This document shows, one piece after another, positions 1-64,000 of a stretch of 64,000 nt of DNA; the first letter of the stretch is position 1; every line of letters starts with the position of its first letter. Below the pieces are notes generated by a model. That model did no database searches. It was not told the origin of the DNA and worked only from the letters and a program-made list of their open reading frames with translations. Made by a program: the position numbers and the translations under genes. The DNA lies in assembly GCA_027489035.1 (NCBI GenBank), contig JAIYAN010000008.1, positions 1 to 64,000 of the forward strand. The letters are read 5' to 3'. Source of the stretch: Chitinophagaceae bacterium (lineage in GTDB: Bacteria; Bacteroidota; Bacteroidia; Chitinophagales; Chitinophagaceae).

Positions 1-1
1 C

Positions 2-388
2 GACACGGGTTTACTTTGTACCCTACTCAACATTTCATCAAAATCAGGTTTAAAAAATCATCCAATGACTGGTGCCATTTTTGAAAATTGGTGTATTTCA
101 GAAATAAAAAAGAACAAATGCAACCAAGGCGAAAGCAATGGAATTTTCTATTTCCGAGATAATGTTGGTAATGAAATCGACCTTATTATTGAAAAAGAAA
201 CAGGGCCTTTAGCTGTAGAAATCAAATCAGCAACTAAACCTGACCGCAGTAATTTAAAAGGACTCAAGTATTGGAAAAAATATCAACCCAATTCCAATGG
301 CCTATTACTTTATCAGGGAAAAAATGCGCCTACAGAAGAGGTTAATATTCAATTTATGTCATGGGAGGATTTGGATTCCATCCGATGA
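2..388 (+). CDS. DUF4143-type ATPase, C-terminal part (cut by window edge)
   Basis: The reading frame is open from base 2, so the real start lies before the window. The visible 128 residues match the C-terminal DUF4143 domain of AAA_14-type ATP-binding proteins: the run LKNHPMTGAIFENW is followed by a nuclease-like E-I-D-L and V-E-I-K-S-A pattern resembling the PD-(D/E)xK core. Proteins of this family have an N-terminal P-loop ATPase, here outside the window. They are common, mobile and poorly characterised. The gene ends 27 bases before a short repeat that recurs near 7.8 kb beside a decayed toxin-antitoxin pair. Confidence 0.8.
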   Translation, partial: DTGLLCTLLNISSKSGLKNHPMTGAIFENWCISEIKKNKCNQGESNGIFYFRDNVGNEIDLIIEKETGPLAVEIKSATKPDRSNLKGLKYWKKYQPNSNGLLLYQGKNAPTEEVNIQFMSWEDLDSIR

Positions 389-414
389 TAATTATCAAAT
401 CAACCTCTAGCAAG

Positions 415-440
415 TTCGAACTCAATCCCGTTAGGACCAC
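415..440. repeat. 26-bp repeat, copy 1
   Basis: This stretch matches 7795-7820 at 23 of 26 positions. Both copies lie just downstream of an accessory gene end. On the minus strand both read Gly-Pro-Asn-x-x-Glu-Phe-Glu, and one of the three differences is synonymous, so they may be the tail of a lost coding sequence. Confidence 0.55.
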
Positions 441-511
441 ACTTAAATAGATTTAGAAGTTATATTCTATACGCCTATTGATATTTTTTAGCATAAATAT
501 TACATCATCTT

Positions 512-2290
512 CTACTTATTCAACAACACAATCTTTCCAGATTTCAACATTCCATCTTCTCCTTTTATCGAATAAAAATAAACACCTGAAGCCAACTTTA
601 CACCTGTTGCATTTTTACCATCCCATCTTATTTGATACTTGCCCAATGGAACCGGATTGTTATAATCCCATCTGCGAACCAATTGGCCCTTATCGTTGTG
701 AATTAAAAAATGAAGCCTTTCTGGTTTTTGTATGCTAAACTCTATTTTAGTTTCATCTGAAAAAGGATTCGGATACACCAACTCGTGAATGTCATAATTG
801 CAATTCCATAAAATTGGCGTTACATTGCTCACAATGGTTAATGAATCATTGGGTGGATTGGGAATCGTATCTGTTGAATCATAACAATTTACAGCCCCAA
901 TAAAATAGGTTGCAGAAATATCTTTATTGTGGTGCGTGTTGTCTTCATCTTGTGGCAAATATGTACGCACATAATCAACTTGTACACCTGTTGGCGCCAC
1001 AGTTACTTTTATATGGCCAGAGCTCGCTTGTATCTGCCCTTCAAAATATCCGTAATCATCTGCATAAGGCACATTGTCTGTATTTGATGGATTGGGATGA
1101 CTAGGTTGAGGCGTTTCTTGATAAACCAAACAATCTTTTTCTTGCTTGCCAAAAAAATGATCATGCCCATGGAAAAATATATTTACACGATGCTCTTTTA
1201 ATAAATCTTTAATGGGCTTATACCATCCTGGTCTGTAAAAAGCAAATGAATCTATCCCATTCATACTTTTACCACCCCATTCATACAAATCAGCCACTTC
1301 AACCCCACCTCTTCCATCTTTATCACCACCAACTATTTGATGAGAAAAAACAAATTTGAATTTTTTGCTGTCATTATCTTCTAGTGTTTTCTTCAACCAA
1401 TCATATTGTGTTTTGCCCAATGTCCAACGCCAACCATGCATCGAATCAGGTTTTGGTGCCGTGTACCAATATGGATCAATTACAATAAACAATGCATCTC
1501 CCCATGACCAAGCATAATAACTTTCTCGTTGTCCTACAAAAGATTGATTAGAAGTATCGCCGGTGTAAAATGAATTTGGCGCAGGATTTAAAAAGAATTT
1601 TTTACGATCAATAGCATCCCAAACCGCAATATTATTTGCCGTATTATTTCTGTTCCATCCTGCTTCTCCTTCATGATTTCCAAGTGCTATGTACAATGGA
1701 ACAGAATGCGTTAGAGACTCAAAAGCCGATCTAAATAAATTACATCTATACGTGATTGTATCTCTTGGAATTTGATTGGTGGTTCTGTTTTTTAATTTAT
1801 CCGTCATTAAAAAATCGCCTAAATCAATCATGAAATCCGGATTGTCCGACAATTGATTTTCTAAACATAATCTGTATAAAGCCGAATCACTTTGCTCATC
1901 TAAATGTGGATCAGCTTCTACGATAAATGAAAAACTGCTGCCAACTAGGCGTTGTGTATGAAACGTATATTCAGGTCGATTTGTTGAGCTGCTCGAACCT
2001 GGCACCCTGTAACGAACGCGATAATAATATTTGGTATTGGCTTGCAAACCCGTCAATACAATTTCAGCAGGTTCATTTGCTGAAAAAGGTTGCCAAGGCG
2101 TTTGACTGGTATAATTTCCGGTGGCCGTGCCATATTGAATAGACATTTGTACCGAATCTGCAAAAATCAGTTGAATGGTAACACTGTTGTCTGTTGGTCG
2201 ACCAAGCAATTCATTATGAAGCAATCTTTGCGCATGTAATCCTAAAACAGAAACAGCAAATAAAAAACTGGATAGAAATATTTTTTTCAT
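512..2290 (-). CDS. Secreted calcineurin-like metallophosphoesterase with T9SS type A tail
   Basis: 592 residues. A signal peptide (about 1-20, ending HAQ) is followed by a purple-acid-phosphatase-like Fn3 domain (about 25-112). The metallophosphoesterase domain (about 118-400) carries the dinuclear metal motifs D127-x-H129, GD near 158, GNHE at 204-207, an SHQ motif and a late GHDH. The last 80 residues (VYPNPF, then G-V-Y-F-Y-S and S-G-K-I) form a T9SS type A sorting domain, so the protein is probably exported across the outer membrane. Its substrate is unknown; phosphomonoesters or phosphodiesters are possible. It is the second of two tandem paralogues in the transcription direction, 21 bases behind the first. 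Confidence 0.88.
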   Translation of the reverse strand: MKKIFLSSFLFAVSVLGLHAQRLLHNELLGRPTDNSVTIQLIFADSVQMSIQYGTATGNYTSQTPWQPFSANEPAEIVLTGLQANTKYYYRVRYRVPGSSSSTNRPEYTFHTQRLVGSSFSFIVEADPHLDEQSDSALYRLCLENQLSDNPDFMIDLGDFLMTDKLKNRTTNQIPRDTITYRCNLFRSAFESLTHSVPLYIALGNHEGEAGWNRNNTANNIAVWDAIDRKKFFLNPAPNSFYTGDTSNQSFVGQRESYYAWSWGDALFIVIDPYWYTAPKPDSMHGWRWTLGKTQYDWLKKTLEDNDSKKFKFVFSHQIVGGDKDGRGGVEVADLYEWGGKSMNGIDSFAFYRPGWYKPIKDLLKEHRVNIFFHGHDHFFGKQEKDCLVYQETPQPSHPNPSNTDNVPYADDYGYFEGQIQASSGHIKVTVAPTGVQVDYVRTYLPQDEDNTHHNKDISATYFIGAVNCYDSTDTIPNPPNDSLTIVSNVTPILWNCNYDIHELVYPNPFSDETKIEFSIQKPERLHFLIHNDKGQLVRRWDYNNPVPLGKYQIRWDGKNATGVKLASGVYFYSIKGEDGMLKSGKIVLLNK

Positions 2291-2311
2291 TTTATTTTAA
2301 TGTTTATTTTT

Positions 2312-4117
2312 TTAATGTTGAATCATGATTTTTTTAACGACATGATTATCGTCGGCATCAATTTTTAGAAAATAAACACCGGTTGAAAATTTCCTTACAT
2401 CAATTGTATTGACAATTCCTTTATACACCATTTGACCTGAACTATTGATCAATTCGGTTTGAAGATTTTTGATGTTGGTATTGAATCTTAAATTGATGGT
2501 ATTGTTGGCAGGGTTAGGAAAAACCTGAACAAAATCGTTTACAGAAAAACTGCAACTTCTTCTAATGCTATCTTCTGGTGGAGTACCTAAACATCCATTT
2601 GGAGTACTTGAATATGTTCTGGATTGATATCCACTAGAATCACAATTAGACCAGCTGCCGTAATTGAAAACACAAGGATTTGTAATGCAATCGCCAATAG
2701 TATAAGAAAATGCGACCTCTCCATTTTTATGAACCCCGAAAGTATCCGATGGCAAATAGGCCCTTATAAAATCTACTTTTACACATGAAGGCGTTACTTC
2801 TACTTTTATATGTCCTGATCCAGCAATGGTATCGGCGGTATAAGCTGTGGCATTGGCCAACATCCCAATTTCATAAGTTGAGTCGGCTGCCATCGGACAA
2901 GATTGGTAAGTAATTCCATCCAGAACCTCATGTGCAAAAACATGGTCGTGTCCTTGAAAGAAAATATTAACGTGATTGTCTTTAAACAATTGATGAATCG
3001 GTTTTGTCCATCCTTCTGATGCAGGTCTATTGGCATCAAAAGTATAACCGCTTCCTGTAGTTCCATTTACGCGTTGATATCCACCCCATTCATTAGTGAT
3101 GGCGTTTGTAATGCCACCTCTTCCTTCACCCCTAACATGATGGGCAAATACAAATTTGAATTTTGCAGTGCTATTTTCCAATGTACTTTTCAGCCATAAA
3201 TATTGAGGTAATCCAAGTGTCCAATCCCAACCAACTGGTTTTGGAGAAGTATCAGAACGACTATCGTAACGATATGGATCAAGCACCACAAATAATGCAT
3301 CGCCCCAAGTCCAAGCATAATAATTTTCAGGGTTGTTTATGCCATAACTCTCCATGGTACTATTTCCTGAATAAAATGAATTTGGAAAGGGATTGGAAAA
3401 ATATTTCTTCCTTGATAATGTAGCATTTATAGGTAAATTATTAGGTGGTGCTATGGGATAAATAAAATGATGCTTTCTCTCCCCTTCATGATTTCCTAGG
3501 GCAATATAAAATGGAATGGAATGACAAACTTGTCCCAAATAAGGCCTGTAATTTCGATGGAGCGTATCTAATTCTCCAGCTGTTACTGTGTAGGTTTGAT
3601 CGAGATAAGAATGGTCATCGCCAAAAATATCCCCTAACGACAACATGAAATCAGGCGCATCGTTTGCCTGGTTTTTTAAAGTAATGTTGTATAAATTTCC
3701 GACACCTTTTTTGTCATACAGATGTTCATCTGATTCAATGGTAAACTTAAATGAACTTCCAGGTGCCCTTTGAGTTTGAAATGAATATTCAGGTGTGTAT
3801 AAATACGAACCACCAACGGGTCTGTATTCCATCTTGTAAAAATATTTTTTATTGGGTTGCAGGTTACTTAGCTGAATTTCAATCGGTAAGTTTGATTGTG
3901 TAGTATAATTTAGTGATGAATTTGTATAATTATTAGATTGTAAACCATACTCAATTTTCAATTCCATATTTCTATCAAACATCACATTGGCTGTAATAGA
4001 TGTATCTGTAGGTCGACCCAAAACAATTGAATATGTCTGAGCATTTATTGGATTGGTTGTCAATAGATTTATCAAAAAATAAAAAAATAAAAAATAGTCG
4101 CTTTTTACTTTAATCAT
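2312..4117 (-). CDS. Secreted metallophosphoesterase paralogue with TSP1-like insert and T9SS tail
   Basis: 601 residues, paralogous to the next gene downstream: both share an N-terminal Fn3-like region opening LGRPTD and the same metal-binding series (D-E-H, LGD, GNHE, AHH, GHDH). A signal peptide covers about 1-27. Between the catalytic domain and the tail there is a cysteine-rich stretch beginning NYGSWSNCDSSG that resembles a thrombospondin type 1 module and is absent from the sister protein. The C-terminus (VFPNPANNTINL, then STGVYFLKI) is a T9SS type A sorting domain. The two genes are probably co-transcribed. Confidence is high for the fold and low for the substrate. Confidence 0.87.
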   Translation of the reverse strand: MIKVKSDYFLFFYFLINLLTTNPINAQTYSIVLGRPTDTSITANVMFDRNMELKIEYGLQSNNYTNSSLNYTTQSNLPIEIQLSNLQPNKKYFYKMEYRPVGGSYLYTPEYSFQTQRAPGSSFKFTIESDEHLYDKKGVGNLYNITLKNQANDAPDFMLSLGDIFGDDHSYLDQTYTVTAGELDTLHRNYRPYLGQVCHSIPFYIALGNHEGERKHHFIYPIAPPNNLPINATLSRKKYFSNPFPNSFYSGNSTMESYGINNPENYYAWTWGDALFVVLDPYRYDSRSDTSPKPVGWDWTLGLPQYLWLKSTLENSTAKFKFVFAHHVRGEGRGGITNAITNEWGGYQRVNGTTGSGYTFDANRPASEGWTKPIHQLFKDNHVNIFFQGHDHVFAHEVLDGITYQSCPMAADSTYEIGMLANATAYTADTIAGSGHIKVEVTPSCVKVDFIRAYLPSDTFGVHKNGEVAFSYTIGDCITNPCVFNYGSWSNCDSSGYQSRTYSSTPNGCLGTPPEDSIRRSCSFSVNDFVQVFPNPANNTINLRFNTNIKNLQTELINSSGQMVYKGIVNTIDVRKFSTGVYFLKIDADDNHVVKKIMIQH

Positions 4118-4221
4118 GTAATTTGATTTTAAATACCGGCTGTAGACATTTCATTTTTTTAAAAGTTTAACTAAAGATTAAACTTTCTTAATCGTTTTAG
4201 GTCTTTTGAAAAATCATCAAT

Positions 4222-4998
4222 ATGAGAAAATATTTTCCCGTTTTATTTTTTGCAATGATGTCAATGTTTGCTTGCAAGAAAAATAATCCTCCCGTATCCC
4301 TTTCACCTGGAATTACATCAATTTCTCCAACTAATGTTCATTTAGGCGACACAATTACCATCAGTGGCGCTCATTTTACAGGTACTACTTCTGTAATGAT
4401 AAATGGAATGAATGTAACTTTCACTGTTATAAACGATAGCACCATAATCGTTGTAATTCCACAAGGCACTAAAAGTGGACCGGTTACAGTAACTACTACA
4501 AATGGAACAATTTCCAGTACCATAAATATTCAAATGCTCTCTAAATTAGTAGCATATAGTAGCGCTTTTATCAACAATGGTTTGTACCCAAAACTATATA
4601 CTTGTGATAGTACGGGAATTTCACCAACAATTTCATGGCGAGATGCACCGATTGGAACAAATGCTTATGCCGTTACGATGCATACCATTCCACCAACGGG
4701 AGCAAATCATGTGTATATGGTGGTGTATAATTTACCTTCCTCAGTAACGAGCTTACCAGAAAACAATACAACAGTTGGTACTTATGGCGCAAATTCATTC
4801 CCGAATCCATTAAAATACGACCCACCTTGTTCACAAGGGCCAGGATTAAAGTATTATTTCTTAACGGTTTACGCTTTATCGCAACAACCCAATATTACGG
4901 TCGCTCAAAATCAGGTAACAATGGATTATTTAAAGTCTGCAATAAGTAACATTACACTTGATACATCAATGATTACAGTGGGATATGCAAGGCCTTAA
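4222..4998 (+). CDS. Lipoprotein with IPT/TIG domain fused to PEBP (YbhB-like) domain
   Basis: 258 residues. The start reads as a lipoprotein signal (SMFACKK, lipid on Cys at about 18). Residues about 27-105 form one IPT/TIG immunoglobulin-like domain (ITSISP near the start, then G-D-T-I-T-I-S-G). Residues about 110-258 match the YbhB/YbcL branch of phosphatidylethanolamine-binding proteins (HVYMVVYNLP, a YDPPCSQGPG motif, FLTVYALS). The family binds anionic ligands; the bacterial role is unclear. The gene diverges from the phosphoesterases and precedes the YHYH and HupE genes on the same strand. Confidence 0.75.
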   Translation: MRKYFPVLFFAMMSMFACKKNNPPVSLSPGITSISPTNVHLGDTITISGAHFTGTTSVMINGMNVTFTVINDSTIIVVIPQGTKSGPVTVTTTNGTISSTINIQMLSKLVAYSSAFINNGLYPKLYTCDSTGISPTISWRDAPIGTNAYAVTMHTIPPTGANHVYMVVYNLPSSVTSLPENNTTVGTYGANSFPNPLKYDPPCSQGPGLKYYFLTVYALSQQPNITVAQNQVTMDYLKSAISNITLDTSMITVGYARP

Positions 4999-5089
4999 TT
5001 TTTAAAACCAAATAAATTCAAAGGATTTAAAATAATTTTCCTTCTAATAGAAAAATTATAAAAATCATCATCTTTTAAATAACATCAGC

Positions 5090-6484
5090 ATGGGTAAATT
5101 TATTAGCGCAGTACTTACCTTAATTTTTACGATTGCTTTCAACAGCTTATTATTAGCACATCCAGAAGGCCATTACAAAAAAGCTGATTTGCCAAATTTG
5201 CATCATTGGAATTTAAATTTTAATCATCAGCAAGTAATTGGCAATTTTTTGATGCAAAGAAATGATTTGATTGTGATTGAAGGAATTGAAGGAAAGATGT
5301 GGACTATAAAAATGAATAAACTAGATGATGTAGATCAAGCTTACGCAAATGGGGAGATTGAAAAAATTAATCGACTAAATGGATTTAATGCTTCGGAAGG
5401 CACCTCAAACCACTCGAGTACTTATTTTATGTACTTATTGATTTTTGGAGGAATGGCCATTACATTTTACGGGTTAAGTGTTTATGCTGCACGTAAAAAA
5501 ATGAATACGAATTTGAGGTTAGCATTTTCTACTTTATCGGTTTTTGCCATTATTTTATTTTTTGTTTCTTGTAAAAAAGACGAGCCTAATAATGGTGGTA
5601 ATGGCAACGGAAATAATGTAATTACTGGCATTCCAAAAACTACAACTAGTTTTATCGATTCAGCATTTACGCATTACAAACCAAAAATTTCTACCAATTG
5701 GGATACTACATATTTTTATGTTTCTTCAACTGGTATTCCAAATCACAATATGATGGTGGGTATTAGCAGCTGGCAACAACAAGTGCCAATTCCACAAGAT
5801 TATTCAGGCACAAATCATTGGAGCATTCCATTACAACCTGTTTATGCTACTACACCATTGAGTACAAGAACAAATTTCATGAAAGGCGCTGTTGCTATTG
5901 CAGTGAATGGTATTCCTATATTCAATGCGCTAAATAACCGTGGCGAAGATTCATATCTTATCGGCGAATTGGACCAGTGGGGAGGTCATTGTGGTAAAGG
6001 AGATGATTATCATTATCATGCAGCCCCTTTAAGTTTGTCTACAATATCAGGATTGAAACCAATTGCTTTTGCACTAGACGGATTTGCAGTTTATGGAGCT
6101 AAAGAACCCGATGGCACAACCATGCAATCGCTAGATACTTGTCATGGCCACATTTATAACAATGGTGTGTATCATTATCATGGCACTACAAATTATCCAT
6201 ATGTTGTTGGAGCGATGAAAGGAAAAGTGGTTACCGATCCAACTACACCAGCGCCTGAAAATCAAATTCTTCCACAAGCCTTTGCGCATCCAATCAGACC
6301 AGCTTTAACTCCTTTGAGAAATGCTGTAATTACTGGATTTACAGCGCCAACTTCATCTTCCTATAATTTAACTTACCAATTGGGCAATCGTTTTGGACAT
6401 GTAAATTACAATTGGACGACAAACGGAGTGTATCATTTTGAATTTATTGATACTGCAGGTATAACCACCACTGCGAATTATTAA
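5090..6484 (+). CDS. YHYH-domain protein with N-terminal membrane section
   Basis: 464 residues. After a signal peptide (about 1-23) comes a short domain, one membrane helix near 113-133, and a second hydrophobic segment near 143-160 ending FFVSCKKDE, which looks exactly like a lipoprotein signal. The rest is a YHYH domain: the motifs GDDYHYHAAP and GVYHYHGT flank a conserved GGHCGKG. YHYH domains are found in secreted bacterial proteins of unknown biochemical role, with suspected metal binding through the many histidines. The internal lipobox preceded by ATG at 5501 suggests a fusion or a second start. HupE follows 16 bases later. Confidence 0.75.
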   Translation: MGKFISAVLTLIFTIAFNSLLLAHPEGHYKKADLPNLHHWNLNFNHQQVIGNFLMQRNDLIVIEGIEGKMWTIKMNKLDDVDQAYANGEIEKINRLNGFNASEGTSNHSSTYFMYLLIFGGMAITFYGLSVYAARKKMNTNLRLAFSTLSVFAIILFFVSCKKDEPNNGGNGNGNNVITGIPKTTTSFIDSAFTHYKPKISTNWDTTYFYVSSTGIPNHNMMVGISSWQQQVPIPQDYSGTNHWSIPLQPVYATTPLSTRTNFMKGAVAIAVNGIPIFNALNNRGEDSYLIGELDQWGGHCGKGDDYHYHAAPLSLSTISGLKPIAFALDGFAVYGAKEPDGTTMQSLDTCHGHIYNNGVYHYHGTTNYPYVVGAMKGKVVTDPTTPAPENQILPQAFAHPIRPALTPLRNAVITGFTAPTSSSYNLTYQLGNRFGHVNYNWTTNGVYHFEFIDTAGITTTANY

Positions 6485-6500
6485 TCATAATTTTTGAAGC

Positions 6501-7067
6501 ATGTTTGAAGTTGTAATTAGTTTTATTGAACTCGGCTTCAAACATATTATTCCACTTGGATTAGACCATATCTTATTTATATTGGGTTTGTTTTTAGCTT
6601 CCCCTAAAATCAAACCATTATTAATTCAAGCCACATTTTTTACAATGGCACATACCATTTCTTTGGTGTTGGTAGCCAATAAATTAATGCTACCGAATTC
6701 AAATATAATTGAACCATTGATTTCGATTTCAATCGTGTTCATCGCAATAGAAAATATTTTCATTACACAAACAAGCATTCGAAGATATTGGGTGATTTTT
6801 TTATTCGGTTTGGTTCATGGAATGGGGTTTGCCTCCGCTTTTATAGAAACCACTATTAACAACACTTACTTTTATATTTCCTTATTTTCTTTCAACATTG
6901 GCGTTGAAATTGGACAAGTGCTTATTCTACTTTTGGCATATTTTATAATTGGAAAACCTTATGGCGCCGAAATCTGGTATAGAAAAAAAATAATCATACC
7001 TGCTTCTTTATTTATTGCAATTATTGCGCTTTACTGGACTTGCATACGATTATTTGTGCATGTTTAA
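6501..7067 (+). CDS. HupE/UreJ family membrane protein
   Basis: 188 residues with about six membrane helices and the histidine signatures of the HupE/UreJ family: LGLDHILFILGLF early, MAHTISL and FGLVHGMGFA in the middle. Members are associated with nickel or other metal uptake, though many Bacteroidota copies have no urease or hydrogenase nearby, as here. It lies 16 bases behind the His-rich YHYH protein, probably in one transcript, which would fit a shared metal-related job (inference). Confidence 0.8.
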   Translation: MFEVVISFIELGFKHIIPLGLDHILFILGLFLASPKIKPLLIQATFFTMAHTISLVLVANKLMLPNSNIIEPLISISIVFIAIENIFITQTSIRRYWVIFLFGLVHGMGFASAFIETTINNTYFYISLFSFNIGVEIGQVLILLLAYFIIGKPYGAEIWYRKKIIIPASLFIAIIALYWTCIRLFVHV

Positions 7068-7117
7068 TTTTGTTTGTAGATTAAAATATATTTACAAACT
7101 AAATTAAGTTGCTCGTC

Positions 7118-7298
7118 ATGGACATTAGAAAAACAAAGTCTTTTGTACTTATTTCTTTTTTGAAAGCTTTCTTTGGGAGAGGCAACAGAAGTGGCTGGCA
7201 TTTCCAAAAGGGCTTTCGCTGAACTGTTAGGAAGTTACAACGTTTCGATTTTTAATTACCATGCTTCTAATATCTCAAGTGAAGTAGCCAATGCATAA
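7118..7298 (+). pseudogene. Broken UPF0175-family antitoxin remnant
   Basis: From about 7164 the frame reads KLSLGEATEVAGISKRAF and continues to NVSIFNY before a stop at 7296. This is the typical C-terminal half of UPF0175 antitoxins. Immediately upstream the frame is closed by TGA at 7161, and the preceding residues from ATG 7118 lie in another frame, so the gene is truncated and frameshifted. It sits directly before a DUF3368-type PIN toxin remnant, the normal partner of this family. Confidence 0.75.
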
Positions 7299-7742
7299 AA
7301 TTATTATTTCTGAAACCATTTGTTTTATTATTCTTACAAAATTGGCGAATTATCTCTTTTAAAAAAACTATATAGTAAAATCACAACAACCATTTAAATT
7401 GCAACTGAGTTTGTAGAGCCATTGCCTAAATGGGTTGAAATATTATCTGTAAAGAGTAAAGACGCTCAACTATTATTGGAAATGCATATTGACAAAGGCG
7501 AATCCAGTGCTATAGCTTTGGCACTTGAAATTTCTGATTCTTTATTGATCTTGGATGATATAAAAGCAAGAAAAGTTGCAACCCAACTTGGCTTGTCCAC
7601 AGGTACACTGGGAATTATAATCAAAGCAAAACTTGAAGGTATCATTCCATCTGTTATTCCAATTTTGAATAAAATCAAACAAACTGATTTTAGACTATCC
7701 AACGAAGTGGAATTACAAGTTTTAAAAGCAGCAATGGAATAG
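7291..7742 (+). pseudogene. Broken DUF3368 (PIN-like) toxin
   Basis: A start at 7291 gives MHKIIISET, the first acidic strand of a PIN domain. The family continuation IGELSLLKKLYSK appears in a different frame from about 7340, and that frame is interrupted by TAA at 7395. From 7398 to 7742 the frame is open and carries the DUF3368 body: the GESSAIALA motif, LLILDDIKAR and QLGLSTGTLG. One frameshift and one nonsense mutation inactivate the gene unless a late start (7422) makes a fragment. The start overlaps the end of the antitoxin remnant, as in intact modules. Confidence 0.75.
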
Positions 7743-7794
7743 TTTATTTTATTTGCAAAGATAAAATAACAACAACTCCACATCCTCCAAAAAA

Positions 7795-7820
7795 TTCGAA
7801 CTCAAACTCGTTAGGTCCAC
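7795..7820. repeat. 26-bp repeat, copy 2
   Basis: 23 of 26 positions match 415-440. It begins 53 bases after the stop of the decayed toxin. See copy 1 for the shared minus-strand reading. Confidence 0.55.
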
Positions 7821-7900
7821 TTGTTATTTTGAAAAATAATAATAGTGTTTACTAATAATATTTAACTGCCATTATTATTTCTTTTACAATATCCCAATCA

Positions 7901-7934
7901 ATTCCATTTTTGTATAAAATGTAAAAAATGGAAT
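7901..7934. other. Perfect 11-bp hairpin
   Basis: Arms 7901-7911 and 7924-7934 are perfectly complementary around a 12-base loop, in the convergent gap between the toxin remnant and the peptidase gene. The flanks have no long T-run, so it may be a terminator part or only a local hairpin. The rest of the gap 7743-8048 has no coding signal. Confidence 0.4.
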
Positions 7935-7977
7935 GCAAGCTTGATTGATCAATAATCATCCCAAATCTTAATTCAAA

Positions 7978-8029
7978 AAAAAGTAAAAACTCAAAAATAT
8001 GATTGCTCCATTTTGAATTTTTACTTTTT
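7978..8029 (-). terminator. Probable terminator of the dipeptidyl peptidase gene
   Basis: Arms 7978-7996 and 8011-8029 pair at 18 of 19 positions around a 14-base loop. On the minus strand the stem is followed by a T-run, as expected for an intrinsic terminator. It begins 20 bases after the stop of the minus-strand peptidase gene. Confidence 0.65.
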
Positions 8030-8048
8030 ACTTTTAAATCATTTACCC

Positions 8049-10184
8049 CTATTTCAACATCTCCTTCGGAACAGTCTTTTCCAATAAATTTTTATAGATG
8101 AATTTCGTTTTCAAATTTTGAAAATGCAATCCTTTGTTTCCGCCCCAACCATGACGGCCAGTGCTATACGTCATGTACTCAAAATCTTTTTTAAGGTCTT
8201 GAAGTTTACTAGTTAGTTGCACGCTATTTTGTAGATGCACATTTTCATCTGCAATGCCATGTACAATTTGCAACATGCCTTTGTATTTGTCTGCATGCGT
8301 TAATACAGAACTTGATTTATAACCTGCAGCATTATTCGCTGGTGTTCCCATAAATCTTTCTGTGTAATGCGAATCGTAAAGCGTCCAATCTATTACACTT
8401 CCACCCGCCATGCCATGTGTGAATACATCAGCACCGTAAGTAAGCGCATAACAACTCATGTAACCTCCATAACTAAATCCGGTGATACATATTTTCGTCG
8501 GGTCTGCTTGACCGTTAGCAATCAACCATTTTACCATTGTGCTGTAATCCTTGGTTTCCCAATATCCCAAATTGTGGTACATGTAATTTACGCCTTCTTT
8601 CCCAAAATGTCCGCTAGCCCTGTGATCCATGGCTACCTGTATCAAACCTTCTTTTGCGTACCATTGTTGAGATCCGCCTAATGTCCATGTATCCATTACC
8701 GTTCCTGCATTTGGCCCGCCATAAATAGAAATCAACACAGGATATTTTTTTCCAGGAATCATATTCACTGGCCAGGTTATTTTCATTGGAAGACTATACA
8801 AACTATCATCACTCATTACACGAATCAATTCTGTTTTCGCTAAAGATGTGTTGTCGAAATCACTCCCTTTTGAATCAAAAAGATCTTTTACAATTTTCCC
8901 TTTATTGCTTACCAAAGTCATTTTTGTTGGCGTAGAAACATTGTTGTAAGATGTGATAAAATAACCCGCATTGGGCGAAAGATTAATTGCCATATGATTG
9001 TAATCTCCAAAGGTTAAACGTTGCAATTTCTTGCCATCCATACTTACTTTGTAAAAATCTTTATGCGCTGAGTTTTCTTTACGTGCTGTGAAATATACAA
9101 TGTTATTTTTCTCATCTACAAAATTAATTTCTGTAACGGTGAATTTACCTGAAGTGATAGCATTTATAAGCTTTCCAGCCATGTCATAAAAATAAAGATG
9201 TTCGAATCCAGATTGATCGCTCATGTAAATAAACCCTTTCCCATTTTGTAAAAAAGAAATTCTATTCCCTTCATCATCCAAGTTTATCCATGTTTTTTGT
9301 GTCTCTTTTAAAAATTCAGTTTTCTTACCAGTCATTGGATTTACTTCATAAATATTCAGTTCGTTTTGTAAGCGATTCATCCATTGAACCAACAATGTTT
9401 TACCATCTGGTTTCCAATAAGGCAATCCAAAATATTGATCATTTTTTTCATCAAAATCAGCCCATACAATATCTCCTCCGTTTGGTGATACCATCCCTAC
9501 TTTTACTTCTGGATTAGGATCACCTACTTTTGGATATCTGGTTATATCTACCACACCATGCTGACCAGGTGCATCGGTAATGATATACTCTGGCACATTT
9601 GTATCATTAGATCTAAAGAACGCAATTTGCTTGCTATCCGGGCTCCACCAAAACGCACGATACTGAGAAGCACGACCAAGAATCTCTTCCATATACACCC
9701 AACTCGCATATCCATTTAAAATCACATCACTGCCATCATTGGTGATACGGGTTTCTTTTTTTGTAGCAATATTTACGGTATACAAATCATTCAACTTCGT
9801 ATAGGCTACATAGTTATTATCCGGACTCATCGTAGGATTTATTTCTGTTTCTGAGTCATTGGTCAACTGCAATTCAACATTATCTATTTTAATAAATAAA
9901 TCATTTCCCTTTGAATACGCTGTTGGCAACTTTTTTGTTTCTACCTTTTTATCTGCATCTGTGGCTTCTCTTTCTATATTATTTTTTGCATCAAATAGCC
10001 ATTTCTTACCGTCTTTGCTATACGTAAATTGCGCATCATCAATCCAATTAAAACCCGAAGGCATGCTATTTATAATTCCTTTGAAATTGCCTTTGAAATA
10101 TTGCTCATTGGTTAATACTTTTTTTTGAGCGTTGGCGGTAATTACGATAGAAAACAGAAAGATAAAAGAGATCGTTTTTTTCAT
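8049..10184 (-). CDS. Dipeptidyl peptidase IV, S9B family
   Basis: 711 residues with a signal peptide (about 1-19, ending ANAQ). An N-terminal eight-bladed propeller (DPPIV_N, about 30-430) includes the WVYMEEILGR segment, which carries the Glu pair that binds the substrate N-terminus. The C-terminal alpha/beta hydrolase has the nucleophile in GFSYGGYMS, the acid in GIADENVH and the catalytic His in STGRHGWGG. It removes Xaa-Pro or Xaa-Ala dipeptides in the periplasm during peptide scavenging. It is monocistronic, with a strong terminator behind it. The length and all three catalytic residues are normal. Confidence 0.93.
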   Translation of the reverse strand: MKKTISFIFLFSIVITANAQKKVLTNEQYFKGNFKGIINSMPSGFNWIDDAQFTYSKDGKKWLFDAKNNIEREATDADKKVETKKLPTAYSKGNDLFIKIDNVELQLTNDSETEINPTMSPDNNYVAYTKLNDLYTVNIATKKETRITNDGSDVILNGYASWVYMEEILGRASQYRAFWWSPDSKQIAFFRSNDTNVPEYIITDAPGQHGVVDITRYPKVGDPNPEVKVGMVSPNGGDIVWADFDEKNDQYFGLPYWKPDGKTLLVQWMNRLQNELNIYEVNPMTGKKTEFLKETQKTWINLDDEGNRISFLQNGKGFIYMSDQSGFEHLYFYDMAGKLINAITSGKFTVTEINFVDEKNNIVYFTARKENSAHKDFYKVSMDGKKLQRLTFGDYNHMAINLSPNAGYFITSYNNVSTPTKMTLVSNKGKIVKDLFDSKGSDFDNTSLAKTELIRVMSDDSLYSLPMKITWPVNMIPGKKYPVLISIYGGPNAGTVMDTWTLGGSQQWYAKEGLIQVAMDHRASGHFGKEGVNYMYHNLGYWETKDYSTMVKWLIANGQADPTKICITGFSYGGYMSCYALTYGADVFTHGMAGGSVIDWTLYDSHYTERFMGTPANNAAGYKSSSVLTHADKYKGMLQIVHGIADENVHLQNSVQLTSKLQDLKKDFEYMTYSTGRHGWGGNKGLHFQNLKTKFIYKNLLEKTVPKEMLK

Positions 10185-10307
10185 TTTTGAATATTTTTTG
10201 GAATAATGGTTACAAGATAAGAAGAAAAATTAAAGGAGATACAGGATAGGAGGTACTTAGATAGTGGTTCGTTTAATTTGCATGATTAGCTTCGTTATGT
10301 GACTTTC

Positions 10308-10443
10308 GTTTGGTGTTTGGCGTTTGGCGTTGAATTAATGTTCCATTTTAGAAGTTTTTGAGCGATACTGAATGCGAGATAATGGATGGTGGATAGCTTT
10401 TCCTTACAGTTTGAAATGTTACGCCAAACGCCAAACACCAAAC
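10308..10443. repeat. Perfect 23-bp inverted repeat with 90-bp spacer
   Basis: Arms 10308-10330 and 10421-10443 are exact reverse complements built from copies of a 7-base TTTGGCG-like word. They lie between the divergent peptidase and obgE genes, in the gene-free stretch 10185-10497. No ORF, transposase or target duplication was seen. A transcript could fold into one long hairpin; a small REP-like or MITE-like element is the other option. Confidence 0.8.
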
Positions 10444-10484
10444 AATTAATATTAAATTTTTGCTTTTACCCCTATTCCTTTTGT

Positions 10485-10492
10485 TACCTTTG
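10485..10492 (+). promoter_or_regulatory. Bacteroidota-type promoter of obgE
   Basis: TACCTTTG fits the Bacteroidota -7 element TAnnTTTG. A TTG at 10460-10462 sits about where the -33 element is expected. The element ends only five bases before the ATG, so the transcript may have almost no leader. Confidence 0.5.
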
Positions 10493-10497
10493 CCCAG

Positions 10498-11499
10498 ATG
10501 GAAAAATCAAATTTTGTAGATCAGATCAATATATTTTGTAGAAGCGGACATGGTGGCGCGGGAAGTAAGCATTTTATGCGCAACAAATTAACTGCTATGG
10601 GTGGCCCTGATGGTGGCGATGGAGGAAGAGGTGCGCATATCATTTTGAAAGGCAACGCTCAATTATGGACCTTGCTTCATTTGCGCTATTTCAAAAATGT
10701 ATTGGCAGAAGATGGAGGAAACGGCGCAGGCAATAACTGCACAGGCAGAAACGGGAAAGACATCATCATCGAAGTGCCATTAGGAACCATTGCAAAATCT
10801 GAAGATTCTGATGTAATTGAAGCCGAAATATTAGAAGATGGTCAGGAAATAATTTTGATGAAGGGCGGCAGAGGTGGTTTGGGAAACACCAACTTCAAAA
10901 GCGCTACTAACCAAGCACCTGAATATGCTCAACCTGGTGAAGAAGGTGTTGAAGGAATAAAAGTTTTAGAGCTTAAAGTATTGGCAGATGTAGGTTTGGT
11001 GGGTTTTCCTAATGCAGGAAAATCAACATTGCTTTCATGTATTACCGCTGCAAAACCTAAAATTGCAGATTATGCGTTTACTACATTAGTACCTCAATTG
11101 GGCATGGTGGAATATCGCGATTCACGAAGTTTTTGTATTGCCGATTTACCTGGAATTATTGAAGGTGCCGCTGAAGGAAAAGGCTTAGGACATCGATTTT
11201 TACGCCATATAGAAAGAAATGCCGTTTTGCTTTTCTTAATTCCGGCAGATAGTAAAGACCATCGCAAAGAATTTGAAATATTGAGATTAGAACTCGAGAA
11301 ATATAATCCAGAAATGCTCCAAAAAGATTTTGTTATCGCTATATCAAAATCGGATATGCTCGATGATGAATTAAAAGAAGCCATTGCAGCAGAGTTGCCG
11401 AAAAACATACCGCATGTTTTCATCTCATCTGTTACAGGTTATAAATTGCCGAACTTAAAAGACATTCTTTGGAATACTTTAAATAAGCCCGTACTATAA
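10498..11499 (+). CDS. obgE: GTPase Obg (CgtA)
   Basis: 333 residues. The N-terminal glycine-rich Obg fold (about 1-158; repeated G-G-x-G runs such as [11 protein letters not shown]) is followed by a G domain with the P-loop [10 protein letters not shown], switch [11 protein letters not shown] and the base-specificity motif SKSD. Obg acts in 50S ribosome assembly and stress control. The protein lacks the extra C-terminal OCT domain, as is usual in this phylum. The ATG is supported by the conserved N-terminus ([15 protein letters not shown]). Confidence 0.95.
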
Positions 11500-11562
11500 C
11501 TTAACCTAATGATCGTATTATAAAATTGGTAATTTGAGAAAGAAATCCCAATTTTACGTTAA

Positions 11563-12138
11563 ATGTACTTACCCGAAAACAAACCAAATAAACCATTCAC
11601 TGTACTTTTTAGTTTTTGTACAGCAATTAGCATAATGATTTTGCTATGTGGCTGTCCTTATCACAGGACTTTCCCCATTGAAAAAACACCACAAGTAGAA
11701 GTTAATCAAAGCTATCTTGGAACTTGGAAAGGGAAATTTATTGATGAAAATAGTGGCAACACTAAACCTGTAAAATTGAACATTTCCAAAGCAGATGATT
11801 TTAATTATTCTCTTGTTATTACGGGCAGATTTCAAAACACTGTTTACAAAATAAACGAAGAAGACACTGTATATGCTTCGATGTTTATGAGTGTTATAAA
11901 CAACAAACAAATTGCAAATGTAAAGTTTGATAACCACGTTTTCTTTGCAGATGTTTCCTACCAAAATGATCAAATTTCTTTTTTACCATTGGCAGAAAAT
12001 TTCACCAGCTTCTTCGTGAAAACAGATACTGAATTGAAAAACAGAATTGCTTATCATTTCAAAACAAGGTTACATCCTTTATACGAAGAATCTTATTGTT
12101 TACGCAACCTGACTAGAGTTTCTAAAGTTATAAAGTAA
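11563..12138 (+). CDS. Hypothetical lipoprotein
   Basis: 191 residues. The hydrophobic segment near 15-32 ends LLCGC, a lipobox, so the mature protein is probably lipid-anchored. The remainder is beta-rich with SYLGTWKGKF and no named family that I recognise. It sits 63 bases after obgE and 53 before the lipid kinase, on the same strand, possibly sharing a transcript. Confidence 0.6.
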   Translation: MYLPENKPNKPFTVLFSFCTAISIMILLCGCPYHRTFPIEKTPQVEVNQSYLGTWKGKFIDENSGNTKPVKLNISKADDFNYSLVITGRFQNTVYKINEEDTVYASMFMSVINNKQIANVKFDNHVFFADVSYQNDQISFLPLAENFTSFFVKTDTELKNRIAYHFKTRLHPLYEESYCLRNLTRVSKVIK

Positions 12139-12191
12139 ATCATTTCATTTTATTGAAATCCTATTTATGTTGAAGGCATAAATATTAAACA

Positions 12192-13091
12192 ATGCATAGA
12201 AATCTTTTGTTTTTGATTAATCCCATTTCGGGAACCAGAAATAAAAATCGTTTAACAGAAGCCATTACCACAGAAACCTCCAAAAGAAATATTCCTTTCC
12301 AAATTATACCTACTGCTATTGAAGGGAAATATGATTTTTTAGAAGAAAAAATTTTAGAAGAAAAAATAACGGATGTAATTATTTGTGGTGGCGATGGAAG
12401 TATCAATCATGTGGCATCTGCTTTAATTGGGATCAATGTAAATATTGGCATTATACCCATGGGCTCCGGAAACGGATTGGCTTTTGCAGCAAAAATTCCT
12501 TTTAATATTTTCAAGGCTTTAGATGTGATATTTAATGGTAAAGCTAGTCCTATCGATGGCTTTTATGTTAACGATACGTTTGGTTGTATGCTTTGCGGAT
12601 TAGGGTTTGATGCTCATGTGGCACATGAATTTTTGAACCAAAAAAAAAGGGGATTATTTACTTACATCAAAATATCGTTGCGACATTTTTTTTGTTCGAA
12701 ATCTTATCCTTTCAAAGTAGAAGTGAATAATAATACGTTTAATGCTGATGCGTTTTTCATTAGCATTGCCAACAGCAATCAATATGGAAATTATGTAACC
12801 ATTGCTCCTCAAGCAATTCTAAACGATGGGCTTCTCGATGTAGTGATTATTAAGAAAAGAAATAAAATTCTAACCGTTATTTCAATTTTAAAACAAATTG
12901 GCTTGGGAAAGATTCAGCCTTGTGCAGATCTTTTCAAAAAAGATAAAGGCGTTTATTATTTTCAAACCAATCACATCATAATACAAAATCCAGCTTTAGC
13001 ACCACTTCATATCGATGGTGAACCTGTAGAGACTCAACACAAAATTGAAATAAAGATTTTACCCAATGCATTTAAATTGATTCAGCCTTGA
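12192..13091 (+). CDS. Diacylglycerol kinase-family lipid kinase (YegS/BmrU type)
   Basis: 299 residues. The N-terminal DAGK catalytic domain has the NPISGTRNK opening, the nucleotide-binding GGDGSINHVA and the MGSGNGLAFA motif. The C-terminal half has the expected beta-sandwich with DGLLDVVI and HIDGEP. Members phosphorylate diacylglycerol, sphingosine-like bases or related lipids; Bacteroidota make sphingolipids, so the exact substrate is open. The last 20 coding bases are duplicated downstream at 13296-13315. Confidence 0.88.
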   Translation: MHRNLLFLINPISGTRNKNRLTEAITTETSKRNIPFQIIPTAIEGKYDFLEEKILEEKITDVIICGGDGSINHVASALIGINVNIGIIPMGSGNGLAFAAKIPFNIFKALDVIFNGKASPIDGFYVNDTFGCMLCGLGFDAHVAHEFLNQKKRGLFTYIKISLRHFFCSKSYPFKVEVNNNTFNADAFFISIANSNQYGNYVTIAPQAILNDGLLDVVIIKKRNKILTVISILKQIGLGKIQPCADLFKKDKGVYYFQTNHIIIQNPALAPLHIDGEPVETQHKIEIKILPNAFKLIQP

Positions 13092-13315
13092 TGGATTTTT
13101 GGTAATATTCTAAAACCCACGGTTGAAACCGTGGGCTATGAAAATTTAAAATACTTCATAATCGTTTCAATCGTTTTTATAATCGGAGATTTTTGGGGAT
13201 TTAGAAATATCTATACTACAAAATGGTTGCACGGTTTAAACCGTGGGCTACGAAAATTTAAAATGCTTTCAACGGTTTTATAAAAAATTATCAACGCATT
13301 TAAATTGATTCAGCC
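13068..13315. repeat. Repeat block between convergent genes: REP-like palindromes inside a 20-bp direct repeat
   Basis: A 20-base word at 13068-13087 (3' end of the lipid kinase) recurs exactly at 13296-13315 (3' end of ctaA). Between them lie two related palindromes: 13116-13135 (CCCACGGTT paired with AACCGTGGG) and 13230-13245 (CACGGTTTAAACCGTG). Each is followed by the same GGGCTAYGAAAATTTAAAAT tail. The layout looks like duplication of a REP-like unit that extended into both gene ends. The hairpins may also end transcription from both sides. Confidence 0.8.
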
Positions 13316-14367
13316 GTTCTAGATTTTTTTACCAAAAACAACAACCCCGTTAAAGTCATCACCAACAAAATTGCAGTAAACTGATGCATTACACCAAGCC
13401 ACACAAAAACAGACTTGTTGGTAGCATTTACAAGTGTTAAAATGCCCAATACAACCTGAAGGGAAATAAGGGAAATGAATGCCAGTCTGAATTTATTAAA
13501 CGCTGGGAAAGTAGCCACTGCCTTCGTTTTCACAAAGAAAAGAATAGATACAATAAATACAGAATAAGCCAAACCGCGATGAATAAAATGAATGGTAAGT
13601 GGATTGTTAATTAGATTTAAATGCCATGGTGTTAAATCCCACATTGCATTTGGCACCATTTGATGATTGATGCTTGGCCATGTTGGCGCAATTGCTGCAG
13701 CCCTTAATCCCGCCATAAATCCTCCATACACCAACTGAATAAAAAACAACACAACAATCGATAATAGTATTTTTCTTGTATTGGAATGATGTAATTTTTG
13801 TTGCATTGATGGCAATAAACTAAGTGCAAACCAAAATGTGTAAGCCAATAGAATTATTGCTGCGATAAAATGTGTAGTAAGCTCCACATGTCCTACAAAA
13901 TATTTCTCGGGTACCAAGCCGCTTTTAACCATAAGCCACCCAATAGCACCTTGCAAACCACCTAAAATAAATAATACCACCATCGGCAATACCATTGATT
14001 TATTAAATTTCTTTTTGATCAAAAAATAGGTAAAGCCAATTAAAAAAACCATTCCCATCATACGCGCCCAAACCCGATGAAACCATTCCCAAAAAAATAT
14101 AAACTTGAATTCTTTCAACGAGAAATATTGATGCACATATTTAAACTGATCGGTATTTCGGTATTTATCAAATTCGGTTTGCCAATCTACATCATTCAAT
14201 GGTGGTAGCGTTCCTGTAATGGGCTTCCATTCTGTAATCGACAAACCTGATTCGGTTAAACGGGTAATGCCACCCAATAAAACCTGCACCATGATCATTA
14301 CAACGCCTATAATTAACCAGGTAGCAATTTGTTTGTTATTTTTTTCTTCGATTGTATTTAAACTCAT
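13300..14367 (-). CDS. ctaA: Heme A synthase, COX15/CtaA family
   Basis: 355 residues with eight predicted membrane helices. The N-terminus shows GGITRLTESGLSITEWKP, the hallmark of COX15/type 2 CtaA, and conserved His residues occur in EWFHRVWAR, GHVELTTHF, HFIHRG and MHQFTA. It oxidises the C8 methyl of heme O to make heme A for aa3-type cytochrome oxidases in the inner membrane. It stands alone; no cta/cox genes are in the window. The 3' end falls in the duplicated 20-base word. Confidence 0.92.
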   Translation of the reverse strand: MSLNTIEEKNNKQIATWLIIGVVMIMVQVLLGGITRLTESGLSITEWKPITGTLPPLNDVDWQTEFDKYRNTDQFKYVHQYFSLKEFKFIFFWEWFHRVWARMMGMVFLIGFTYFLIKKKFNKSMVLPMVVLFILGGLQGAIGWLMVKSGLVPEKYFVGHVELTTHFIAAIILLAYTFWFALSLLPSMQQKLHHSNTRKILLSIVVLFFIQLVYGGFMAGLRAAAIAPTWPSINHQMVPNAMWDLTPWHLNLINNPLTIHFIHRGLAYSVFIVSILFFVKTKAVATFPAFNKFRLAFISLISLQVVLGILTLVNATNKSVFVWLGVMHQFTAILLVMTLTGLLFLVKKSRTAESI

Positions 14368-14452
14368 GGCGCAAAGGTAATTCTACAAAAATACATTTTC
14401 ACAATTGAGTACAAATTTGATTTCAAATCATGATATTTGTTGAACATAATTT

Positions 14453-15025
14453 ATGCTAAGTCCATATTTTAATATTGAAAAAACAGAAGCCGGAGTAGAT
14501 GAAGCCGGAAGAGGTTGCTATGCCGGGCCCGTATTTGCAGCAGCGGTTATTTTACCCAAGGATTTTTATCATCCTTTACTAAACGACAGCAAAAAATTGA
14601 ATGAAAAACAACGTGATTCGTTAAGGCCAATAATAGAAAAAGAAAGTTTGGCTTTTGGTGTGGCATCAGTTGATCATCTTGAAATAGATCAAATCAATAT
14701 TTTACAGGCATCCTACAAAGCCATGTATTTGGCCATTGCAAAATTAAAATTGAAACCCAATTTTTTATTAATAGATGGAAATCGATTTAAACCTTACAAA
14801 CAAATTGAACACGTTTGCATTATTAAGGGTGATGGAAAATATGCTAGCATTGCTGCCGCAAGTATTTTAGCCAAAACCTATCGAGACGAATACATGCAAA
14901 AAATCAGTTTGGAATTTCCACAATATGCATGGGATAAAAATAAAGGGTACGGAACAAAAACGCATCGGGTGGCAATTGAAAAATTTGGGCTATGCGATTA
15001 CCACAGAAAAAGTTATAAAATTTAA
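14453..15025 (+). CDS. rnhB: Ribonuclease HII
   Basis: 190 residues, normal length. The active-site acids lie in GVDEAGRGCYAGPV (Asp-Glu), in LLIDGN and in the later SILAKTYRDEYM. It cuts the RNA strand of RNA-DNA hybrids and single ribonucleotides in DNA. It is transcribed divergently from ctaA. Confidence 0.94.
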   Translation: MLSPYFNIEKTEAGVDEAGRGCYAGPVFAAAVILPKDFYHPLLNDSKKLNEKQRDSLRPIIEKESLAFGVASVDHLEIDQINILQASYKAMYLAIAKLKLKPNFLLIDGNRFKPYKQIEHVCIIKGDGKYASIAAASILAKTYRDEYMQKISLEFPQYAWDKNKGYGTKTHRVAIEKFGLCDYHRKSYKI

Positions 15026-15049
15026 TTTTTAAAACAATAATTTACTTTC

Positions 15050-15691
15050 CTACTCTATCAGCAAATTCAATCCCGTAAATACATCCATTTCTTTTGCGGT
15101 TATTTTTTTTATTTCAAAATAACTGCTTTTGATGTGCAAGCCTGGCTCTACATAATAACCAACAAATTGATCATTGTTATTGAATTGCGACTCGTGACAG
15201 ATGTACATATTTTTCTGGTTAATTAAAAAATGAAAATAATTGCCCATCTTAATTATGGTAAATCTAATAGGTTGATTCACGTTGATTTTAGGCGATAATC
15301 GTTTATGAAAACGATGAAAAACTTTTTTATGATCTTTTTGAAATTGCATAATCAACAAACGCTCACCATCAGCTGATAAACTAAACCGATTTAATACTTC
15401 CATGTTTTTATCAAATCCCCAAACCAATCCAAAATGACCATGTTCATTTTTACTGATTAACTCTATTGAAGTATCAAATACAACATTTTCAAAATGAGAT
15501 ACAGGAGATTTTACTTTGAAATAATGCCAATTATGTGATGATTTATTTTTCATCCAATAATATCCATTATCAATTTTGGATTCTTCAGATTCATTCTTTA
15601 CTTGCTCCCACTGGTGCTTGCCTTTAGAAAAATCTGATTTCAGTTTTGTTTGACATCGTTCAACGTGAAATAGTTCGGTAATGATATGCAT
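15050..15691 (-). CDS. Hypothetical protein, probable concanavalin-like beta-sandwich
   Basis: 213 residues, no signal peptide. It is rich in alternating beta strands with the pattern of LamG/DUF1080-like jelly rolls: GYYWMKNKS, FDTSIELIS, GHFGLVWGF, FTIIKMGNYFHFLINQK, and a late VGYYVEPGL followed by SSYFEIKKI. Such folds bind sugars or mediate contacts. I do not recognise a named family. It converges with rnhB and diverges from the large adhesin. Confidence 0.6.
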   Translation of the reverse strand: MHIITELFHVERCQTKLKSDFSKGKHQWEQVKNESEESKIDNGYYWMKNKSSHNWHYFKVKSPVSHFENVVFDTSIELISKNEHGHFGLVWGFDKNMEVLNRFSLSADGERLLIMQFQKDHKKVFHRFHKRLSPKINVNQPIRFTIIKMGNYFHFLINQKNMYICHESQFNNNDQFVGYYVEPGLHIKSSYFEIKKITAKEMDVFTGLNLLIE

Positions 15692-15903
15692 GTGTATATT
15701 TTAAGATTGATAGTTCAAAAATATATACAGGAAACCTCCGTCTATTTGAGGAGTGAGAAGAACTTTTTTAGATGCTATCAACCAAACAATAACTTACCGA
15801 ATTCATTAAGTTTTAGCTGTAAAATTCTTCTAGCTAGAGAAATAATTCAATTAAAACTCAAACAATTTCTACATTAATTTGTTTGGCACTAAAACGGGAA
15901 AAA

Positions 15904-18108
15904 ATGAAAGATAAAAAAATCTTATTTATCCTACATATGTTGCTTTTATCCAATTTTGTTTTTTCCCAAAAGCAAAATAATGAATGGCGTTTTGGAAGAG
16001 GTTTCGGCATCAGTTTTAATTCTATACCCGCAGTTGCTGTTTCTGGTTCAGTCATTTCCACTCCAGAAGGGAGCGCTTCCGTTGCAGATAAAAATACAGG
16101 GAATCTTCTTTTTTATACAGATGGCGTAACTGTTTGGAACGCACAAAATCAAGTAATGCCAAATGGAACAGGCCTTTTAGGTGGTGCCACATTATCTTCA
16201 ACTACGGCCGCAGTAATCATACCCAAACCAGGAAGCAGTACACAATTTTATATAGTTACGATTGACGAGCAAGCAAGCAACAACGGAATTTGCTACAGCA
16301 TCGTAGATATGACATTGCTTGGTGGCCTTGGTGATGTAGTTGCAAGCCAGAAAAACATCAGATTGTTTCAAACAAATTCAGAAAAAATTGAAGTGGTGCC
16401 TGCTGCTAATAGACAGGATTATTGGGTGGTTACTCACGATAATCCTGGTAATACTTTTTACGCTTTTTTGTTGACGTCAACTGGTTTTCAAACAACTCCC
16501 ATAGCGTCTACAATCGGAGCTACACATGGCAATGGCTCTGGACATATAAAAATAAACAAGCAATTCAACAAACTTGCTTGCGGTGGTCAGTTTAACAGAA
16601 CAATGGAATTGTTTGACTTTAATAATTCCACAGGAGTGGTTTCTAATCCAGTTGAATGGAATTTGACCACGACAATGCAGAATTTTTCACCCCTCATTTA
16701 CGGAGTTGAATTTTCACCAAATGGAAAGGTTTTGTATATCAACAATCTCAATATTATAGTCCAATACGATATTACTCAATCTTCGCCATCGGCCATACAA
16801 AATAGCGCATATCAATTGGCTCCAGCTGGCTTTGAACAACCTGCTTCTTTGCAGCTGGGACCTGATGGAAAAATATATTGTAATACCGGATCTATCTATG
16901 CAATAAATTGTCCAAATAAACTTGGGGCGAATTGTGGGTATCAATTAACCAATTTTTCTGGTGGTGGTTACGGTTTGCCCAAATGGGTTTATTATGCGGA
17001 TGAACTTCCTCAAGTTGCAAACAACAATATCATTTTCTCAGATTCCTGTTTTGGAAACTCGACACAATTCATGGTTTTGGACACTCTGGGTGTTACAAAC
17101 ATCTCATGGTCTTTCGGCGATCCTGGTTCTGGTGCAGGAAACACAGCTAACGGCAACAATGTATCTCATCTTTTCTCTCAGTTAGGTACATTTAATGTAA
17201 CAGCAGTGCTTACCAAAGCATGTGGAAATGATACCCTCCAATTGAATGGATTGCAAATAATCAATTGTAGTTCTTATTTTGATGGCGCAATCACATATTC
17301 TCCGGACACTTGTATTCAAACCAACATTTCATTTACTCTGACTGATAATCAAAACATCACCAATTTTCTTTGGAATTTTGGCGATCCAAATAGTGGTATA
17401 AACAACACGTCAAATGCCGGAACCGCAAATCATATTTTTTCCAATACCGGATCATTTGAAGTTACATGTATCGTTACTGTGAATTGTGGTAGTCCCATGT
17501 TTCCATGTTTTTATACAGACACCGTTAAAAAAACTATTCAAATCTATGATTGTAATGCTTCTTGTGTAGGTAATGTAAATAGTAACGGTAATTTATGTGC
17601 GCAAAGAAATATATCTTTTTCAATCAACAGCAATCAATCCATTATTCGAGCAAGTTGGAATTTTGATGATCCTTCCAGCGGAACCTCAAATGTTAGTACT
17701 TCATTAAATCCATCCCATATTTTTGGTGTTGCTGGTACCTATCGAGTGAGATGTATCGTTGAATTATCATGCGGGGTTGATACCATTGTAAACTCATTAA
17801 ACATCTTGGATTGCAACACGATACCGACAGATTGCCAATTATACATTCCAACAGCATTCACGCCTAATGCGGATAGGATAAATGAAGGTTTTGGTGCATT
17901 GACAAGTTGTAATACCAATTTTTATGAGATGATTATTTATAACAGATGGGGGCAACTCATTTTCAAATCTTCCAAAATTTCAGAAAAATGGGATGGGAAG
18001 TTCAAGAAAATAAACTGTCCGTTTGGGAAATATATTTATCTGATAAGGTATCAGTTTCCGAATCAGAAACAGAAAATTGCAAAAGGCAGTATTATGCTTT
18101 TTCGGTAA
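15904..18108 (+). CDS. Large secreted PKD-repeat protein with T9SS type B tail
   Basis: 734 residues from the chosen ATG at 15904, which opens a proper signal peptide (MKDKKILFIL to FSQ); an in-frame TTG at 15883 would only add a non-signal prefix. Residues about 25-370 form a beta-propeller-like region (ADKNTGNLLFYTDG, FSPNGKVLYI, LGPDGKIY). Three PKD domains follow, each with W-x-F-G/D-D-P and N-x-x-H-x-F signatures. The C-terminus (YIPTAFTPNADRINE, IYNRWGQLIF, WDGKF, YIYLIRY) is the gliding-motility-associated T9SS type B sorting domain. It is a likely cell-surface adhesin or gliding-related protein. Confidence 0.88.
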   Translation: MKDKKILFILHMLLLSNFVFSQKQNNEWRFGRGFGISFNSIPAVAVSGSVISTPEGSASVADKNTGNLLFYTDGVTVWNAQNQVMPNGTGLLGGATLSSTTAAVIIPKPGSSTQFYIVTIDEQASNNGICYSIVDMTLLGGLGDVVASQKNIRLFQTNSEKIEVVPAANRQDYWVVTHDNPGNTFYAFLLTSTGFQTTPIASTIGATHGNGSGHIKINKQFNKLACGGQFNRTMELFDFNNSTGVVSNPVEWNLTTTMQNFSPLIYGVEFSPNGKVLYINNLNIIVQYDITQSSPSAIQNSAYQLAPAGFEQPASLQLGPDGKIYCNTGSIYAINCPNKLGANCGYQLTNFSGGGYGLPKWVYYADELPQVANNNIIFSDSCFGNSTQFMVLDTLGVTNISWSFGDPGSGAGNTANGNNVSHLFSQLGTFNVTAVLTKACGNDTLQLNGLQIINCSSYFDGAITYSPDTCIQTNISFTLTDNQNITNFLWNFGDPNSGINNTSNAGTANHIFSNTGSFEVTCIVTVNCGSPMFPCFYTDTVKKTIQIYDCNASCVGNVNSNGNLCAQRNISFSINSNQSIIRASWNFDDPSSGTSNVSTSLNPSHIFGVAGTYRVRCIVELSCGVDTIVNSLNILDCNTIPTDCQLYIPTAFTPNADRINEGFGALTSCNTNFYEMIIYNRWGQLIFKSSKISEKWDGKFKKINCPFGKYIYLIRYQFPNQKQKIAKGSIMLFR

Positions 18109-18192
18109 TTATGAGGTAATTGTTTGCGCAGTTAGAAAAGTTTTCTATTAAGCGGAACGAAGATGGACAAAGCAATTCAATTAATTCCCCAA

Positions 18193-18783
18193 TCATTTCG
18201 TTTCATTCCAAGTTTTATACTCCGGATAAATTGCAGTTCTATCTTGAGGGATTTCATTTAGCGGTTCGCAAGGTTTCCACGACTCACGCATATCCATTGG
18301 AAGTTGTTGATAAAGTTTTGTGCCTTCTGTTTTCCAGGTTATCATTTCATCAGAAACCTCTTTAATTTTTTTGGCAGGATTACCTACAATCAAAGAACGG
18401 TTTTCAAAAATTGAGTCTGCCTTTATAAACGATAATGCACCAACGATACATTCGTCACCCAACTGCACATTGTCCATGATTACCGCATTCATACCTACCA
18501 AACAATTTTTACCAATCACCGCACCATGAATGATTGCACCATGTCCAATATGCGCGCCGGCTTTCAATAATACCGTTACACCCGGAAACATATGCACAGT
18601 GCAGTTTTCCTGAATATTACAACCATCCTCAATAATGATTTGTCCCCAATCGCCACGTAAAGCTGCACCCGGACCAACATAAACATCTTTGCCAATAATC
18701 ACATTTCCAGTTACGGTGGCTAATGGATGTACAAACGAACTTGGATCCACAACCGGTATCATATTTTTAAACTGATAAATCAT
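18193..18783 (-). CDS. paaY: PaaY-like left-handed beta-helix thioesterase
   Basis: 196 residues. Hexapeptide repeats run through the middle (VIIGKDVYVGPGAALRGD, then IGHGAIIHGAVIGKNCLVGMNAVI) with metal-ligand histidines of the gamma carbonic anhydrase-like fold. Its length and its place as the last gene of a paa operon point to PaaY, which hydrolyses ring-hydroxylated or dead-end CoA thioesters and protects phenylacetate degradation. It follows paaI with no gap. Confidence 0.85.
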   Translation of the reverse strand: MIYQFKNMIPVVDPSSFVHPLATVTGNVIIGKDVYVGPGAALRGDWGQIIIEDGCNIQENCTVHMFPGVTVLLKAGAHIGHGAIIHGAVIGKNCLVGMNAVIMDNVQLGDECIVGALSFIKADSIFENRSLIVGNPAKKIKEVSDEMITWKTEGTKLYQQLPMDMRESWKPCEPLNEIPQDRTAIYPEYKTWNETK

Positions 18784-19212
18784 TTATATCAAGGTTTTAT
18801 GCGTTCTAAAACAAGTGCCTTTAAACACAGCCACTTCGTGTTGATGCTGATTAAAGATTCGAATTTGATAAAGACCAGTTGATCGGCCATTGTGTATTTC
18901 AAATGCCTCTGCAATAAGTTCATCGCCCACATGCACAGGTTTTAAAAAATTGATAGATGTATCTAAAGCCACAGACAACACATTTCTATTGTTGCAGGCA
19001 AAAGCGAAAGCACTATCCGCAAATGAAAATGCCACACCACCGTGTACAATGCCAAAAGCATTGATCATTTCTGCCCGCACCAACATTTTTATTTTGCTAT
19101 ATCCTTCTTTAATCTCAATCACTTCAATGCCCAACCACTGACTAAACAAATCATGTTTCATCATGTGCGCTACCACATCATTTGCTTTTTTATCTTGTTC
19201 TGTTTGCATCAT
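18784..19212 (-). CDS. paaI: Hydroxyphenylacetyl-CoA thioesterase PaaI
   Basis: 142 residues with the hotdog fold typical of PaaI: INAFGIVHGGVAFSFADSAFAFA with the catalytic Asp region, then DTSINFLKPVHVGDEL. It removes CoA from stalled aromatic intermediates of the phenylacetate pathway. The stop and start codons overlap or abut those of paaG and paaY, so translation is probably coupled. Confidence 0.92.
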   Translation of the reverse strand: MMQTEQDKKANDVVAHMMKHDLFSQWLGIEVIEIKEGYSKIKMLVRAEMINAFGIVHGGVAFSFADSAFAFACNNRNVLSVALDTSINFLKPVHVGDELIAEAFEIHNGRSTGLYQIRIFNQHQHEVAVFKGTCFRTHKTLI

Positions 19213-19988
19213 TATTTTCCTTTAAATGTTGGGTTTCTTTTTTCTAAAAATGCAGCTACGCCTTCATTGTAATCTTCGGTGTGTGCTGCTTTGTATTGAA
19301 GCTTATCTTCATAATGTAATTGATCCATCAAATTATTTTGTAAAGAATTGTTCAACGCTTGTTTTGTATAAGCCAAAGCCATTGTAGGCATTTGAGCAAG
19401 TGATTCTGCTATTTTAATCGATTCTGTTTCAAAATTTTCAGCAGAAAAATATTTATAAATCATGCCCATTTTTTCAGCTTCTTCCGCAGACACTTTATCC
19501 GCCAACATCATGATGGCTGTTGCTTTTTGCATGCCAATTAATCGAGGTAAAAAATAAGTTCCGCCACAATCTGGTATCAATCCAATTTTTGAAAATGCTT
19601 GTACAAAACTTGCTTTATCACTGGCAATGACGATGTCGCAACAAATGGCAATATTGGCGCCAGCCCCAGCAGCTACGCCATTTACAGCGCATACTACAGG
19701 TTTACCTATTTTTCTAATTCTAGTGATGATGGGGTTGTAATGCTCTAATAATATTTTATCAAACGTAGCCGGATTTTCACCGGTTACCTCTCCTAAATCT
19801 TGACCAGCGCAAAAGGCCTTACCGCTTCCGGTTATGTACACACATCTAACCAATTCATTAGCTTCACATTCATCCAAAGCCGCTTGCATGCTAAATGCCA
19901 TCTCTCTATTAAAAGCGTTAAATTTTTCAGGACGATTTAACGTGATATAACCAACTCCGTTTTTAATTTCTAAAAGTATGAACGACAT
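19212..19988 (-). CDS. paaG: Ring-epoxide isomerase PaaG (enoyl-CoA hydratase family)
   Basis: 258 residues from the ATG at 19988 (MSFILLEIKNG), which matches the family N-terminus; the longer frame from 20093 runs into paaD and was rejected. Crotonase motifs are present: the CoA oxyanion-hole segment GSGKAFCAGQDL and AVNGVAAGAGANIAI. In this operon it should convert the 1,2-epoxide of phenylacetyl-CoA to the oxepin. It overlaps the start of paaI by one base. Confidence 0.9.
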   Translation of the reverse strand: MSFILLEIKNGVGYITLNRPEKFNAFNREMAFSMQAALDECEANELVRCVYITGSGKAFCAGQDLGEVTGENPATFDKILLEHYNPIITRIRKIGKPVVCAVNGVAAGAGANIAICCDIVIASDKASFVQAFSKIGLIPDCGGTYFLPRLIGMQKATAIMMLADKVSAEEAEKMGMIYKYFSAENFETESIKIAESLAQMPTMALAYTKQALNNSLQNNLMDQLHYEDKLQYKAAHTEDYNEGVAAFLEKRNPTFKGK

Positions 19989-20016
19989 GTTTAAAGTGTT
20001 TTGAAATTTATTAAAT

Positions 20017-20511
20017 TTAATGACATTTAAAATAATCAAAGGGTTCTTTACAATCCATGCATTGATGTAAAGCCTTACAAGCAGTTGAACCAAATTCGCT
20101 TAATAATTTTGTATGTGTAGATCCGCAATGTGGACAAGGAATGTTTTCATCTTCATCAAACAACAATTTATTCATTCGAGATGAAACGTTGATGGGTGGC
20201 GCGATGCCGTATTCATTTAATTTTTGCTTTCCAGATGCTGTCATCCAATCTGTTGTCCAAGCAGGAGATAAAGTGTAGGTGATTTTTACTTTTGTAAATC
20301 CCGCTTCAATCATTTTTAGTTTGATATCAAATGCAATGGCATCCATCGCCGGACAACCTGAATATGTTGGGGTGATGATGATTTCAATCTCATTGTCTTG
20401 CGTACAAATCAAGTCTCTAACTATTCCTAAATCCAGAATGGTAAGGACCGGAATTTCTGGATCGGTTACTTCTGCTAAAATTGAATAGATATGTTCTTTC
20501 GTGTTGTTCAA
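20017..20511 (-). CDS. paaD: Phenylacetyl-CoA epoxidase assembly protein PaaD
   Basis: 164 residues. The N-terminal MIP18/DUF59 domain carries DPEIPVLTILDLGIVRD and PTYSGCPAMD. The C-terminal zinc-ribbon pairs CPHCGS with CMDCKEPF. PaaD is needed for maturation of the epoxidase complex, probably its Fe-S part. It lies 12 bases behind paaC and 28 bases ahead of paaG. Confidence 0.93.
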   Translation of the reverse strand: MNNTKEHIYSILAEVTDPEIPVLTILDLGIVRDLICTQDNEIEIIITPTYSGCPAMDAIAFDIKLKMIEAGFTKVKITYTLSPAWTTDWMTASGKQKLNEYGIAPPINVSSRMNKLLFDEDENIPCPHCGSTHTKLLSEFGSTACKALHQCMDCKEPFDYFKCH

Positions 20512-20523
20512 AATGAAATTTGA

Positions 20524-21267
20524 TTACCATTCTGCACCGGGAAAATTCCGTTGCAAGGATTGCATTTCGGGAAGTATGAAACCTAAATGTTCTGTATGTA
20601 CGCCAGTTTTACCGCCCGTTTGCATAAATGTATTTTCAGGGATAGAAAGGGTAGCTTCATCAAAAATAGATTTTACTTTTTCTAACCAATCATTTTTTAA
20701 AGCAGCAACATCAATGATTTCATATTCCGCAGCAATAAAAAATTCGCCGGTATATTGCCACAAATATTCAATGGCATTTTTCATGCGTTGATTACTTTCG
20801 TCAGTACCATCGCCCAATCTAATCACCCATTCACTGCTCCATTTTACGTGATAGTTGGTTTCTTTAATCGACTTTGCAGCAATAGCGGCTATTTGGTTAT
20901 CGCTACTTTTAATCATTTCCTGATACATCAATTGTTGAAAGCTGCTGAAGAAAAATTGACGAAGTATGGTTTGAGCCCAATCACCGTTTGGCAATTCGCA
21001 AATCAACAAGTTTTTGAAATCTCTTTCAGTTCTTAAAAACGCAAGCGTATCTTCTGTTTCGTTTTTATTGTCTGCTTCATTAATAAGCAATGCCGCATAT
21101 TGATAAAAGTTTCTCGCTTGACCAATCAAATCCAATGTAATATTCGTGATGGCGATATCTTGTTCAAGTATTGGCCCATGTGCGCACCATGCTGCATTTC
21201 GCTGTCCCAATATCAATACAGTATCAGCAATATGTAAAACCCCGTTAATTAAATTTTCATTTTTCAT
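20524..21267 (-). CDS. paaC: Phenylacetyl-CoA epoxidase structural subunit PaaC
   Basis: 247 residues, mainly helical, with the ferritin-like PaaC signature (ADTVLILGQRNAAWCAHGP, LDLIGQARNFYQYAALL, ETNYHVKWSSEWVIRLGDGT). PaaC pairs with the catalytic PaaA subunit but lacks a working diiron centre in characterised systems. It lies in order between paaB and paaD. Confidence 0.94.
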   Translation of the reverse strand: MKNENLINGVLHIADTVLILGQRNAAWCAHGPILEQDIAITNITLDLIGQARNFYQYAALLINEADNKNETEDTLAFLRTERDFKNLLICELPNGDWAQTILRQFFFSSFQQLMYQEMIKSSDNQIAAIAAKSIKETNYHVKWSSEWVIRLGDGTDESNQRMKNAIEYLWQYTGEFFIAAEYEIIDVAALKNDWLEKVKSIFDEATLSIPENTFMQTGGKTGVHTEHLGFILPEMQSLQRNFPGAEW

Positions 21268-21290
21268 TTTTCATTTTTTTATGCGCAATA

Positions 21291-21659
21291 CTACATGTGT
21301 TTCAATTCATCAGGCAAATCATAAAATGTAGGATGACGATAAATTTTATCTGATGCAGGTTCGTAAAACATTTCAGCATCATCTGGATTACTTGCATGTA
21401 CGTGTTTGCTTTCAACTACCCAAATGCTAACGCCTTCTTGTCTGCGTGTGTACACATCTCTTGCATTTTCAACCGCCATTTGCGCATCAGCAGCACGTAA
21501 ACTTCCAGCATGTTTATGGTCAAGCCCTTGCTTGCTTCTGATAAAAACTTCCCATAAAGGCCAACTTAGTTCTCCAGAACTTTTTTCTGTATTGCCCGTT
21601 CCGCCTGTATTTTCTTCAGGTATATCGCCGTAATAAAACTTCTTAATTTGAATATTCAT
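21291..21659 (-). CDS. paaB: Phenylacetyl-CoA epoxidase subunit PaaB
   Basis: 122 residues. The family core is WEVFIRSKQGLDHKHAGSLRA and DVYTRRQEGVSIWVV. PaaB bridges PaaAC heterodimers in the epoxidase. This copy has an N-terminal extension (about 25 residues, TGGTGNTEKSS) compared with the usual shorter protein. Confidence 0.93.
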   Translation of the reverse strand: MNIQIKKFYYGDIPEENTGGTGNTEKSSGELSWPLWEVFIRSKQGLDHKHAGSLRAADAQMAVENARDVYTRRQEGVSIWVVESKHVHASNPDDAEMFYEPASDKIYRHPTFYDLPDELKHM

Positions 21660-21687
21660 TGGTAAAATATTTAATTGTAAAAAACAA

Positions 21688-22635
21688 TTATGCTGCTTTT
21701 GTTTTCAATCTATTTTTTCTTTTTTCCGCATAAGCCAAAGCTGCTGCTCTAACCCAAGCGCCTTCATCATGTGCTTTATTTCTAGCGGCCAAGCGTTGTT
21801 TGTTGCATGGGCCGTTTCCTTTTACCACATTCCAAAATTCTTCCCAATTGATTTCGCCAAAATCATAATGCTTTCTTTCTTCATTCCATTTTAAATTGGG
21901 ATCAGGCAATGTCATGCCCAATAATTTAACTTGCTCTACAATCATATCTACAAACTGCTGGCGAAGCTCATCATTTGTTTTTCTTTTTATTTTCCATTTA
22001 ATGCTTTGATCACTGTTGGTGCTTTCGCTGTCTTTTGGACCAAACATCATTAAACTTGGCCACCACCATCTGTTGATCGCATCCTGACACATATCGCGCT
22101 GCGCTTGCGTTCCTTTGCTCAACACCAATAAAGATTCAAAACCCTGACGTTGGTGAAAGCTTTCTTCTTTGCAAATACGCACCATTGCTCGTGCATAAGG
22201 ACCATAAGAAGTTCTGCAAAGCATCACTTGATTTAAAATAGCAGCACCATCAACCAACCAACCTACAGCACCCATATCGGCCCAAGTTAATGTTGGATAA
22301 TTAAAAATTGAAGAGTATTTGGCTTTACCACTATTCAAATCTTCCACCATTTGATCTCTACTTGTGCCTAAAGTTTCGGCAGCAGAATATAAATACAATC
22401 CATGCCCAGCTTCATCTTGAACCTTTGCAATTAGGATGGCTTTACGTTTTAATGATGGAGCACGACTGATCCAATTGCCTTCTGGCAACATACCCACGAT
22501 TTCGCTATGCGCATGCTGACTAATCTGACGCAGATTGGTTTTACGATAAGCTTCAGGCATCCAATCCTTTGGCTCAATCTTAATTTCGGCATCAATTTTA
22601 TCTTGAAAAGCTTTTTCTAAATCAATTACAGACAT
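21688..22635 (-). CDS. paaA: Phenylacetyl-CoA epoxidase catalytic subunit PaaA
   Basis: 315 residues. Diiron ligand motifs are visible: [12 protein letters not shown], then [13 protein letters not shown], and [12 protein letters not shown]. PaaA adds one oxygen atom to the aromatic ring of phenylacetyl-CoA. It is the first gene of the seven-gene paa run. The reductase PaaE, ligase PaaK and PaaZ are not in the window and must lie elsewhere. Confidence 0.96.
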
Positions 22636-22719
22636 AGGTAAAAATGTTTTTATGCCTTAAAATTACTAGAATTAAATTAAAAAACTAACAATTGTTAGTA
22701 TAATTTATCAAAAGTTAAA

Positions 22720-23877
22720 TTATTTATTGAAATAAGTAACCAATCTTTCAACAGCAGCATCTAATGTGGCTTCTTTTTTAGCAAAGCAAAAGCGAAGTAC
22801 TTTATTGTCAATAGGGGTTTTATAAAAAGCTGAAACCGGGATAGAGGCAACGCCTGCTTCTTGAGTAAGTTTGATGGCGAAATCAGATTCAGATTCGTCT
22901 GAAATATTTTTGTAGCTATATAATTGGAAGTAACTTCCAAAAGATGGAAGCGGTTCAAAAGGCGTTTGTTTCATCAAGTTGGCAAAATAATCGCGCTTAT
23001 TTTGTAAAAACTTGCCCAAGTTTAAATAGTGCTCTTTTTCAAGCATAAAATCTGCTATTGCATATTGCATGGGAGCATTGCAGGTAAATACATTGAACTG
23101 ATGTACTTTCCGGAATTCTTTCATTAAAGCTTCTGGCGCAATGCAGTAGCCCATTTTCCATCCGGTGCAATGGTACACTTTACCAAACGAAAAGCAAACA
23201 AATGTTCTTGAAAATAATTCTGGATATTTTAAAGCGGAGCAATGTTCTTTCTCTTCAAAAATTAAGTGTTCGTATACCTCATCGCTGATGATAAAAATGT
23301 TGGTATTGGATACGATTTCAGTAAGCTCAATCATATCCTCATGTGTAAGCAAGCTGCCACTTGGGTTGTGCGGCGTATTGATGATTATTGCTTTCGTTTT
23401 TGGCGAAATTTTCTCTCTTACTTTATCCCAGTTGATTTTATAATCTGGATAATCTAAAGCAATGGGAACAGCAATAGCACCATTGATTTCAATATTTGGA
23501 ATATAAGAATCGTAAGCCGGTTCAAATAAAATCACTTCATCACCCTGTTGAAGAATTGTTGTGAATGCAGTGTAAATGGCATAGGTTCCACCTGGAGTTA
23601 CTGTAATTTCGGTTTCGGGATTTATTTTAGATTGATAGGCCTCGTTTACTTTTTCGGCTATGCGTTCCCGCAATAAAGGTAGACCACACATGTGCACGTA
23701 TTGGTTTTGCCCTTTATTCATCGCTTCGTTAACAAGCTGCGTCAACTTTTCATCCATTGGAAAATCAGGAAAACCTTGGCCTAAATTGATGGCATTGTGT
23801 TTTACCGCAAGTGCGCTCATCACTGTAAAAATGGTTGTGCCTACATTGGGCAATTTACTTTGAATGGATAAGTTCAC
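22720..23877 (-). CDS. Methionine aminotransferase (YbdL type), PLP-dependent
   Basis: 385 residues, class I/II aminotransferase. NLGQGFPDFP, NTPHNPSGS, ISDEVYEHL and the PLP lysine in FGKVYHCTGWKMGY are all present. The YHCTGWK pattern is typical of methionine-preferring YbdL/kynurenine aminotransferase-like enzymes. It follows a separate transcription gap after paaA and precedes no related pathway gene. Confidence 0.87.
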   Translation of the reverse strand: MNLSIQSKLPNVGTTIFTVMSALAVKHNAINLGQGFPDFPMDEKLTQLVNEAMNKGQNQYVHMCGLPLLRERIAEKVNEAYQSKINPETEITVTPGGTYAIYTAFTTILQQGDEVILFEPAYDSYIPNIEINGAIAVPIALDYPDYKINWDKVREKISPKTKAIIINTPHNPSGSLLTHEDMIELTEIVSNTNIFIISDEVYEHLIFEEKEHCSALKYPELFSRTFVCFSFGKVYHCTGWKMGYCIAPEALMKEFRKVHQFNVFTCNAPMQYAIADFMLEKEHYLNLGKFLQNKRDYFANLMKQTPFEPLPSFGSYFQLYSYKNISDESESDFAIKLTQEAGVASIPVSAFYKTPIDNKVLRFCFAKKEATLDAAVERLVTYFNK

Positions 23878-23894
23878 TTGAAATATTTTGTGGG

Positions 23895-24977
23895 TTAAAT
23901 ATATTTTTCGCCTTTGTTTCTTTTTACCTCAGCCACATATTCTTTAATCTCCTGCTCTTTATCTTTTTTGCAAATCAATAAAACATCTTTGGTATCTACC
24001 ACAATAAAATCTTCGAGTCCTTGTAATAGAACGAGTTTTTTATTATCGGCATGAACCATATTTTTAGTTGCATCAATAATCATCACATTGTTTCCAGCCA
24101 CTGCATTTTCTAAATAATCTTTTTCAATGGTGTCGTAAGCGCTAGCCCATGTACCTAAATCGCTCCAGCCAAATGAAGCTGGTATTACATATACGTTATC
24201 AGCTTTTTCCATAATTCCGTAATCAATAGAAATGTTCACGCATTGCGGGTAAATTCTATCGATAGCATTTCCTTCATCCTCGGTATTGAAACTTTCTAAT
24301 TCATTGGAAAACAACTCATGTAATTCTGGTAAAAATGTTTCAAATGCTTTTATAATATTTTTTATTTGCCAAACGAATATACCTGCGTTCCATAAAAAAT
24401 CGCCACTAGCCACAAAGGTTTTAGCCAAATCTCTATCTGGTTTTTCGGTAAAAGTTTTTACTTTATACACGTTTTCGCTTACAGCCAATTGTTCAAATTG
24501 AATGTAGCCATATCCAGTATTTGGATTGGTTGGCGTTATGCCTAGAGTTAATAATGCTTTGATGTTAGCAGTAAATTCTAACGCAGACAAACAAGTTTGT
24601 TGAAACTTTTCTGATTCTAAAATCAAATGATCTGCAGGCGCACAAATTAAATTGGCTTCTGGGTTTAATTGTGATAATTTATACGAAATATACGCCACGC
24701 AAGGCGCTGTATTTTTCCGAGAAGGTTCGCACAAAATATTGTCGGGATTTAATAAAGGCAATTGTTCCATCACAATTTCCTTGTACGTATCTGAAGTAAC
24801 AATATAAATATTTTCAACCGGTATAAAAGCAGCAAATCGATCAAACGTAGATTGAATAAGGGTTTTGCCTGTATTTAAAATATCTAAAAATTGTTTCGGG
24901 AAATTTGTTCTGCTCATTGGCCAAAAACGGCTTCCAATTCCACCAGCCATAATGGCCACGTAATTATTCTTGTTCAT
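23895..24977 (-). CDS. manC: Mannose-1-phosphate guanylyltransferase
   Basis: 360 residues, monofunctional size. The nucleotidyltransferase signature GGIGSRFWPMSRTNFPKQFL is at the N-terminus, and the FTEKPD and WNAGIFVW motifs follow in order. It makes GDP-mannose from mannose-1-phosphate and GTP for surface glycans. It lies 10 bases behind kdsD, so both belong to one envelope-sugar transcript. Confidence 0.92.
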   Translation of the reverse strand: MNKNNYVAIMAGGIGSRFWPMSRTNFPKQFLDILNTGKTLIQSTFDRFAAFIPVENIYIVTSDTYKEIVMEQLPLLNPDNILCEPSRKNTAPCVAYISYKLSQLNPEANLICAPADHLILESEKFQQTCLSALEFTANIKALLTLGITPTNPNTGYGYIQFEQLAVSENVYKVKTFTEKPDRDLAKTFVASGDFLWNAGIFVWQIKNIIKAFETFLPELHELFSNELESFNTEDEGNAIDRIYPQCVNISIDYGIMEKADNVYVIPASFGWSDLGTWASAYDTIEKDYLENAVAGNNVMIIDATKNMVHADNKKLVLLQGLEDFIVVDTKDVLLICKKDKEQEIKEYVAEVKRNKGEKYI

Positions 24978-24987
24978 AAAATTTACT

Positions 24988-25950
24988 TTAGATAATTCCT
25001 TCTCTGATTAAATCTTGAATGTGAATGATGCCAATAAATGCATTTTTATCAGAAACAATCAGTTGGTTAATATTATTATTACGCATGATTTCAAGTGCTT
25101 CTGCAGCAAGTGCTTCGGAAGAAATCTGCTTCGGATTGGGGCTCATAATATCAGAAGCAATTATTGTGTTTAAATCATCATATTTTTCAAGCATTCTTCT
25201 AATATCGCCATCGGTAACAATACCTGCAATTTGTTGTGCCTCATTAATTATGGCAACTGCACCCAGTCTGTTTTTAGTTATTTGAATGATGATTTCTTTA
25301 ATGGAAGAAGAAGTTGAAGCAATTGGCTTTTGTGTAGAAATCAAATCTGACACCTTTAGGTATAATTTTTTTCCTAAATTTCCCCCTGGGTGAAAACGTG
25401 CAAAATCCTGACTTTTGAATCCTTTTAATTCCATTAGGCAAATGGCAAGTGCATCACCCATGACCATTTGTGCTGTGGTACTTGTCGTTGGGGCAAGATT
25501 ATTGGGACAAGCTTCAAATTCAACAGTTGTATTTAAATAATAGTGGCAATTTTTCGCTAAAAAAGAATCTACATTGCCGCCCATTCCAATTAATTTGTTC
25601 CCAAATCCTTTTAGAAATGGTACAAGGACTTTTATTTCCGGGCTTTCGCCGCTTTTGCTAATTATTAAAATGATGTCTTGAGATTGTACCATGCCTAGAT
25701 CACCGTGTATCGCATCTGCAGCATGCATAAACAAAGCCGGTGTACCCGTGCTGTTTAAAGTAGCCACAATTTTTTGAGCTATGATGGCGCTTTTACCGAT
25801 ACCAGTAACTACTAAACGGCCTTCGCTTTTCACTATCAATTCAACAGTGCATTTAAAATCTTCATTTATAAATGCTTGTAAATCTGATACCGATTTGGCT
25901 TGAAGCTGAATGGTTTTTAAACCAGTTGATATGATATTATCTAAGTTCAT
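24988..25950 (-). CDS. kdsD: Arabinose-5-phosphate isomerase, KpsF/GutQ family
   Basis: 320 residues. The N-terminal SIS domain (VVTGIGKSAIIAQKI, ISKSGESPEI, LAPTTSTTAQMVMGD) is followed by a CBS pair in which the first repeat includes VTDGDIRRML. It converts ribulose-5-phosphate to arabinose-5-phosphate for Kdo and LPS. It is divergent from recQ. Confidence 0.93.
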   Translation of the reverse strand: MNLDNIISTGLKTIQLQAKSVSDLQAFINEDFKCTVELIVKSEGRLVVTGIGKSAIIAQKIVATLNSTGTPALFMHAADAIHGDLGMVQSQDIILIISKSGESPEIKVLVPFLKGFGNKLIGMGGNVDSFLAKNCHYYLNTTVEFEACPNNLAPTTSTTAQMVMGDALAICLMELKGFKSQDFARFHPGGNLGKKLYLKVSDLISTQKPIASTSSSIKEIIIQITKNRLGAVAIINEAQQIAGIVTDGDIRRMLEKYDDLNTIIASDIMSPNPKQISSEALAAEALEIMRNNNINQLIVSDKNAFIGIIHIQDLIREGII

Positions 25951-26117
25951 AAATTAATCCGCAAACCTAATTCAAATAATGCAAAATGCAAAGAAATTGA
26001 AAATCCAATATATCCAATATTAACATCAATTGGGATTGCATTTGCAGAAGTTTTATATTAACTTCGTAAACCTTTAAGAAAAGCTTATTAAAAAAATGGC
26101 TGCTTGAAGAAATCGTT

Positions 26118-28379
26118 ATGGCAACTCAAAAAAAAGAAAAATCCACAAGTAAAAAAAAACCAACTCCCGAAACAAATAAAAGTTCTACTTCTTTAACAAA
26201 TAGTCTTCAGGAGCATTTTGGTTTTGACGAATTTAAAGGGCCGCAAGAAAAAATAATTCAAGCTGTATTGGACGGTAAAGATGTATTTGTAATCATGCCA
26301 ACAGGCGGCGGAAAGAGTTTGTGTTATCAATTGCCAGCCATGATGAAAGAGGGTGTTGCTATTGTTGTTTCACCATTGATTGCGTTAATGAAGAATCAAG
26401 TGGATTTGGTTAGAAGTTATAGCAGTATTGATAATGTGGCGCATTTTTTAAACAGCACATTAAATAAAGGACAACAGAAGATTGTAAAAGATGATTTGAC
26501 ATCAGGTAAAACGAAGATGTTATATGTGGCTCCCGAAACGATGACCAAAGAAGAAAACATCACTTTTTTTAAATCTATAAATGTTTCTTTTTTTGCAGTA
26601 GATGAAGCGCATTGTATTTCGGAATGGGGACATGATTTCAGACCAGAATATCGCCGATTGAGAGAAATGATGGAGCAAATAAATCCAGATGTTCCAGTAA
26701 TTGCATTGACAGCTACAGCAACGCCAAAAGTAAAAAGCGACATCATTAAAAACTTGGGATTAAAAGATGCAGAAGTGTTTGTATCATCTTTTAATCGCCC
26801 CAATTTATACTACGAAATTCAACCTAAAATAAATGTAGAGCAAACGAATAAAAGCATAGTTCGATTTATTCAGCAGCATAAAAATAAAAGCGGTATTATT
26901 TATACCCTGAATAGAAAAACTACAGAAGACTTGGCAAATATGCTTATGGCCAATGGCATAAAAGCGGTTGCCTATCATGCAGGGTTAGACGCTAAGTTGA
27001 GGGCTAAACGACAAGATGAATTTTTAGGAGAAGAAGTAGATGTAATCGTTGCTACGATTGCATTTGGCATGGGTATCGATAAACCCGATGTTCGATTTGT
27101 AATTCATTATAATATTCCAAAATCAATTGAAAATTATTACCAGGAAACAGGAAGAGCAGGAAGAGATGGTATGGAAGGGAAGTGCATTTTGTATTATTCG
27201 CATAAAGATATTTCTAAGCTTGAGCAATTGATGAAAGACAAGCCATTAAGTGAGAGAGAAGTTGGCGCACAATTGATCAATGAAACCTTGTCGTATGCCG
27301 AGAGTAGTATTTGCAGAAGAAAAACATTGCTTTATTATTTTGGGGAAGAATTTGATGATAGCAAGAGTTGTGGTCAATGTGATAACTGTTTAAATCCTAA
27401 AGAAAAAATAGAAGCTAAATCTGAAGCGGTAACGGTATTAAAAGCAGTAAAAGCTTTGGGTGAACATTTTACCATAGATTATCTGGTATTGATCTTAACC
27501 GGAAAATCTACAAAGCAAGTGCAGATGTACCGTCATGAAGCGCTTGACGTATTTGGAAGCGGCAGCAATCAAGAGGTGCATTATTGGAATAGCTTAATCA
27601 GACAAATGTTGTTAAATGGTTTGTTGGAAAAGGATATTGTAGAATATGGTGTATTAAAAATAACAGCAAAAGGAACGGCTTTCATGAAAAAGCCAACATC
27701 GTTTATGATTGCTTTAAACAATTTGTTTGAAGAAGCCAATGCTGATGAAGATGAAGCCGTAGCTGCAATATCTAGTACAGGTGCAACAGATGAAAAATTA
27801 TTGAATGCGCTAAAAGAATTGAGGAAAAAAGTATCCAAAGAAAAGAACTTACCTCCTTTTGTAATTTTCTTAGAAAGCTCGCTTGAAGATATGGCTACGA
27901 TGTATCCAACAACTATGGAAGAGTTGGAAAAGATAAGTGGCGTGAGCAAAGGGAAGGCAATGCGTTATGGTAAGCCATTTATAGAAATGATTGATGCGTA
28001 TGTAGAAGAAAATGACATCATTAAGCCAGATGATTTTGTGATGAAGAGTGTGTTGAATAAAAACAACAACAAGATCTTCATCATTCAAAATGTAGATAAG
28101 AAGATTCCGTTGGAGATGATCGCAAAGAATAAAGATTTGCGTATCGATGAATTGTTGGAGGAGATGGAAACGATTGTAGCCAGTGGCACCAAGTTGAATT
28201 TGAATTATGCGATCAATGATATGGTGGATGAGTATGAGCAAGAAGAGATTATAGATTATTTTAAAAGTTGCGATACCTCATCATTACAAATCGCACAAGA
28301 GGAATTGGCGGATAGTAATTTTAACTGGGAGCAGTTAAAGATTATGCGGATTAAATTTTTATGTGAATACGGGAATTAA
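26118..28379 (+). CDS. recQ: ATP-dependent DNA helicase RecQ
   Basis: 753 residues. Walker A TGGGKS, the DEAH box in DEAHCISEWGHDFRPEYR and the ETGRAGRDGM motif define the SF2 core. The RQC zinc site (CRRK, then CGQCDNC), a winged helix and an HRDC domain follow (LKELRKKVSKEKNLPPF, TMEELEKISGVSKGK). A further 130-residue extension follows HRDC, as in many Bacteroidota RecQ. The first 30 residues are Lys/Ser/Thr-rich and low in complexity. Confidence 0.95.
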   Translation: MATQKKEKSTSKKKPTPETNKSSTSLTNSLQEHFGFDEFKGPQEKIIQAVLDGKDVFVIMPTGGGKSLCYQLPAMMKEGVAIVVSPLIALMKNQVDLVRSYSSIDNVAHFLNSTLNKGQQKIVKDDLTSGKTKMLYVAPETMTKEENITFFKSINVSFFAVDEAHCISEWGHDFRPEYRRLREMMEQINPDVPVIALTATATPKVKSDIIKNLGLKDAEVFVSSFNRPNLYYEIQPKINVEQTNKSIVRFIQQHKNKSGIIYTLNRKTTEDLANMLMANGIKAVAYHAGLDAKLRAKRQDEFLGEEVDVIVATIAFGMGIDKPDVRFVIHYNIPKSIENYYQETGRAGRDGMEGKCILYYSHKDISKLEQLMKDKPLSEREVGAQLINETLSYAESSICRRKTLLYYFGEEFDDSKSCGQCDNCLNPKEKIEAKSEAVTVLKAVKALGEHFTIDYLVLILTGKSTKQVQMYRHEALDVFGSGSNQEVHYWNSLIRQMLLNGLLEKDIVEYGVLKITAKGTAFMKKPTSFMIALNNLFEEANADEDEAVAAISSTGATDEKLLNALKELRKKVSKEKNLPPFVIFLESSLEDMATMYPTTMEELEKISGVSKGKAMRYGKPFIEMIDAYVEENDIIKPDDFVMKSVLNKNNNKIFIIQNVDKKIPLEMIAKNKDLRIDELLEEMETIVASGTKLNLNYAINDMVDEYEQEEIIDYFKSCDTSSLQIAQEELADSNFNWEQLKIMRIKFLCEYGN

Positions 28380-28466
28380 GGCCTTCTATTTATAGCAGCA
28401 ACATTTTGAGAAAAAAATTAATCGAAATAAATTTTAATAGTATTCAGAATTTAATGCAAAAACCCT

Positions 28467-28474
28467 TATTTTTG
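28467..28474 (+). promoter_or_regulatory. Promoter of tRNA-Phe
   Basis: TATTTTTG fits the Bacteroidota TAnnTTTG element and lies 42 bases ahead of the mature tRNA 5' end. Confidence 0.5.
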
Positions 28475-28515
28475 CCATCCCGAAAGGGAAAAGCTAACCA
28501 TAGCTCAAATGGTAA

Positions 28516-28588
28516 GGTGCGGTAGCTCAGTTGGTAGAGCAATGGACTGAAAATCCATGTGTCGCCGGTTCAACCCCGGCCCACACCA
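28516..28588 (+). tRNA. tRNA-Phe (anticodon GAA)
   Basis: A full cloverleaf: acceptor 28516-28522 with 28581-28587 (one C-A mismatch), D arm with AGTTGGTAGA, anticodon stem ATGGA/TCCAT with loop CTGAAAA (anticodon 28549-28551), and T stem GCCGG/CCGGC with loop TTCAACC. CCA is not encoded. A partial echo of the D arm (TAGCTCAAATGGTA) lies just upstream at 28501-28514. Confidence 0.95.
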
Positions 28589-28593
28589 CTTTT

Positions 28594-28640
28594 AAGGGCT
28601 GATAATCAATTAAAACACTGATTATCAGTCCTTTTTGTTT
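28594..28640 (+). terminator. Intrinsic terminator after tRNA-Phe
   Basis: Arms 28594-28608 and 28619-28633 pair over 15 positions with one G-U, with a 10-base loop and a T-tract starting in the right arm. Confidence 0.9.
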
Positions 28641-28899
28641 GTAAATTAGTTTTGTATAACTATTTATTTAAAATACAAATTACCTACTGAGATCAGTTTT
28701 CTCATAAGTTTGTTTAGTTGGTAACCGCTCAGTTAGTAAAATAATAATTCCCCTTGGATTTTAATTCTATTCATTCAAATGTCTTCACTATCGATAATCG
28801 TGTAATGAAGATTTTGTTATATTTGAAAAATATATCCTTATGTTATAACTAGTTTATTTCTTAAATATATTACGTTAATAAAAGTTGAATTTATTTTTT
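28641..28899. other. AT-rich gap between the tRNA terminator and a secreted protein gene
   Basis: No coding frame, RNA or clear repeat is seen. It contains one GGTAACC at about 28722 without the second half of the sigma-type motif described near 46.4 kb. Confidence 0.5.
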
Positions 28900-29379
28900 A
28901 TGAAAAATATTTTAGCAGTCTTTTGTTTACTTATTGTTTTTAATGCAAAAGCACAAAATTATAAATACTACCAGACAGAAAACATTCATAATAAATTACA
29001 ACTCAATTCCAAAACTGGAGAGGTTTTACAGGTGCAAGATGATGGACAAACTTTTACAGTTAATGCTGCACTGACTGTTGAAAATGAAATCCCAAATAGA
29101 TACGCATTGTTTAAAACTGAAAACATGTGGACTTTTATTCTGTTAGATCAATTTTCAGGAAAATTGTGGCAATGTCAATATAGTGTCAAGGGACCGGATT
29201 ATCGAAATACTTGGGGTATAAACACTTTATCTTTATCATATTCTCGAATTAGTAAGTTTAGAATTGAGCCGCTAATTAGCATGTTTCAGTTTTATCTAAT
29301 AAATGATGAAACTGGAGAGAGATGGAAATTTCAATGGAGTTCTCAAGGGGATGAATATCGTTGGATTCAAAAACTATAA
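28900..29379 (+). CDS. Small secreted protein with internal repeats
   Basis: 159 residues from the ATG at 28900, which opens the signal peptide (MKNILAVFCLL to AKAQ); the upstream in-frame TTG was rejected. Two or three related units are visible: DQFSGKLWQCQYSVKGPDYR and NDETGERWKFQWSSQGDEYR, plus a weaker NSKTGEVLQVQ. Each has a T/S-G-x-x-W/L-Q pattern, which suggests a small repeat-based beta fold. The function is unknown. It is the first gene of the accessory stretch. Confidence 0.65.
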   Translation: MKNILAVFCLLIVFNAKAQNYKYYQTENIHNKLQLNSKTGEVLQVQDDGQTFTVNAALTVENEIPNRYALFKTENMWTFILLDQFSGKLWQCQYSVKGPDYRNTWGINTLSLSYSRISKFRIEPLISMFQFYLINDETGERWKFQWSSQGDEYRWIQKL

Positions 29380-29416
29380 AAAATTGATCGCTGCACGAAA
29401 ATGAAGAATGAGATGA

Positions 29417-29599
29417 GTAAGATTATGGGGATTAATCAGTAGTGTCTCTCGGTTTTGTTTAAAATATACACGGATATTAATTGCTGAAATACGGAAGCGT
29501 GATGAGGAGGGGAATTTATTATATTTGAAGGGGATTCGCTTAGGTATGTCTTATATGGTAGCGGACATGTTAAAAACGAAACATATAATAAACAAATAA
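29417..29599 (+). pseudogene. Possible gene remnant without a start
   Basis: An open frame with coding-like residues (RILIAEIRKRDEEGNLLYL, then LGMSYMVADML) lies directly before the next gene. It has no start codon before the conserved-looking part, and TGA closes it at 29414. It reads like the C-terminal end of a lost gene. The family was not recognised. Confidence 0.3.
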
Positions 29600-29606
29600 A
29601 ATAAAA

Positions 29607-30425
29607 ATGCTCATTTTAGATAAAGACGGAAGTGCCAAAAGATTTTTCTACACAGGAAATGGAATGTTTGATGGAAAATTATTTTCATATAACGAACTTT
29701 TAAAATTTGCGATTGAAATTCTCACTTCCGAATATCAGAATAGAGACATTGAAGTAACTGATATAAACTACAACATTGACCACTCAACTTTTAATTTCAA
29801 AATCAATAATACCAATAATAAAATTGGCTTTATAATTAATCTTAATGCAAGCCAAGATGGACCTAATAATTTTGATTTAGACGATTATTTAGACCTAATT
29901 GAAAATTCTATAAAACAAAAATACATTCCTAGACTAGCGACAGCTACTTTTTGGGAATTCGAAAAAAAAGGTGATTGGGGCATAGTAGAAATAGGAAAAA
30001 ATGGCACAAAGGATGGAGTATATCCTTTTGTTGTAAAATTTGAGTTTCAATCACTATTGACTTCTGAAGTGAACCCGATTCTTGACAGAGTAAATTCACA
30101 CAATGAATTACTTTTAATTTTCGCAAAAGCATGGGAAACGTTGGATACTTCTATAATCGAGCCATACATTGATAAAGATTTTCATTTTCATTCAGATTGG
30201 GTATTTGACGAATTACCTTGCCGAAAAGAATATATTGAATATTTTAAGGGTAAGCTAGAAACGTTGAAAAGACATAATTTAAAGCCAACTTTTGACATTG
30301 TTAAGTCTTCTGACGGTGAACTTGCAATAATTTTTGACCAAAATGGTGAGAAAGGATTATTTAAAATTAAAACTTTAGAAGGACGAATTAATCAAGCAAA
30401 CTTGACTCAATATAATGAAAATTAA
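29607..30425 (+). CDS. Hypothetical protein with C-terminal SnoaL-like domain
   Basis: 272 residues, no signal. Residues about 1-155 are unrecognised. The C-terminal 110 residues (LLIFAKAWETLDTSIIEPY, FHSDW, YIEYFKGKLETL) match the NTF2/SnoaL-like cone fold used for small-ligand binding or as an accessory domain. It is the first of four + strand genes separated by inverted-repeat spacers and looks like a cassette cargo gene (inference). Confidence 0.6.
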   Translation: MLILDKDGSAKRFFYTGNGMFDGKLFSYNELLKFAIEILTSEYQNRDIEVTDINYNIDHSTFNFKINNTNNKIGFIINLNASQDGPNNFDLDDYLDLIENSIKQKYIPRLATATFWEFEKKGDWGIVEIGKNGTKDGVYPFVVKFEFQSLLTSEVNPILDRVNSHNELLLIFAKAWETLDTSIIEPYIDKDFHFHSDWVFDELPCRKEYIEYFKGKLETLKRHNLKPTFDIVKSSDGELAIIFDQNGEKGLFKIKTLEGRINQANLTQYNEN

Positions 30426-30445
30426 ACCGACTAAAACCGAAACAC

Positions 30446-30580
30446 GAACCGTTAGAAAAAAGCGGGTTCAGTGGTTAAATGAAGCTTTTTGCTTCGTAGT
30501 AAATTCATTGCTGGTAGACAGTTTTGTGCTTCGAAATCCGCTTCTTCGCCAAGTGCCAAAACGTTACCTGCTATGTTGAG
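30446..30580 (+). repeat. attC-like spacer 1
   Basis: Outer arms 30460-30468 and 30535-30543 pair at 8 of 9 positions, and an inner perfect hairpin GAAGC/GCTTC lies at 30481-30495. A GTTA-type end (AACGTTACC) occurs near 30560. The size and nested imperfect symmetry resemble an integron attC site, but the R boxes are degenerate. Confidence 0.4.
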
Positions 30581-30609
30581 AAAACTCCGAATCAATAAAA
30601 CTTGAAAAT

Positions 30610-31530
30610 ATGAATGAAGAAAACATTGAAAGAGCTTGGGAAGAAATAGACAAAGGGAATATCAAAAGCGGTATAAACCTCATTGAAGATGCTTTACGTC
30701 AAACACCAAATGACTGGAAAGTTTATTATAACTTAGGACAAGCTTACAAAATAGATGGAAGTATTGACAAAGCAATCGAGATACTTCATAAAGCTAATAC
30801 TCTAGACAATGAAGGCTATTTGTGTAATTATTTTGCCCTCACAGAAGTATATATGATGAAAAGAGATTTTGAAAATGCAATAGTTTCTTTAAGAAACGTC
30901 TTTTCGTCTTCAGAATCCAAAACAATAAATATTTTGCAAATCATTCATTCCATAGGAGTAGATTTTTTCAAGAATAATCAGATTCATTTTGCAAAAGAAG
31001 TGTTTGAAAAAGCAAACGAAATACTTTATAGTGTGTTTTTTACCGAATTAAGAATGTCAAGAGAATATCCTGATAGCTACATTCTTAGAACTGTCGGTAA
31101 TGAAAGTGAGTTAGATTGGGACAAAATAAATGATGAATTTAATGTATTTTTAAAAACAAACTCTTTGTGCTGTCAAATAAAAAATAATTTAGGTGTTTGC
31201 AGAGCAGAATTGGGCGACTTGCAGGGAGCAATAGAATCATTGAACGAGTCAATAAAGTATACTCCAGACGGACTTGATTATCAAGCACCAATAACTGCTT
31301 TGAAAGAAATTAAAGATATGAATAATGAAGAAAGTGAAATATTTAATAGATTGGGATATAGTGAAAATGAAATTAATGAATCTGGGAAAATTATATTTAC
31401 AGAAACTGGAAGGAAAGTAATTATGAATAATAGAAGCAATGAACTGCGAACGAAAAAACCACAAGCACGTAACAGTACCTTGTCAAAAGCGGGGCGGACT
31501 TGGTGGCATAAACTTTTCGGCTCCGAATAA
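30610..31530 (+). CDS. TPR-repeat protein
   Basis: 306 residues with several tetratricopeptide repeats (AWEEIDKGNIKSGINLIEDAL, VYYNLGQAYKIDGSIDKAIE, NNLGVCRAELGDLQGAIESL). It is cytoplasmic and probably a protein-interaction scaffold. The last 20 or so codons (from about 31466) are encoded inside the left half of the next attC-like spacer, so the natural C-terminus may have been rewritten when the gene was captured. Confidence 0.75.
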   Translation: MNEENIERAWEEIDKGNIKSGINLIEDALRQTPNDWKVYYNLGQAYKIDGSIDKAIEILHKANTLDNEGYLCNYFALTEVYMMKRDFENAIVSLRNVFSSSESKTINILQIIHSIGVDFFKNNQIHFAKEVFEKANEILYSVFFTELRMSREYPDSYILRTVGNESELDWDKINDEFNVFLKTNSLCCQIKNNLGVCRAELGDLQGAIESLNESIKYTPDGLDYQAPITALKEIKDMNNEESEIFNRLGYSENEINESGKIIFTETGRKVIMNNRSNELRTKKPQARNSTLSKAGRTWWHKLFGSE

Positions 31531-31603
31531 ATTTTAGTCGTAGCTTGACAGATGGTGCTCCGGAAGCCCCGCCTTCGGCAAGCTGCAAACCATTAGTACC
31601 AAT
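31466..31603 (+). repeat. attC-like spacer 2
   Basis: This is the clearest site. Arms 31479-31495 and 31566-31582 pair at 14 of 17 positions, with inner self-complementarity around CCGGAAG/CTTCGG. The left end reads CACGTAAC and the right end CATTAGTAC, close to the attC R boxes RYYYAAC and GTTRRRY. The reverse complement of the right end shares TRCTAATGGTTTGC with the left end of spacer 4. Confidence 0.5.
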
Positions 31604-31619
31604 TATAAAAACAACAACA

Positions 31620-32891
31620 ATGTTTAATAAACTATTTGGGAAAAAAGAGACTCCAAAGAAAGATTCATTAATTGAGTTTAAAGACGGCTCACATTTAGAC
31701 TTCGATATTTTTTGGTTACAACGTGAATTGGAATTTCAACACCAAAATGACAAAATTCAATTTAGGACAAACGAAAACCATTCTCTAAAATTTGGTGAAT
31801 TAATAAATTCTCTATTTGATATCAGAAAGGAAGAGCTGTCTGTTCTCACAATAAATGATGGGTCATTGAAAATTATTGAGGGCGAACAAGAGATATGGAA
31901 CTACGAATTTTTAGGACATTACAAACGTAATGAAAAAGGAGAATATGAGTATTACAGAGATGGATGCAGTAAGCTCGCAAATCAGATTGTTCTTACTTTG
32001 TCGTATAAAACTTACGAAAAATCAAAATCTGACAATGATAAATCAATCAGCAAAGTAGATGCAATACTTATGGTTCATTTACAGTACCCTGAAGGTCTTA
32101 AAGATAAAGTTCTTTACGTTCAAACTACCTTTTGCCTTCCAACTGTAAAATTAGAAAGAAGTAAAAAAGGTATAAATCCGCAACCTCAATCATTATCTAT
32201 TCTTATTGGGTTTGATTTCAAGACTAAGGAAGAAACTGAAAACGAATTCTATTCAATATTCAATTCCGCAAAAGAGAAATTAAATTCTGGAAATGTAGAA
32301 CAGATGAATTACCTCGAAAGAGAACTTATAGAAGTACTATTTCATCCACAAATTGCAAAGGAGTTTTATTTTGGTAAAAAGGTAATGGCGGAAAATAGGT
32401 TTTGGGATGCTATTGAGTATTTCAATAATGCATTTAAAGCATTACAGCAAAAATGGTGGGATAACAACTTACAAGACGAAGAATTCCAAACGTTGATTGA
32501 ATGTTCTTTTTTGATAGGCTATTGTTATTATGAATTAGGTTTGTTTGACAAAGCCTACAAGTATTTAGAATTTGCTGCAAATAACAGCAAGAATGGTTAT
32601 AAATATCAATCGGAATACATTAATTGTCTTATTGCACTTAAAGATATTCGTTCATTATCGGTTATTGACCACAACATGGAAATATTGATAAAAAAGAATG
32701 AAGACGAAAGAACCAAATACGACTTTGATTTTCAATTATTTCTAATTCGCAGAAGATGTTATTGTTTAATTGAGCTTAAGTTATATAACAAAGCAGAAGA
32801 AGGGCTTAAATACATATTAAGTATTGATCCGGAAAATCAATTTGCAAAACAAGAAATAGAATACATTAATCAACTAAAAAACAATGAATAA
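31620..32891 (+). CDS. Hypothetical protein with C-terminal TPRs
   Basis: 423 residues from the ATG at 31620 (MFNKLFGKKETPKKD). A longer TTG-started frame from 31545 would translate spacer 2 and was rejected. The N-terminal 250 residues are unrecognised (FKDGSHLDFDIFWLQRELEF). From about 265 there are TPR-like pairs (AENRFWDAIEYFNNAFKAL, SFLIGYCYYELGLFDKAYKY, CLIELKLYNKAEEGLKYIL). The function is unknown. Confidence 0.7.
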   Translation: MFNKLFGKKETPKKDSLIEFKDGSHLDFDIFWLQRELEFQHQNDKIQFRTNENHSLKFGELINSLFDIRKEELSVLTINDGSLKIIEGEQEIWNYEFLGHYKRNEKGEYEYYRDGCSKLANQIVLTLSYKTYEKSKSDNDKSISKVDAILMVHLQYPEGLKDKVLYVQTTFCLPTVKLERSKKGINPQPQSLSILIGFDFKTKEETENEFYSIFNSAKEKLNSGNVEQMNYLERELIEVLFHPQIAKEFYFGKKVMAENRFWDAIEYFNNAFKALQQKWWDNNLQDEEFQTLIECSFLIGYCYYELGLFDKAYKYLEFAANNSKNGYKYQSEYINCLIALKDIRSLSVIDHNMEILIKKNEDERTKYDFDFQLFLIRRRCYCLIELKLYNKAEEGLKYILSIDPENQFAKQEIEYINQLKNNE

Positions 32892-32892
32892 C

Positions 32893-32966
32893 TAGTGCTA
32901 ATAGCACCTGTAAGAAATTGGCTTCGAAATAGCCAACCTCTTTTAGCTGCAAGCCGTCAGCAGTGA
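32893..32966 (+). repeat. attC-like spacer 3
   Basis: A compact site. Arms 32912-32923 and 32931-32942 pair at 10 of 12 positions, including a perfect TTGGCT/AGCCAA inner stem with a 7-base loop. Outer ends AGTGCTAAT and GTCAGCAGT are imperfect inverted repeats of the GTGCTAAC/GTTAGCAC type. Confidence 0.5.
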
Positions 32967-32990
32967 TTATTAAAAAAATAAATTATAAAT

Positions 32991-33668
32991 ATGAAGAAGA
33001 CGATAATGTTAATTGCTTTTACAGCCCTTCTAGGATGTAATCAAGATAAAAAAATTAAGGAAGTAAAAACTAAAATTGACAATATTGAATTTAATAGCGT
33101 AGAAATTAATAACAAATATTGGATTTTTAATGCCAATTCAATTATCAATTTATTTAAAAATAATATTGAATTTTATACTGAAAATCAAGTTCGTAATTTT
33201 TTAAAATGGAAAAAAGATGGAGACAATAAATGGGAAAATGATGATTATGAAATATCCTGGCCAAAAAAACCTTGGGCAGTAAAACTTGACAGTGGATTTA
33301 TAGTATATAGTGATACAGCTATAAAATTTTTAAAATCAGTCCTGCCAAAATACTGGCGTCTTCCAAATAACAAAGATTTTACGGAACTAGATGATTTTAT
33401 AAAAATCAATACAAACAATTCTGAATCAATAAAAAAATATGTAAAACTTGAGGAAGGTTATTCTTGTGAGCGTAGTATGATTGTGGAAGTTCATGGAGTA
33501 TTTTTAAATTGTTCCAACACAAGTGAAGAATATCCAGTTTGGCTAGATAATAATGAAATATTTTGGTTTAAAAATGGATTACCCGTCTTTGACAAAAATG
33601 ATAATATATATTCTAATCACTTTGATGTATTTGCTGCCCCAGTTTTTTTAATTAGAGATATTAAATAA
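32991..33668 (+). CDS. Lipoprotein with FISUMP-like C-type region
   Basis: 225 residues. The signal ends LLGCNQD (lipobox at about 14-17). The middle has W-R-L-P followed by an acidic helix (LPKYWRLPNNKDFTELDDFI), the pattern of Fibrobacter-type major paralogous (FISUMP) domains, and ends with FAAPVFLIRDI. Such domains sit on surface lipoproteins. It is the last gene of the cassette-like run. Confidence 0.6.
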   Translation: MKKTIMLIAFTALLGCNQDKKIKEVKTKIDNIEFNSVEINNKYWIFNANSIINLFKNNIEFYTENQVRNFLKWKKDGDNKWENDDYEISWPKKPWAVKLDSGFIVYSDTAIKFLKSVLPKYWRLPNNKDFTELDDFIKINTNNSESIKKYVKLEEGYSCERSMIVEVHGVFLNCSNTSEEYPVWLDNNEIFWFKNGLPVFDKNDNIYSNHFDVFAAPVFLIRDIK

Positions 33669-33669
33669 C

Positions 33670-33760
33670 CAATGCTAATGGTTTGCGGACAGCATGAAAA
33701 TCAACTTTAAAGTAATAAGGAAAAAAGTTGAATTATATGAAGACGAAAATACTTACACTA
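33670..33760 (+). repeat. Half attC-like spacer 4
   Basis: The left end ATGCTAATGGTTTGCGG resembles the ends of spacers 2 and 3. It is followed by an inverted repeat TCAACTTT/AAAGTTGA around 33700-33735. No convincing right end is seen, so the array may stop here. Confidence 0.35.
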
Positions 33761-33842
33761 AACTTTTTTAATTTCAACAGATAACAGAAGCAATAAAATA
33801 ATGGCAGTTCTAATTATTGATTTCATTTAGATTTAAATAAAA

Positions 33843-34610
33843 TTATTCATCCAAAGAAATATCGTTATAAAATTTTATTTTGCTAAACTTATCAAGACTT
33901 AATTGTTTTCTTATGTAAGAATCTGATACTTTATTCTCAACCCCAATGCTTGCACCATTTCCTAAAATTATATCAAGTTTTCTTGTAGGGGATTTTGTTT
34001 TAATTAATTGCATTGAATCAATATCGATTACAGTAGTTCCAAAATTATCTTCAATCCACAAGTACCTTTTTTTATCTATTTGCAAGCTGTAAATTGTTGA
34101 ATGAGTACTTCCTAATACTGCATAAGGTAAAGAGAAAATTGGCTTCTTTTCTTTATTTATAATTTGTACAATTCTCATATTGCCGTTTTCAATATTTAAA
34201 ATTCTGAACCATTTATTTAACTCTATTGAATCACTGCCGAAAGAAACTTTGATTGGATTAAACTTATAATCAAATTCATAAACAGTTCTTTTGTAAATTA
34301 TAGTTTCGCTAAAAGGGCTAGGGTTTACAGCAGTTGTAAGAATAAAAAATAAATAGAAAATAACTAAAATAGAAAAACTTATAAAAAATAGAAGAAGCGC
34401 TTTCACCCATTTTTTATTTATTAATTTAATCACAATTGACACAATTATACTAAATACTACAATGTATACTATTGAGCAAGAAACATACTGTGCCAGCCTA
34501 CTAAAATGAAATAAATAGGTAATGAGAAAAAGACCAAAACTTAAAATAAGCATTAAAATTGGTTTCCAATTTTTTTCAGAATAAGATTTAAATATTGATG
34601 ATAAATTCAT
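33843..34610 (-). CDS. Hypothetical membrane protein
   Basis: 255 residues. About three to four membrane helices fill residues 15-110 (ILMLILSFGLFLITYLF, VYIVVFSIIVSIVIKLI, LLLFFISFSILVIFYLFFIL). A soluble beta-rich C-terminal domain follows with no family I recognise. It is the last gene in the minus-strand direction of the chaperone-kinase cluster and may or may not belong to it. Confidence 0.6.
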   Translation of the reverse strand: MNLSSIFKSYSEKNWKPILMLILSFGLFLITYLFHFSRLAQYVSCSIVYIVVFSIIVSIVIKLINKKWVKALLLFFISFSILVIFYLFFILTTAVNPSPFSETIIYKRTVYEFDYKFNPIKVSFGSDSIELNKWFRILNIENGNMRIVQIINKEKKPIFSLPYAVLGSTHSTIYSLQIDKKRYLWIEDNFGTTVIDIDSMQLIKTKSPTRKLDIILGNGASIGVENKVSDSYIRKQLSLDKFSKIKFYNDISLDE

Positions 34611-34686
34611 TTGATAGGGTTTGAGCGATTAAAACTCCTTATGAAGGACTACAATCAATTAGAGATTTTAAAAAGTTTGAAAAAGT

Positions 34687-35526
34687 TTACCGCCAACTTG
34701 TAACGATATAATATCTTGAATCATAATTTCCGCTTAAATATTCTGATCCTGCATAATTAGAACCGCATGCAGACGCAGCAACTCTATAGTTGCCACTTGA
34801 CAAATAAACGCTTCTTGTGCCTCCTGCTGGTATAGAAATCATTTTAATGTCATTACCACTATATCTTACTGTTAATTCGCATTGAGTGTCATTGGATATT
34901 GTAATTGTAGAGGAAGAGGACGAATTACCCCAGCCACTAGTTTGCTGAGCAGGCGGTAATTGACCGGTGTTCTGGTCTCCCATTATCTCATCTACTTCAC
35001 ATTTAATTATTTTTCTTTTGATTTCTTCAATATCATCCCTATTGGGATAATTCGCAACAAATGTTTTCCATACTGTTGAATTATTTGCATTCAAAGCATT
35101 TTCATAATCAGTCTTTTCTTTTAAAATAACTAATTCATCTAGTCTTTTTGAAGCAAGAGAACTATACTTTCCAGTAGGATATTGATTTAAATAAGTTTGA
35201 GTGTTATTTACTTCATTGGAATTAAGTGCAGATGCCCATTGTTCCTCCTCATTTATTTGATCTAATATTAATTTCGCTTCTGCACTTTCTGGCAGATTGG
35301 GATATTTTTCAATTAATGCATTTAGTTTTTCTTTTGAACTGGCATAATCTTTTGCTTCAAAAAATCTTTTGCCATCAGACAACATATTAGGAGCTCCAAA
35401 TTTTAACTCTTGCAACTCTTGTTCTGCCGCTTCCTTTTCTTTTAAAGCTTCATCATATTTATCACTTGATACGCATGATGACAAAAATAAAACACAAGCC
35501 AGAATACTAATTTTGTAAAGTTTCAT
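34687..35526 (-). CDS. Lipoprotein with YfiO-like helices and a C-terminal beta domain shared with the SH3 protein
   Basis: 279 residues. The lipobox is LFLSSC (Cys at about 18), followed by a short coiled coil (KYDEALKEKEAAEQELQEL) and helical repeats like those of BamD/YfiO (FFEAKDYASSKEKLNALIEKYP). After a Ser-rich linker, the last 75 residues (TITISNDTQCELTVRYSG to YYIVTSWR) align with the C-terminus of the SH3 protein at 45259-45798. It lies 38 bases after the zinc-ribbon gene and is probably in the same operon. Confidence 0.65.
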   Translation of the reverse strand: MKLYKISILACVLFLSSCVSSDKYDEALKEKEAAEQELQELKFGAPNMLSDGKRFFEAKDYASSKEKLNALIEKYPNLPESAEAKLILDQINEEEQWASALNSNEVNNTQTYLNQYPTGKYSSLASKRLDELVILKEKTDYENALNANNSTVWKTFVANYPNRDDIEEIKRKIIKCEVDEIMGDQNTGQLPPAQQTSGWGNSSSSSTITISNDTQCELTVRYSGNDIKMISIPAGGTRSVYLSSGNYRVAASACGSNYAGSEYLSGNYDSRYYIVTSWR

Positions 35527-35564
35527 ATTTTTTTATTTTTCTAAAAACAATAAAGCGAATTATT

Positions 35565-36161
35565 TTAATAGTAAGTTTTATAGTTGTATTTACATTTTTT
35601 GCAAAAAACATCATTAGGATTTTTGTATCCTCCACAACTACAGGTAGTCTTGCACTTGGAACAAAAAACCTCAACTGCACTCTTTTTTCCTCCACAACTA
35701 CAGGTTGTCTTACAATTAATGCAAAATACCTCGAAAGCACTTTTTTTTCTGCCACAAACACATGTGGTACGGCATTTCATACAGAAAACTTCATTTACTT
35801 CTTTATAATTGCCGCATACACAAGTTGTTTTACATTTATGACACATAAACTCATTAGCGCTTTTATATCTTCCACACATGCATTCTGTACTTGAGTACCC
35901 TAAATTATTATCCCAATCATAATTATTGTAAGAATCGATATTATATGACTGGGTATGGGTTGTGTTTTCTCTTCCCCATTTTACTCCACAATGAGGACAT
36001 ATCATTCCAGCCCTAGATTTTACTGAAACTGATTTGCCACATTTACCACAATGTTTGGATTCTGAAACTGTTTTATTCGAGTGTTTTTGTCCTACACAGT
36101 CAAATCCTAATAATTGGAATGCAAGTATAAAAAAGATGAGGAACAACTTAAATTTTTGCAT
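35565..36161 (-). CDS. Secreted zinc-ribbon repeat protein
   Basis: 198 residues with a signal peptide (about 1-25). A first ribbon (CGKCGKS, then CPHCG, about 38-59) is followed by a Tyr/Asn-rich linker and five tandem 20-residue repeats (about 93-192) of the form C-x-C-G-x6-8-F-C-x-x-C-K-T-T. Each repeat could bind one zinc through four cysteines. An exported protein with this many reduced-type Cys pairs is unusual. It belongs to the minus-strand cluster downstream of the small membrane protein. Confidence 0.7.
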   Translation of the reverse strand: MQKFKLFLIFFILAFQLLGFDCVGQKHSNKTVSESKHCGKCGKSVSVKSRAGMICPHCGVKWGRENTTHTQSYNIDSYNNYDWDNNLGYSSTECMCGRYKSANEFMCHKCKTTCVCGNYKEVNEVFCMKCRTTCVCGRKKSAFEVFCINCKTTCSCGGKKSAVEVFCSKCKTTCSCGGYKNPNDVFCKKCKYNYKTYY

Positions 36162-36205
36162 GAATAACTAGATTAACTTCATTTTTAAATATACTTTTAT
36201 TTTTA

Positions 36206-36343
36206 TTATTTAGATTTTTTCAGAAATGCTTTTAGTTTTAGACAAACTTGATACAAACTGGAATCAGGAAACCTGTCTGAAATTATAAGAGATAATCTTT
36301 CGGTAGTATTTTTTGTTTTATCACCGTCTAATTTATAACCCAT
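36206..36343 (-). CDS. Small ORF or C-terminal gene remnant in a 328-bp gap
   Basis: 45 codons from an ATG at 36343 (MGYKLDGDKTKNTTERL, ending LKAFLKKSK), with the frame open a further 12 codons upstream (DELKIKFYIKY). The amino-acid use looks coding. It may be the end of a broken gene. The rest of the gap 36162-36489 shows nothing else. Confidence 0.35.
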   Translation of the reverse strand: MGYKLDGDKTKNTTERLSLIISDRFPDSSLYQVCLKLKAFLKKSK

Positions 36344-36489
36344 ATATTTTATGTAAAATTTAATTTTTAACTCATCTCACAGACAACCCCCATGAATTAG
36401 TCGATTCAGCTATATAAGATCCAGGTTTTAACATCGTTAACACTTGTTTAATAAGAGCTAATAAAAAATAATTTTAAACAATTTCATAG

Positions 36490-36783
36490 TTATTTTTCAG
36501 ATTTATTGGTGAATAGAGAACCCAACAATAAAATGCTTACAACAACATCTATCACATTCCACAACTCTCTACCTAATGCAATTTTAAAGAATGGCTGAAA
36601 TAATAACGCTAAAACAATAAAAACAAACATCATGCTTTTATTATTTTGCTCATTGGCTTCATAAGCCAAAAAACAAAAGCCAGCAAATGCTAAAAATCTA
36701 ACTAGCTGATAAAACCCATATGGCATTTTAAATAAGCATAAAATAAATAAACAAGCAAGGGAAATTTTAATTACTCTACTCAT
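36490..36783 (-). CDS. Small membrane protein, DUF6804-like
   Basis: 97 residues, four short membrane helices (ISLACLFILCLF, FLAFAGFCFLAYEA, MMFVFIVLALLFQPFFK, VVSILLLGSLF). The ALGRELWNVIDVVV stretch matches the DUF6804-type small membrane proteins. Its start overlaps the stop of the TerB-like gene by eight bases, so translation is coupled. Confidence 0.7.
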   Translation of the reverse strand: MSRVIKISLACLFILCLFKMPYGFYQLVRFLAFAGFCFLAYEANEQNNKSMMFVFIVLALLFQPFFKIALGRELWNVIDVVVSILLLGSLFTNKSEK

Positions 36784-37306
36784 GATTATTGCTATCTGTT
36801 AATGAAGTAGTATCAATAGATATCAAATCAAACTTTGGTAATTCAGCAATTTCAAAATATTTATCGGTAATGTTACTTAATGTAGTTTCAATTGAAATAT
36901 CCTCTTCAAGGAAATTATCAATATCCGGATAGGCATTTAGTATAACTTCATCTGAAACTTTTAATTTAGATCTTATGCTTTTGAAGAATTTAATTTCAGT
37001 GTATTGAATTTCTTCGTCAGCTTTAATAGTTTTAATGGCAATATCAATTATCATTAACTCTTCCTGCTCAGATAAATCATATTGGTTCAGCAAGTCAAAA
37101 TAAAACGCAAAGAACTCTTTCCCTTTTTCATTATATTTTTGAATGAAAGCGTTTAATTTTTCTTCAAAATTAGAATCAGAATATAATGGATTGGTTGAAA
37201 AGACTGATTTTAATAATTCAACTTCTCTGCTGTCTATATTGCCATCACAAGCTAAACAACAAAATGCTGTTTTCAGTAAAAGCTTATCAAATGTAATTGT
37301 TTCCAT
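36776..37306 (-). CDS. TerB-like protein
   Basis: 176 residues, mostly helical. Acidic TerB/TerB-like signatures occur twice: CDGNIDSREVELLKSVF near the start and ADEEIQYTEIKFFKSIRSKL near 93-115. TerB domains bind divalent metals and sit beside membranes in tellurite-resistance and predicted stress/conflict systems. It follows the kinase-AAA gene by 25 bases. Confidence 0.7.
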   Translation of the reverse strand: METITFDKLLLKTAFCCLACDGNIDSREVELLKSVFSTNPLYSDSNFEEKLNAFIQKYNEKGKEFFAFYFDLLNQYDLSEQEELMIIDIAIKTIKADEEIQYTEIKFFKSIRSKLKVSDEVILNAYPDIDNFLEEDISIETTLSNITDKYFEIAELPKFDLISIDTTSLTDSNNHE

Positions 37307-37331
37307 TTTCTATATTTTTAATTGTGATATT

Positions 37332-39143
37332 TTATCTTCTGAATCCTATTGGATTTCTTGAATTGTTTTCTCCAGGTTCTTCTCCTTCCATCTTTGCCTT
37401 TATTTGTTCGTATTTTTTTAACTCCTGAAGTGTGACAGATGGCCTTGTATTTTTAATAACATTTTCTAATATTTCCATCGTAATTCTGGAATGAGTTTTC
37501 AATGCTTGTCTTGAAGCTTCATCAACTATCAAGTCTTTAATATCTGAAGAAACAAAGTTTTCTGTCAATGTCGCAAGCTTATCGTAATCAATTCCAAAAT
37601 CTATTGGTCTTGATTTTAGATACATTTCAAACATTAACTTCCTTGCTTCAAAATCAGGTGGTGATAAATAAAACTTTTTATCTAAACGGCCGGCTCTTAA
37701 TAAAGCAGCATCTATCTTATCGGGATAATTTGTTGCACACAAAACGAAAATTCCTTTTTCGCCGGTTCTATCCATTTCAGCCAACATGGCATCAACTGCG
37801 TTTTTAGACATTTCATGAGCATCACTATCTCTGCTTGGAAATAGTCCACTTATTTCCTCTATAAATATTATTGTCGGCGCATTTTTCTCTGCTTCCTGAA
37901 AAAGCTTTGAAATATTCTCTTCTGTTGCATTAATATATTTGCTTTTTAATGTGCCTGGATTTACATGAATAAAATTAAACCCAACTTCTTCTGCAAAATG
38001 TTTTGCAAAAAATGTTTTACCACAACCGGGAGGACCATACAAAAGCATTCCATTGGGAATGGTTAATCCATATTTAGCATACTCTTCTGGTTTATTCAAC
38101 GCATCTATGACATCTAACTGTAATTGTTCTTTTAAAATTTTCATTCCAGCTATTGCATCAAATCCCTTTCCTGTGGCTTTCTGAACTTTTAGTCTGTTAT
38201 TTTCTTTATCAACTGATCTAACTTTTTTAACTGTGTCCACATCTTCAATTTCAATTTCTCCATTTAATGCCTGAAGAAACTCATTAGCATTTTGAAATCG
38301 ATTCTCGGGATCATGTTGTAATGATTTCTTTATGACTTTGATAATGGTCTCATCAAAATCAACAATGTCTTCAGAAATATTTGTGAAAGAAAGCAACTTT
38401 GTTCTTTGTTCTAATATCAAATCTTCTGCTTTTGTTCTGTCTGCCTGAAATTTTGATACATCTTTAAACCATGGTGGCATTCCGAAAAGCAAATGATACA
38501 TTATAGCACCAACAGAGAACAAATCCGATTGAGGAGAAAATATGTTATTGAAACATTCAGAGGCTACATAATTTAAATTTAAACCTTCTTTATTGTATGC
38601 CTTTGAAGATTGATGAAAATAACGGGCAAAACCAAAATCAATAATTTTAGCTTGTGGAATATCTCCAGTCAAATCAAGCATAATGTTTTGAGGAGTAATT
38701 TCATTATGAATAATTGGTTCGGGCAAGTTGTGTAAATAAATTAGACCTTTAAGTACACCAGATATGATTATCTTTAAATCGTAAATTGAAGTGATTTTTT
38801 CTCGCTGATTTTTTTCTGCAAGTGTTTCACCTGCGATAAAATTGAGCACTAAAAAAACATATTTCTTTCCTTCATAAATCAATTCCCCACTGTCTTTATA
38901 GCCGACAATATTTGAATGATCAATTATTTTTAAAAATTCAATTTCGAGTAAGTTATTTTCTCTATCAAATGCTGAACGGTGTAGTTTTGGATAATTGAAA
39001 AGTTTTAAAAAATAAAGTTTTCCATCATTTCCTTTTACCCTATAAGTTTCTGCATTACTACCTTGCTTAATGAAAAGCATTACAGAATAGTTTTGATTTA
39101 AAGAAAAGTTTTTAGGTAAAATACCTTTATGATTTGATTCCAT
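37332..39143 (-). CDS. Protein kinase-like domain fused to a VCP/katanin-type AAA+ ATPase
   Basis: 603 residues. Residues about 15-295 form a eukaryotic-like Ser/Thr kinase fold: Gly loop KQGSNAETYRV, beta3 Lys47, and DFG at 169-171. In the catalytic loop HRD is replaced by H146-N-E148 (IIHNEITPQN), with Asn153 kept. A charged linker leads to a AAA+ domain (about 328-560) with Walker A GPPGCGKT (369-376), Walker B IIFIEE (425-430, first acid Glu instead of Asp), sensor Asn in CATNYP and arginine fingers in LLRAGRLD. The fusion suggests that the kinase part receives a signal and the AAA part remodels a protein. It lies between the Hsp70 and TerB genes. Confidence 0.85.
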   Translation of the reverse strand: MESNHKGILPKNFSLNQNYSVMLFIKQGSNAETYRVKGNDGKLYFLKLFNYPKLHRSAFDRENNLLEIEFLKIIDHSNIVGYKDSGELIYEGKKYVFLVLNFIAGETLAEKNQREKITSIYDLKIIISGVLKGLIYLHNLPEPIIHNEITPQNIMLDLTGDIPQAKIIDFGFARYFHQSSKAYNKEGLNLNYVASECFNNIFSPQSDLFSVGAIMYHLLFGMPPWFKDVSKFQADRTKAEDLILEQRTKLLSFTNISEDIVDFDETIIKVIKKSLQHDPENRFQNANEFLQALNGEIEIEDVDTVKKVRSVDKENNRLKVQKATGKGFDAIAGMKILKEQLQLDVIDALNKPEEYAKYGLTIPNGMLLYGPPGCGKTFFAKHFAEEVGFNFIHVNPGTLKSKYINATEENISKLFQEAEKNAPTIIFIEEISGLFPSRDSDAHEMSKNAVDAMLAEMDRTGEKGIFVLCATNYPDKIDAALLRAGRLDKKFYLSPPDFEARKLMFEMYLKSRPIDFGIDYDKLATLTENFVSSDIKDLIVDEASRQALKTHSRITMEILENVIKNTRPSVTLQELKKYEQIKAKMEGEEPGENNSRNPIGFRR

Positions 39144-39173
39144 TTTTGAAAAGCTGAAAGTTTATAATTTAAA

Positions 39174-41708
39174 TTATCCTAAAGTTTCTCCATCATTATC
39201 AATTGGGTCAATCCTTAAATCCCATATCTGAAGAACTATTGGTTTTAATTGGGATGTCTTTCCTTCTGAAATTAACTTCATTCCTTGATTTACAAGTTGT
39301 CGTGCTTTAGTCTTATCTTTCCACCTAAGGTTTTCAAATTCTCTATCATGGTATTCTATCCTTCCTTTATCCACTAAGCCTCCCGATACTGAATTACGAA
39401 TTTCTCTTTCAAGCATTTCTATCTCCTCTGTTAATTCCTTCGCAGCTTTTACTTCTTTATTTTTAATGATATGATCTATAGTCTTTTTGTACTCCTGGAT
39501 ATGAATTTCAATTTTATCCATTTCTATTTCTTCATCATCATTATTTAATTTTATCTTTTTAATTAGGTCTTCAAAATCAAAAAAGGCATCTTTAAGTTCT
39601 TTTTCAATTTTTGGCCATTCTGCTACTTTTTCGGCGCTGTCTAATTTCAGTAGCTCTTTACGTAAGCCATCAAGAATTTTTAGTTTACCATCTGCACTTC
39701 CTTTTTCATTTTCTAACTGTTCTTCAAGTGCTTCTAACTTTTCATAAATATCATTAGCATTAAGTTTCTGTGCTGTTAGCTTTGCTTTATAAATTTCTTT
39801 TTTAAGTAATTCTTCAGTAGGTGGTTCTGTCTGTTTAATTTCAATTTCTAATTCCTCGCTATGGTTTAACAAAGGAAAGTATGCTGTAAATTTCATTAAT
39901 TGTGATCCATCGACTTTAATGGTAATATCAACATCACTTCCTTCTGGTAATAATGCTGGCATAGTTTCTCCTGTAATAATCACTTCATTCACAAGATTAT
40001 TCAAAGTCGGAGTCGTACCTTCTGAATTATATTCACCTTGATAAATTGGAATGCGAATTATATCTTTTATCATTCCAGGCCTAATAGCAGTTCTCGTTTT
40101 CAAACCATTTCTAACACCTGTAACCGGAATAGACTTATTTCTTTCTAATCCCTTTACACAAGCAAATCTATCATCTTTAAATTCATGAAAATATTTACCA
40201 ATTCCAATATTATAAGGTAATACCTGCATTTTATCAAGGCCTCCAATTCCTTGTAAAATGCTAAATTGATTTGGTTGGCATTCTAATTTATTACCAGCTT
40301 CGTCATAAACGTTAATTTCAAAAGAATTAGAACGCCCCTCAACTAATAGAACATCAACGATTGTAGCTTTCTCACTAATTAGTTTTTTGCCGCTACTCCA
40401 TGCTCCATCAAATCGTACCACATCAGCGTAAATCTTTTCGGGAAAAGTTCCCGTAGTTTTTTCTTTTAGTACCTTCAAATTTACCATTTCGTCCAATTCC
40501 ACAGAAGTAGCTTCGTATTTAATATCCAGTTGAAGTTTAGTTTTATCTCTTGTTGTTTCTTTTACTTCGTCTGAAACCGAAATTGTTGAGGCAAATAAAG
40601 CGGCACCTTTTGCAACGACTGTCATTGGGTCAACCGAAGTATCTATTTTTTCAGTAATTTGTTCTTTAAGCATTCTGCGAAGGATTGGCGAATAAGTTGG
40701 TCCACCAACTAATATCAAGGCGCCAAGGTCAGAACCTTTTAGATTATTTCGCTTTAATAAATCTTTACAAATATCTATTGCCTTTTGAAAAATTGGAGAA
40801 AATATTTTTTCCAAATCATTACCAGTTAATTCCAAGTCAATTTCTGGCTCTTCGCCATTTTCATCTTCAAATGGCAGATCTCCAAGATTAGTTAAAATTC
40901 GAGCCTTATCCTTAAATGAAAGTTCGTTTTTAGCACCTTCTGCATGAAATTTAACCGCAGCTCTTAACAGCTCTTTTTTTGTTGAATCATTTATTACAAA
41001 ATCAATTGCATAGTTTTCTTGTAGATAAGGAATTATTAGGCTGTCAACAATTGCCTCATCTAGATTTTTACCTCCGAGCCAATTGTCCCCATCAGTATCT
41101 TTTACCGCTAAAACACCTTCTTCAGCCTTTATTAATGCAGCATCAAATGTTCCACCACCGAAATCGAAAACCAACCAAAAGCCGTCTTTATTGCTTGAAT
41201 CAAGACCATAAGCGGTGGCTGCAGCCACTGGTTCTTGTAATAGTTCAATATGTTTAAAGCCCGCAAGCTTTGCGGCTTGCATTGTAGCTTCATTTTGTGG
41301 ATTTAAAAATTTTGCAGGAACTGTAATGACTATTGAAGAAATATTTTCGTCTGAAACAAGTGATTTTAGCTTCTTTAGCACCTCAGCAGATAAATCTTCG
41401 GATGAAAAACTTGTATTCATATTTGAAGACTCTTCTTTATGAGTTGTCCCCATGGTTCTTTTGAACTCAATGAAAGTGTTTTTTTGTCCTTTTTCAAATG
41501 TCTTTAATGCTCTTGCACTATCGTTTTTTAAAACATTATACGCTGTATCTCCAACAAGTATATCTTGCTTTCTACTAAATGTTATACATGAAGGAGTTGT
41601 GTCTTTAAGAGTTTCAGATTTCTTAATTGTTGGAACCCCATTTTCCATTCTTGCTATTGCAGAGTTTGTTGTTCCCAGATCAATTCCATAATCAATTTTA
41701 TTTCTCAT
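39174..41708 (-). CDS. Divergent Hsp70 (DnaK-family) chaperone, 844 aa
   Basis: The nucleotide-binding domain is complete: DLGTTNS at 10-16, VPAKFLNPQNEATMQAAKLA at 130-149, DFGGGTFD at 182-189, GDNWLGG at 207-213 and ILVGGPTYSP near 335-345. After about 390 the protein leaves the DnaK pattern: the hydrophobic VLLLD linker is not recognisable, the beta domain is different, and about 220 C-terminal residues are long charged helices or coiled coil. Normal DnaK is about 640 residues. It is not the housekeeping dnaK. It is flanked by GrpE-like and kinase-AAA genes. Confidence 0.9.
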   Translation of the reverse strand: MRNKIDYGIDLGTTNSAIARMENGVPTIKKSETLKDTTPSCITFSRKQDILVGDTAYNVLKNDSARALKTFEKGQKNTFIEFKRTMGTTHKEESSNMNTSFSSEDLSAEVLKKLKSLVSDENISSIVITVPAKFLNPQNEATMQAAKLAGFKHIELLQEPVAAATAYGLDSSNKDGFWLVFDFGGGTFDAALIKAEEGVLAVKDTDGDNWLGGKNLDEAIVDSLIIPYLQENYAIDFVINDSTKKELLRAAVKFHAEGAKNELSFKDKARILTNLGDLPFEDENGEEPEIDLELTGNDLEKIFSPIFQKAIDICKDLLKRNNLKGSDLGALILVGGPTYSPILRRMLKEQITEKIDTSVDPMTVVAKGAALFASTISVSDEVKETTRDKTKLQLDIKYEATSVELDEMVNLKVLKEKTTGTFPEKIYADVVRFDGAWSSGKKLISEKATIVDVLLVEGRSNSFEINVYDEAGNKLECQPNQFSILQGIGGLDKMQVLPYNIGIGKYFHEFKDDRFACVKGLERNKSIPVTGVRNGLKTRTAIRPGMIKDIIRIPIYQGEYNSEGTTPTLNNLVNEVIITGETMPALLPEGSDVDITIKVDGSQLMKFTAYFPLLNHSEELEIEIKQTEPPTEELLKKEIYKAKLTAQKLNANDIYEKLEALEEQLENEKGSADGKLKILDGLRKELLKLDSAEKVAEWPKIEKELKDAFFDFEDLIKKIKLNNDDEEIEMDKIEIHIQEYKKTIDHIIKNKEVKAAKELTEEIEMLEREIRNSVSGGLVDKGRIEYHDREFENLRWKDKTKARQLVNQGMKLISEGKTSQLKPIVLQIWDLRIDPIDNDGETLG

Positions 41709-41848
41709 GTTTTATATTTTTAATTATTTAAAATCATTTTGATTTTTTTGGTGGCTTTTAAATAAAATGTACCTAAAGTAAAATTCTATAAAATGACGTA
41801 TAAATTAATTTAAGTGTTGAAGACATTGTAAATAACTTTAAAAATAAT

Positions 41849-42727
41849 TTAGTAGCCAACAGAAACCTCTATTTGAGCAGTTTGAATCATTTTATCATTA
41901 TAATTTACTTGAGGAATCAATATTTTAGTAATAATTTCTTGTCCTTTCTCAAGTGTTTCATCAGGAATTGATGTAGTAACTATTACTCTCATACCTTGAT
42001 TGAAAGCCTTTCCTAAGAGTTCAGGCATTTCATAACCATTAGCGAATAAGTTGTCTTTTAATTTCCCAACCGATGCTTGTAATTGTTTTAACCCTTTTGT
42101 TTTTGAATCCATCAGGTTGATGTTTCTTTCAATCAAATTGATTTCACTGGCAACTTTCAAAGCTAAAGAATGGTCGGGTTCTACATTAGGCGTTACTTGT
42201 AGCGTATTTTTTTGGTGTTCTATTAAGTGTAAATGAGAATCCATCAATTCAGTTTGCTTACCGAATTCTTTCACTAAACTTTCCTCTATGGATGATTTAG
42301 TTTTGCTCAACTGGTCAATAAAATCCGACTTGTCTGTTTGTTGCTTTTTACTCAAAAGCCAATATAAAATACCCGAAAGTAGAATTGCTAAAAGCACTCC
42401 AATAATTCCGTAAAGCGTATTTTTGCTTAATGAATCTGATACCTCTGTTATTTTTTCTCCAGATTGTGAAATTTTTATTCCCAATTGACTAGCTGTTGTG
42501 TTTATGGCCGCCGTGTTTTCTAGAAGACTTTTCTTCAAACTATTGATGCTATCATAAGCAGCATTAAGTTTAATATTTAGTGTGCCAACCTCCGATATTC
42601 TAATACTATTTTCCGATTGAAGGTCTTTTATTTTTTTATTTAATTGCTTAAATGTACTATCTGAATTTTCGGCAAATGAGCCGAATGAAGAAATTATAAG
42701 TATTGTAAATGTTATTAGTTTTTTCAT
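41849..42727 (-). CDS. Membrane-anchored GrpE-like nucleotide exchange factor (proposed)
   Basis: 292 residues. A signal peptide (1-19) is followed by a periplasmic coiled coil (about 25-100), one membrane helix (about 105-126, LYGIIGVLLAILLSG) and a cytoplasmic helical region. The last 75 residues (GYEMPELLGKAF, then VIVTTSIPDETL, IITKILIPQVNYN and IQTAQIEVSVG) follow the pattern of the GrpE beta domain. Its place directly ahead of Hsp70 supports a nucleotide exchange role tied to the membrane. The GrpE match is by eye and moderate. Confidence 0.55.
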   Translation of the reverse strand: MKKLITFTILIISSFGSFAENSDSTFKQLNKKIKDLQSENSIRISEVGTLNIKLNAAYDSINSLKKSLLENTAAINTTASQLGIKISQSGEKITEVSDSLSKNTLYGIIGVLLAILLSGILYWLLSKKQQTDKSDFIDQLSKTKSSIEESLVKEFGKQTELMDSHLHLIEHQKNTLQVTPNVEPDHSLALKVASEINLIERNINLMDSKTKGLKQLQASVGKLKDNLFANGYEMPELLGKAFNQGMRVIVTTSIPDETLEKGQEIITKILIPQVNYNDKMIQTAQIEVSVGY

Positions 42728-43491
42728 TATTTTAAAAGTTTTATAAATTGATTCAAAGATTTTCGAATGATGATGTTTATTGCTTTTTTATTTTTAAGCT
42801 TTTCAACAATTTTCGGTGAATAGTGGTAATATGTTTTTATAAACCATTTTCCTAATACCATCTTATCCAAAACCTCATCTCGAAATTGACGCAAAATCAT
42901 TACTTGTGGATGGTTATAATCACCATAAACCATTGTAGCTATGTAACAGCCTTTATTTAGTTCTTTTAGTTTGTTTTCATAAAGCATTTTTGCATCAAAA
43001 ACTTTAGTTCTTAAATAACTTTCATCGTAGTTAATCTGGATTCCAAGACGAGTGTTTTTTTCAAGAAATGACAACAAATTTCTCTTGGTATTGAGACATG
43101 CAATCAGGAAGTTTGTAGGAATTTGAGAAAACTTTTTGATGAAAGCAATATTTTCATTTTTCCCTAGATTATTACCGATAGTTTGAAAATAAACTTGAAT
43201 TTGACCTAAACAAGAAATATATAATTTTTCAACTAACTCATTAATCTTATCAACGTATAATGTAAGGATTGAATTAAAAATATTTCTATCAAATTCCTTG
43301 TTAAAATCGAATAATTGAGAACTGAGAATCTTGTCAAATGATTCATTTTTAGTAATCGCATCTGAATTTAATTCTTCGTAAATTTTTGCGGTAAATTCAA
43401 AAAGATGCCTAGAATGATCGTCATCAACTCTTAACCTATTGAAGTCATTTGAATTGCCTTTCCAACTAAGTCCTACAGCTTGTATAAACAT
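42727..43491 (-). CDS. CFI-box protein
   Basis: 254 residues. The N-terminal 175 are helical and unrecognised. The C-terminal part has the CFI-box pattern: CYIATMVYGDYNHPQV, LRQFRDEVL and YYHYSPKIVEKL, close to the usual C-F-I-A-T-A-x-Y-G ... L-R-x-F-R-D ... Y-Y-x-x-S-P. This box recurs in many unrelated bacterial proteins and its role is unknown. The gene overlaps the GrpE-like gene by one base, so they are translationally coupled. Confidence 0.7.
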   Translation of the reverse strand: MFIQAVGLSWKGNSNDFNRLRVDDDHSRHLFEFTAKIYEELNSDAITKNESFDKILSSQLFDFNKEFDRNIFNSILTLYVDKINELVEKLYISCLGQIQVYFQTIGNNLGKNENIAFIKKFSQIPTNFLIACLNTKRNLLSFLEKNTRLGIQINYDESYLRTKVFDAKMLYENKLKELNKGCYIATMVYGDYNHPQVMILRQFRDEVLDKMVLGKWFIKTYYHYSPKIVEKLKNKKAINIIIRKSLNQFIKLLK

Positions 43492-43506
43492 ATTTTTATT
43501 TAAATT

Positions 43507-45183
43507 TTAAACAGAGAAATTTTTTCCAATTGATACCCCAATAATACCACCGACCAAAGCTCCTCCACCGTCTCCTAAATAAGCACCGATCAAAACTCCT
43601 ATTAGTCCAAAAATCCACCAAGCATTTTCTGAAAAATCAAAATCACTTGAGTTACTTGTTGTGGCTGTACTAATTGGCCGTGAGCTTCCGCCTCCACTAT
43701 TTCCTCTAGAACCATTAGATACTTTATCGAGTTGTGTCTTTTCGTTTTGTATAAATGTTTTGTACTCTTGGAACTGAGTTTTGAAATCATTTTTTAAGTC
43801 CATTGCACCAACCATATTAATAACAGTAATAACAGGAGTTATTTTTTCTTTCAGAGAATTTATTATTGCAAGTTTTTGACTATTATATGTAGCGGTTTCA
43901 AACTTTTTTTTCAGATCAATATAATCAGATAATGAATAGTTTAGTGCATCTGATGCAATTCTTGTACTTACACTCAAATATAATTCATCGCTACTGCCTA
44001 ATACATTTTTTATATTATTCAAAGATTTTTTTGAAGCATTTAAGTGTTGAATTGCATTTTCTACTGTTTCGCTTTTGTTGTCGTAAGCATCAATCAAGTT
44101 TTTAATAATATCAAAATCAACTGAGATCATTTTTTGTTTGTCTCTTTCTTGTTGTCCCTCTACCCAATCTTGTATAACTTCTATAGTTTCTTCACATCTG
44201 TTTTTAACAATCTTTCCAAACGCAAATGATTTCGACTTTTTACAAAGAGTTAAAGCTTCAGGTCCTGGATCAAAGTCCGTGTCCATGAAGTGGTTATAAT
44301 AATCAATGCCACACTGAAGAACTTCATCCGCAATCTTATCAGAAATATTGATAAATTTCAAATTTTTTGAACCTAAGATTGATTTCAGAAGAGCATAATT
44401 TTTTGCTGTTGCAGAAATTATTTTTTTACCTATTGCTATTGAATTTGTTTTGTTATTTTTCCTATTGACTTTCCCTGTCTCAATTTCTTTTTCGATTTGT
44501 TCAAGCGGCTTTTGAATATAGCTTTTCAAAAAATCTTCTTTTGCAGAAAATTCTTGTTGGTTTACAATTTCAATAAACTTCGAAGTAGTTAAACCTTTGC
44601 TTTTTTCAATCTCGACCTGAATTTGATTAAGAAACAAAAGCTGAAGCTCTATTTTTGATATTTTAAATGTTTCATCAGTAGCCAACTTTATAAAGGATTT
44701 TGAAAAATTGCTTTCAATAAATTTCAATTTATATCTTATCCCTTTTTCAAGTACAGTTTCATTTATTAATTCATTTTTAAATGCAGCATGCAACATTAAT
44801 GTTGAAAGATTGCTAAAAGCAGAAAGATTGTATTCAGCAACCTCTTTTTCGGATGTTTTTAAACCCCAAATTCTTATTGCATCCTGAGTATCATTAGCTT
44901 TTATCGCATCAAAAGCAGGTTCGTCTGTGTGACTTCCATCAAAAAACCAAAACAATGCGGCAATAATTTTATCGTTTCCAAGATTGAGTTTGGAGGATGC
45001 ATCATTTACATTTTCAATTGTTCTATTTAATTGGCCTAAAACAGGAAAGCTAAAATCTTCCTCCGGCTCCTGCTCAGCTTCAATAAATTGTTTTAAACGT
45101 CTAGTTTGCCTTTCCTGTTCCCTTGCAGTTGCACCTACAAGCAAACCAAGTATTCTGTAAGGATTTTTTAAAACGATATTCAT
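43507..45183 (-). CDS. J-like protein with a glycine-zipper membrane tail
   Basis: 558 residues. The first 80 residues (NPYRILGLLVGATAREQERQ, FPVLGQLNRTIENVNDASSKL, then IIAALFWF) resemble a DnaJ fold that opens with a YxxLGL motif but has no HPD tripeptide. I recall similar N-termini beside Hsp70 paralogues. A long helical middle with coiled coils follows, then a Ser/Gly linker and a C-terminal hydrophobic, Gly-rich tail (FGLIGVLIGAYLGDGGGALV). It would complete an Hsp70-GrpE-J set (inference). Confidence 0.6.
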   Translation of the reverse strand: MNIVLKNPYRILGLLVGATAREQERQTRRLKQFIEAEQEPEEDFSFPVLGQLNRTIENVNDASSKLNLGNDKIIAALFWFFDGSHTDEPAFDAIKANDTQDAIRIWGLKTSEKEVAEYNLSAFSNLSTLMLHAAFKNELINETVLEKGIRYKLKFIESNFSKSFIKLATDETFKISKIELQLLFLNQIQVEIEKSKGLTTSKFIEIVNQQEFSAKEDFLKSYIQKPLEQIEKEIETGKVNRKNNKTNSIAIGKKIISATAKNYALLKSILGSKNLKFINISDKIADEVLQCGIDYYNHFMDTDFDPGPEALTLCKKSKSFAFGKIVKNRCEETIEVIQDWVEGQQERDKQKMISVDFDIIKNLIDAYDNKSETVENAIQHLNASKKSLNNIKNVLGSSDELYLSVSTRIASDALNYSLSDYIDLKKKFETATYNSQKLAIINSLKEKITPVITVINMVGAMDLKNDFKTQFQEYKTFIQNEKTQLDKVSNGSRGNSGGGSSRPISTATTSNSSDFDFSENAWWIFGLIGVLIGAYLGDGGGALVGGIIGVSIGKNFSV

Positions 45184-45258
45184 TTATTCTCAAAAATTTA
45201 ATCTACTTTTTCGTTATTACAATTATTTGAATCGCATATTATTTATTGGTACCATTTT

Positions 45259-45798
45259 CTATCTTCTTCGTGTTATAATATAAAACTTCCATGAATATCC
45301 TTGCCCACCTTGCAATGATTCCAATCCAATATAAGGAGTAACACCTGGTGCTGAAGCACGATATGAACAAGTGCCAGGATAAACAGTAATTGTTTTTTTC
45401 TGTTGAGGACTGAAGGAATAGGTTTCCGAATTTAATTTTAATGTTAGTTTCAAATTTGTATTGTTGAAAATTTCAAGTTCAGATTCACTTGAATTAATTT
45501 GACCTGTTGAAGTAAATAATCCTTCTTCATTTCTTTTTACTTCCATTCCGACATTTATAAACGACTTACTTACATATCCTTCTTTGTCAGAATTAATATC
45601 TATTACATTATAAAAGTCATTTTCTGAATCAAGAGATATTATGAAAATATTCGCACCGGGCTTTAATGATTTTATTATTCCATATTCTTTACCTGGACCT
45701 TCTCTAAGGTTTACTTGTCTAATGATTTTACCCAGATAAGATTGCGCTGACACTGAAACACTCAAGCATACAGATATCAATAAAAGAATGTTTTTCAC
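45259..45798 (-). CDS. Secreted bacterial SH3 protein with shared C-terminal beta domain
   Basis: 179 residues. The signal peptide ends VSAQ (about 1-19). An SH3b domain covers about 20-85 (QVNLREGPGKEYGIIKSLKPG, EGYVSKSFI), which usually binds peptidoglycan. The last 75 residues (SELEIFNNTNLKLTLKL to SWKFYIITRR) match the C-terminus of the lipoprotein at 34687-35526. The two related exported proteins mark the two ends of the chaperone-kinase cluster. Confidence 0.75.
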   Translation of the reverse strand: MKNILLLISVCLSVSVSAQSYLGKIIRQVNLREGPGKEYGIIKSLKPGANIFIISLDSENDFYNVIDINSDKEGYVSKSFINVGMEVKRNEEGLFTSTGQINSSESELEIFNNTNLKLTLKLNSETYSFSPQQKKTITVYPGTCSYRASAPGVTPYIGLESLQGGQGYSWKFYIITRRR

Positions 45799-45993
45799 TA
45801 TAATAATTAGATATTTACAATTTTGATAAGGTAATAAATATACATATTCTCTATCATTTTTTTATAAAATGCAATGACCAATTTATAGGTGTGATAAAAA
45901 CTAAAAAAAACGTGAAAATCCATATTGATATACCAACACCTAATAACTCTTATTTTAATTGCATTAATTGACGAAAGAAAATCGAATCTGCTC

Positions 45994-46266
45994 TTAATTT
46001 AATGAAACTATGATAGAAAATTCTTCGGCAGTTCTGTTTTTTCTGTTTTTTTCATCATCAGCATTATAGGTTTCATCTACGATGTGTCCTTGTTGAATCC
46101 AACGTAGGTGACTTTCAAGTGCAAATCGTGCGCCCAGGTTAAGTCGAACTACTTCGAAACCCCATTCTCTAAGTGGTTTTCTCGTAGATTTTCCAACAGT
46201 AAATTCGCTTTTTGGTTCGGGAATGGCTGTCTCCTTTACTTCCATATCGGTTGTTGTTTTTTCCAT
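45994..46266 (-). CDS. Small hypothetical protein under a sigma-type promoter
   Basis: 90 residues, soluble, with a charged start (MEKTTTDMEVKETAIPEPKS) and a central WGFEVVRLNLGARFALESHL. No family was recognised. The ATG sits 16-20 bases after the -10-like element at 46282-46292 (minus strand), which supports this start. It diverges from the sigma factor gene. Confidence 0.6.
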   Translation of the reverse strand: MEKTTTDMEVKETAIPEPKSEFTVGKSTRKPLREWGFEVVRLNLGARFALESHLRWIQQGHIVDETYNADDEKNRKNRTAEEFSIIVSLN

Positions 46267-46281
46267 GATTTAGTTGTTTAA

Positions 46282-46313
46282 TATACCTATAACTAAAAAG
46301 TCCACCGGTAACC
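46282..46313 (-). promoter_or_regulatory. Sigma-type promoter P1
   Basis: Minus strand: GGTTACC at 46313-46307, 14 bases, then TTATAGGTATA at 46292-46282. Same layout as P2 and P4. It drives the small gene at 45994-46266. Confidence 0.65.
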
Positions 46314-46424
46314 AGCTTTTTCAAACTTTTTTTTGTTCGGTTCCTTATGTCAGATTATTGGTATTCGTATTTACCTTTGTTTTAATAGAAAAATAATAAA
46401 TTGAAGGAAAATCTCATGATTTCT

Positions 46425-46456
46425 GGTTACCGATTAATTAAACACTTATAAGTAAT
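46425..46456 (+). promoter_or_regulatory. Sigma-type promoter P2 (autoregulation)
   Basis: GGTTACC at 46425-46431, 14 bases, then TTATAAGTAAT at 46446-46456. The -10-like half touches the annotated ATG of the sigma gene (46455), so either the true start is downstream, the transcript starts elsewhere, or the motif is an operator. Confidence 0.6.
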
Positions 46457-47123
46457 GAGAGTAGCAGGAAACAATAGTCAATCAAACTACACAGATGCTG
46501 AACTGATAGATTTATTAAGAAAATCTCATAAAGGGATTATGGAGATTATTTATAATAAACATAAGGACTCTGCAATAAGGTTTATGAAAAAAAGGTATGA
46601 TGATGAAGCTATCATTATGGATGTATATCAAGAATCAATGATAGCTATTTATAAAAATATTTCAAATCCGGTTTTTAAATTAACTACCGACTTTCAAGGA
46701 TATATTAATACGGTTTGTGAATACCAGCTTTTGAATGCAATAAAAAAAGAAAAAAAACAAGATTTAATTAAAAGTGGAGATTATGTTTTAAAAAATCAAA
46801 AGAAAAATTCGGATGGATTTGATGACCTAATCGATATAAACAGAAGTTTAAGGCCTAATACGAATAAAGGTCAAACAGGTGAAGGATATGAGGGAAATTT
46901 AAACATTGAAAACATTAATATTTTTAACCTCGTTTTTAATAAGATGAAAGAAATGAGCGAAAATTGTTTTGAAATAATCAATCGCAGTTTTCTTATGGAA
47001 AAAAATGATGAACAAATAGCACAAGAATTAGGTTATGCTAATGCAAGAACTGTAATTAATTTAAAATCAAGATGCATTAGAAAGTTAAGACTAGAGGCAT
47101 TAAAAATAAAAATACATTCTTAA
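46455..47123 (+). CDS. Sigma-70 family RNA polymerase sigma factor
   Basis: 222 residues. The sigma2 region shows TDAELIDLLRKSHKGIMEII, then DVYQESMIAIYKNI (the -10 recognition helix area). The sigma4 region at the C-terminus shows NDEQIAQELGYANARTVINLKSRCIRKLR, a helix-turn-helix that would read the GGTTACC box. A 60-residue linker separates them. Length and layout fit the ECF group. The start is uncertain because P2 overlaps the ATG. The partner gene begins one base after the stop. Confidence 0.85.
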   Translation: MRVAGNNSQSNYTDAELIDLLRKSHKGIMEIIYNKHKDSAIRFMKKRYDDEAIIMDVYQESMIAIYKNISNPVFKLTTDFQGYINTVCEYQLLNAIKKEKKQDLIKSGDYVLKNQKKNSDGFDDLIDINRSLRPNTNKGQTGEGYEGNLNIENINIFNLVFNKMKEMSENCFEIINRSFLMEKNDEQIAQELGYANARTVINLKSRCIRKLRLEALKIKIHS

Positions 47124-47124
47124 A

Positions 47125-48270
47125 ATGAAAGAAGGATTTTTTAATAAAGTAAGGGAGTACTTACTCACTTTCGATGAGAATATCCGAGAGCGTATTAGAA
47201 AAAGTATAGAGGAAGATGATTTTGAATTTATTTCAAAAATTGAAAATTCATTTCTTTCAGACAAGCACATAAATGCAATAATTCAAGAATTCCAATTGGA
47301 GCGCATCCAGGAGGAAATAAAGGATTTACACGCAGAATATTATCTTCAATTAGCAGAGCTATATGCTGAAGGAAAAACAAACAAAGAAATTGAAACGCTT
47401 CTTTCTTCAGACAACCAAACGTTTAAAAAAACAGTATTATTGTTTCCTGATGAAGCCACATTTTTTAAGGAGTTGTCAATTGCAGTTGATGATAAAAAGA
47501 CTGAGCAATTAAAGAAAGGATATGCCGAAATAGATGAGTGGCTGGAATCAAAAAAATCGAGCAGGAATAATGATGAAGCACGTGTTGTATCAATAAGAAG
47601 AAAAATATTCCGTTATGCCATAGCAGCAGCTGTAGTTGGATTGTTAATTGGTGGTGCTTATTTTAAATTTTTTAGTTACAAACAAAAAAATAAAAATACC
47701 TTATCCCATAATGATTCATTAAATAAGCCACCTTTTGCAAATCTAGATTTGCCTAATCACATTGAGATATATGAAAGTAAAATTTCTATAATTGTAGATA
47801 AACAAGATATCGAGATTGCCGAAAGTGATAATTTAAAAGATTCTATCTACTTAAAAACAAATGGATTTCTATACCAAATTAAGTACTTAGAAGAAATGCA
47901 AATTGCGACATCGAAACATTTGAATCATCAAAAAGTAAATGATGATTCAAATGTTTCAATCAACTATTTACTTTGGAAAAGTAGAATAATTTCTAATCAA
48001 ATAGATTCATTGCTAAATTTGCTGAACACCTATACTTACAATTTTCAGACTAAGAAAATGGTTTTAAATTTTCCTAATGTAAGTATTGTTAAAAAAATCA
48101 TCTCTACAAATCCAAATAACTTATCTGAATTGTACATCAAAATAGAAGACAAGTATTATTTGATCAAGAATTCAGAAGTTCCATTGAAACTATTTCCGAT
48201 TAAAGATGAAAAAGAAATTGAAATATTGACAAGAATTGAACTATTAAATTACCCCATATACTATCGCTAA
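47125..48270 (+). CDS. Single-pass membrane partner of the sigma factor (putative anti-sigma)
   Basis: 381 residues. The cytoplasmic N-terminus (about 1-165) is helical and acidic (DENIRERIRKSIEEDDFEFI). One membrane helix is at about 167-190 (YAIAAAVVGLLIGGAYFKFF), followed by a 190-residue periplasmic part with no known family. A membrane protein immediately behind an ECF sigma gene is classically the anti-sigma factor, but no ZAS/RskA motif is visible, so the role is inferred from position. Confidence 0.65.
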   Translation: MKEGFFNKVREYLLTFDENIRERIRKSIEEDDFEFISKIENSFLSDKHINAIIQEFQLERIQEEIKDLHAEYYLQLAELYAEGKTNKEIETLLSSDNQTFKKTVLLFPDEATFFKELSIAVDDKKTEQLKKGYAEIDEWLESKKSSRNNDEARVVSIRRKIFRYAIAAAVVGLLIGGAYFKFFSYKQKNKNTLSHNDSLNKPPFANLDLPNHIEIYESKISIIVDKQDIEIAESDNLKDSIYLKTNGFLYQIKYLEEMQIATSKHLNHQKVNDDSNVSINYLLWKSRIISNQIDSLLNLLNTYTYNFQTKKMVLNFPNVSIVKKIISTNPNNLSELYIKIEDKYYLIKNSEVPLKLFPIKDEKEIEILTRIELLNYPIYYR

Positions 48271-48430
48271 AATAAAAAAGGTAAATGCATCCCCAATAAA
48301 ATTTCCTATTTCCTTCATTCTAATATTAATTTTTATGATAAGTAATTATGTCTTGTCAATAATATGATGTAACTTTTTTAGTGTATACAAACATATTTTC
48401 AGTACAGTCCAACCTCCAGATTCTTCTAAT

Positions 48431-48949
48431 TTATTTTTCGAAAATCGGGTTCCTTCCAATCCTCTCCCTAAACTCACTATCCAAAATCAACTTGTTATCC
48501 TGCTTTACATAAATGTCTATAGCCTCAATAAAAAGCTTTTTGCATTTTATCGAAATACTTTTTCCTGTCTGATCTGGAAAAGTAATTTTCTTAGTCTTAG
48601 ATAAGAATGGAATTTCAATCTTGCTTTTTTCCTCGTAAGGCATTTCTTCAACTTCAAAAATATTTTCACAAAGCAAAGAACCTTTTATAATTTGGTTGTA
48701 ATTCATACGCATGGTATCGGTTACCCAACCACTCCATATCCTTTTATAACCAATGTGAATTCTAATTTTATCATTTCCCAAATTTTCGTATGACGTGGCA
48801 AATATTTTATCAGGATTCATCAAGTTAGCATTCTCTGGATAATCGGTTTGTCCCTCAAGAAGATCATAGTTTCTTTCTAGTTTTTTTCTTTCATCTTTCT
48901 GAATTTTCTCTACAAATTCTTCATCTGTTAATTTTCTAAATAGCGGCAT
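48431..48949 (-). CDS. Hypothetical protein under sigma-type promoter P3
   Basis: 172 residues, soluble, beta-rich after a charged helical start (TDEEFVEKIQKDERKKLER). It has RIHIGYKRIWSGWVTDTMRM and ends RIGRNPIFEK. Not recognised. It converges with the sigma operon and has its own P3 motif about 60 bases upstream. Confidence 0.6.
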   Translation of the reverse strand: MPLFRKLTDEEFVEKIQKDERKKLERNYDLLEGQTDYPENANLMNPDKIFATSYENLGNDKIRIHIGYKRIWSGWVTDTMRMNYNQIIKGSLLCENIFEVEEMPYEEKSKIEIPFLSKTKKITFPDQTGKSISIKCKKLFIEAIDIYVKQDNKLILDSEFRERIGRNPIFEK

Positions 48950-49007
48950 ATTTTTTATTTAAATTGATTGTTATTATGATTGTTGTAATTAAAATATTCG
49001 GTTTACA

Positions 49008-49040
49008 TACATTTATAAAGAAAATTGTCTTGAGGTAACC
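49008..49040 (-). promoter_or_regulatory. Sigma-type promoter P3
   Basis: Minus strand: GGTTACC at 49040-49034, 15 bases, then TTATAAATGTA at 49018-49008. One base longer spacer than P1, P2 and P4. Confidence 0.55.
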
Positions 49041-49072
49041 AAAAAAAGAAAAAAAATATTTTTTTAAAATCT

Positions 49073-49104
49073 GGTTACCATGACTCGATTTGGTTATAAG
49101 TAAT
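49073..49104 (+). promoter_or_regulatory. Sigma-type promoter P4
   Basis: GGTTACC at 49073-49079, 14 bases, then TTATAAGTAAT at 49094-49104, identical to P2 in both halves. A 23-base leader follows before the ATG at 49128. Confidence 0.65.
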
Positions 49105-49127
49105 TGAACCAATAAAAATAAAGTAAA

Positions 49128-49640
49128 ATGAAAAAAATAATCATCTTCCCATTGCTATTATTTATAATGGCAACTAAAGCCCAGTCAACTGATTCTATAA
49201 AGTATCTTATTACCGAAGCCAGAATTAATAGCGAAGATTATAGTCAATTTTATTATGAAGGTGGGCAATTCCTAAAATTTTACGAAAATGAAAACAAAGA
49301 ACTATGCTTCCTTAATTCAGAGAGTAGTAAAGAAAATTTTTCTTTTGGAAAAGTTTATGGCTTCAAAACTGAAGATGTGGAAATAGAAAATTGTCCGGCA
49401 GACAATATAACTTTTAGATGGAACTATCACAATTCGTACGACAGTGATTCTGGCTATGCAATTGTACAACTTAAAAGAATATACCGTAAAAATGGAGTGG
49501 AGTTTTATATCAAGATTCTTTCTAAAAAACTCGATATAATAGAATTTTCAGGTTTTACAAATGAACATCTCTTAGAAATTAAAGAAGAGGAAGAAAACTA
49601 TTTTATGAAATATAGTTACCTCAACACAACTTTATTATAA
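49128..49640 (+). CDS. Secreted hypothetical protein, first gene behind P4
   Basis: 170 residues with a signal peptide (about 1-18, ending TKAQ). The mature part has YYEGGQFLKFYENENKEL and VYGFKTEDVEIENCPAD. No family is recognised. It leads three + strand genes with gaps of 18 and 27 bases, likely one operon under the sigma factor. Confidence 0.65.
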   Translation: MKKIIIFPLLLFIMATKAQSTDSIKYLITEARINSEDYSQFYYEGGQFLKFYENENKELCFLNSESSKENFSFGKVYGFKTEDVEIENCPADNITFRWNYHNSYDSDSGYAIVQLKRIYRKNGVEFYIKILSKKLDIIEFSGFTNEHLLEIKEEEENYFMKYSYLNTTLL

Positions 49641-49658
49641 ATCATTAAACAACTCAAA

Positions 49659-50120
49659 ATGAAGCATTACTTATTCATCATCATTGCACTTTTATTTACA
49701 AATTTTGTAAATGCTCAGAGGTACGACCTGGGAGATAGTTTCTATCCAAATTCAAGGGAGTTTAAACTAATTGGCATTTCATCTGCAAAAGGCGTAAAGT
49801 CATACAAATACATCCGTCCAATTACAGATTACATGTTTGGCAGAAAAATTGGCGACATTATCATCGGCGAAAAGTATGGACGTGTTGTTACTACTGTTTA
49901 TAACTTAATTCCAATAAAAGGAGATGTGGGGGTACCCCAGTCAATTGTAAATGTTATTCAGTCAGCATTGCCATATCCGCTGGCATTGATTGATGATGCG
50001 TATGGTGTAAACATCGATAATGAAACGATTAGTTTGAGTCGTTCTAAAAATGCAATAACGTTTTATAAAGACAGAATAATGTATTTCTCATCTGTTAAGC
50101 GAAGTTTATTAAACAATTAA
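49659..50120 (+). CDS. Secreted hypothetical protein
   Basis: 153 residues, signal peptide about 1-19 (FVNAQ). The mature part has a DYMFGRKIGDIIIGEKYGRVV stretch and hydrophobic IPIKGDVGVPQSI. Not recognised. It is in the middle of the P4 operon. Confidence 0.65.
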   Translation: MKHYLFIIIALLFTNFVNAQRYDLGDSFYPNSREFKLIGISSAKGVKSYKYIRPITDYMFGRKIGDIIIGEKYGRVVTTVYNLIPIKGDVGVPQSIVNVIQSALPYPLALIDDAYGVNIDNETISLSRSKNAITFYKDRIMYFSSVKRSLLNN

Positions 50121-50147
50121 AATTGATTTAAAATTTAAAAAGTAAAA

Positions 50148-51179
50148 ATGAAACTAACTATAGGAGCAATTTTAATTTTAGTCGGCATAGTTTCTCTTTT
50201 CAAGTACCCAAATTTTGGAAGGAGTGTACCTGAATCAATTGGAGTATTAATTGTCTTGGTCATAATTCTAGTCCTAGGCATTTTACTGATAAAAAGTGAC
50301 AAGGAATATTTTGAGAAAAAGGAGAATTATTTTAAAGCCCACCCATCGCAAATCCCAGAATCCTTAGACGTAGATAAAAGCAAACTTAGGATATACAGAG
50401 ACAACACAATTTTTAGAATACATACAGCAGAATCAGGGGCAATCATCTTGACTAAAGAGAATTCACGCTCACAAGAAGATAATAAAGATGACGTTTATAC
50501 AATAACTGAAATAGAAGGATATGGTGGTACATATTGGTCATATAGTTCAACATCACTGGATGATTGCATAAACTTTTTGGAAACAGGAAAAGATTGCATT
50601 GAGAAAGATTGGATGGATAGAAGTTTTGCCAGCTGGTGGTTATTTGCAAGGGTTGTTTATATTGATAAGGACACAGAAAAGATTTTAATAGAAAGAATTA
50701 GGCAATATAAAAAAAATGGACTACTTGAAATTGCTTATTCAAAACGATATCAAGCAGATTTTACTGATCAATCCAAGTATTTTGCTGATTGGCTAATAAA
50801 AGCTGGATATGCAGGTTTTAACTTGACTAATGACATTCTGTTTCCTAAACCTAAAAAAAATTTACTTTTTATTAGTGAATTAAATATAGAAATTTATTTT
50901 GAGCTATTTAATGAACCCATTAGCTCATGTTCTATTTCTTTTAAAATAAATAAAAATGAAACATTTCAGCAATTACTTGATTTTATATATCCTTGTATAG
51001 CAAAAGAAGTAAAGCCACATTCGTATGAAGAAGAATGGGTGCTTTTAGATTTGTCTTCACTCTTATACTTAGAAAAAAAGCATAATGAAACACGAAGTTT
51101 AGCATCTCTAGGTTTTAATGAAACACAGAAATTTATTTGTAAAAAAATAACAACGCCTAACATCCTGCCTACGACATAA
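50148..51179 (+). CDS. Hypothetical membrane protein
   Basis: 343 residues. Two membrane helices are at the N-terminus (LTIGAILILVGIVSLF and GVLIVLVIILVLGILLI). A large soluble part follows (TYWSYSSTSLDDCINFL, SFASWWLFARVVYIDKDTEK). No family is recognised. The last codons (ITTPNILPTT) fall within a possible attC-like repeat. Confidence 0.65.
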   Translation: MKLTIGAILILVGIVSLFKYPNFGRSVPESIGVLIVLVIILVLGILLIKSDKEYFEKKENYFKAHPSQIPESLDVDKSKLRIYRDNTIFRIHTAESGAIILTKENSRSQEDNKDDVYTITEIEGYGGTYWSYSSTSLDDCINFLETGKDCIEKDWMDRSFASWWLFARVVYIDKDTEKILIERIRQYKKNGLLEIAYSKRYQADFTDQSKYFADWLIKAGYAGFNLTNDILFPKPKKNLLFISELNIEIYFELFNEPISSCSISFKINKNETFQQLLDFIYPCIAKEVKPHSYEEEWVLLDLSSLLYLEKKHNETRSLASLGFNETQKFICKKITTPNILPTT

Positions 51180-51195
51180 ACCTGCAACAGGCGCA
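51154..51195 (+). repeat. Possible attC-like end (site 5)
   Basis: GCCTAAC at 51155-51161 matches the RYYYAAC box exactly. A short inverted CGCCT/AGGCG pairs 51154-51158 with 51189-51193. The right GTTRRRY box is not clear. Confidence 0.25.
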
Positions 51196-51223
51196 ACCCA
51201 AAACATTTTAAGTAATTTAAAAC

Positions 51224-52177
51224 ATGAGATATTTTCTATTAATAATAATATCGATAGTTTCGATAAAAGCAAATTGTCAATATAATTTATACAAAGTTGA
51301 CAGCATAGTTTTCAGCAAAATATACAAGTCAACGGATGTAAAAGAGTTGTCGAAAGAAATAGCCAGAGATTTCAAAAGTGATTCCAATAAAATAAGGGCC
51401 TTTTACATTTTTGTTGTTAAAAATATAAATTATGATATCACCTTATCTAAAAGAGTTTGGTATCCAAAATCCCAAGAGGAGATGGATAGTATAACCTTAC
51501 ATGAGGTTAATAATTGTATAAAATATAAAAAGGGAATATGCTGGGATTATTCTGCACTTTTCGAAAAATTATGCTTTTATCAGGGAATAGAGGTTGAGCA
51601 GATTGGAGGCACACTAAGATATAGTGAAATTATGCCAGAAAATAGGCCAGCGAATCATTGTTGGAATTCATTAACCATTAACGGTAAAAGAAAATTTATT
51701 GATTGCACATTTGAACCACCTGATGAATATGTCAAATCAGAATATGATAAATTTTATTTAGTGGCTCCAGAGGAATTCATATATAGATGCTTTCCCGATG
51801 ACCCCTCAAAACAATACCTTAAGTCTGCTGTCACATACAATCAATTTAAGTCCTTAACCTATGTTCATAATGCTTTTTATGAGCATAAAATCAATAACTT
51901 ATTTCCGAATGTATTAAACATGAAAATAAATGCAAACGCACATTATTTAATATCCTTCCAAATTGCAAACATTGATAAGCTTACATCAATTGAGGTCTAC
52001 ATAAATGATTCCTTATTTCAAACAATTGAAGAAATAAAATCGAAAATGACTATTGATTTAAATTTAAAATTAGTTCGAGGAGATAAAATAAAATTTATGT
52101 CTATCAAGACCATTAAGAAGGACGAAAATGGAGAAACAGGGTCAATAGCCCCCCTTTTTAACTATGTAGTTAATTAG
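51224..52177 (+). CDS. Secreted transglutaminase-like protein
   Basis: 317 residues, signal peptide about 1-18. The Cys-His-Asp triad of the transglutaminase/protease fold is present: GICWDYSALF (Cys), ANHCWN (His) and FIDCTF (Asp), about residues 107-165. The C-terminal part looks like a beta-sandwich (SFQIANIDKLTSIEVYINDS). Such proteins cleave or cross-link peptides, or bind them. The partner is unknown. Confidence 0.78.
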   Translation: MRYFLLIIISIVSIKANCQYNLYKVDSIVFSKIYKSTDVKELSKEIARDFKSDSNKIRAFYIFVVKNINYDITLSKRVWYPKSQEEMDSITLHEVNNCIKYKKGICWDYSALFEKLCFYQGIEVEQIGGTLRYSEIMPENRPANHCWNSLTINGKRKFIDCTFEPPDEYVKSEYDKFYLVAPEEFIYRCFPDDPSKQYLKSAVTYNQFKSLTYVHNAFYEHKINNLFPNVLNMKINANAHYLISFQIANIDKLTSIEVYINDSLFQTIEEIKSKMTIDLNLKLVRGDKIKFMSIKTIKKDENGETGSIAPLFNYVVN

Positions 52178-52271
52178 TGAATGAATATAATCTAAACTAC
52201 TTGGCACAATAATGTTGTGATATTTTTATCTCGATTTTTTTTCGCAAACTACTCAGTCGTGATATGAATGA

Positions 52272-52406
52272 AAATTGGAATTAGAGAATAAATGCGGTAC
52301 CCAGTTTAGAGAAACAGTGAATAATCTGTCATTGAATTTTTACGACTATGTTATTGGAAAAAATTCGAAAAAAATGACAATTGGTAAAATTGAATATCAT
52401 TTGTAG
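52272..52406 (+). pseudogene. Coding-like fragment in a 298-bp gap
   Basis: A 44-codon open frame ends FYDYVIGKNSKKMTIGKIEYHL before a stop at 52404. It has no ATG near its start, and TGA closes it at 52269. It looks like the tail of a lost gene. Nothing else was seen between 52178 and 52475. Confidence 0.25.
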
Positions 52407-52475
52407 ACCACATTACAGCTTTGATCGTCCTTTATTAACAATTAAAATTTTGTACCTTTTCAAAAAGTTTAGCTT

Positions 52476-52775
52476 ATGGAACACAGCGAAATGATAGAAT
52501 CTATTTTTGAAAATGGCTTAAATCAAGGTGATAAATGCCAAATCACTTTATTAGATGATACTGTTTTGGAAGTAGAATTTTTACAGTATGTTGATTACGA
52601 CACCTCAAGTATTCGTGGTTCACTTCCTCCTTACTCTTCATACATTAGTGCTAATGCAACATTAAATAAAAAACCTTACATGTACGATAAAAATGGCAAT
52701 GTTGAATTTTGGCAAGTAGATATTAAAAAAATAAAAATCCCAATTGAGGAAATCAAAAATATTTGTGGATGCTGA
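52476..52775 (+). CDS. Small hypothetical protein
   Basis: 99 residues, soluble. QGDKCQITLLDDTVLEVEF and GNVEFWQVDIKKIKIPIEE suggest a small beta-barrel (SH3/Sm-like). No family is assigned. It stands alone. Confidence 0.55.
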   Translation: MEHSEMIESIFENGLNQGDKCQITLLDDTVLEVEFLQYVDYDTSSIRGSLPPYSSYISANATLNKKPYMYDKNGNVEFWQVDIKKIKIPIEEIKNICGC

Positions 52776-52973
52776 AAGTAAAGTTCTTTATTTATTAATT
52801 TTCTGATTGGTTTTTCTCCGTTCATCTCCGTTAACGTCAATTGTGTATGCTGATAATTGTGCCAACGTCTTGATTTAAAGGTGCTTTCAAGTACATAAAA
52901 TCAGCATTTACAAAAATGGTAAAGCCTTGTTTTACATTAGTAAAATTAGCTGCGTATTAGAAATATTTTTAAA

Positions 52974-53417
52974 TCACAACACAACATCCGTAATATCTTT
53001 TAAACTACTACCACCAAAATAATAAATACCAAAATCTTTTGATTGCTTTCTAATTGCTCTAAGATTATCCAACCAGGGCTCGAATGAAATAGTACTTATT
53101 TCATCGCAAAGAATGTATACTTCTTTATTTTTCCCTGCACAACTACCTTGAACTTGTTGTACTACTTTGGGCAACAATTTATCTAATGGAATAAATTGAT
53201 CTTGCCTTAATTTTAATTGTTTTGGAGATTTAGAAATACTTATAAATATTGCCAATTCACAACAATTTGCTTTTTCATCTGAGGGAATTAGATTGAAAGT
53301 TGTACCACCTAAAATATTATCAAATAATTCAGATATCGTTCTTGCCTCTTCAATTCTTGTATTACGATCACGATTACCTTTTAAAGCATCAAAAATAAAT
53401 TTCAATATTCCTTTCAT
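52974..53417 (-). CDS. Hypothetical protein
   Basis: 147 residues, soluble alpha/beta (CCELAIFISISKSPKQLKL, EVYILCDEISTISFE). Not recognised. A gap of 62 bases separates it from the NadR-like gene on the same strand. Confidence 0.55.
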   Translation of the reverse strand: MKGILKFIFDALKGNRDRNTRIEEARTISELFDNILGGTTFNLIPSDEKANCCELAIFISISKSPKQLKLRQDQFIPLDKLLPKVVQQVQGSCAGKNKEVYILCDEISTISFEPWLDNLRAIRKQSKDFGIYYFGGSSLKDITDVVL

Positions 53418-53479
53418 AATTTGCAGTCTTTAAATGAATTAATAATCTAATTTATAAAATTTATTCTAATTATTAATGA

Positions 53480-54478
53480 TTAATCCAACCCTTCATTTCC
53501 ATATATCAAAATCTCATTTATACACTCTACCGCCCTCTCAAATCTTTCCTCCCAACCCCCACTTATTTCAACTACTTCAATTTCATGAGCAGATAAAACC
53601 TTTCTATGTGAAGCATCTAATAAGTCCCTTTCCGCTTCACTTAATCTTGTGCCATCCTGGAAATATTCAACATCATTATTTAGGTATAAATAAAGATTTG
53701 CTTTATTGGCTTTGTAGATCTCAGGAGCGACCTCTAGTTCTTTCCCAAAACAGAACATGGAATACGATTTGGTAATGTGGATGTCTGTATCAATTATAAC
53801 AAGTGGACTATCTGCTAAAACAGCCAGGTTTATTCTTCTTGCATGTTCATTGGCGACAAGGTGTAAATCTTCATAACAAAATTCATTAGAATCTGCAATC
53901 AAATCTCTACCTGCTTCAGAAACCAAACTACATTTAAAATGGTTTTTAAGCCTTTCAGATAGTGTTGTCTTTCCGGTAGATTCTGTTCCTAACAAAACAA
54001 TTTTTATGGTAAAATAAGGTTTCACGCTGTCCGGCAAAATTTGCCAATTCTTAAATATGTCATTTCGTACAGCAGTTGCAGAAACGGGAAAATTTGATCT
54101 GGGCTTATCAAATGCAATGTGTTCAATATTCATATAATTAGCCACTAAACTGCCGTAATCTTCAGATGTAATCAAGAGTGAATAATCCGGAAATTGTTTT
54201 TGAAAAATTTTTGCCCATACCTCAGACACTGACACCGAAGTCACAGATGTATTTGGTAGTTCACTTTCGAGGTAATCAAAAACACGTACCTCTACATTAG
54301 GTATTTTTTCAAATGTTTTCCTTATCCATGAACTTCTAATCTCACCAGAGATATTTTCTTTATCACTGCTACATACCAACACCGATAAGAAATCACATTT
54401 AGAAAGCGCAAAATTTATCATCGCCTCATGCCCTTTATGAAAAGGATAAAATTTACCAAATACAAAAGCTTTAATCAT
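53480..54478 (-). CDS. nadR: Bifunctional NadR-like NMN adenylyltransferase / ribosylnicotinamide kinase
   Basis: 332 residues. The N-terminal nucleotidyltransferase has FGKFYPFHKGHEAMI (GxFxPxHxGH) and SATAVR. The C-terminal kinase has the P-loop GTESTGKTTLSERL. Unlike the enterobacterial protein it lacks the N-terminal repressor helix-turn-helix. It should turn nicotinamide riboside into NMN and then NAD. It overlaps pnuC by eight bases. Confidence 0.9.
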   Translation of the reverse strand: MIKAFVFGKFYPFHKGHEAMINFALSKCDFLSVLVCSSDKENISGEIRSSWIRKTFEKIPNVEVRVFDYLESELPNTSVTSVSVSEVWAKIFQKQFPDYSLLITSEDYGSLVANYMNIEHIAFDKPRSNFPVSATAVRNDIFKNWQILPDSVKPYFTIKIVLLGTESTGKTTLSERLKNHFKCSLVSEAGRDLIADSNEFCYEDLHLVANEHARRINLAVLADSPLVIIDTDIHITKSYSMFCFGKELEVAPEIYKANKANLYLYLNNDVEYFQDGTRLSEAERDLLDASHRKVLSAHEIEVVEISGGWEERFERAVECINEILIYGNEGLD

Positions 54479-55100
54479 TTCTCAATTGTTTTTTCCAATG
54501 AAAAAGACCGTATGACGCTAACCCAAGAAAAATTAGATATTCAAGAGAAAGAAAATAAACGCCTTTTTTATAATAAAGAAACATACAAATCAAATCAACA
54601 CAGATCCATAAATACCAGCTCTCTATTTTCTTTTTTGCGAGCAGAACAGTAGCAACGATACTTAAAACCATAACTAATGAATCTGTAAACGGATAAGAGG
54701 CTTTAATTTTAAAATACGCCGGTAGATACGTATGAATATTTGAAAACAAGAAACCGGAAATTAATGTTAGAATTATAATAATCAATGTGACAAAAATTCT
54801 ACTTCTCAAATCCACAACAGAAATATCGACTTGATCTTTCTTGCCATTCCATTGAAACCAACCATAAATTGTTACAACAAAAAAATACAATTGCAAAAAC
54901 ATGTCTGCATATAGTTGGATTTGAAAAAATAAAATGAAAAGAAAAAACTCATTCACTATTCCAGTTGCCCAGGTTAATAAATTTGCTCTTGTTGCAAAGT
55001 AAATTGAAACCAACCCAAATAATGTACCAATCATCTCTACATAGCTAATTGAGTAGCCCATAATTTCAAATGCAATATTTTCAATTTCAAAAAAATGCAT
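54471..55100 (-). CDS. pnuC: PnuC-family nicotinamide riboside transporter
   Basis: 209 residues with about seven membrane helices. The signature TWATGIVNEFFLFILFF and FVVTIYGWFQWN identify PnuC. It lies between the TonB-dependent receptor and nadR with overlapping ends, so outer-membrane import, inner-membrane import and phosphorylation are encoded in order. Confidence 0.9.
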   Translation of the reverse strand: MHFFEIENIAFEIMGYSISYVEMIGTLFGLVSIYFATRANLLTWATGIVNEFFLFILFFQIQLYADMFLQLYFFVVTIYGWFQWNGKKDQVDISVVDLRSRIFVTLIIIILTLISGFLFSNIHTYLPAYFKIKASYPFTDSLVMVLSIVATVLLAKKKIESWYLWICVDLICMFLYYKKGVYFLSLEYLIFLGLASYGLFHWKKQLRND

Positions 55101-57094
55101 TAGAAACTATATTTGATTGATGTATAAAAATTAATTGGCGCCTGCACAAAATACTTTTTACTTTCATCATAATCTACATAACCATTGTTGAAATATTTTG
55201 CATTGGTGATGTTATTTACAAAAAAGGAAAGTTGAAGCCCTTTTGTTTCATAAGCTACTCTGGTATTTAATAAAAAATAACTTTTTATTGATGATGTGTT
55301 TGCGAAATCAATGAAAGATCTATCTTGATATCTACCTGTGATGCCTAATGTAAATTTTTTACAGCCATATGTCACTTCTTGATTAATGATTAATGGCGGT
55401 GTAAGTATGGGAGAAAAAACTTCCTTCTGTTCCTTAATTCGACTGTAATTGAAAGACGAATTGTTGATGAGGTTAATACTTTTATTTAACTGATAATTAA
55501 TGCTTAATTCAACACCGGTTCTGTAGCTCCGTTTTACTTTATTGGTCAATGCTAAACCATTGGGACCAAATTTCCCATCTAATACAATTTCATTTTTGAA
55601 ATCCATATAATAAAGATTCGCATTGAGATTTATTTTTTTTGATTGATACCTAAATCCAAATTCTTGATCTATTACATATTCTGGAGATTTATTTGAAATG
55701 ATTGCATTGCCAGAACTATCGACCAGTAAATCATCATTACCACCAAAAATATCATTCCTTGTTGGCTCTCTTCCTGTACCACCGATACTGTAATAAATTA
55801 TTGCGCTTGGCTTTATCTCATAACTCAATCCAGCTTTAGGATTTATAAAATCCCAATTCAATTTTTGAAATGCTACGCTTCCTTTGTAATCAAAATTAGA
55901 ATGGCGATATTGTATATCAATGAATAAAGTAAAATGCCTGAATGTATAATCTGCTTTTGTAAAAACACTCATCTCGTTTTTATAACCGGTGTTTTTGTAC
56001 AATTGTCCTAATGATTTCTCGCTGCCAATGTGTTGGCGGTCGTAAACATTTGCATGAATTCCTGACTTCCAGTTAAACTGTTTTTTTGAAAAATTGTAGT
56101 TACTAAAAATCCCAATTAGATTAGACTGGAAAGCATAATTGTATAATTCATTTGTAGTTGGCAATCCTAAAAAACCATTTAAATTAAAATCGTAATTCCC
56201 TTTTAGAAAGGTGTAATAAATGCTTGTTTGAACTGAATTATTTTTATTGATGCGCCAATCGTTTTGAAGTTGAACCAGACATTGAGTGAATTGGTCTTTT
56301 TCATTCTTATTGGCATTTGTTCTTCTGTCTAAATTTATGAGAGAATCTGAAACCCCAAGCCAAGCCAAGCGATTTTGTTGATGACCTCCAATAATTTTAA
56401 AACCCCATGTAGATCTATCATAAAACAAATTGCCACTACAAAAAACCGATTGGGCGTTATTTGAAGAATTGTATTTATATCCATCCGAATAAACTTGAGA
56501 TGCTCTAAAGTAAATTGATTTTCTTTTTTTAATACCGCTGCTATATTCGCAGAAAGCTCTTAAACTATTGAATGAACCATATCCCAATCCGACAGTTGTT
56601 TTAGCAGAATCGTAAAGGTTTAGAGTAAACAATTGCACACTACCACCATAACTTGCAACACCGTTCTTTGATGTCCCTACACCTCTTTGAATTTGAATCT
56701 TGCTTATTGAATTTAAAATATCAGGATAATTAGAAAAGTAAGCCCCCTGGTCTTCAGGTTCATTTAATGGAACACCATCCAAAGTCAGATTTATCCTGGT
56801 TTGGTCAATTCCTCTTAATCTGAAATACGAATAGCCCTGAGAATTTCCAGCGTCTGAATAGTTGGTTACAGATGGCGTTTCTGAAAGTAAAAAGGACGGC
56901 TCTTGACCAGTTGATTTAGTTTCTAAAAACTTTGAACCGATATTCTGAAATGTTACCGGTGTGGTTTTTTCTGCTTGATATGTAATCGTAATCTCCTGTA
57001 ATGATTTTGCTGAATCGCGCAACAAATTGTCCTGAGCTTTTAGTTGCCCAAAATAAAGAAATACTGTAAGCAGAAATATAATTAGTTTCATCAT
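55100..57094 (-). CDS. TonB-dependent receptor of the nicotinamide riboside locus
   Basis: 664 residues, signal peptide about 1-20. The plug domain (about 35-160; SFLLSETPSVTNYSDAG, LRGIDQTRINLTLDGVPLN, KIQIQRGVGTSKNG) precedes a 22-strand barrel that ends with an aromatic residue (YTSIKYSF). Its position ahead of pnuC and nadR suggests that it imports nicotinamide riboside or a related NAD precursor. No TPP or NAD riboswitch is visible upstream. Confidence 0.85.
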   Translation of the reverse strand: MMKLIIFLLTVFLYFGQLKAQDNLLRDSAKSLQEITITYQAEKTTPVTFQNIGSKFLETKSTGQEPSFLLSETPSVTNYSDAGNSQGYSYFRLRGIDQTRINLTLDGVPLNEPEDQGAYFSNYPDILNSISKIQIQRGVGTSKNGVASYGGSVQLFTLNLYDSAKTTVGLGYGSFNSLRAFCEYSSGIKKRKSIYFRASQVYSDGYKYNSSNNAQSVFCSGNLFYDRSTWGFKIIGGHQQNRLAWLGVSDSLINLDRRTNANKNEKDQFTQCLVQLQNDWRINKNNSVQTSIYYTFLKGNYDFNLNGFLGLPTTNELYNYAFQSNLIGIFSNYNFSKKQFNWKSGIHANVYDRQHIGSEKSLGQLYKNTGYKNEMSVFTKADYTFRHFTLFIDIQYRHSNFDYKGSVAFQKLNWDFINPKAGLSYEIKPSAIIYYSIGGTGREPTRNDIFGGNDDLLVDSSGNAIISNKSPEYVIDQEFGFRYQSKKINLNANLYYMDFKNEIVLDGKFGPNGLALTNKVKRSYRTGVELSINYQLNKSINLINNSSFNYSRIKEQKEVFSPILTPPLIINQEVTYGCKKFTLGITGRYQDRSFIDFANTSSIKSYFLLNTRVAYETKGLQLSFFVNNITNAKYFNNGYVDYDESKKYFVQAPINFYTSIKYSF

Positions 57095-57215
57095 TTTCGT
57101 TTCAAATTTGGTTGTATATATCTTTTTAGAGATGTGCTTAATACTATGTGTTTGTTGAATTTTGGTATGCGGAATCCGAATTTCATTTGTGAGGTTTATT
57201 GTATGATGAAATTAA

Positions 57216-57424
57216 ACTTTTTTGGAAAGAACTATTGATGAAATTTTAAACCAATTGAATATCTGTAATGGACCAATTGCATTTCTTCCAAACAGCTATC
57301 AAATCGGCATTATACTAGAAAAGATTGGTCTCAATAAAAAGTCAAAAGCGCATTAAATGAAGTCAAAGACGGAGGAATTGAAATAATGGATGAAAAAAAA
57401 GGACATCTATTTTATGTACCTTAG
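57216..57424 (+). pseudogene. Frameshifted gene fragment
   Basis: Two open pieces in different frames join into one coding-like stretch. The first has RTIDEILNQLNICNGPIAFL to LEKIGLNKKSK. The second has ALNEVKDGGIEIMDEKKGHL before a stop at 57422. The shift lies near 57350. The family is not recognised. The rest of the gap 57095-57447 has no signal. It sits just ahead of the HEPN-like gene. Confidence 0.5.
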
Positions 57425-57447
57425 ATTTTATTAAACCAGCTTATTCG

Positions 57448-58089
57448 ATGTCATCCACAGATTTAAAAAGAAAACTCAAGTCTCATAAAGAAATGCCAGA
57501 AACCCTGACCGTGCGTCTTCACCGTGCCATTAGCTGGTTGAAGTGTGCGGAGGAAAACGCTACCAATCTTGATTTGCAATTTATTGCACTTTGGGTGTCT
57601 TATAATGCCTGTTATGCCATTGATGAAAAATCTGAAAATGATTTAACGGAAAGAAAGCAGTTCAATGAGTTTATTTCAAAATTAGTGAGCCATGATCATG
57701 AGAAGCGTTTCTATAATTTGTTGTGGCAAAAATTCTCCGGACCGGTGCGGCTCATTATCCAAAACGAATTTATTTTTAAACCTTTCTGGGATGCGCAGCG
57801 TGGCGAAAATGTAAACTGGAAAAAACTATTTGATAAATCTAATGAAGATGCACAACGCTTTCTTTCTAAAATTGAAGTGGATAAATTAATTGAAGTTCTT
57901 CTCGATAGATTGTACACCCTTCGCAACCAAATCATGCACGGGGGCGCCACTTATAAAAGCAAAGTGAATCGAGCACAAGTTCGAGATGCATGTAATATAC
58001 TCAAACTTTTTATCCCAATTATTATTGATATTATGATGGAGCATTGGGAAGAGGATTGGGGGGAGATTTATTATCCGGTGGTGGGGTGA
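57448..58089 (+). CDS. HEPN-like protein with RxxxxH motif
   Basis: 213 residues, all helical. The central helix pair ends LRNQIMHGG (R-x4-H), the catalytic motif of HEPN ribonucleases, near residue 165. A second conserved feature is the N-terminal FIALWVSYNACYAID. HEPN nucleases cut RNA in toxin-antitoxin, abortive-infection and other defence systems. No MNT antitoxin partner is adjacent. It lies next to the helicase operon. Confidence 0.72.
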   Translation: MSSTDLKRKLKSHKEMPETLTVRLHRAISWLKCAEENATNLDLQFIALWVSYNACYAIDEKSENDLTERKQFNEFISKLVSHDHEKRFYNLLWQKFSGPVRLIIQNEFIFKPFWDAQRGENVNWKKLFDKSNEDAQRFLSKIEVDKLIEVLLDRLYTLRNQIMHGGATYKSKVNRAQVRDACNILKLFIPIIIDIMMEHWEEDWGEIYYPVVG

Positions 58090-58263
58090 TATTATTTCCC
58101 TCTAACCTGCCACTACACAGAAACCTTAGAAGAAATGCTGGTTTTTTTTGCACTTTCCAAATTACTATAAAAATGGATTTTCAATTGAACTCTATAAAAA
58201 ACTGAAAGGTGTTTATAAAAATAACATGAATGCTTTGGCAATTTCCCAGAATTATTTTTTGTG

Positions 58264-61200
58264 CTAATTCAAAATTTCTACAAATTCGCCAACAATTCTC
58301 ATTTCAGCTGCATTTTCTTCCGTAATAATGATGTTTTGGTAAGTACTATCAAATGAATTTGGACGCAAGACAATGGATGTATGTTCCCAATTTTCTTCAG
58401 TGACAATTTTTTCGCTTGAATATGTTTTTATTGTAAAAGCCGAGTTGAAGTCTGGATCTTGTATGTCTCTATTTTCGATCAGTAAAATTTTACCATTTCT
58501 GGCACCTCCTGAATAGGGTTTAAATAAACAAATTGAGCCGTTTGGAATGACTCTGTTCATGGATTCGCCTATTATTTTGCACGCGAAATAGTCACTTTGT
58601 GATCTGTTTTTAGGCCCTTCAATAAGTGTATAATCATTCTGTGATTGTAATTCACTAAATGTGCCTGCTGCAGCATAGAAATTATATAAGGGAATGGGAT
58701 TTCGCAACTCTTCTTCAAATTCAACAGATTGCTTAAATGGGATAATCTTTGCGTTAAATTCTGATTGGCGTTTCTTGTTCTTTCCACTTTCGTTCAAATA
58801 ATTATACATAATTGAAGAAACCTGGTCTTCCAATTTGAATCTAATTTTCACCACAGGTAGTTTCTTTTTTTGATTAACCGGCATTATTGTTTGATGCACT
58901 TGCTCTAAATCTGGACTTACTTCCCCCATGAAATAAAAGTCTAATCCTTCATCATTGTTTTTCTTTATAAATAGAGGAAGACGAATGGGACCATTTTGCC
59001 CTAATATGGACTTGACATCATTACTGCTAAATGTTCGATTTGACTTCGACATCCAGTCAAATTCTTTGTTATTTACAAACTTATCTTCATACCTTATTGA
59101 CTCAGAAATATTATCTTCTTTATGATAATTTACAAAAATTGGGCAATGGGAATTGTCTGGACTCACCAAGTAGCCGCCTACATTTTGAGCCACAGGATTT
59201 TCTAACACATTCAATATTCTTAACACATCTTTTCTTGAATATTTTCTATAAAGGACAAATCCATTTCGCCAATTTTCTGGAGCAAACAACCTGTCAAATT
59301 CATATATAGAATATTCAGCCGAATCAAGAAGATGATGTTTAAAATCCACTTGCTTTAAGTGCTTGATGAAATCTCTAGAAAAGACAAAATTGCCTTGTTT
59401 AATGCTGATAATATCTATTTCATAGATTACTTTGGCTGAGAGTAATTTGCCATCTTTTTTTTCTCGAACAAATTCAAAATTAAGATTGGAAACACAGGAT
59501 TCTATCGTTTCATTGGAAATTATATATTGATATTTGGAAAGTACAAATTCCTTCAACTTTTTCACAGAAAGTTCTCCTGTCTCAATTAGTAGTTTTAAAA
59601 TAAGACTTTCCTCCACTCGTTTTGAGTTATTTATTTCTTTCGAAAAAAGCTCTAATAATTTCACCTGATAGATTGATAATGATTCACTTTCTATTTTTTC
59701 AATCTTGGAAATGAAATTGTAATAAGAATCTGCGTAGTCGACAAACAAAAATGGATCTCGAGAACCATGAATGATAAAATCCATCATCATAGGAATTCTA
59801 CCCAACTTGAACTTTAGAAGGTTGTAATCCTTTTTCAAATCGGCGAATAACTGCAAATTGGCAGAATCAATAGATTGAAATATTCTTTCTTTAGTGATTT
59901 CATCAAAGTTGATTGTGGAAGTGCCTGGAATCATTCTGCTTCCCTCAGTAATTAGCTTTCTTAATGTGTCTTTGTTATAAGATGTATCGCCATATAAGGA
60001 AATAGGAATCAGATAATTGTTTTCATAGTTTCCAATGAAGTCGATTACGGTAAGATATCTTTTACCATCAACCTTTCGTAGTCCTCGTCCTAACTGTTGT
60101 ATGAAAATAATTGCCGATTCTGTTGGACGAAGCATGATAATCTGATTGATCTTTGGGATATCAATTCCTTCATTGAAAATGTCGACAGTAAAAATATAGT
60201 CAAGTTTATCACTTAATTTATCCGTTTCCAACCTTTCAATAGCGTTTGCTCTTTCTTCTTCTGAATTTACACTCGTAAGAGCAACCGATTTGTATCCTCG
60301 TTTATTGAATAGTTCCGCCAATTCAATAGCTTCATTCTTTCTTGAACAGAATATTAATCCTCTTGTAATTCCATTATCAGTTCCGTAAAATTTAGCATTT
60401 TCAATTATGCGCTCTACTCGTTCTTTTGCAACTAAGTACCTAAATTCAGATTTAGTATCAACTTGTACACTATCTATAGATATATCAGCAACTCCATAGT
60501 AATGAAATGAACTAAGCATTTCCTCTTCCATTGCTTTACTCAATCGGATTTCATAGGCGATATTGTGGTCAAAAAGTCGAAAAATATCATTACCATCTGT
60601 CCGCTCAGGTGTTGCGGTCATACCTAAAAGAAACTTTGGTTCAAAATGCTCAATTAAGCGCAAATAGGAATCTGCTCCTGATCGATGCGTTTCGTCAATT
60701 ATTATATAATCAAAGTGATCTTTTGAAAAATTGTCTAAGTGATCGGTTTTTGAAATAGTTTGTATGGTTGAAAATACAAATTCACTATCTAAATCTTTCT
60801 GGTTTCCAGAATATAAACCCATGGTTCTTTCATTTCCAAAAATGGTTTGAAATGTATTGAGTGATTCTTTTGCTATAGTTAGTCGGTGTACAACAAAAAG
60901 CAATTTCTTTGCGTTAAAGAATTTCGCATCAAATGCAGATAAAAAGGTTTTACCTGTTCCAGTTGCAGAAATGATCAAAGCTTTGCTCTTTCCATCAGCT
61001 CTCAATTTTTTTAAACTCTCTAATGCTTCTTTTTGCATTGAGTTTGGACTAACAGTTGCAGGAGTAAGAGCTAAGTTTGCGAGTTTGTTATTTCTGTTAA
61101 TAATAAATTGCTGCTGATAGATTTCTTGATAAGTCAAAAGATATTCTTCCGTTACAAGTGTTCCTTTTTCAAAATCTGACTGAAATTCTCGTAATACCCT

Positions 61201-61701
61201 TTCAACAATACCACTCTCGTCTAGGGCTGAAAATTTGATGTTCCATTCCTTGTTTGTGCATAAAGCTTGTGCCGTAAGATTACTACTGCCAACTATGAGG
61301 TTGTAGTGTTCTTTACTCTTAAAAATATATCCTTTTATATGGGCATTTCCTGTTGTTGCAATTCTTAGATCGATATTTTTAAACTGTAGAAGCCTTTTAA
61401 GTGCTTCGGGTTGGGTAAAGTTTAAATATTGAGAAACTAGCATTTCTCCTTTAATTCCACGTTCTTCAAGTTCCTTTAGCTTATTTATGATAGATGCAAC
61501 TCCGTTAGTAGTTACAAATGCTACTGATATGAAAAATTGACTACAATTTTCAAGCTCATGAAGAATAGTAGAAAGAACTTTTTTGGGTGGGTTCTTCTGA
61601 TTCACTAGCAATTCTGGCTGAAAATCAAGATCAGATAAGACGGTCTTGTCTATATAACCAGTCTCCAAACTTTTAGTGATACTTTGTATTAAATTATTCA
61701 T
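58264..61701 (-). CDS. PLD nuclease - SF2 helicase - DUF3427 - S24 peptidase-like fusion
   Basis: 1145 residues. The N-terminal PLD/HKD-like domain (about 45-180) has H121-x-K123 and GSSN. An SF2 DEAD/DEAH-type helicase follows: Walker A ATGTGKT 246-252, DETHRSG 336-342, MTATPER 361-367 and motif VI QQLGRGLRK. DUF3427 spans about 650-1000. The last 130 residues are S24/LexA-like, with nucleophile Ser in IIGESMNRVIPNG and a later Lys in FTIKTYSS. The protein could sense DNA damage or invading DNA and use the S24 part for self-cleavage (inference). It overlaps the NUDIX gene by eight bases. Confidence 0.85.
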   Translation of the reverse strand: MNNLIQSITKSLETGYIDKTVLSDLDFQPELLVNQKNPPKKVLSTILHELENCSQFFISVAFVTTNGVASIINKLKELEERGIKGEMLVSQYLNFTQPEALKRLLQFKNIDLRIATTGNAHIKGYIFKSKEHYNLIVGSSNLTAQALCTNKEWNIKFSALDESGIVERVLREFQSDFEKGTLVTEEYLLTYQEIYQQQFIINRNNKLANLALTPATVSPNSMQKEALESLKKLRADGKSKALIISATGTGKTFLSAFDAKFFNAKKLLFVVHRLTIAKESLNTFQTIFGNERTMGLYSGNQKDLDSEFVFSTIQTISKTDHLDNFSKDHFDYIIIDETHRSGADSYLRLIEHFEPKFLLGMTATPERTDGNDIFRLFDHNIAYEIRLSKAMEEEMLSSFHYYGVADISIDSVQVDTKSEFRYLVAKERVERIIENAKFYGTDNGITRGLIFCSRKNEAIELAELFNKRGYKSVALTSVNSEEERANAIERLETDKLSDKLDYIFTVDIFNEGIDIPKINQIIMLRPTESAIIFIQQLGRGLRKVDGKRYLTVIDFIGNYENNYLIPISLYGDTSYNKDTLRKLITEGSRMIPGTSTINFDEITKERIFQSIDSANLQLFADLKKDYNLLKFKLGRIPMMMDFIIHGSRDPFLFVDYADSYYNFISKIEKIESESLSIYQVKLLELFSKEINNSKRVEESLILKLLIETGELSVKKLKEFVLSKYQYIISNETIESCVSNLNFEFVREKKDGKLLSAKVIYEIDIISIKQGNFVFSRDFIKHLKQVDFKHHLLDSAEYSIYEFDRLFAPENWRNGFVLYRKYSRKDVLRILNVLENPVAQNVGGYLVSPDNSHCPIFVNYHKEDNISESIRYEDKFVNNKEFDWMSKSNRTFSSNDVKSILGQNGPIRLPLFIKKNNDEGLDFYFMGEVSPDLEQVHQTIMPVNQKKKLPVVKIRFKLEDQVSSIMYNYLNESGKNKKRQSEFNAKIIPFKQSVEFEEELRNPIPLYNFYAAAGTFSELQSQNDYTLIEGPKNRSQSDYFACKIIGESMNRVIPNGSICLFKPYSGGARNGKILLIENRDIQDPDFNSAFTIKTYSSEKIVTEENWEHTSIVLRPNSFDSTYQNIIITEENAAEMRIVGEFVEILN

Positions 61702-62089
61702 TCAAGATCAATTTATCGACTATAGGAATATCTGCAGCAGCCCAATCCAATTGATCAAGCTCATCCACTTCAAGCCATTTATAATCTATGTGTTCATTTA
61801 AAATCAAATCTCTATTATTACAAGTACAAATAAAACTATGCATGGTTAATAAGAAATCTGGATACTGATGAGTAACTGTTAAATACTCTTCATGTACAAC
61901 AATATCCATTGCAAGTTCTTCTTTTATTTCTCTAACAATTGTCTCGACCTTTGTTTCGTTGGCTTCCATTTTGCCACCAGGAAATTCATACTTTTTGGAA
62001 ATGTATGATAATTTATTTTCATTGCGTTGCACACAAAGAATCTTATCATCATTTTTTATTATTGCAGCTACAACTTCTACATGTTTCAT
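61694..62089 (-). CDS. NUDIX hydrolase (MutT-like)
   Basis: 131 residues. The Nudix box is complete (GGKMEANETKVETIVREIKEEL). VQRNENKLSYISKKYEFPGG is typical of MutT-like (d)NTP pyrophosphohydrolases that sanitise oxidised or unusual nucleotides. Its stop overlaps the helicase start, and the HIT gene ends 15 bases upstream, so it is in the operon. Confidence 0.88.
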   Translation of the reverse strand: MKHVEVVAAIIKNDDKILCVQRNENKLSYISKKYEFPGGKMEANETKVETIVREIKEELAMDIVVHEEYLTVTHQYPDFLLTMHSFICTCNNRDLILNEHIDYKWLEVDELDQLDWAAADIPIVDKLILNE

Positions 62090-62104
62090 AATGTGTAATT
62101 TAAA

Positions 62105-62482
62105 TTAATAACTTTTTCTTTCAGGTATTACACCCCTCACACCGCCTCTCGGCTCTTCAACATCTCCCTTGTACCTCGGTATCAAATGAATATGCACATG
62201 TGGCACCGTTTGCCCAGCGGCTTCATTAATATTAATACCCACATTAAAACCAGCAGGATTATATTTTTCCTGTACAACAACTTTAACACGGTTTAATAAT
62301 TCAATGCAATCTTTCTGCTCCTCTAATGACAAATCAAAATAATTGGCAGTATGCCTTTTCGGAATAATCAATGCATGTCCTTCATTAACCGGAAAGCCAT
62401 CGTAAATAGCAAATGACATTTCAGTTTCCGATATTTTTTCTCTTTCTACATTGCAGAAAGGGCAAGGTTTGTTTTCGTTCAT
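62105..62482 (-). CDS. HIT-family nucleotide hydrolase
   Basis: 125 residues. CPFCN at the start and the histidine triad HVHIHLIPR near residue 95-103 are clear. The C-terminal EEPRGGVRGVIPER is a tail I associate with HIT proteins beside DUF3427 helicases. HIT enzymes hydrolyse dinucleoside polyphosphates or nucleotidyl adducts. It overlaps the HNH gene stop by one base. Confidence 0.87.
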   Translation of the reverse strand: MNENKPCPFCNVEREKISETEMSFAIYDGFPVNEGHALIIPKRHTANYFDLSLEEQKDCIELLNRVKVVVQEKYNPAGFNVGININEAAGQTVPHVHIHLIPRYKGDVEEPRGGVRGVIPERKSY

Positions 62483-63537
62483 TATTTTAAATATTCAAAA
62501 CCGTTGTTGGCGGCAATGGTTATTAATGGTTGTATAGTATCTCTGAATTTATTTTTTGTATAGTCTGTTTCAAAATTATTCAGCTCTGGCAAAATGGTTA
62601 AGTAATCTTCCAGCGATTTATTTCTTGGTTCTTTTTCACGCACAATTTTTATGGCGGTTTCTTGCAAATTAAAAAAGGAATCAAAATATTTATGCATTGA
62701 TGGCAACTTATCACTTTTACTGCTATTGAATGATTTATCTGCCGGTATTAAATTCCACATTAAATCATGCGACACAAAATTATAGGGCACAAAATGTTCA
62801 ACAGCAAAATCACCTTTTATCAATGCTCTTTTTGTGTATATACAATTTACAGTTCCCAATTTATCTATTACAATATCCCAAAACTTTCTTTGTTTGGTGA
62901 GGTTATTTCTTGATGCGGGTTTTATTAATTTATTGGGAATGTCTGGCACATTTGGATTTTTGGCTTGTAAAAACAATGACAAATTCCAGTAACAAAAATC
63001 CCTAATGAAAGCTGCATTCAACAAAAAATAATTCGCCCATAAAATATCTACATCTATAAAATCAGTATGCAATGCATAAGGACAATAGAAAGGAGATTGA
63101 TTTGATTTTTTATAAATAGAAGATTTGTCTTCTCCAGGAAACCAAGGACTCAAAAACCAATGGGGTACATTATTATTAAACTGAACAAGTGCTCTTTTTG
63201 TAATGTTGTTTTCAGTGTTCAATAATTTTTTTATGATGTCGTTTTTATTGGCATCAATGGTTAGTCCTTCTGAGATTTTTATGGCTTTAATAGCAGATTG
63301 TAGTTTATCCTGTACGCCAAATGAAACATGAAAATAATTTACGGTGTACCATGCGTTGCTTATCATTCTTGCAAACAATTCCTTTTTAGGAATCATTGTA
63401 GACTCTGATTTTATTCTTGATTCCAAAGCATCAACGATTGACAATAGCCAATAGAATTTATAGGTAGCAGACGTGCTATTGAAACAAGCAGCTAACTTTT
63501 CTATGGGTAAGTTTTTATCGTTGGGGAGTTGTTGCAT
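62482..63537 (-). CDS. HNH endonuclease-like protein, first gene of the helicase operon
   Basis: 351 residues. The N-terminal 230 residues are helical and unrecognised. The C-terminal part has CIYTKRALIKGDFAVEHFVPY followed by MWNLIPADKSFNSSKSDKLP, the H...N...H-type core of HNH nucleases (VEHFVPY, WNL, N-x-x-K-S-D). A lone Cys stands where a zinc CxxC might be. It would cut DNA in the same pathway as the helicase, NUDIX and HIT proteins. Confidence 0.72.
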   Translation of the reverse strand: MQQLPNDKNLPIEKLAACFNSTSATYKFYWLLSIVDALESRIKSESTMIPKKELFARMISNAWYTVNYFHVSFGVQDKLQSAIKAIKISEGLTIDANKNDIIKKLLNTENNITKRALVQFNNNVPHWFLSPWFPGEDKSSIYKKSNQSPFYCPYALHTDFIDVDILWANYFLLNAAFIRDFCYWNLSLFLQAKNPNVPDIPNKLIKPASRNNLTKQRKFWDIVIDKLGTVNCIYTKRALIKGDFAVEHFVPYNFVSHDLMWNLIPADKSFNSSKSDKLPSMHKYFDSFFNLQETAIKIVREKEPRNKSLEDYLTILPELNNFETDYTKNKFRDTIQPLITIAANNGFEYLK

Positions 63538-63747
63538 TTTTTATTTACAAGTTTATTTAATTTTTTCCCTTCACCATACATTAATTATACCACTCACAAT
63601 CTACAAAAACAAAATTTTATATAATCGGCTAAATCGATATTATTTGATATTCGTGAAGGTATTGAACTATACCGCAATCTATTGAAGGAATGGTATAAAA
63701 TCATTGTCCATCCTTAAATTTTTAATTATAAAAAAAATGAATCAAAT

Positions 63748-64000
63748 TTACAAACCAAACGATTTAGCGTCGAATTCAATATTCTTGGCGGATAAATAGT
63801 CAAATAAATTAATCGTTGGGCATCTGAAGCTATAAAACTCAGGAATACCTGGGGGTTTAAAAATGTCATGTACCAATATCACATCCCAATAACCATTTCC
63901 TGCATCAATCACATCTATGCGATCAATTTTATTGTTAACATGATTTTTTAAATCAAAACGATGACCAATAAAACACTCGCAACTTTTTGCAATTTTTTCT
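63748..64000 (-). CDS. Partial hypothetical protein (cut by window edge)
   Basis: 84 C-terminal residues, frame open to the window end. The sequence (CECFIGHRFDLKNHVNNK, DVIDAGNGYWDVILVHD, FKPPGIPEFYSFRCPTIN) suggests a small alpha/beta protein. The family is not recognised. The start lies outside the window. Confidence 0.6.
   Translation of the reverse strand, partial: EKIAKSCECFIGHRFDLKNHVNNKIDRIDVIDAGNGYWDVILVHDIFKPPGIPEFYSFRCPTINLFDYLSAKNIEFDAKSFGL

Follow-up and report, generated by a model that had tools for sequence, protein, structure and literature searches.

As housekeeping systems, Hsp70 machines are close to universal, and DnaK-DnaJ-GrpE with ClpB is the bacterial bi-chaperone. 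To our knowledge, Shango and Bunzi have no Hsp70, GrpE-like or J-like partner. Both are TerB-containing defence systems (PMC10952713; this and the following accounts come from the available parts of the papers cited). Among the predicted GAP1-N2 conflict systems, Kaur et al. (2020, PMC7159879) describe an HSP70-GrpE theme, mainly from actinobacteria and firmicutes, that encodes HSP70, GrpE and a DnaJ-domain protein. An Hsp70-like NBD/SBD protein, in some cases accompanied by TerY-P kinase modules, occurs in the predicted CoCoNuT defence systems, and very poor ATP hydrolysis is inferred by the authors for CnuD (PMC11090510). Finally, phage sensing by bNACHT25 requires host DnaJ (PMC12169576).

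The window (the whole 64,000-nucleotide stretch of Chitinophagaceae DNA analysed here) carries ten minus-strand ORFs within 34687..45798. The first-pass annotation had reported this co-directional run of about 11 kb, and all ten ORFs were recovered at its coordinates. In the order of the run they are:

45259..45798, minus strand: SH3_3 exported protein, accessory, first gene; 179 aa; PF08239 31.5 bits (cut-off 27)
43507..45183, minus strand: J-like protein, core 1; 558 aa; hhalign to DnaJ; HPD absent
42727..43491, minus strand: CFI-box protein; 254 aa; NF041770 83.8 bits (cut-off 40)
41849..42727, minus strand: membrane GrpE-like protein, core 2; 292 aa; hhalign to GrpE; hydropathy
39174..41708, minus strand: divergent Hsp70, core 3; 844 aa; PF00012 233.7 bits
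37332..39143, minus strand: kinase-like domain plus Cdc48-type AAA+, core 4; 603 aa; Pkinase 126.9 bits, AAA 129.3 bits
36776..37306, minus strand: TerB-domain protein, core 5; 176 aa; PF05099 26.9 bits (cut-off 24.4)
36490..36783, minus strand: DUF6804 small membrane protein, accessory; 97 aa; PF20619 117 bits
35565..36161, minus strand: Cys-rich exported protein, probably outside the core; 198 aa; present in 0/39 loci
34687..35526, minus strand: DUF6759 lipoprotein, probably outside the core; 279 aa; above the curated Pfam cut-off

Two overlaps occur, of 1 base between the CFI-box and GrpE-like genes and of 8 bases between the TerB and small membrane protein genes; the gaps are 75 bases from SH3 to J-like, 15 from J-like to CFI, 140 from GrpE-like to Hsp70, 30 from Hsp70 to kinase-AAA, 25 from kinase-AAA to TerB, 328 from the small membrane protein to the Cys-rich protein and 38 from there to the lipoprotein. 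Scans of the locus for promoters and terminators yielded no more than shuffled sequence. HSP70, Pkinase with AAA, TerB, DUF6804, SH3_3 and DUF6759 exceed curated Pfam cut-offs in the run, which bears out the kinase-AAA+ fusion and the TerB-like protein of the first-pass annotation; its CFI-box protein scores at more than twice the NF041770 cut-off, and its small membrane protein matches PF20619 and has three hydrophobic segments by hydropathy. Its proposal of a second, membrane-tied Hsp70 set is likewise sustained, with GrpE-like and J-like parts recognised at the profile level, and the set is separate from the housekeeping DnaK, HscA, GrpE and DnaJ that the same genome encodes elsewhere.

As in the bi-chaperone, an Hsp70 with GrpE-like and J-like partners stands beside an AAA+ ATPase, and the nucleotide-binding motifs of a canonical Hsp70 are present here. 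Unlike DnaK-DnaJ-GrpE/ClpB, however, the locus has its GrpE-like head on a membrane protein rather than a soluble PF01025 GrpE, its J-like protein lacks HPD, its Hsp70 lacks the R167 Arg, its AAA+ is of the Cdc48 type and is fused to a probable pseudokinase, and the whole is mobile and patchy in a genome that already has its own DnaK, GrpE and DnaJ. GAP1-N2 systems, as far as the available text describes them, differ in that here there is no GTPase/FNIII protein, and a membrane GrpE-like protein, a kinase-AAA and TerB are found instead; GTPase families are absent from the Pfam matches of the ten proteins (for the kinase-AAA, the best 25 of 30). The same Pfam matches (again the best 25 of 30 for the kinase-AAA) hold no McrB GTPase, McrC or HEPN nuclease, the components that set apart CoCoNuT in the available account, and the ATPase positions tested here are intact in all 33 Hsp70 members, in contrast to the poor hydrolysis inferred for CnuD. 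The available account of bNACHT25 resembles the present case in that a chaperone contributes to sensing by an anti-phage protein, but it joins host DnaJ to a NACHT protein, whereas here the chaperone set is dedicated. We count the TerB of Shango and Bunzi and the DnaJ dependence of bNACHT25, as those partial sources give them, as precedents for a defence reading. Literature searches found no published system of the same composition, and no PADLOC 2023 model naming such a set was matched by the ten proteins (their matches are kinase/AAA models common to many systems and weak coiled-coil ones), in agreement with the earlier failure to recognise a described system.

The genes are kept together elsewhere, as the first-pass annotation had suggested a neighbourhood count might show. 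The conserved unit is a core of five genes (J-like, membrane GrpE-like, Hsp70, kinase-AAA and TerB), and the last two of the ten do not recur as part of the cassette. The core is complete in 20 of the 25 loci with room for it, mostly in Bacteroidota, and the same gene order recurs across loci. Among loci with room, J is present in 33/34, Hsp70 in 33/33, kinase-AAA in 27/29 (absent from L049 and L033) and TerB in 22/26 (absent from L023, L032, L033 and L039); thus the five may not all be needed, or those loci may be broken. SH3, DUF6804 and a separate CFI gene are variable parts of the cassette. An SH3 gene lies upstream of J in 7/39 loci, and by eye in the congener locus L140; the DUF6804 gene is present in 9/26 loci with room; and 28/34 loci have a same-strand match to the CFI-protein profile no more than 9.5 kb away. 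The CFI box occupies residues 182-249 of the separate protein here, and in many relatives the CFI match is located inside the J-like protein itself.

The Hsp70 (PF00012 match), first described as divergent, is distinct from the DnaK and HscA of its own genome. Equivalents of D8, T11, P143, E171, D194 and T199 (E. coli numbering) are present in 33/33 members; the K70 column is misaligned, and the EFKR motif was found by regular expression in 28/33, with the remaining five recognised by eye. An insert of about 100 aa, seen by eye, separates the linker from the substrate-binding beta domain. At the R167 position no member has Arg (0/33; Glu in 22, Gln in 9, His in 1, Lys in 1); the genome's own DnaK and HscA retain it. 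The D35-R167 pair is the contact of the J-protein HPD with Hsp70, according to the available part of PMC13012618. The other side of this contact is missing as well: HPD occurs in 0/39 J-like rows, although at least 3 of those rows lack the N-terminus. The loss of both HPD and the R167 Arg probably insulates the Hsp70 machine from housekeeping J-proteins.

The J-like protein begins with a degenerate J-like domain (NPYRILGL...) and ends in a Gly-rich region that looks hydrophobic by eye and falls under the transmembrane threshold in a hydropathy scan. When trimmed to its start it aligns with DnaJ by hhalign over only 22 columns (P 4.3e-4; untrimmed, a weaker P of 0.0036), and this score was reached by 0/100 column shuffles and lies above 21/21 background pieces. 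No DnaJ family matched the protein in Pfam at E <= 1, and J-proteins are absent among the nine solved-structure matches from a profile search with the family. The evidence favours a relationship of this N-terminus to DnaJ, at the profile level, in keeping with the first description of a J-like protein without HPD.

Much the same applies to the membrane protein, first described as anchored and with a GrpE-like end. It has a signal-peptide-like start (by eye), a coiled coil, a single transmembrane segment at residues 99-117 or slightly later and a GrpE-like head at residues 183-292; hydropathy finds an internal hydrophobic segment in 39 of the 40 family rows. The trimmed head aligns with GrpE over 86 columns (profile-profile hhalign, P 6.8e-4; untrimmed, a weaker P of 0.011), again with a score reached by 0/100 column shuffles and above 21/21 background pieces. 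PF01025 gave no Pfam match in this protein at E <= 1 and found only the canonical GrpE in its own genome, and a solved-structure profile search with the family returned coiled-coil matches, with no GrpE among the best 60 of 105. At the profile level these results favour a relationship of the C-terminus to GrpE. Matches to PbeC and ZorA (PADLOC) and to DotF (solved structures) were not taken as homology, being largely to the coiled-coil and transmembrane part; the PbeC match extends to residue 224.

The proposed kinase-like control is doubtful. The catalytic Asp of HRD is kept in 1/32 kinase-AAA members (Glu in 26, Asn in 4, Arg in 1), and this locus has HNE where HRD is expected, so control by an active kinase was rejected. 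The VAIK Lys (31/32) and DFG Asp (29/32) are largely retained. Walker A, the Walker-B Glu and the arginine fingers of the AAA+ are each present in 32/32, the Walker-B Asp being replaced by Glu in this locus alone, and the best solved-structure matches are Cdc48/VCP. With its catalytic Asp lost, the kinase-like domain is probably a pseudokinase, joined to a Cdc48-like AAA+ motor that is intact. PADLOC matches to the mad6, IetA and PD-T4-6 models were obtained, and the protein is far below NCBIfam cut-offs (MAD6, 99 vs 460 bits; IteA, 101 vs 510 bits).

The five-gene cassette is patchy and horizontally mobile. Six of 395 genomes across the phylum were positive, and one of these (G215/L015) is read as false because J and Hsp70 neighbours are absent. 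Within the genus, a match spanning the whole model was obtained in 2/93 genomes, this one and G399; 23/93 pass E 1e-3, the other 21 being weak partial matches taken for coiled coil. In Haliscomenobacter the cassette lies on plasmid pHALHY02, typed non-mobilizable, between SIR2-EAD11/nSTAND1 genes and BREX. In Chryseobacterium and Empedobacter it lies in an element of about 15 kb whose DNA is 97% identical over 7 kb, with a short repeat at each end in both genera; beyond integrase, MobC and relaxase, the cassette is the sole recognised cargo. No relatives were found in 50,697 phage records, and none of the 61 pattern matches from viral contigs proved to be one. In an empty-site search past RecQ in ten relatives, six contigs run >5 kb with the window's genes absent (a distant helicase and other weak matches only), and four of the ten end close by, thus leaving the island edge unfixed.

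PADLOC families matched in the sampled flanks number 297, against 7 and 7 in controls. Defence neighbours of the cassette include HsdR-like, PbeC-like, type III and PDC-S60 matches, and restriction, BREX or STAND genes adjoin it in several loci. Housekeeping genes are also found in the flanks (ThiC, phosphoglucose isomerase, adenylosuccinate synthetase), and in some cases the adjoining gene encodes a TonB receptor, a peptidase or an aldolase. Such an island position fits anti-phage, anti-plasmid and stress roles alike. Given its frequent placement among virus-defence genes, the cassette may therefore be an undescribed way to sense or disarm invaders.

We hold with moderate confidence that this is a self-contained, mobile, envelope-wired Hsp70/AAA+ machine, most likely directed against phages or mobile elements. 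The chance that the genes are ordinary chaperone and signalling paralogs, adjacent without forming a functional unit, seems very slight: every domain family is common by itself, but the gene order persists throughout Bacteroidota as well as in one Nautiliaceae and one Clostridia bin, a short contig of a Dojkabacteria bin has three of the genes (GrpE-like, Hsp70, kinase-AAA), and two loci (L022, L030) have kinase-AAA and TerB fused in one reading frame. The recurrence of all five in most loci with room, together with the correlated divergence of the core proteins (r 0.79-0.92; 0/300 permutations for each of ten pairs), led us to reject chance adjacency.

An accessory chaperone operon for envelope stress or niche adaptation (metal, tellurite-like or cell-wall stress), island-borne and not defensive, is a more serious though still unlikely explanation. 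The GrpE-like protein would then sense envelope damage, the Hsp70/AAA+ would repair or extract membrane proteins, and TerB would tie the set to Ter-type stress. Its SH3_3 and DUF6759 exported partners, transmembrane protein and TerB would suit such a role, as would the metabolic genes beside some loci, and in other organisms proteins of the Cdc48 type pull proteins out of membranes; against it stand the rarity in phylum and genus, the restriction, BREX or STAND neighbours and carriage by a mobilizable element. That element, with its lack of other recognised cargo, and the plasmid location could instead point to a helper for the carrier's own conjugation, establishment or inheritance rather than host protection. 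This we consider improbable, since phage integrases match only 3/110 sampled flanking ORFs (relaxases being left out of the cross-locus search), pHALHY02 is non-mobilizable by typing, the carriers differ, and no toxin is recognised.

More tentatively, the defensive machine could be an undescribed mobile immune system in which a transmembrane nucleotide-exchange factor converts an envelope signal into cycling of an orthogonal Hsp70, itself cut off from housekeeping J-proteins by loss of both sides of the HPD-R167 contact, and clients pass to a Cdc48-like unfoldase, gated by the pseudokinase, that takes invader complexes apart. In the mechanism proposed for the main reading, the membrane protein is predicted to place a coiled coil in the periplasm and its GrpE-like head in the cytosol; aided by exported partners (the SH3 protein, lipoproteins), it may sense an envelope event, for example a phage binding or DNA entering, which would alter nucleotide exchange on the private Hsp70. 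That Hsp70 would stay off until its own partners call, since it no longer has the site at which housekeeping J-proteins dock, and the J-like/CFI protein would be a client adaptor or membrane dock rather than a canonical ATPase trigger. The client would pass to the AAA+ hexamer, gated by the fused pseudokinase and TerB, to be unfolded or extracted from a complex in DnaK-ClpB style. Since a Pfam search finds no nuclease or toxin among the core proteins, the output would probably be remodelling of invader proteins, or membrane disabling through the small transmembrane protein where present.

It would be unusual for a complete private Hsp70 machine to pass as a cassette from one species to another, and with a nucleotide-exchange factor inside a membrane protein the Hsp70 would receive its input directly across the membrane. 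If HPD and R167 were lost in concert, the result would be a natural orthogonal Hsp70 pair for testing J-protein action and, if the cassette is immune, the defence repertoire gains protein remodelling as against nucleic-acid cutting. Mobility, the defence neighbourhood and the loss of both sides of the contact are new relative to the first-pass annotation.

The two genes at 34687-36161 were considered for the core and rejected, as they lie past the 328-base gap and outside the recurring set. The Cys-rich protein was found in 0/39 loci and DUF6759 lipoprotein profile matches in 2/39 (L035, L048). The two exported proteins, first described as related, share a C-terminal match of 45 aa; when only these two sequences are compared, it has 36% identity and E 7e-4.

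The ten minus-strand genes of the cassette (window 34687-45798) were all found as ORFs where the first-pass annotation had placed them, and the Hsp70, kinase plus AAA+, TerB and CFI-box identities it gave are borne out by Pfam and NCBIfam matches over the curated cut-offs, as are DUF6804, SH3_3 and DUF6759 in cassette proteins. The same genome also encodes ordinary DnaK and HscA, one PF01025 GrpE and DnaJ, so the cassette is an additional chaperone set; it is real, conserved and mobile.

A scan of genome contigs yielded 37 loci with cassette relatives (31 titled as MAGs), to which five were added; with the duplicates L018, L026 and L045 left out, 39 loci were annotated. Counting only loci with enough flanking DNA, the J-like gene is present in 33 of 34 (L015 is the sole miss), the Hsp70 gene in 33 of 33, the kinase-AAA fusion in 27 of 29 (absent from L033 and L049), TerB in 22 of 26 (absent from L023, L032, L033 and L039) and DUF6804 in 9 of 26. 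The core of J-like, GrpE-like, Hsp70, kinase-AAA and TerB genes is complete in 20 of 25 such loci; the genes are conserved together, the point on which the first-pass annotation had proposed a neighbourhood check. Pairwise identities of the five core proteins correlate at r 0.79-0.92 across the 23 loci with all five sequences, and none of the ten correlations was attained in 300 permutations, although shared species history could add to r. Hosts are mostly Bacteroidota, and also Melioribacteraceae, Nautiliaceae, one Clostridia bin and one Dojkabacteria bin. The kinase-AAA and TerB parts share a single frame at two loci (L022 and L030), and two loci carry a further gene:

L022:13456-15528, second, shorter Hsp70 directly after the first
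L023:13512-15590, second, shorter Hsp70 directly after the first

Phosphate-binding motifs were searched for in both and are absent, and the two are probably pseudo-Hsp70s. A KilA-N domain gene (L023:15746-16567) lies between the Hsp70 genes and kinase-AAA.

The proposed GrpE-like end and J-like protein hold at the profile-profile level, with shuffle and background controls, and not in Pfam, where neither a GrpE nor a DnaJ domain is matched in the two candidates at E ≤ 1. For the GrpE-like family, 39 of the 40 aligned members were trimmed to their C-terminal ~110 residues and compared by hhalign with 20 canonical GrpE proteins; the score was 27.3 (P 6.8e-4) over 86 columns reaching the C-terminus, a value that none of 100 column shuffles attained (best 18.5). 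For the J-like family, comparison of 35 of the 39 N-termini (four without the start motif were left out) with 18 DnaJ-family proteins gave 24.9 (P 4.3e-4) over only 22 columns, again attained by 0 of 100 column shuffles (best 17.7). The swapped pairs were null in hhalign, with the score of the GrpE-like head against DnaJ attained by 55 of 100 shuffles and that of the J-like protein against GrpE by 8 of 100. None of 21 background pieces from other cassette parts scored above 19.3 against GrpE (a value reached by the coiled coil of the GrpE-like protein itself) or above 16.5 against DnaJ. Untrimmed alignments gave weaker hhalign matches to both profiles, and sequence searches of solved structures returned no GrpE among the best 60 of 105 matches to the GrpE-like family and no J-protein among nine matches to the J-like family. 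Overall, these comparisons of sequence are fair evidence for homology of the two ends to GrpE and DnaJ, and the GrpE-like and J-like identities are probable. At two loci (L028:693-4690, L050:195-3850) the J-like gene is duplicated in tandem ahead of the GrpE-like gene.

The J-like protein does lack HPD, as had been claimed: the motif occurs in the first 160 residues of 0 of 39 members (at least three of which have no N-terminus). In the 33 of 41 Hsp70 members longer than 780 aa, no variation occurs at the tested positions for phosphate binding and catalysis (33/33). The other positions examined are R167, N170, Y145 and K70 in E. coli numbering. Arg is found at R167 in none of the 33 (Glu 22, Gln 9, His 1, Lys 1), N170 is Gln and Y145 is Lys in 32 each, and the Lys motif (K70) is matched by regex in 28 and by eye in the remaining five; DnaK and HscA of the same genome retain R, N and Y. 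According to one study, D35 of HPD touches R167, a salt bridge termed critical (PMC13012618). The loss of both HPD and R167 would fit a private Hsp70/J pair insulated from housekeeping J-proteins.

Among 32 kinase-AAA members (plasmid copy included; the non-orthologous L015_2080, L031_351 and L041_682 left out), the HRD Asp is retained in one (Glu 26, Asn 4, Arg 1); 31 keep the VAIK Lys and 29 the DFG Asp. Walker A, the Walker-B Glu and the arginine fingers are each present in 32/32. With the AAA motifs kept in every member and the HRD Asp in only one, the AAA motor seems to be intact, and a regulatory role is probable for the kinase domain. Of the best 60 of 272 solved-structure matches, Cdc48/VCP come closest to the AAA part. 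Only in the window's own protein (37332-39143, minus strand) is the Walker-B Asp position Glu.

An internal hydrophobic segment is present in 39 of 40 GrpE-like members, the window's included; the exception, L022, has a late start, and L015 is a doubtful family member. A second segment near the N-terminus exceeds the threshold in 23 of 40; the window's falls under it, though its start resembles a signal peptide. Lys/Arg residues are more numerous after the internal segment than before it in 35 of 39 and equal in four, including the window's. The predicted topology would place the coiled coil in the periplasm and the GrpE-like head in the cytosol.

Of 395 genomes in the phylum, six carry the GrpE-like gene (one of them without J and Hsp70 genes); of 93 in the genus, two match the whole model, the window's own genome counted. 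In the other congener the window's gene order recurs, with an SH3-like gene (by eye) followed by J, GrpE-like and Hsp70. Between the Chryseobacterium and Empedobacter loci, identity is 97.2% over 6,995 bases and 84-89% over the remaining shared stretch. The three genes scanned in the Chryseobacterium locus encode a tyrosine integrase, MobC and a relaxase, and ORFs matching them are present in the Empedobacter locus. The common element that carries the cassette with these genes spans:

L020:1183-16845, integrase-MobC-relaxase element with cassette
L021:2084-16991, integrase-MobC-relaxase element with cassette

A 13- and 11-base repeat with common TTTAAAATAAA occurs at both ends, the points at which the shared DNA stops; since it is AT-rich and short, these are only probable ends of the element, in which no further cargo was recognised among the ORFs scanned. 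On the Haliscomenobacter plasmid pHALHY02, typed as non-mobilizable, the five core genes (J-GE-Hsp70-AAA-TerB) are flanked by a SIR2/STAND/WD40 run and BREX genes. No cassette relatives were found in 50,697 phage records, and no viral contigs among 61 pattern matches. In the window, GC is 0.302 at 28401-53000 versus 0.352 at 1-28400 and 0.324 at 53001-64000, and the region downstream of RecQ differs in the six relatives whose contigs run on; 28401-53000 is probably an acquired variable region.

Defence-island scoring had been suggested by the first-pass annotation. In our counts, 110 of 188 cassette-flanking ORFs, each 180-1200 aa long, match 297 PADLOC families at 1e-10 (L015 omitted, near-identical loci kept), versus 7 for 110 of 206 ORFs near canonical grpE and 7 for 110 of 259 from picked places in relatives' long contigs. 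These figures are families, not ORFs, and a single defence gene can match many; the control genomes are the window's relatives, not genomes carrying the cassette. Housekeeping genes also occur in the sampled flanks, and some loci have ordinary neighbours. The defence-related neighbours include:

L041 and L043, HsdR directly upstream of the cassette
L036, HsdR-like helicase downstream
L042, ResIII helicase and PbeC-like protein
L014, PDC-S60 match
L029, type III restriction match
L016, Ppl match
window 58264-61701, minus strand, large helicase-type protein matching PADLOC mREase_IV (type IV methyl-directed restriction enzyme) at 741.5 bits, ~12 kb from the cassette

A putative immune role is likely. 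The first-pass annotation knew of no published system of this composition, and our search of open-access papers found none. The closest are GAP1-N2 systems with their HSP70-GrpE theme (PMC7159879) and the CoCoNuT Hsp70 units (PMC11090510), but the GTPase that defines each is absent from the cassette. We place the cassette among the chaperone-based conflict systems as a variant, since it would still work through remodelling by Hsp70 and AAA+.

Beside the cassette, at window 46455-48270 (plus strand), a sigma-70 region 2 protein is followed by a 381-aa protein that matches no Pfam family and shows, by eye, one TM-like segment; the two look like a putative sigma/anti-sigma pair divergent from the cassette.
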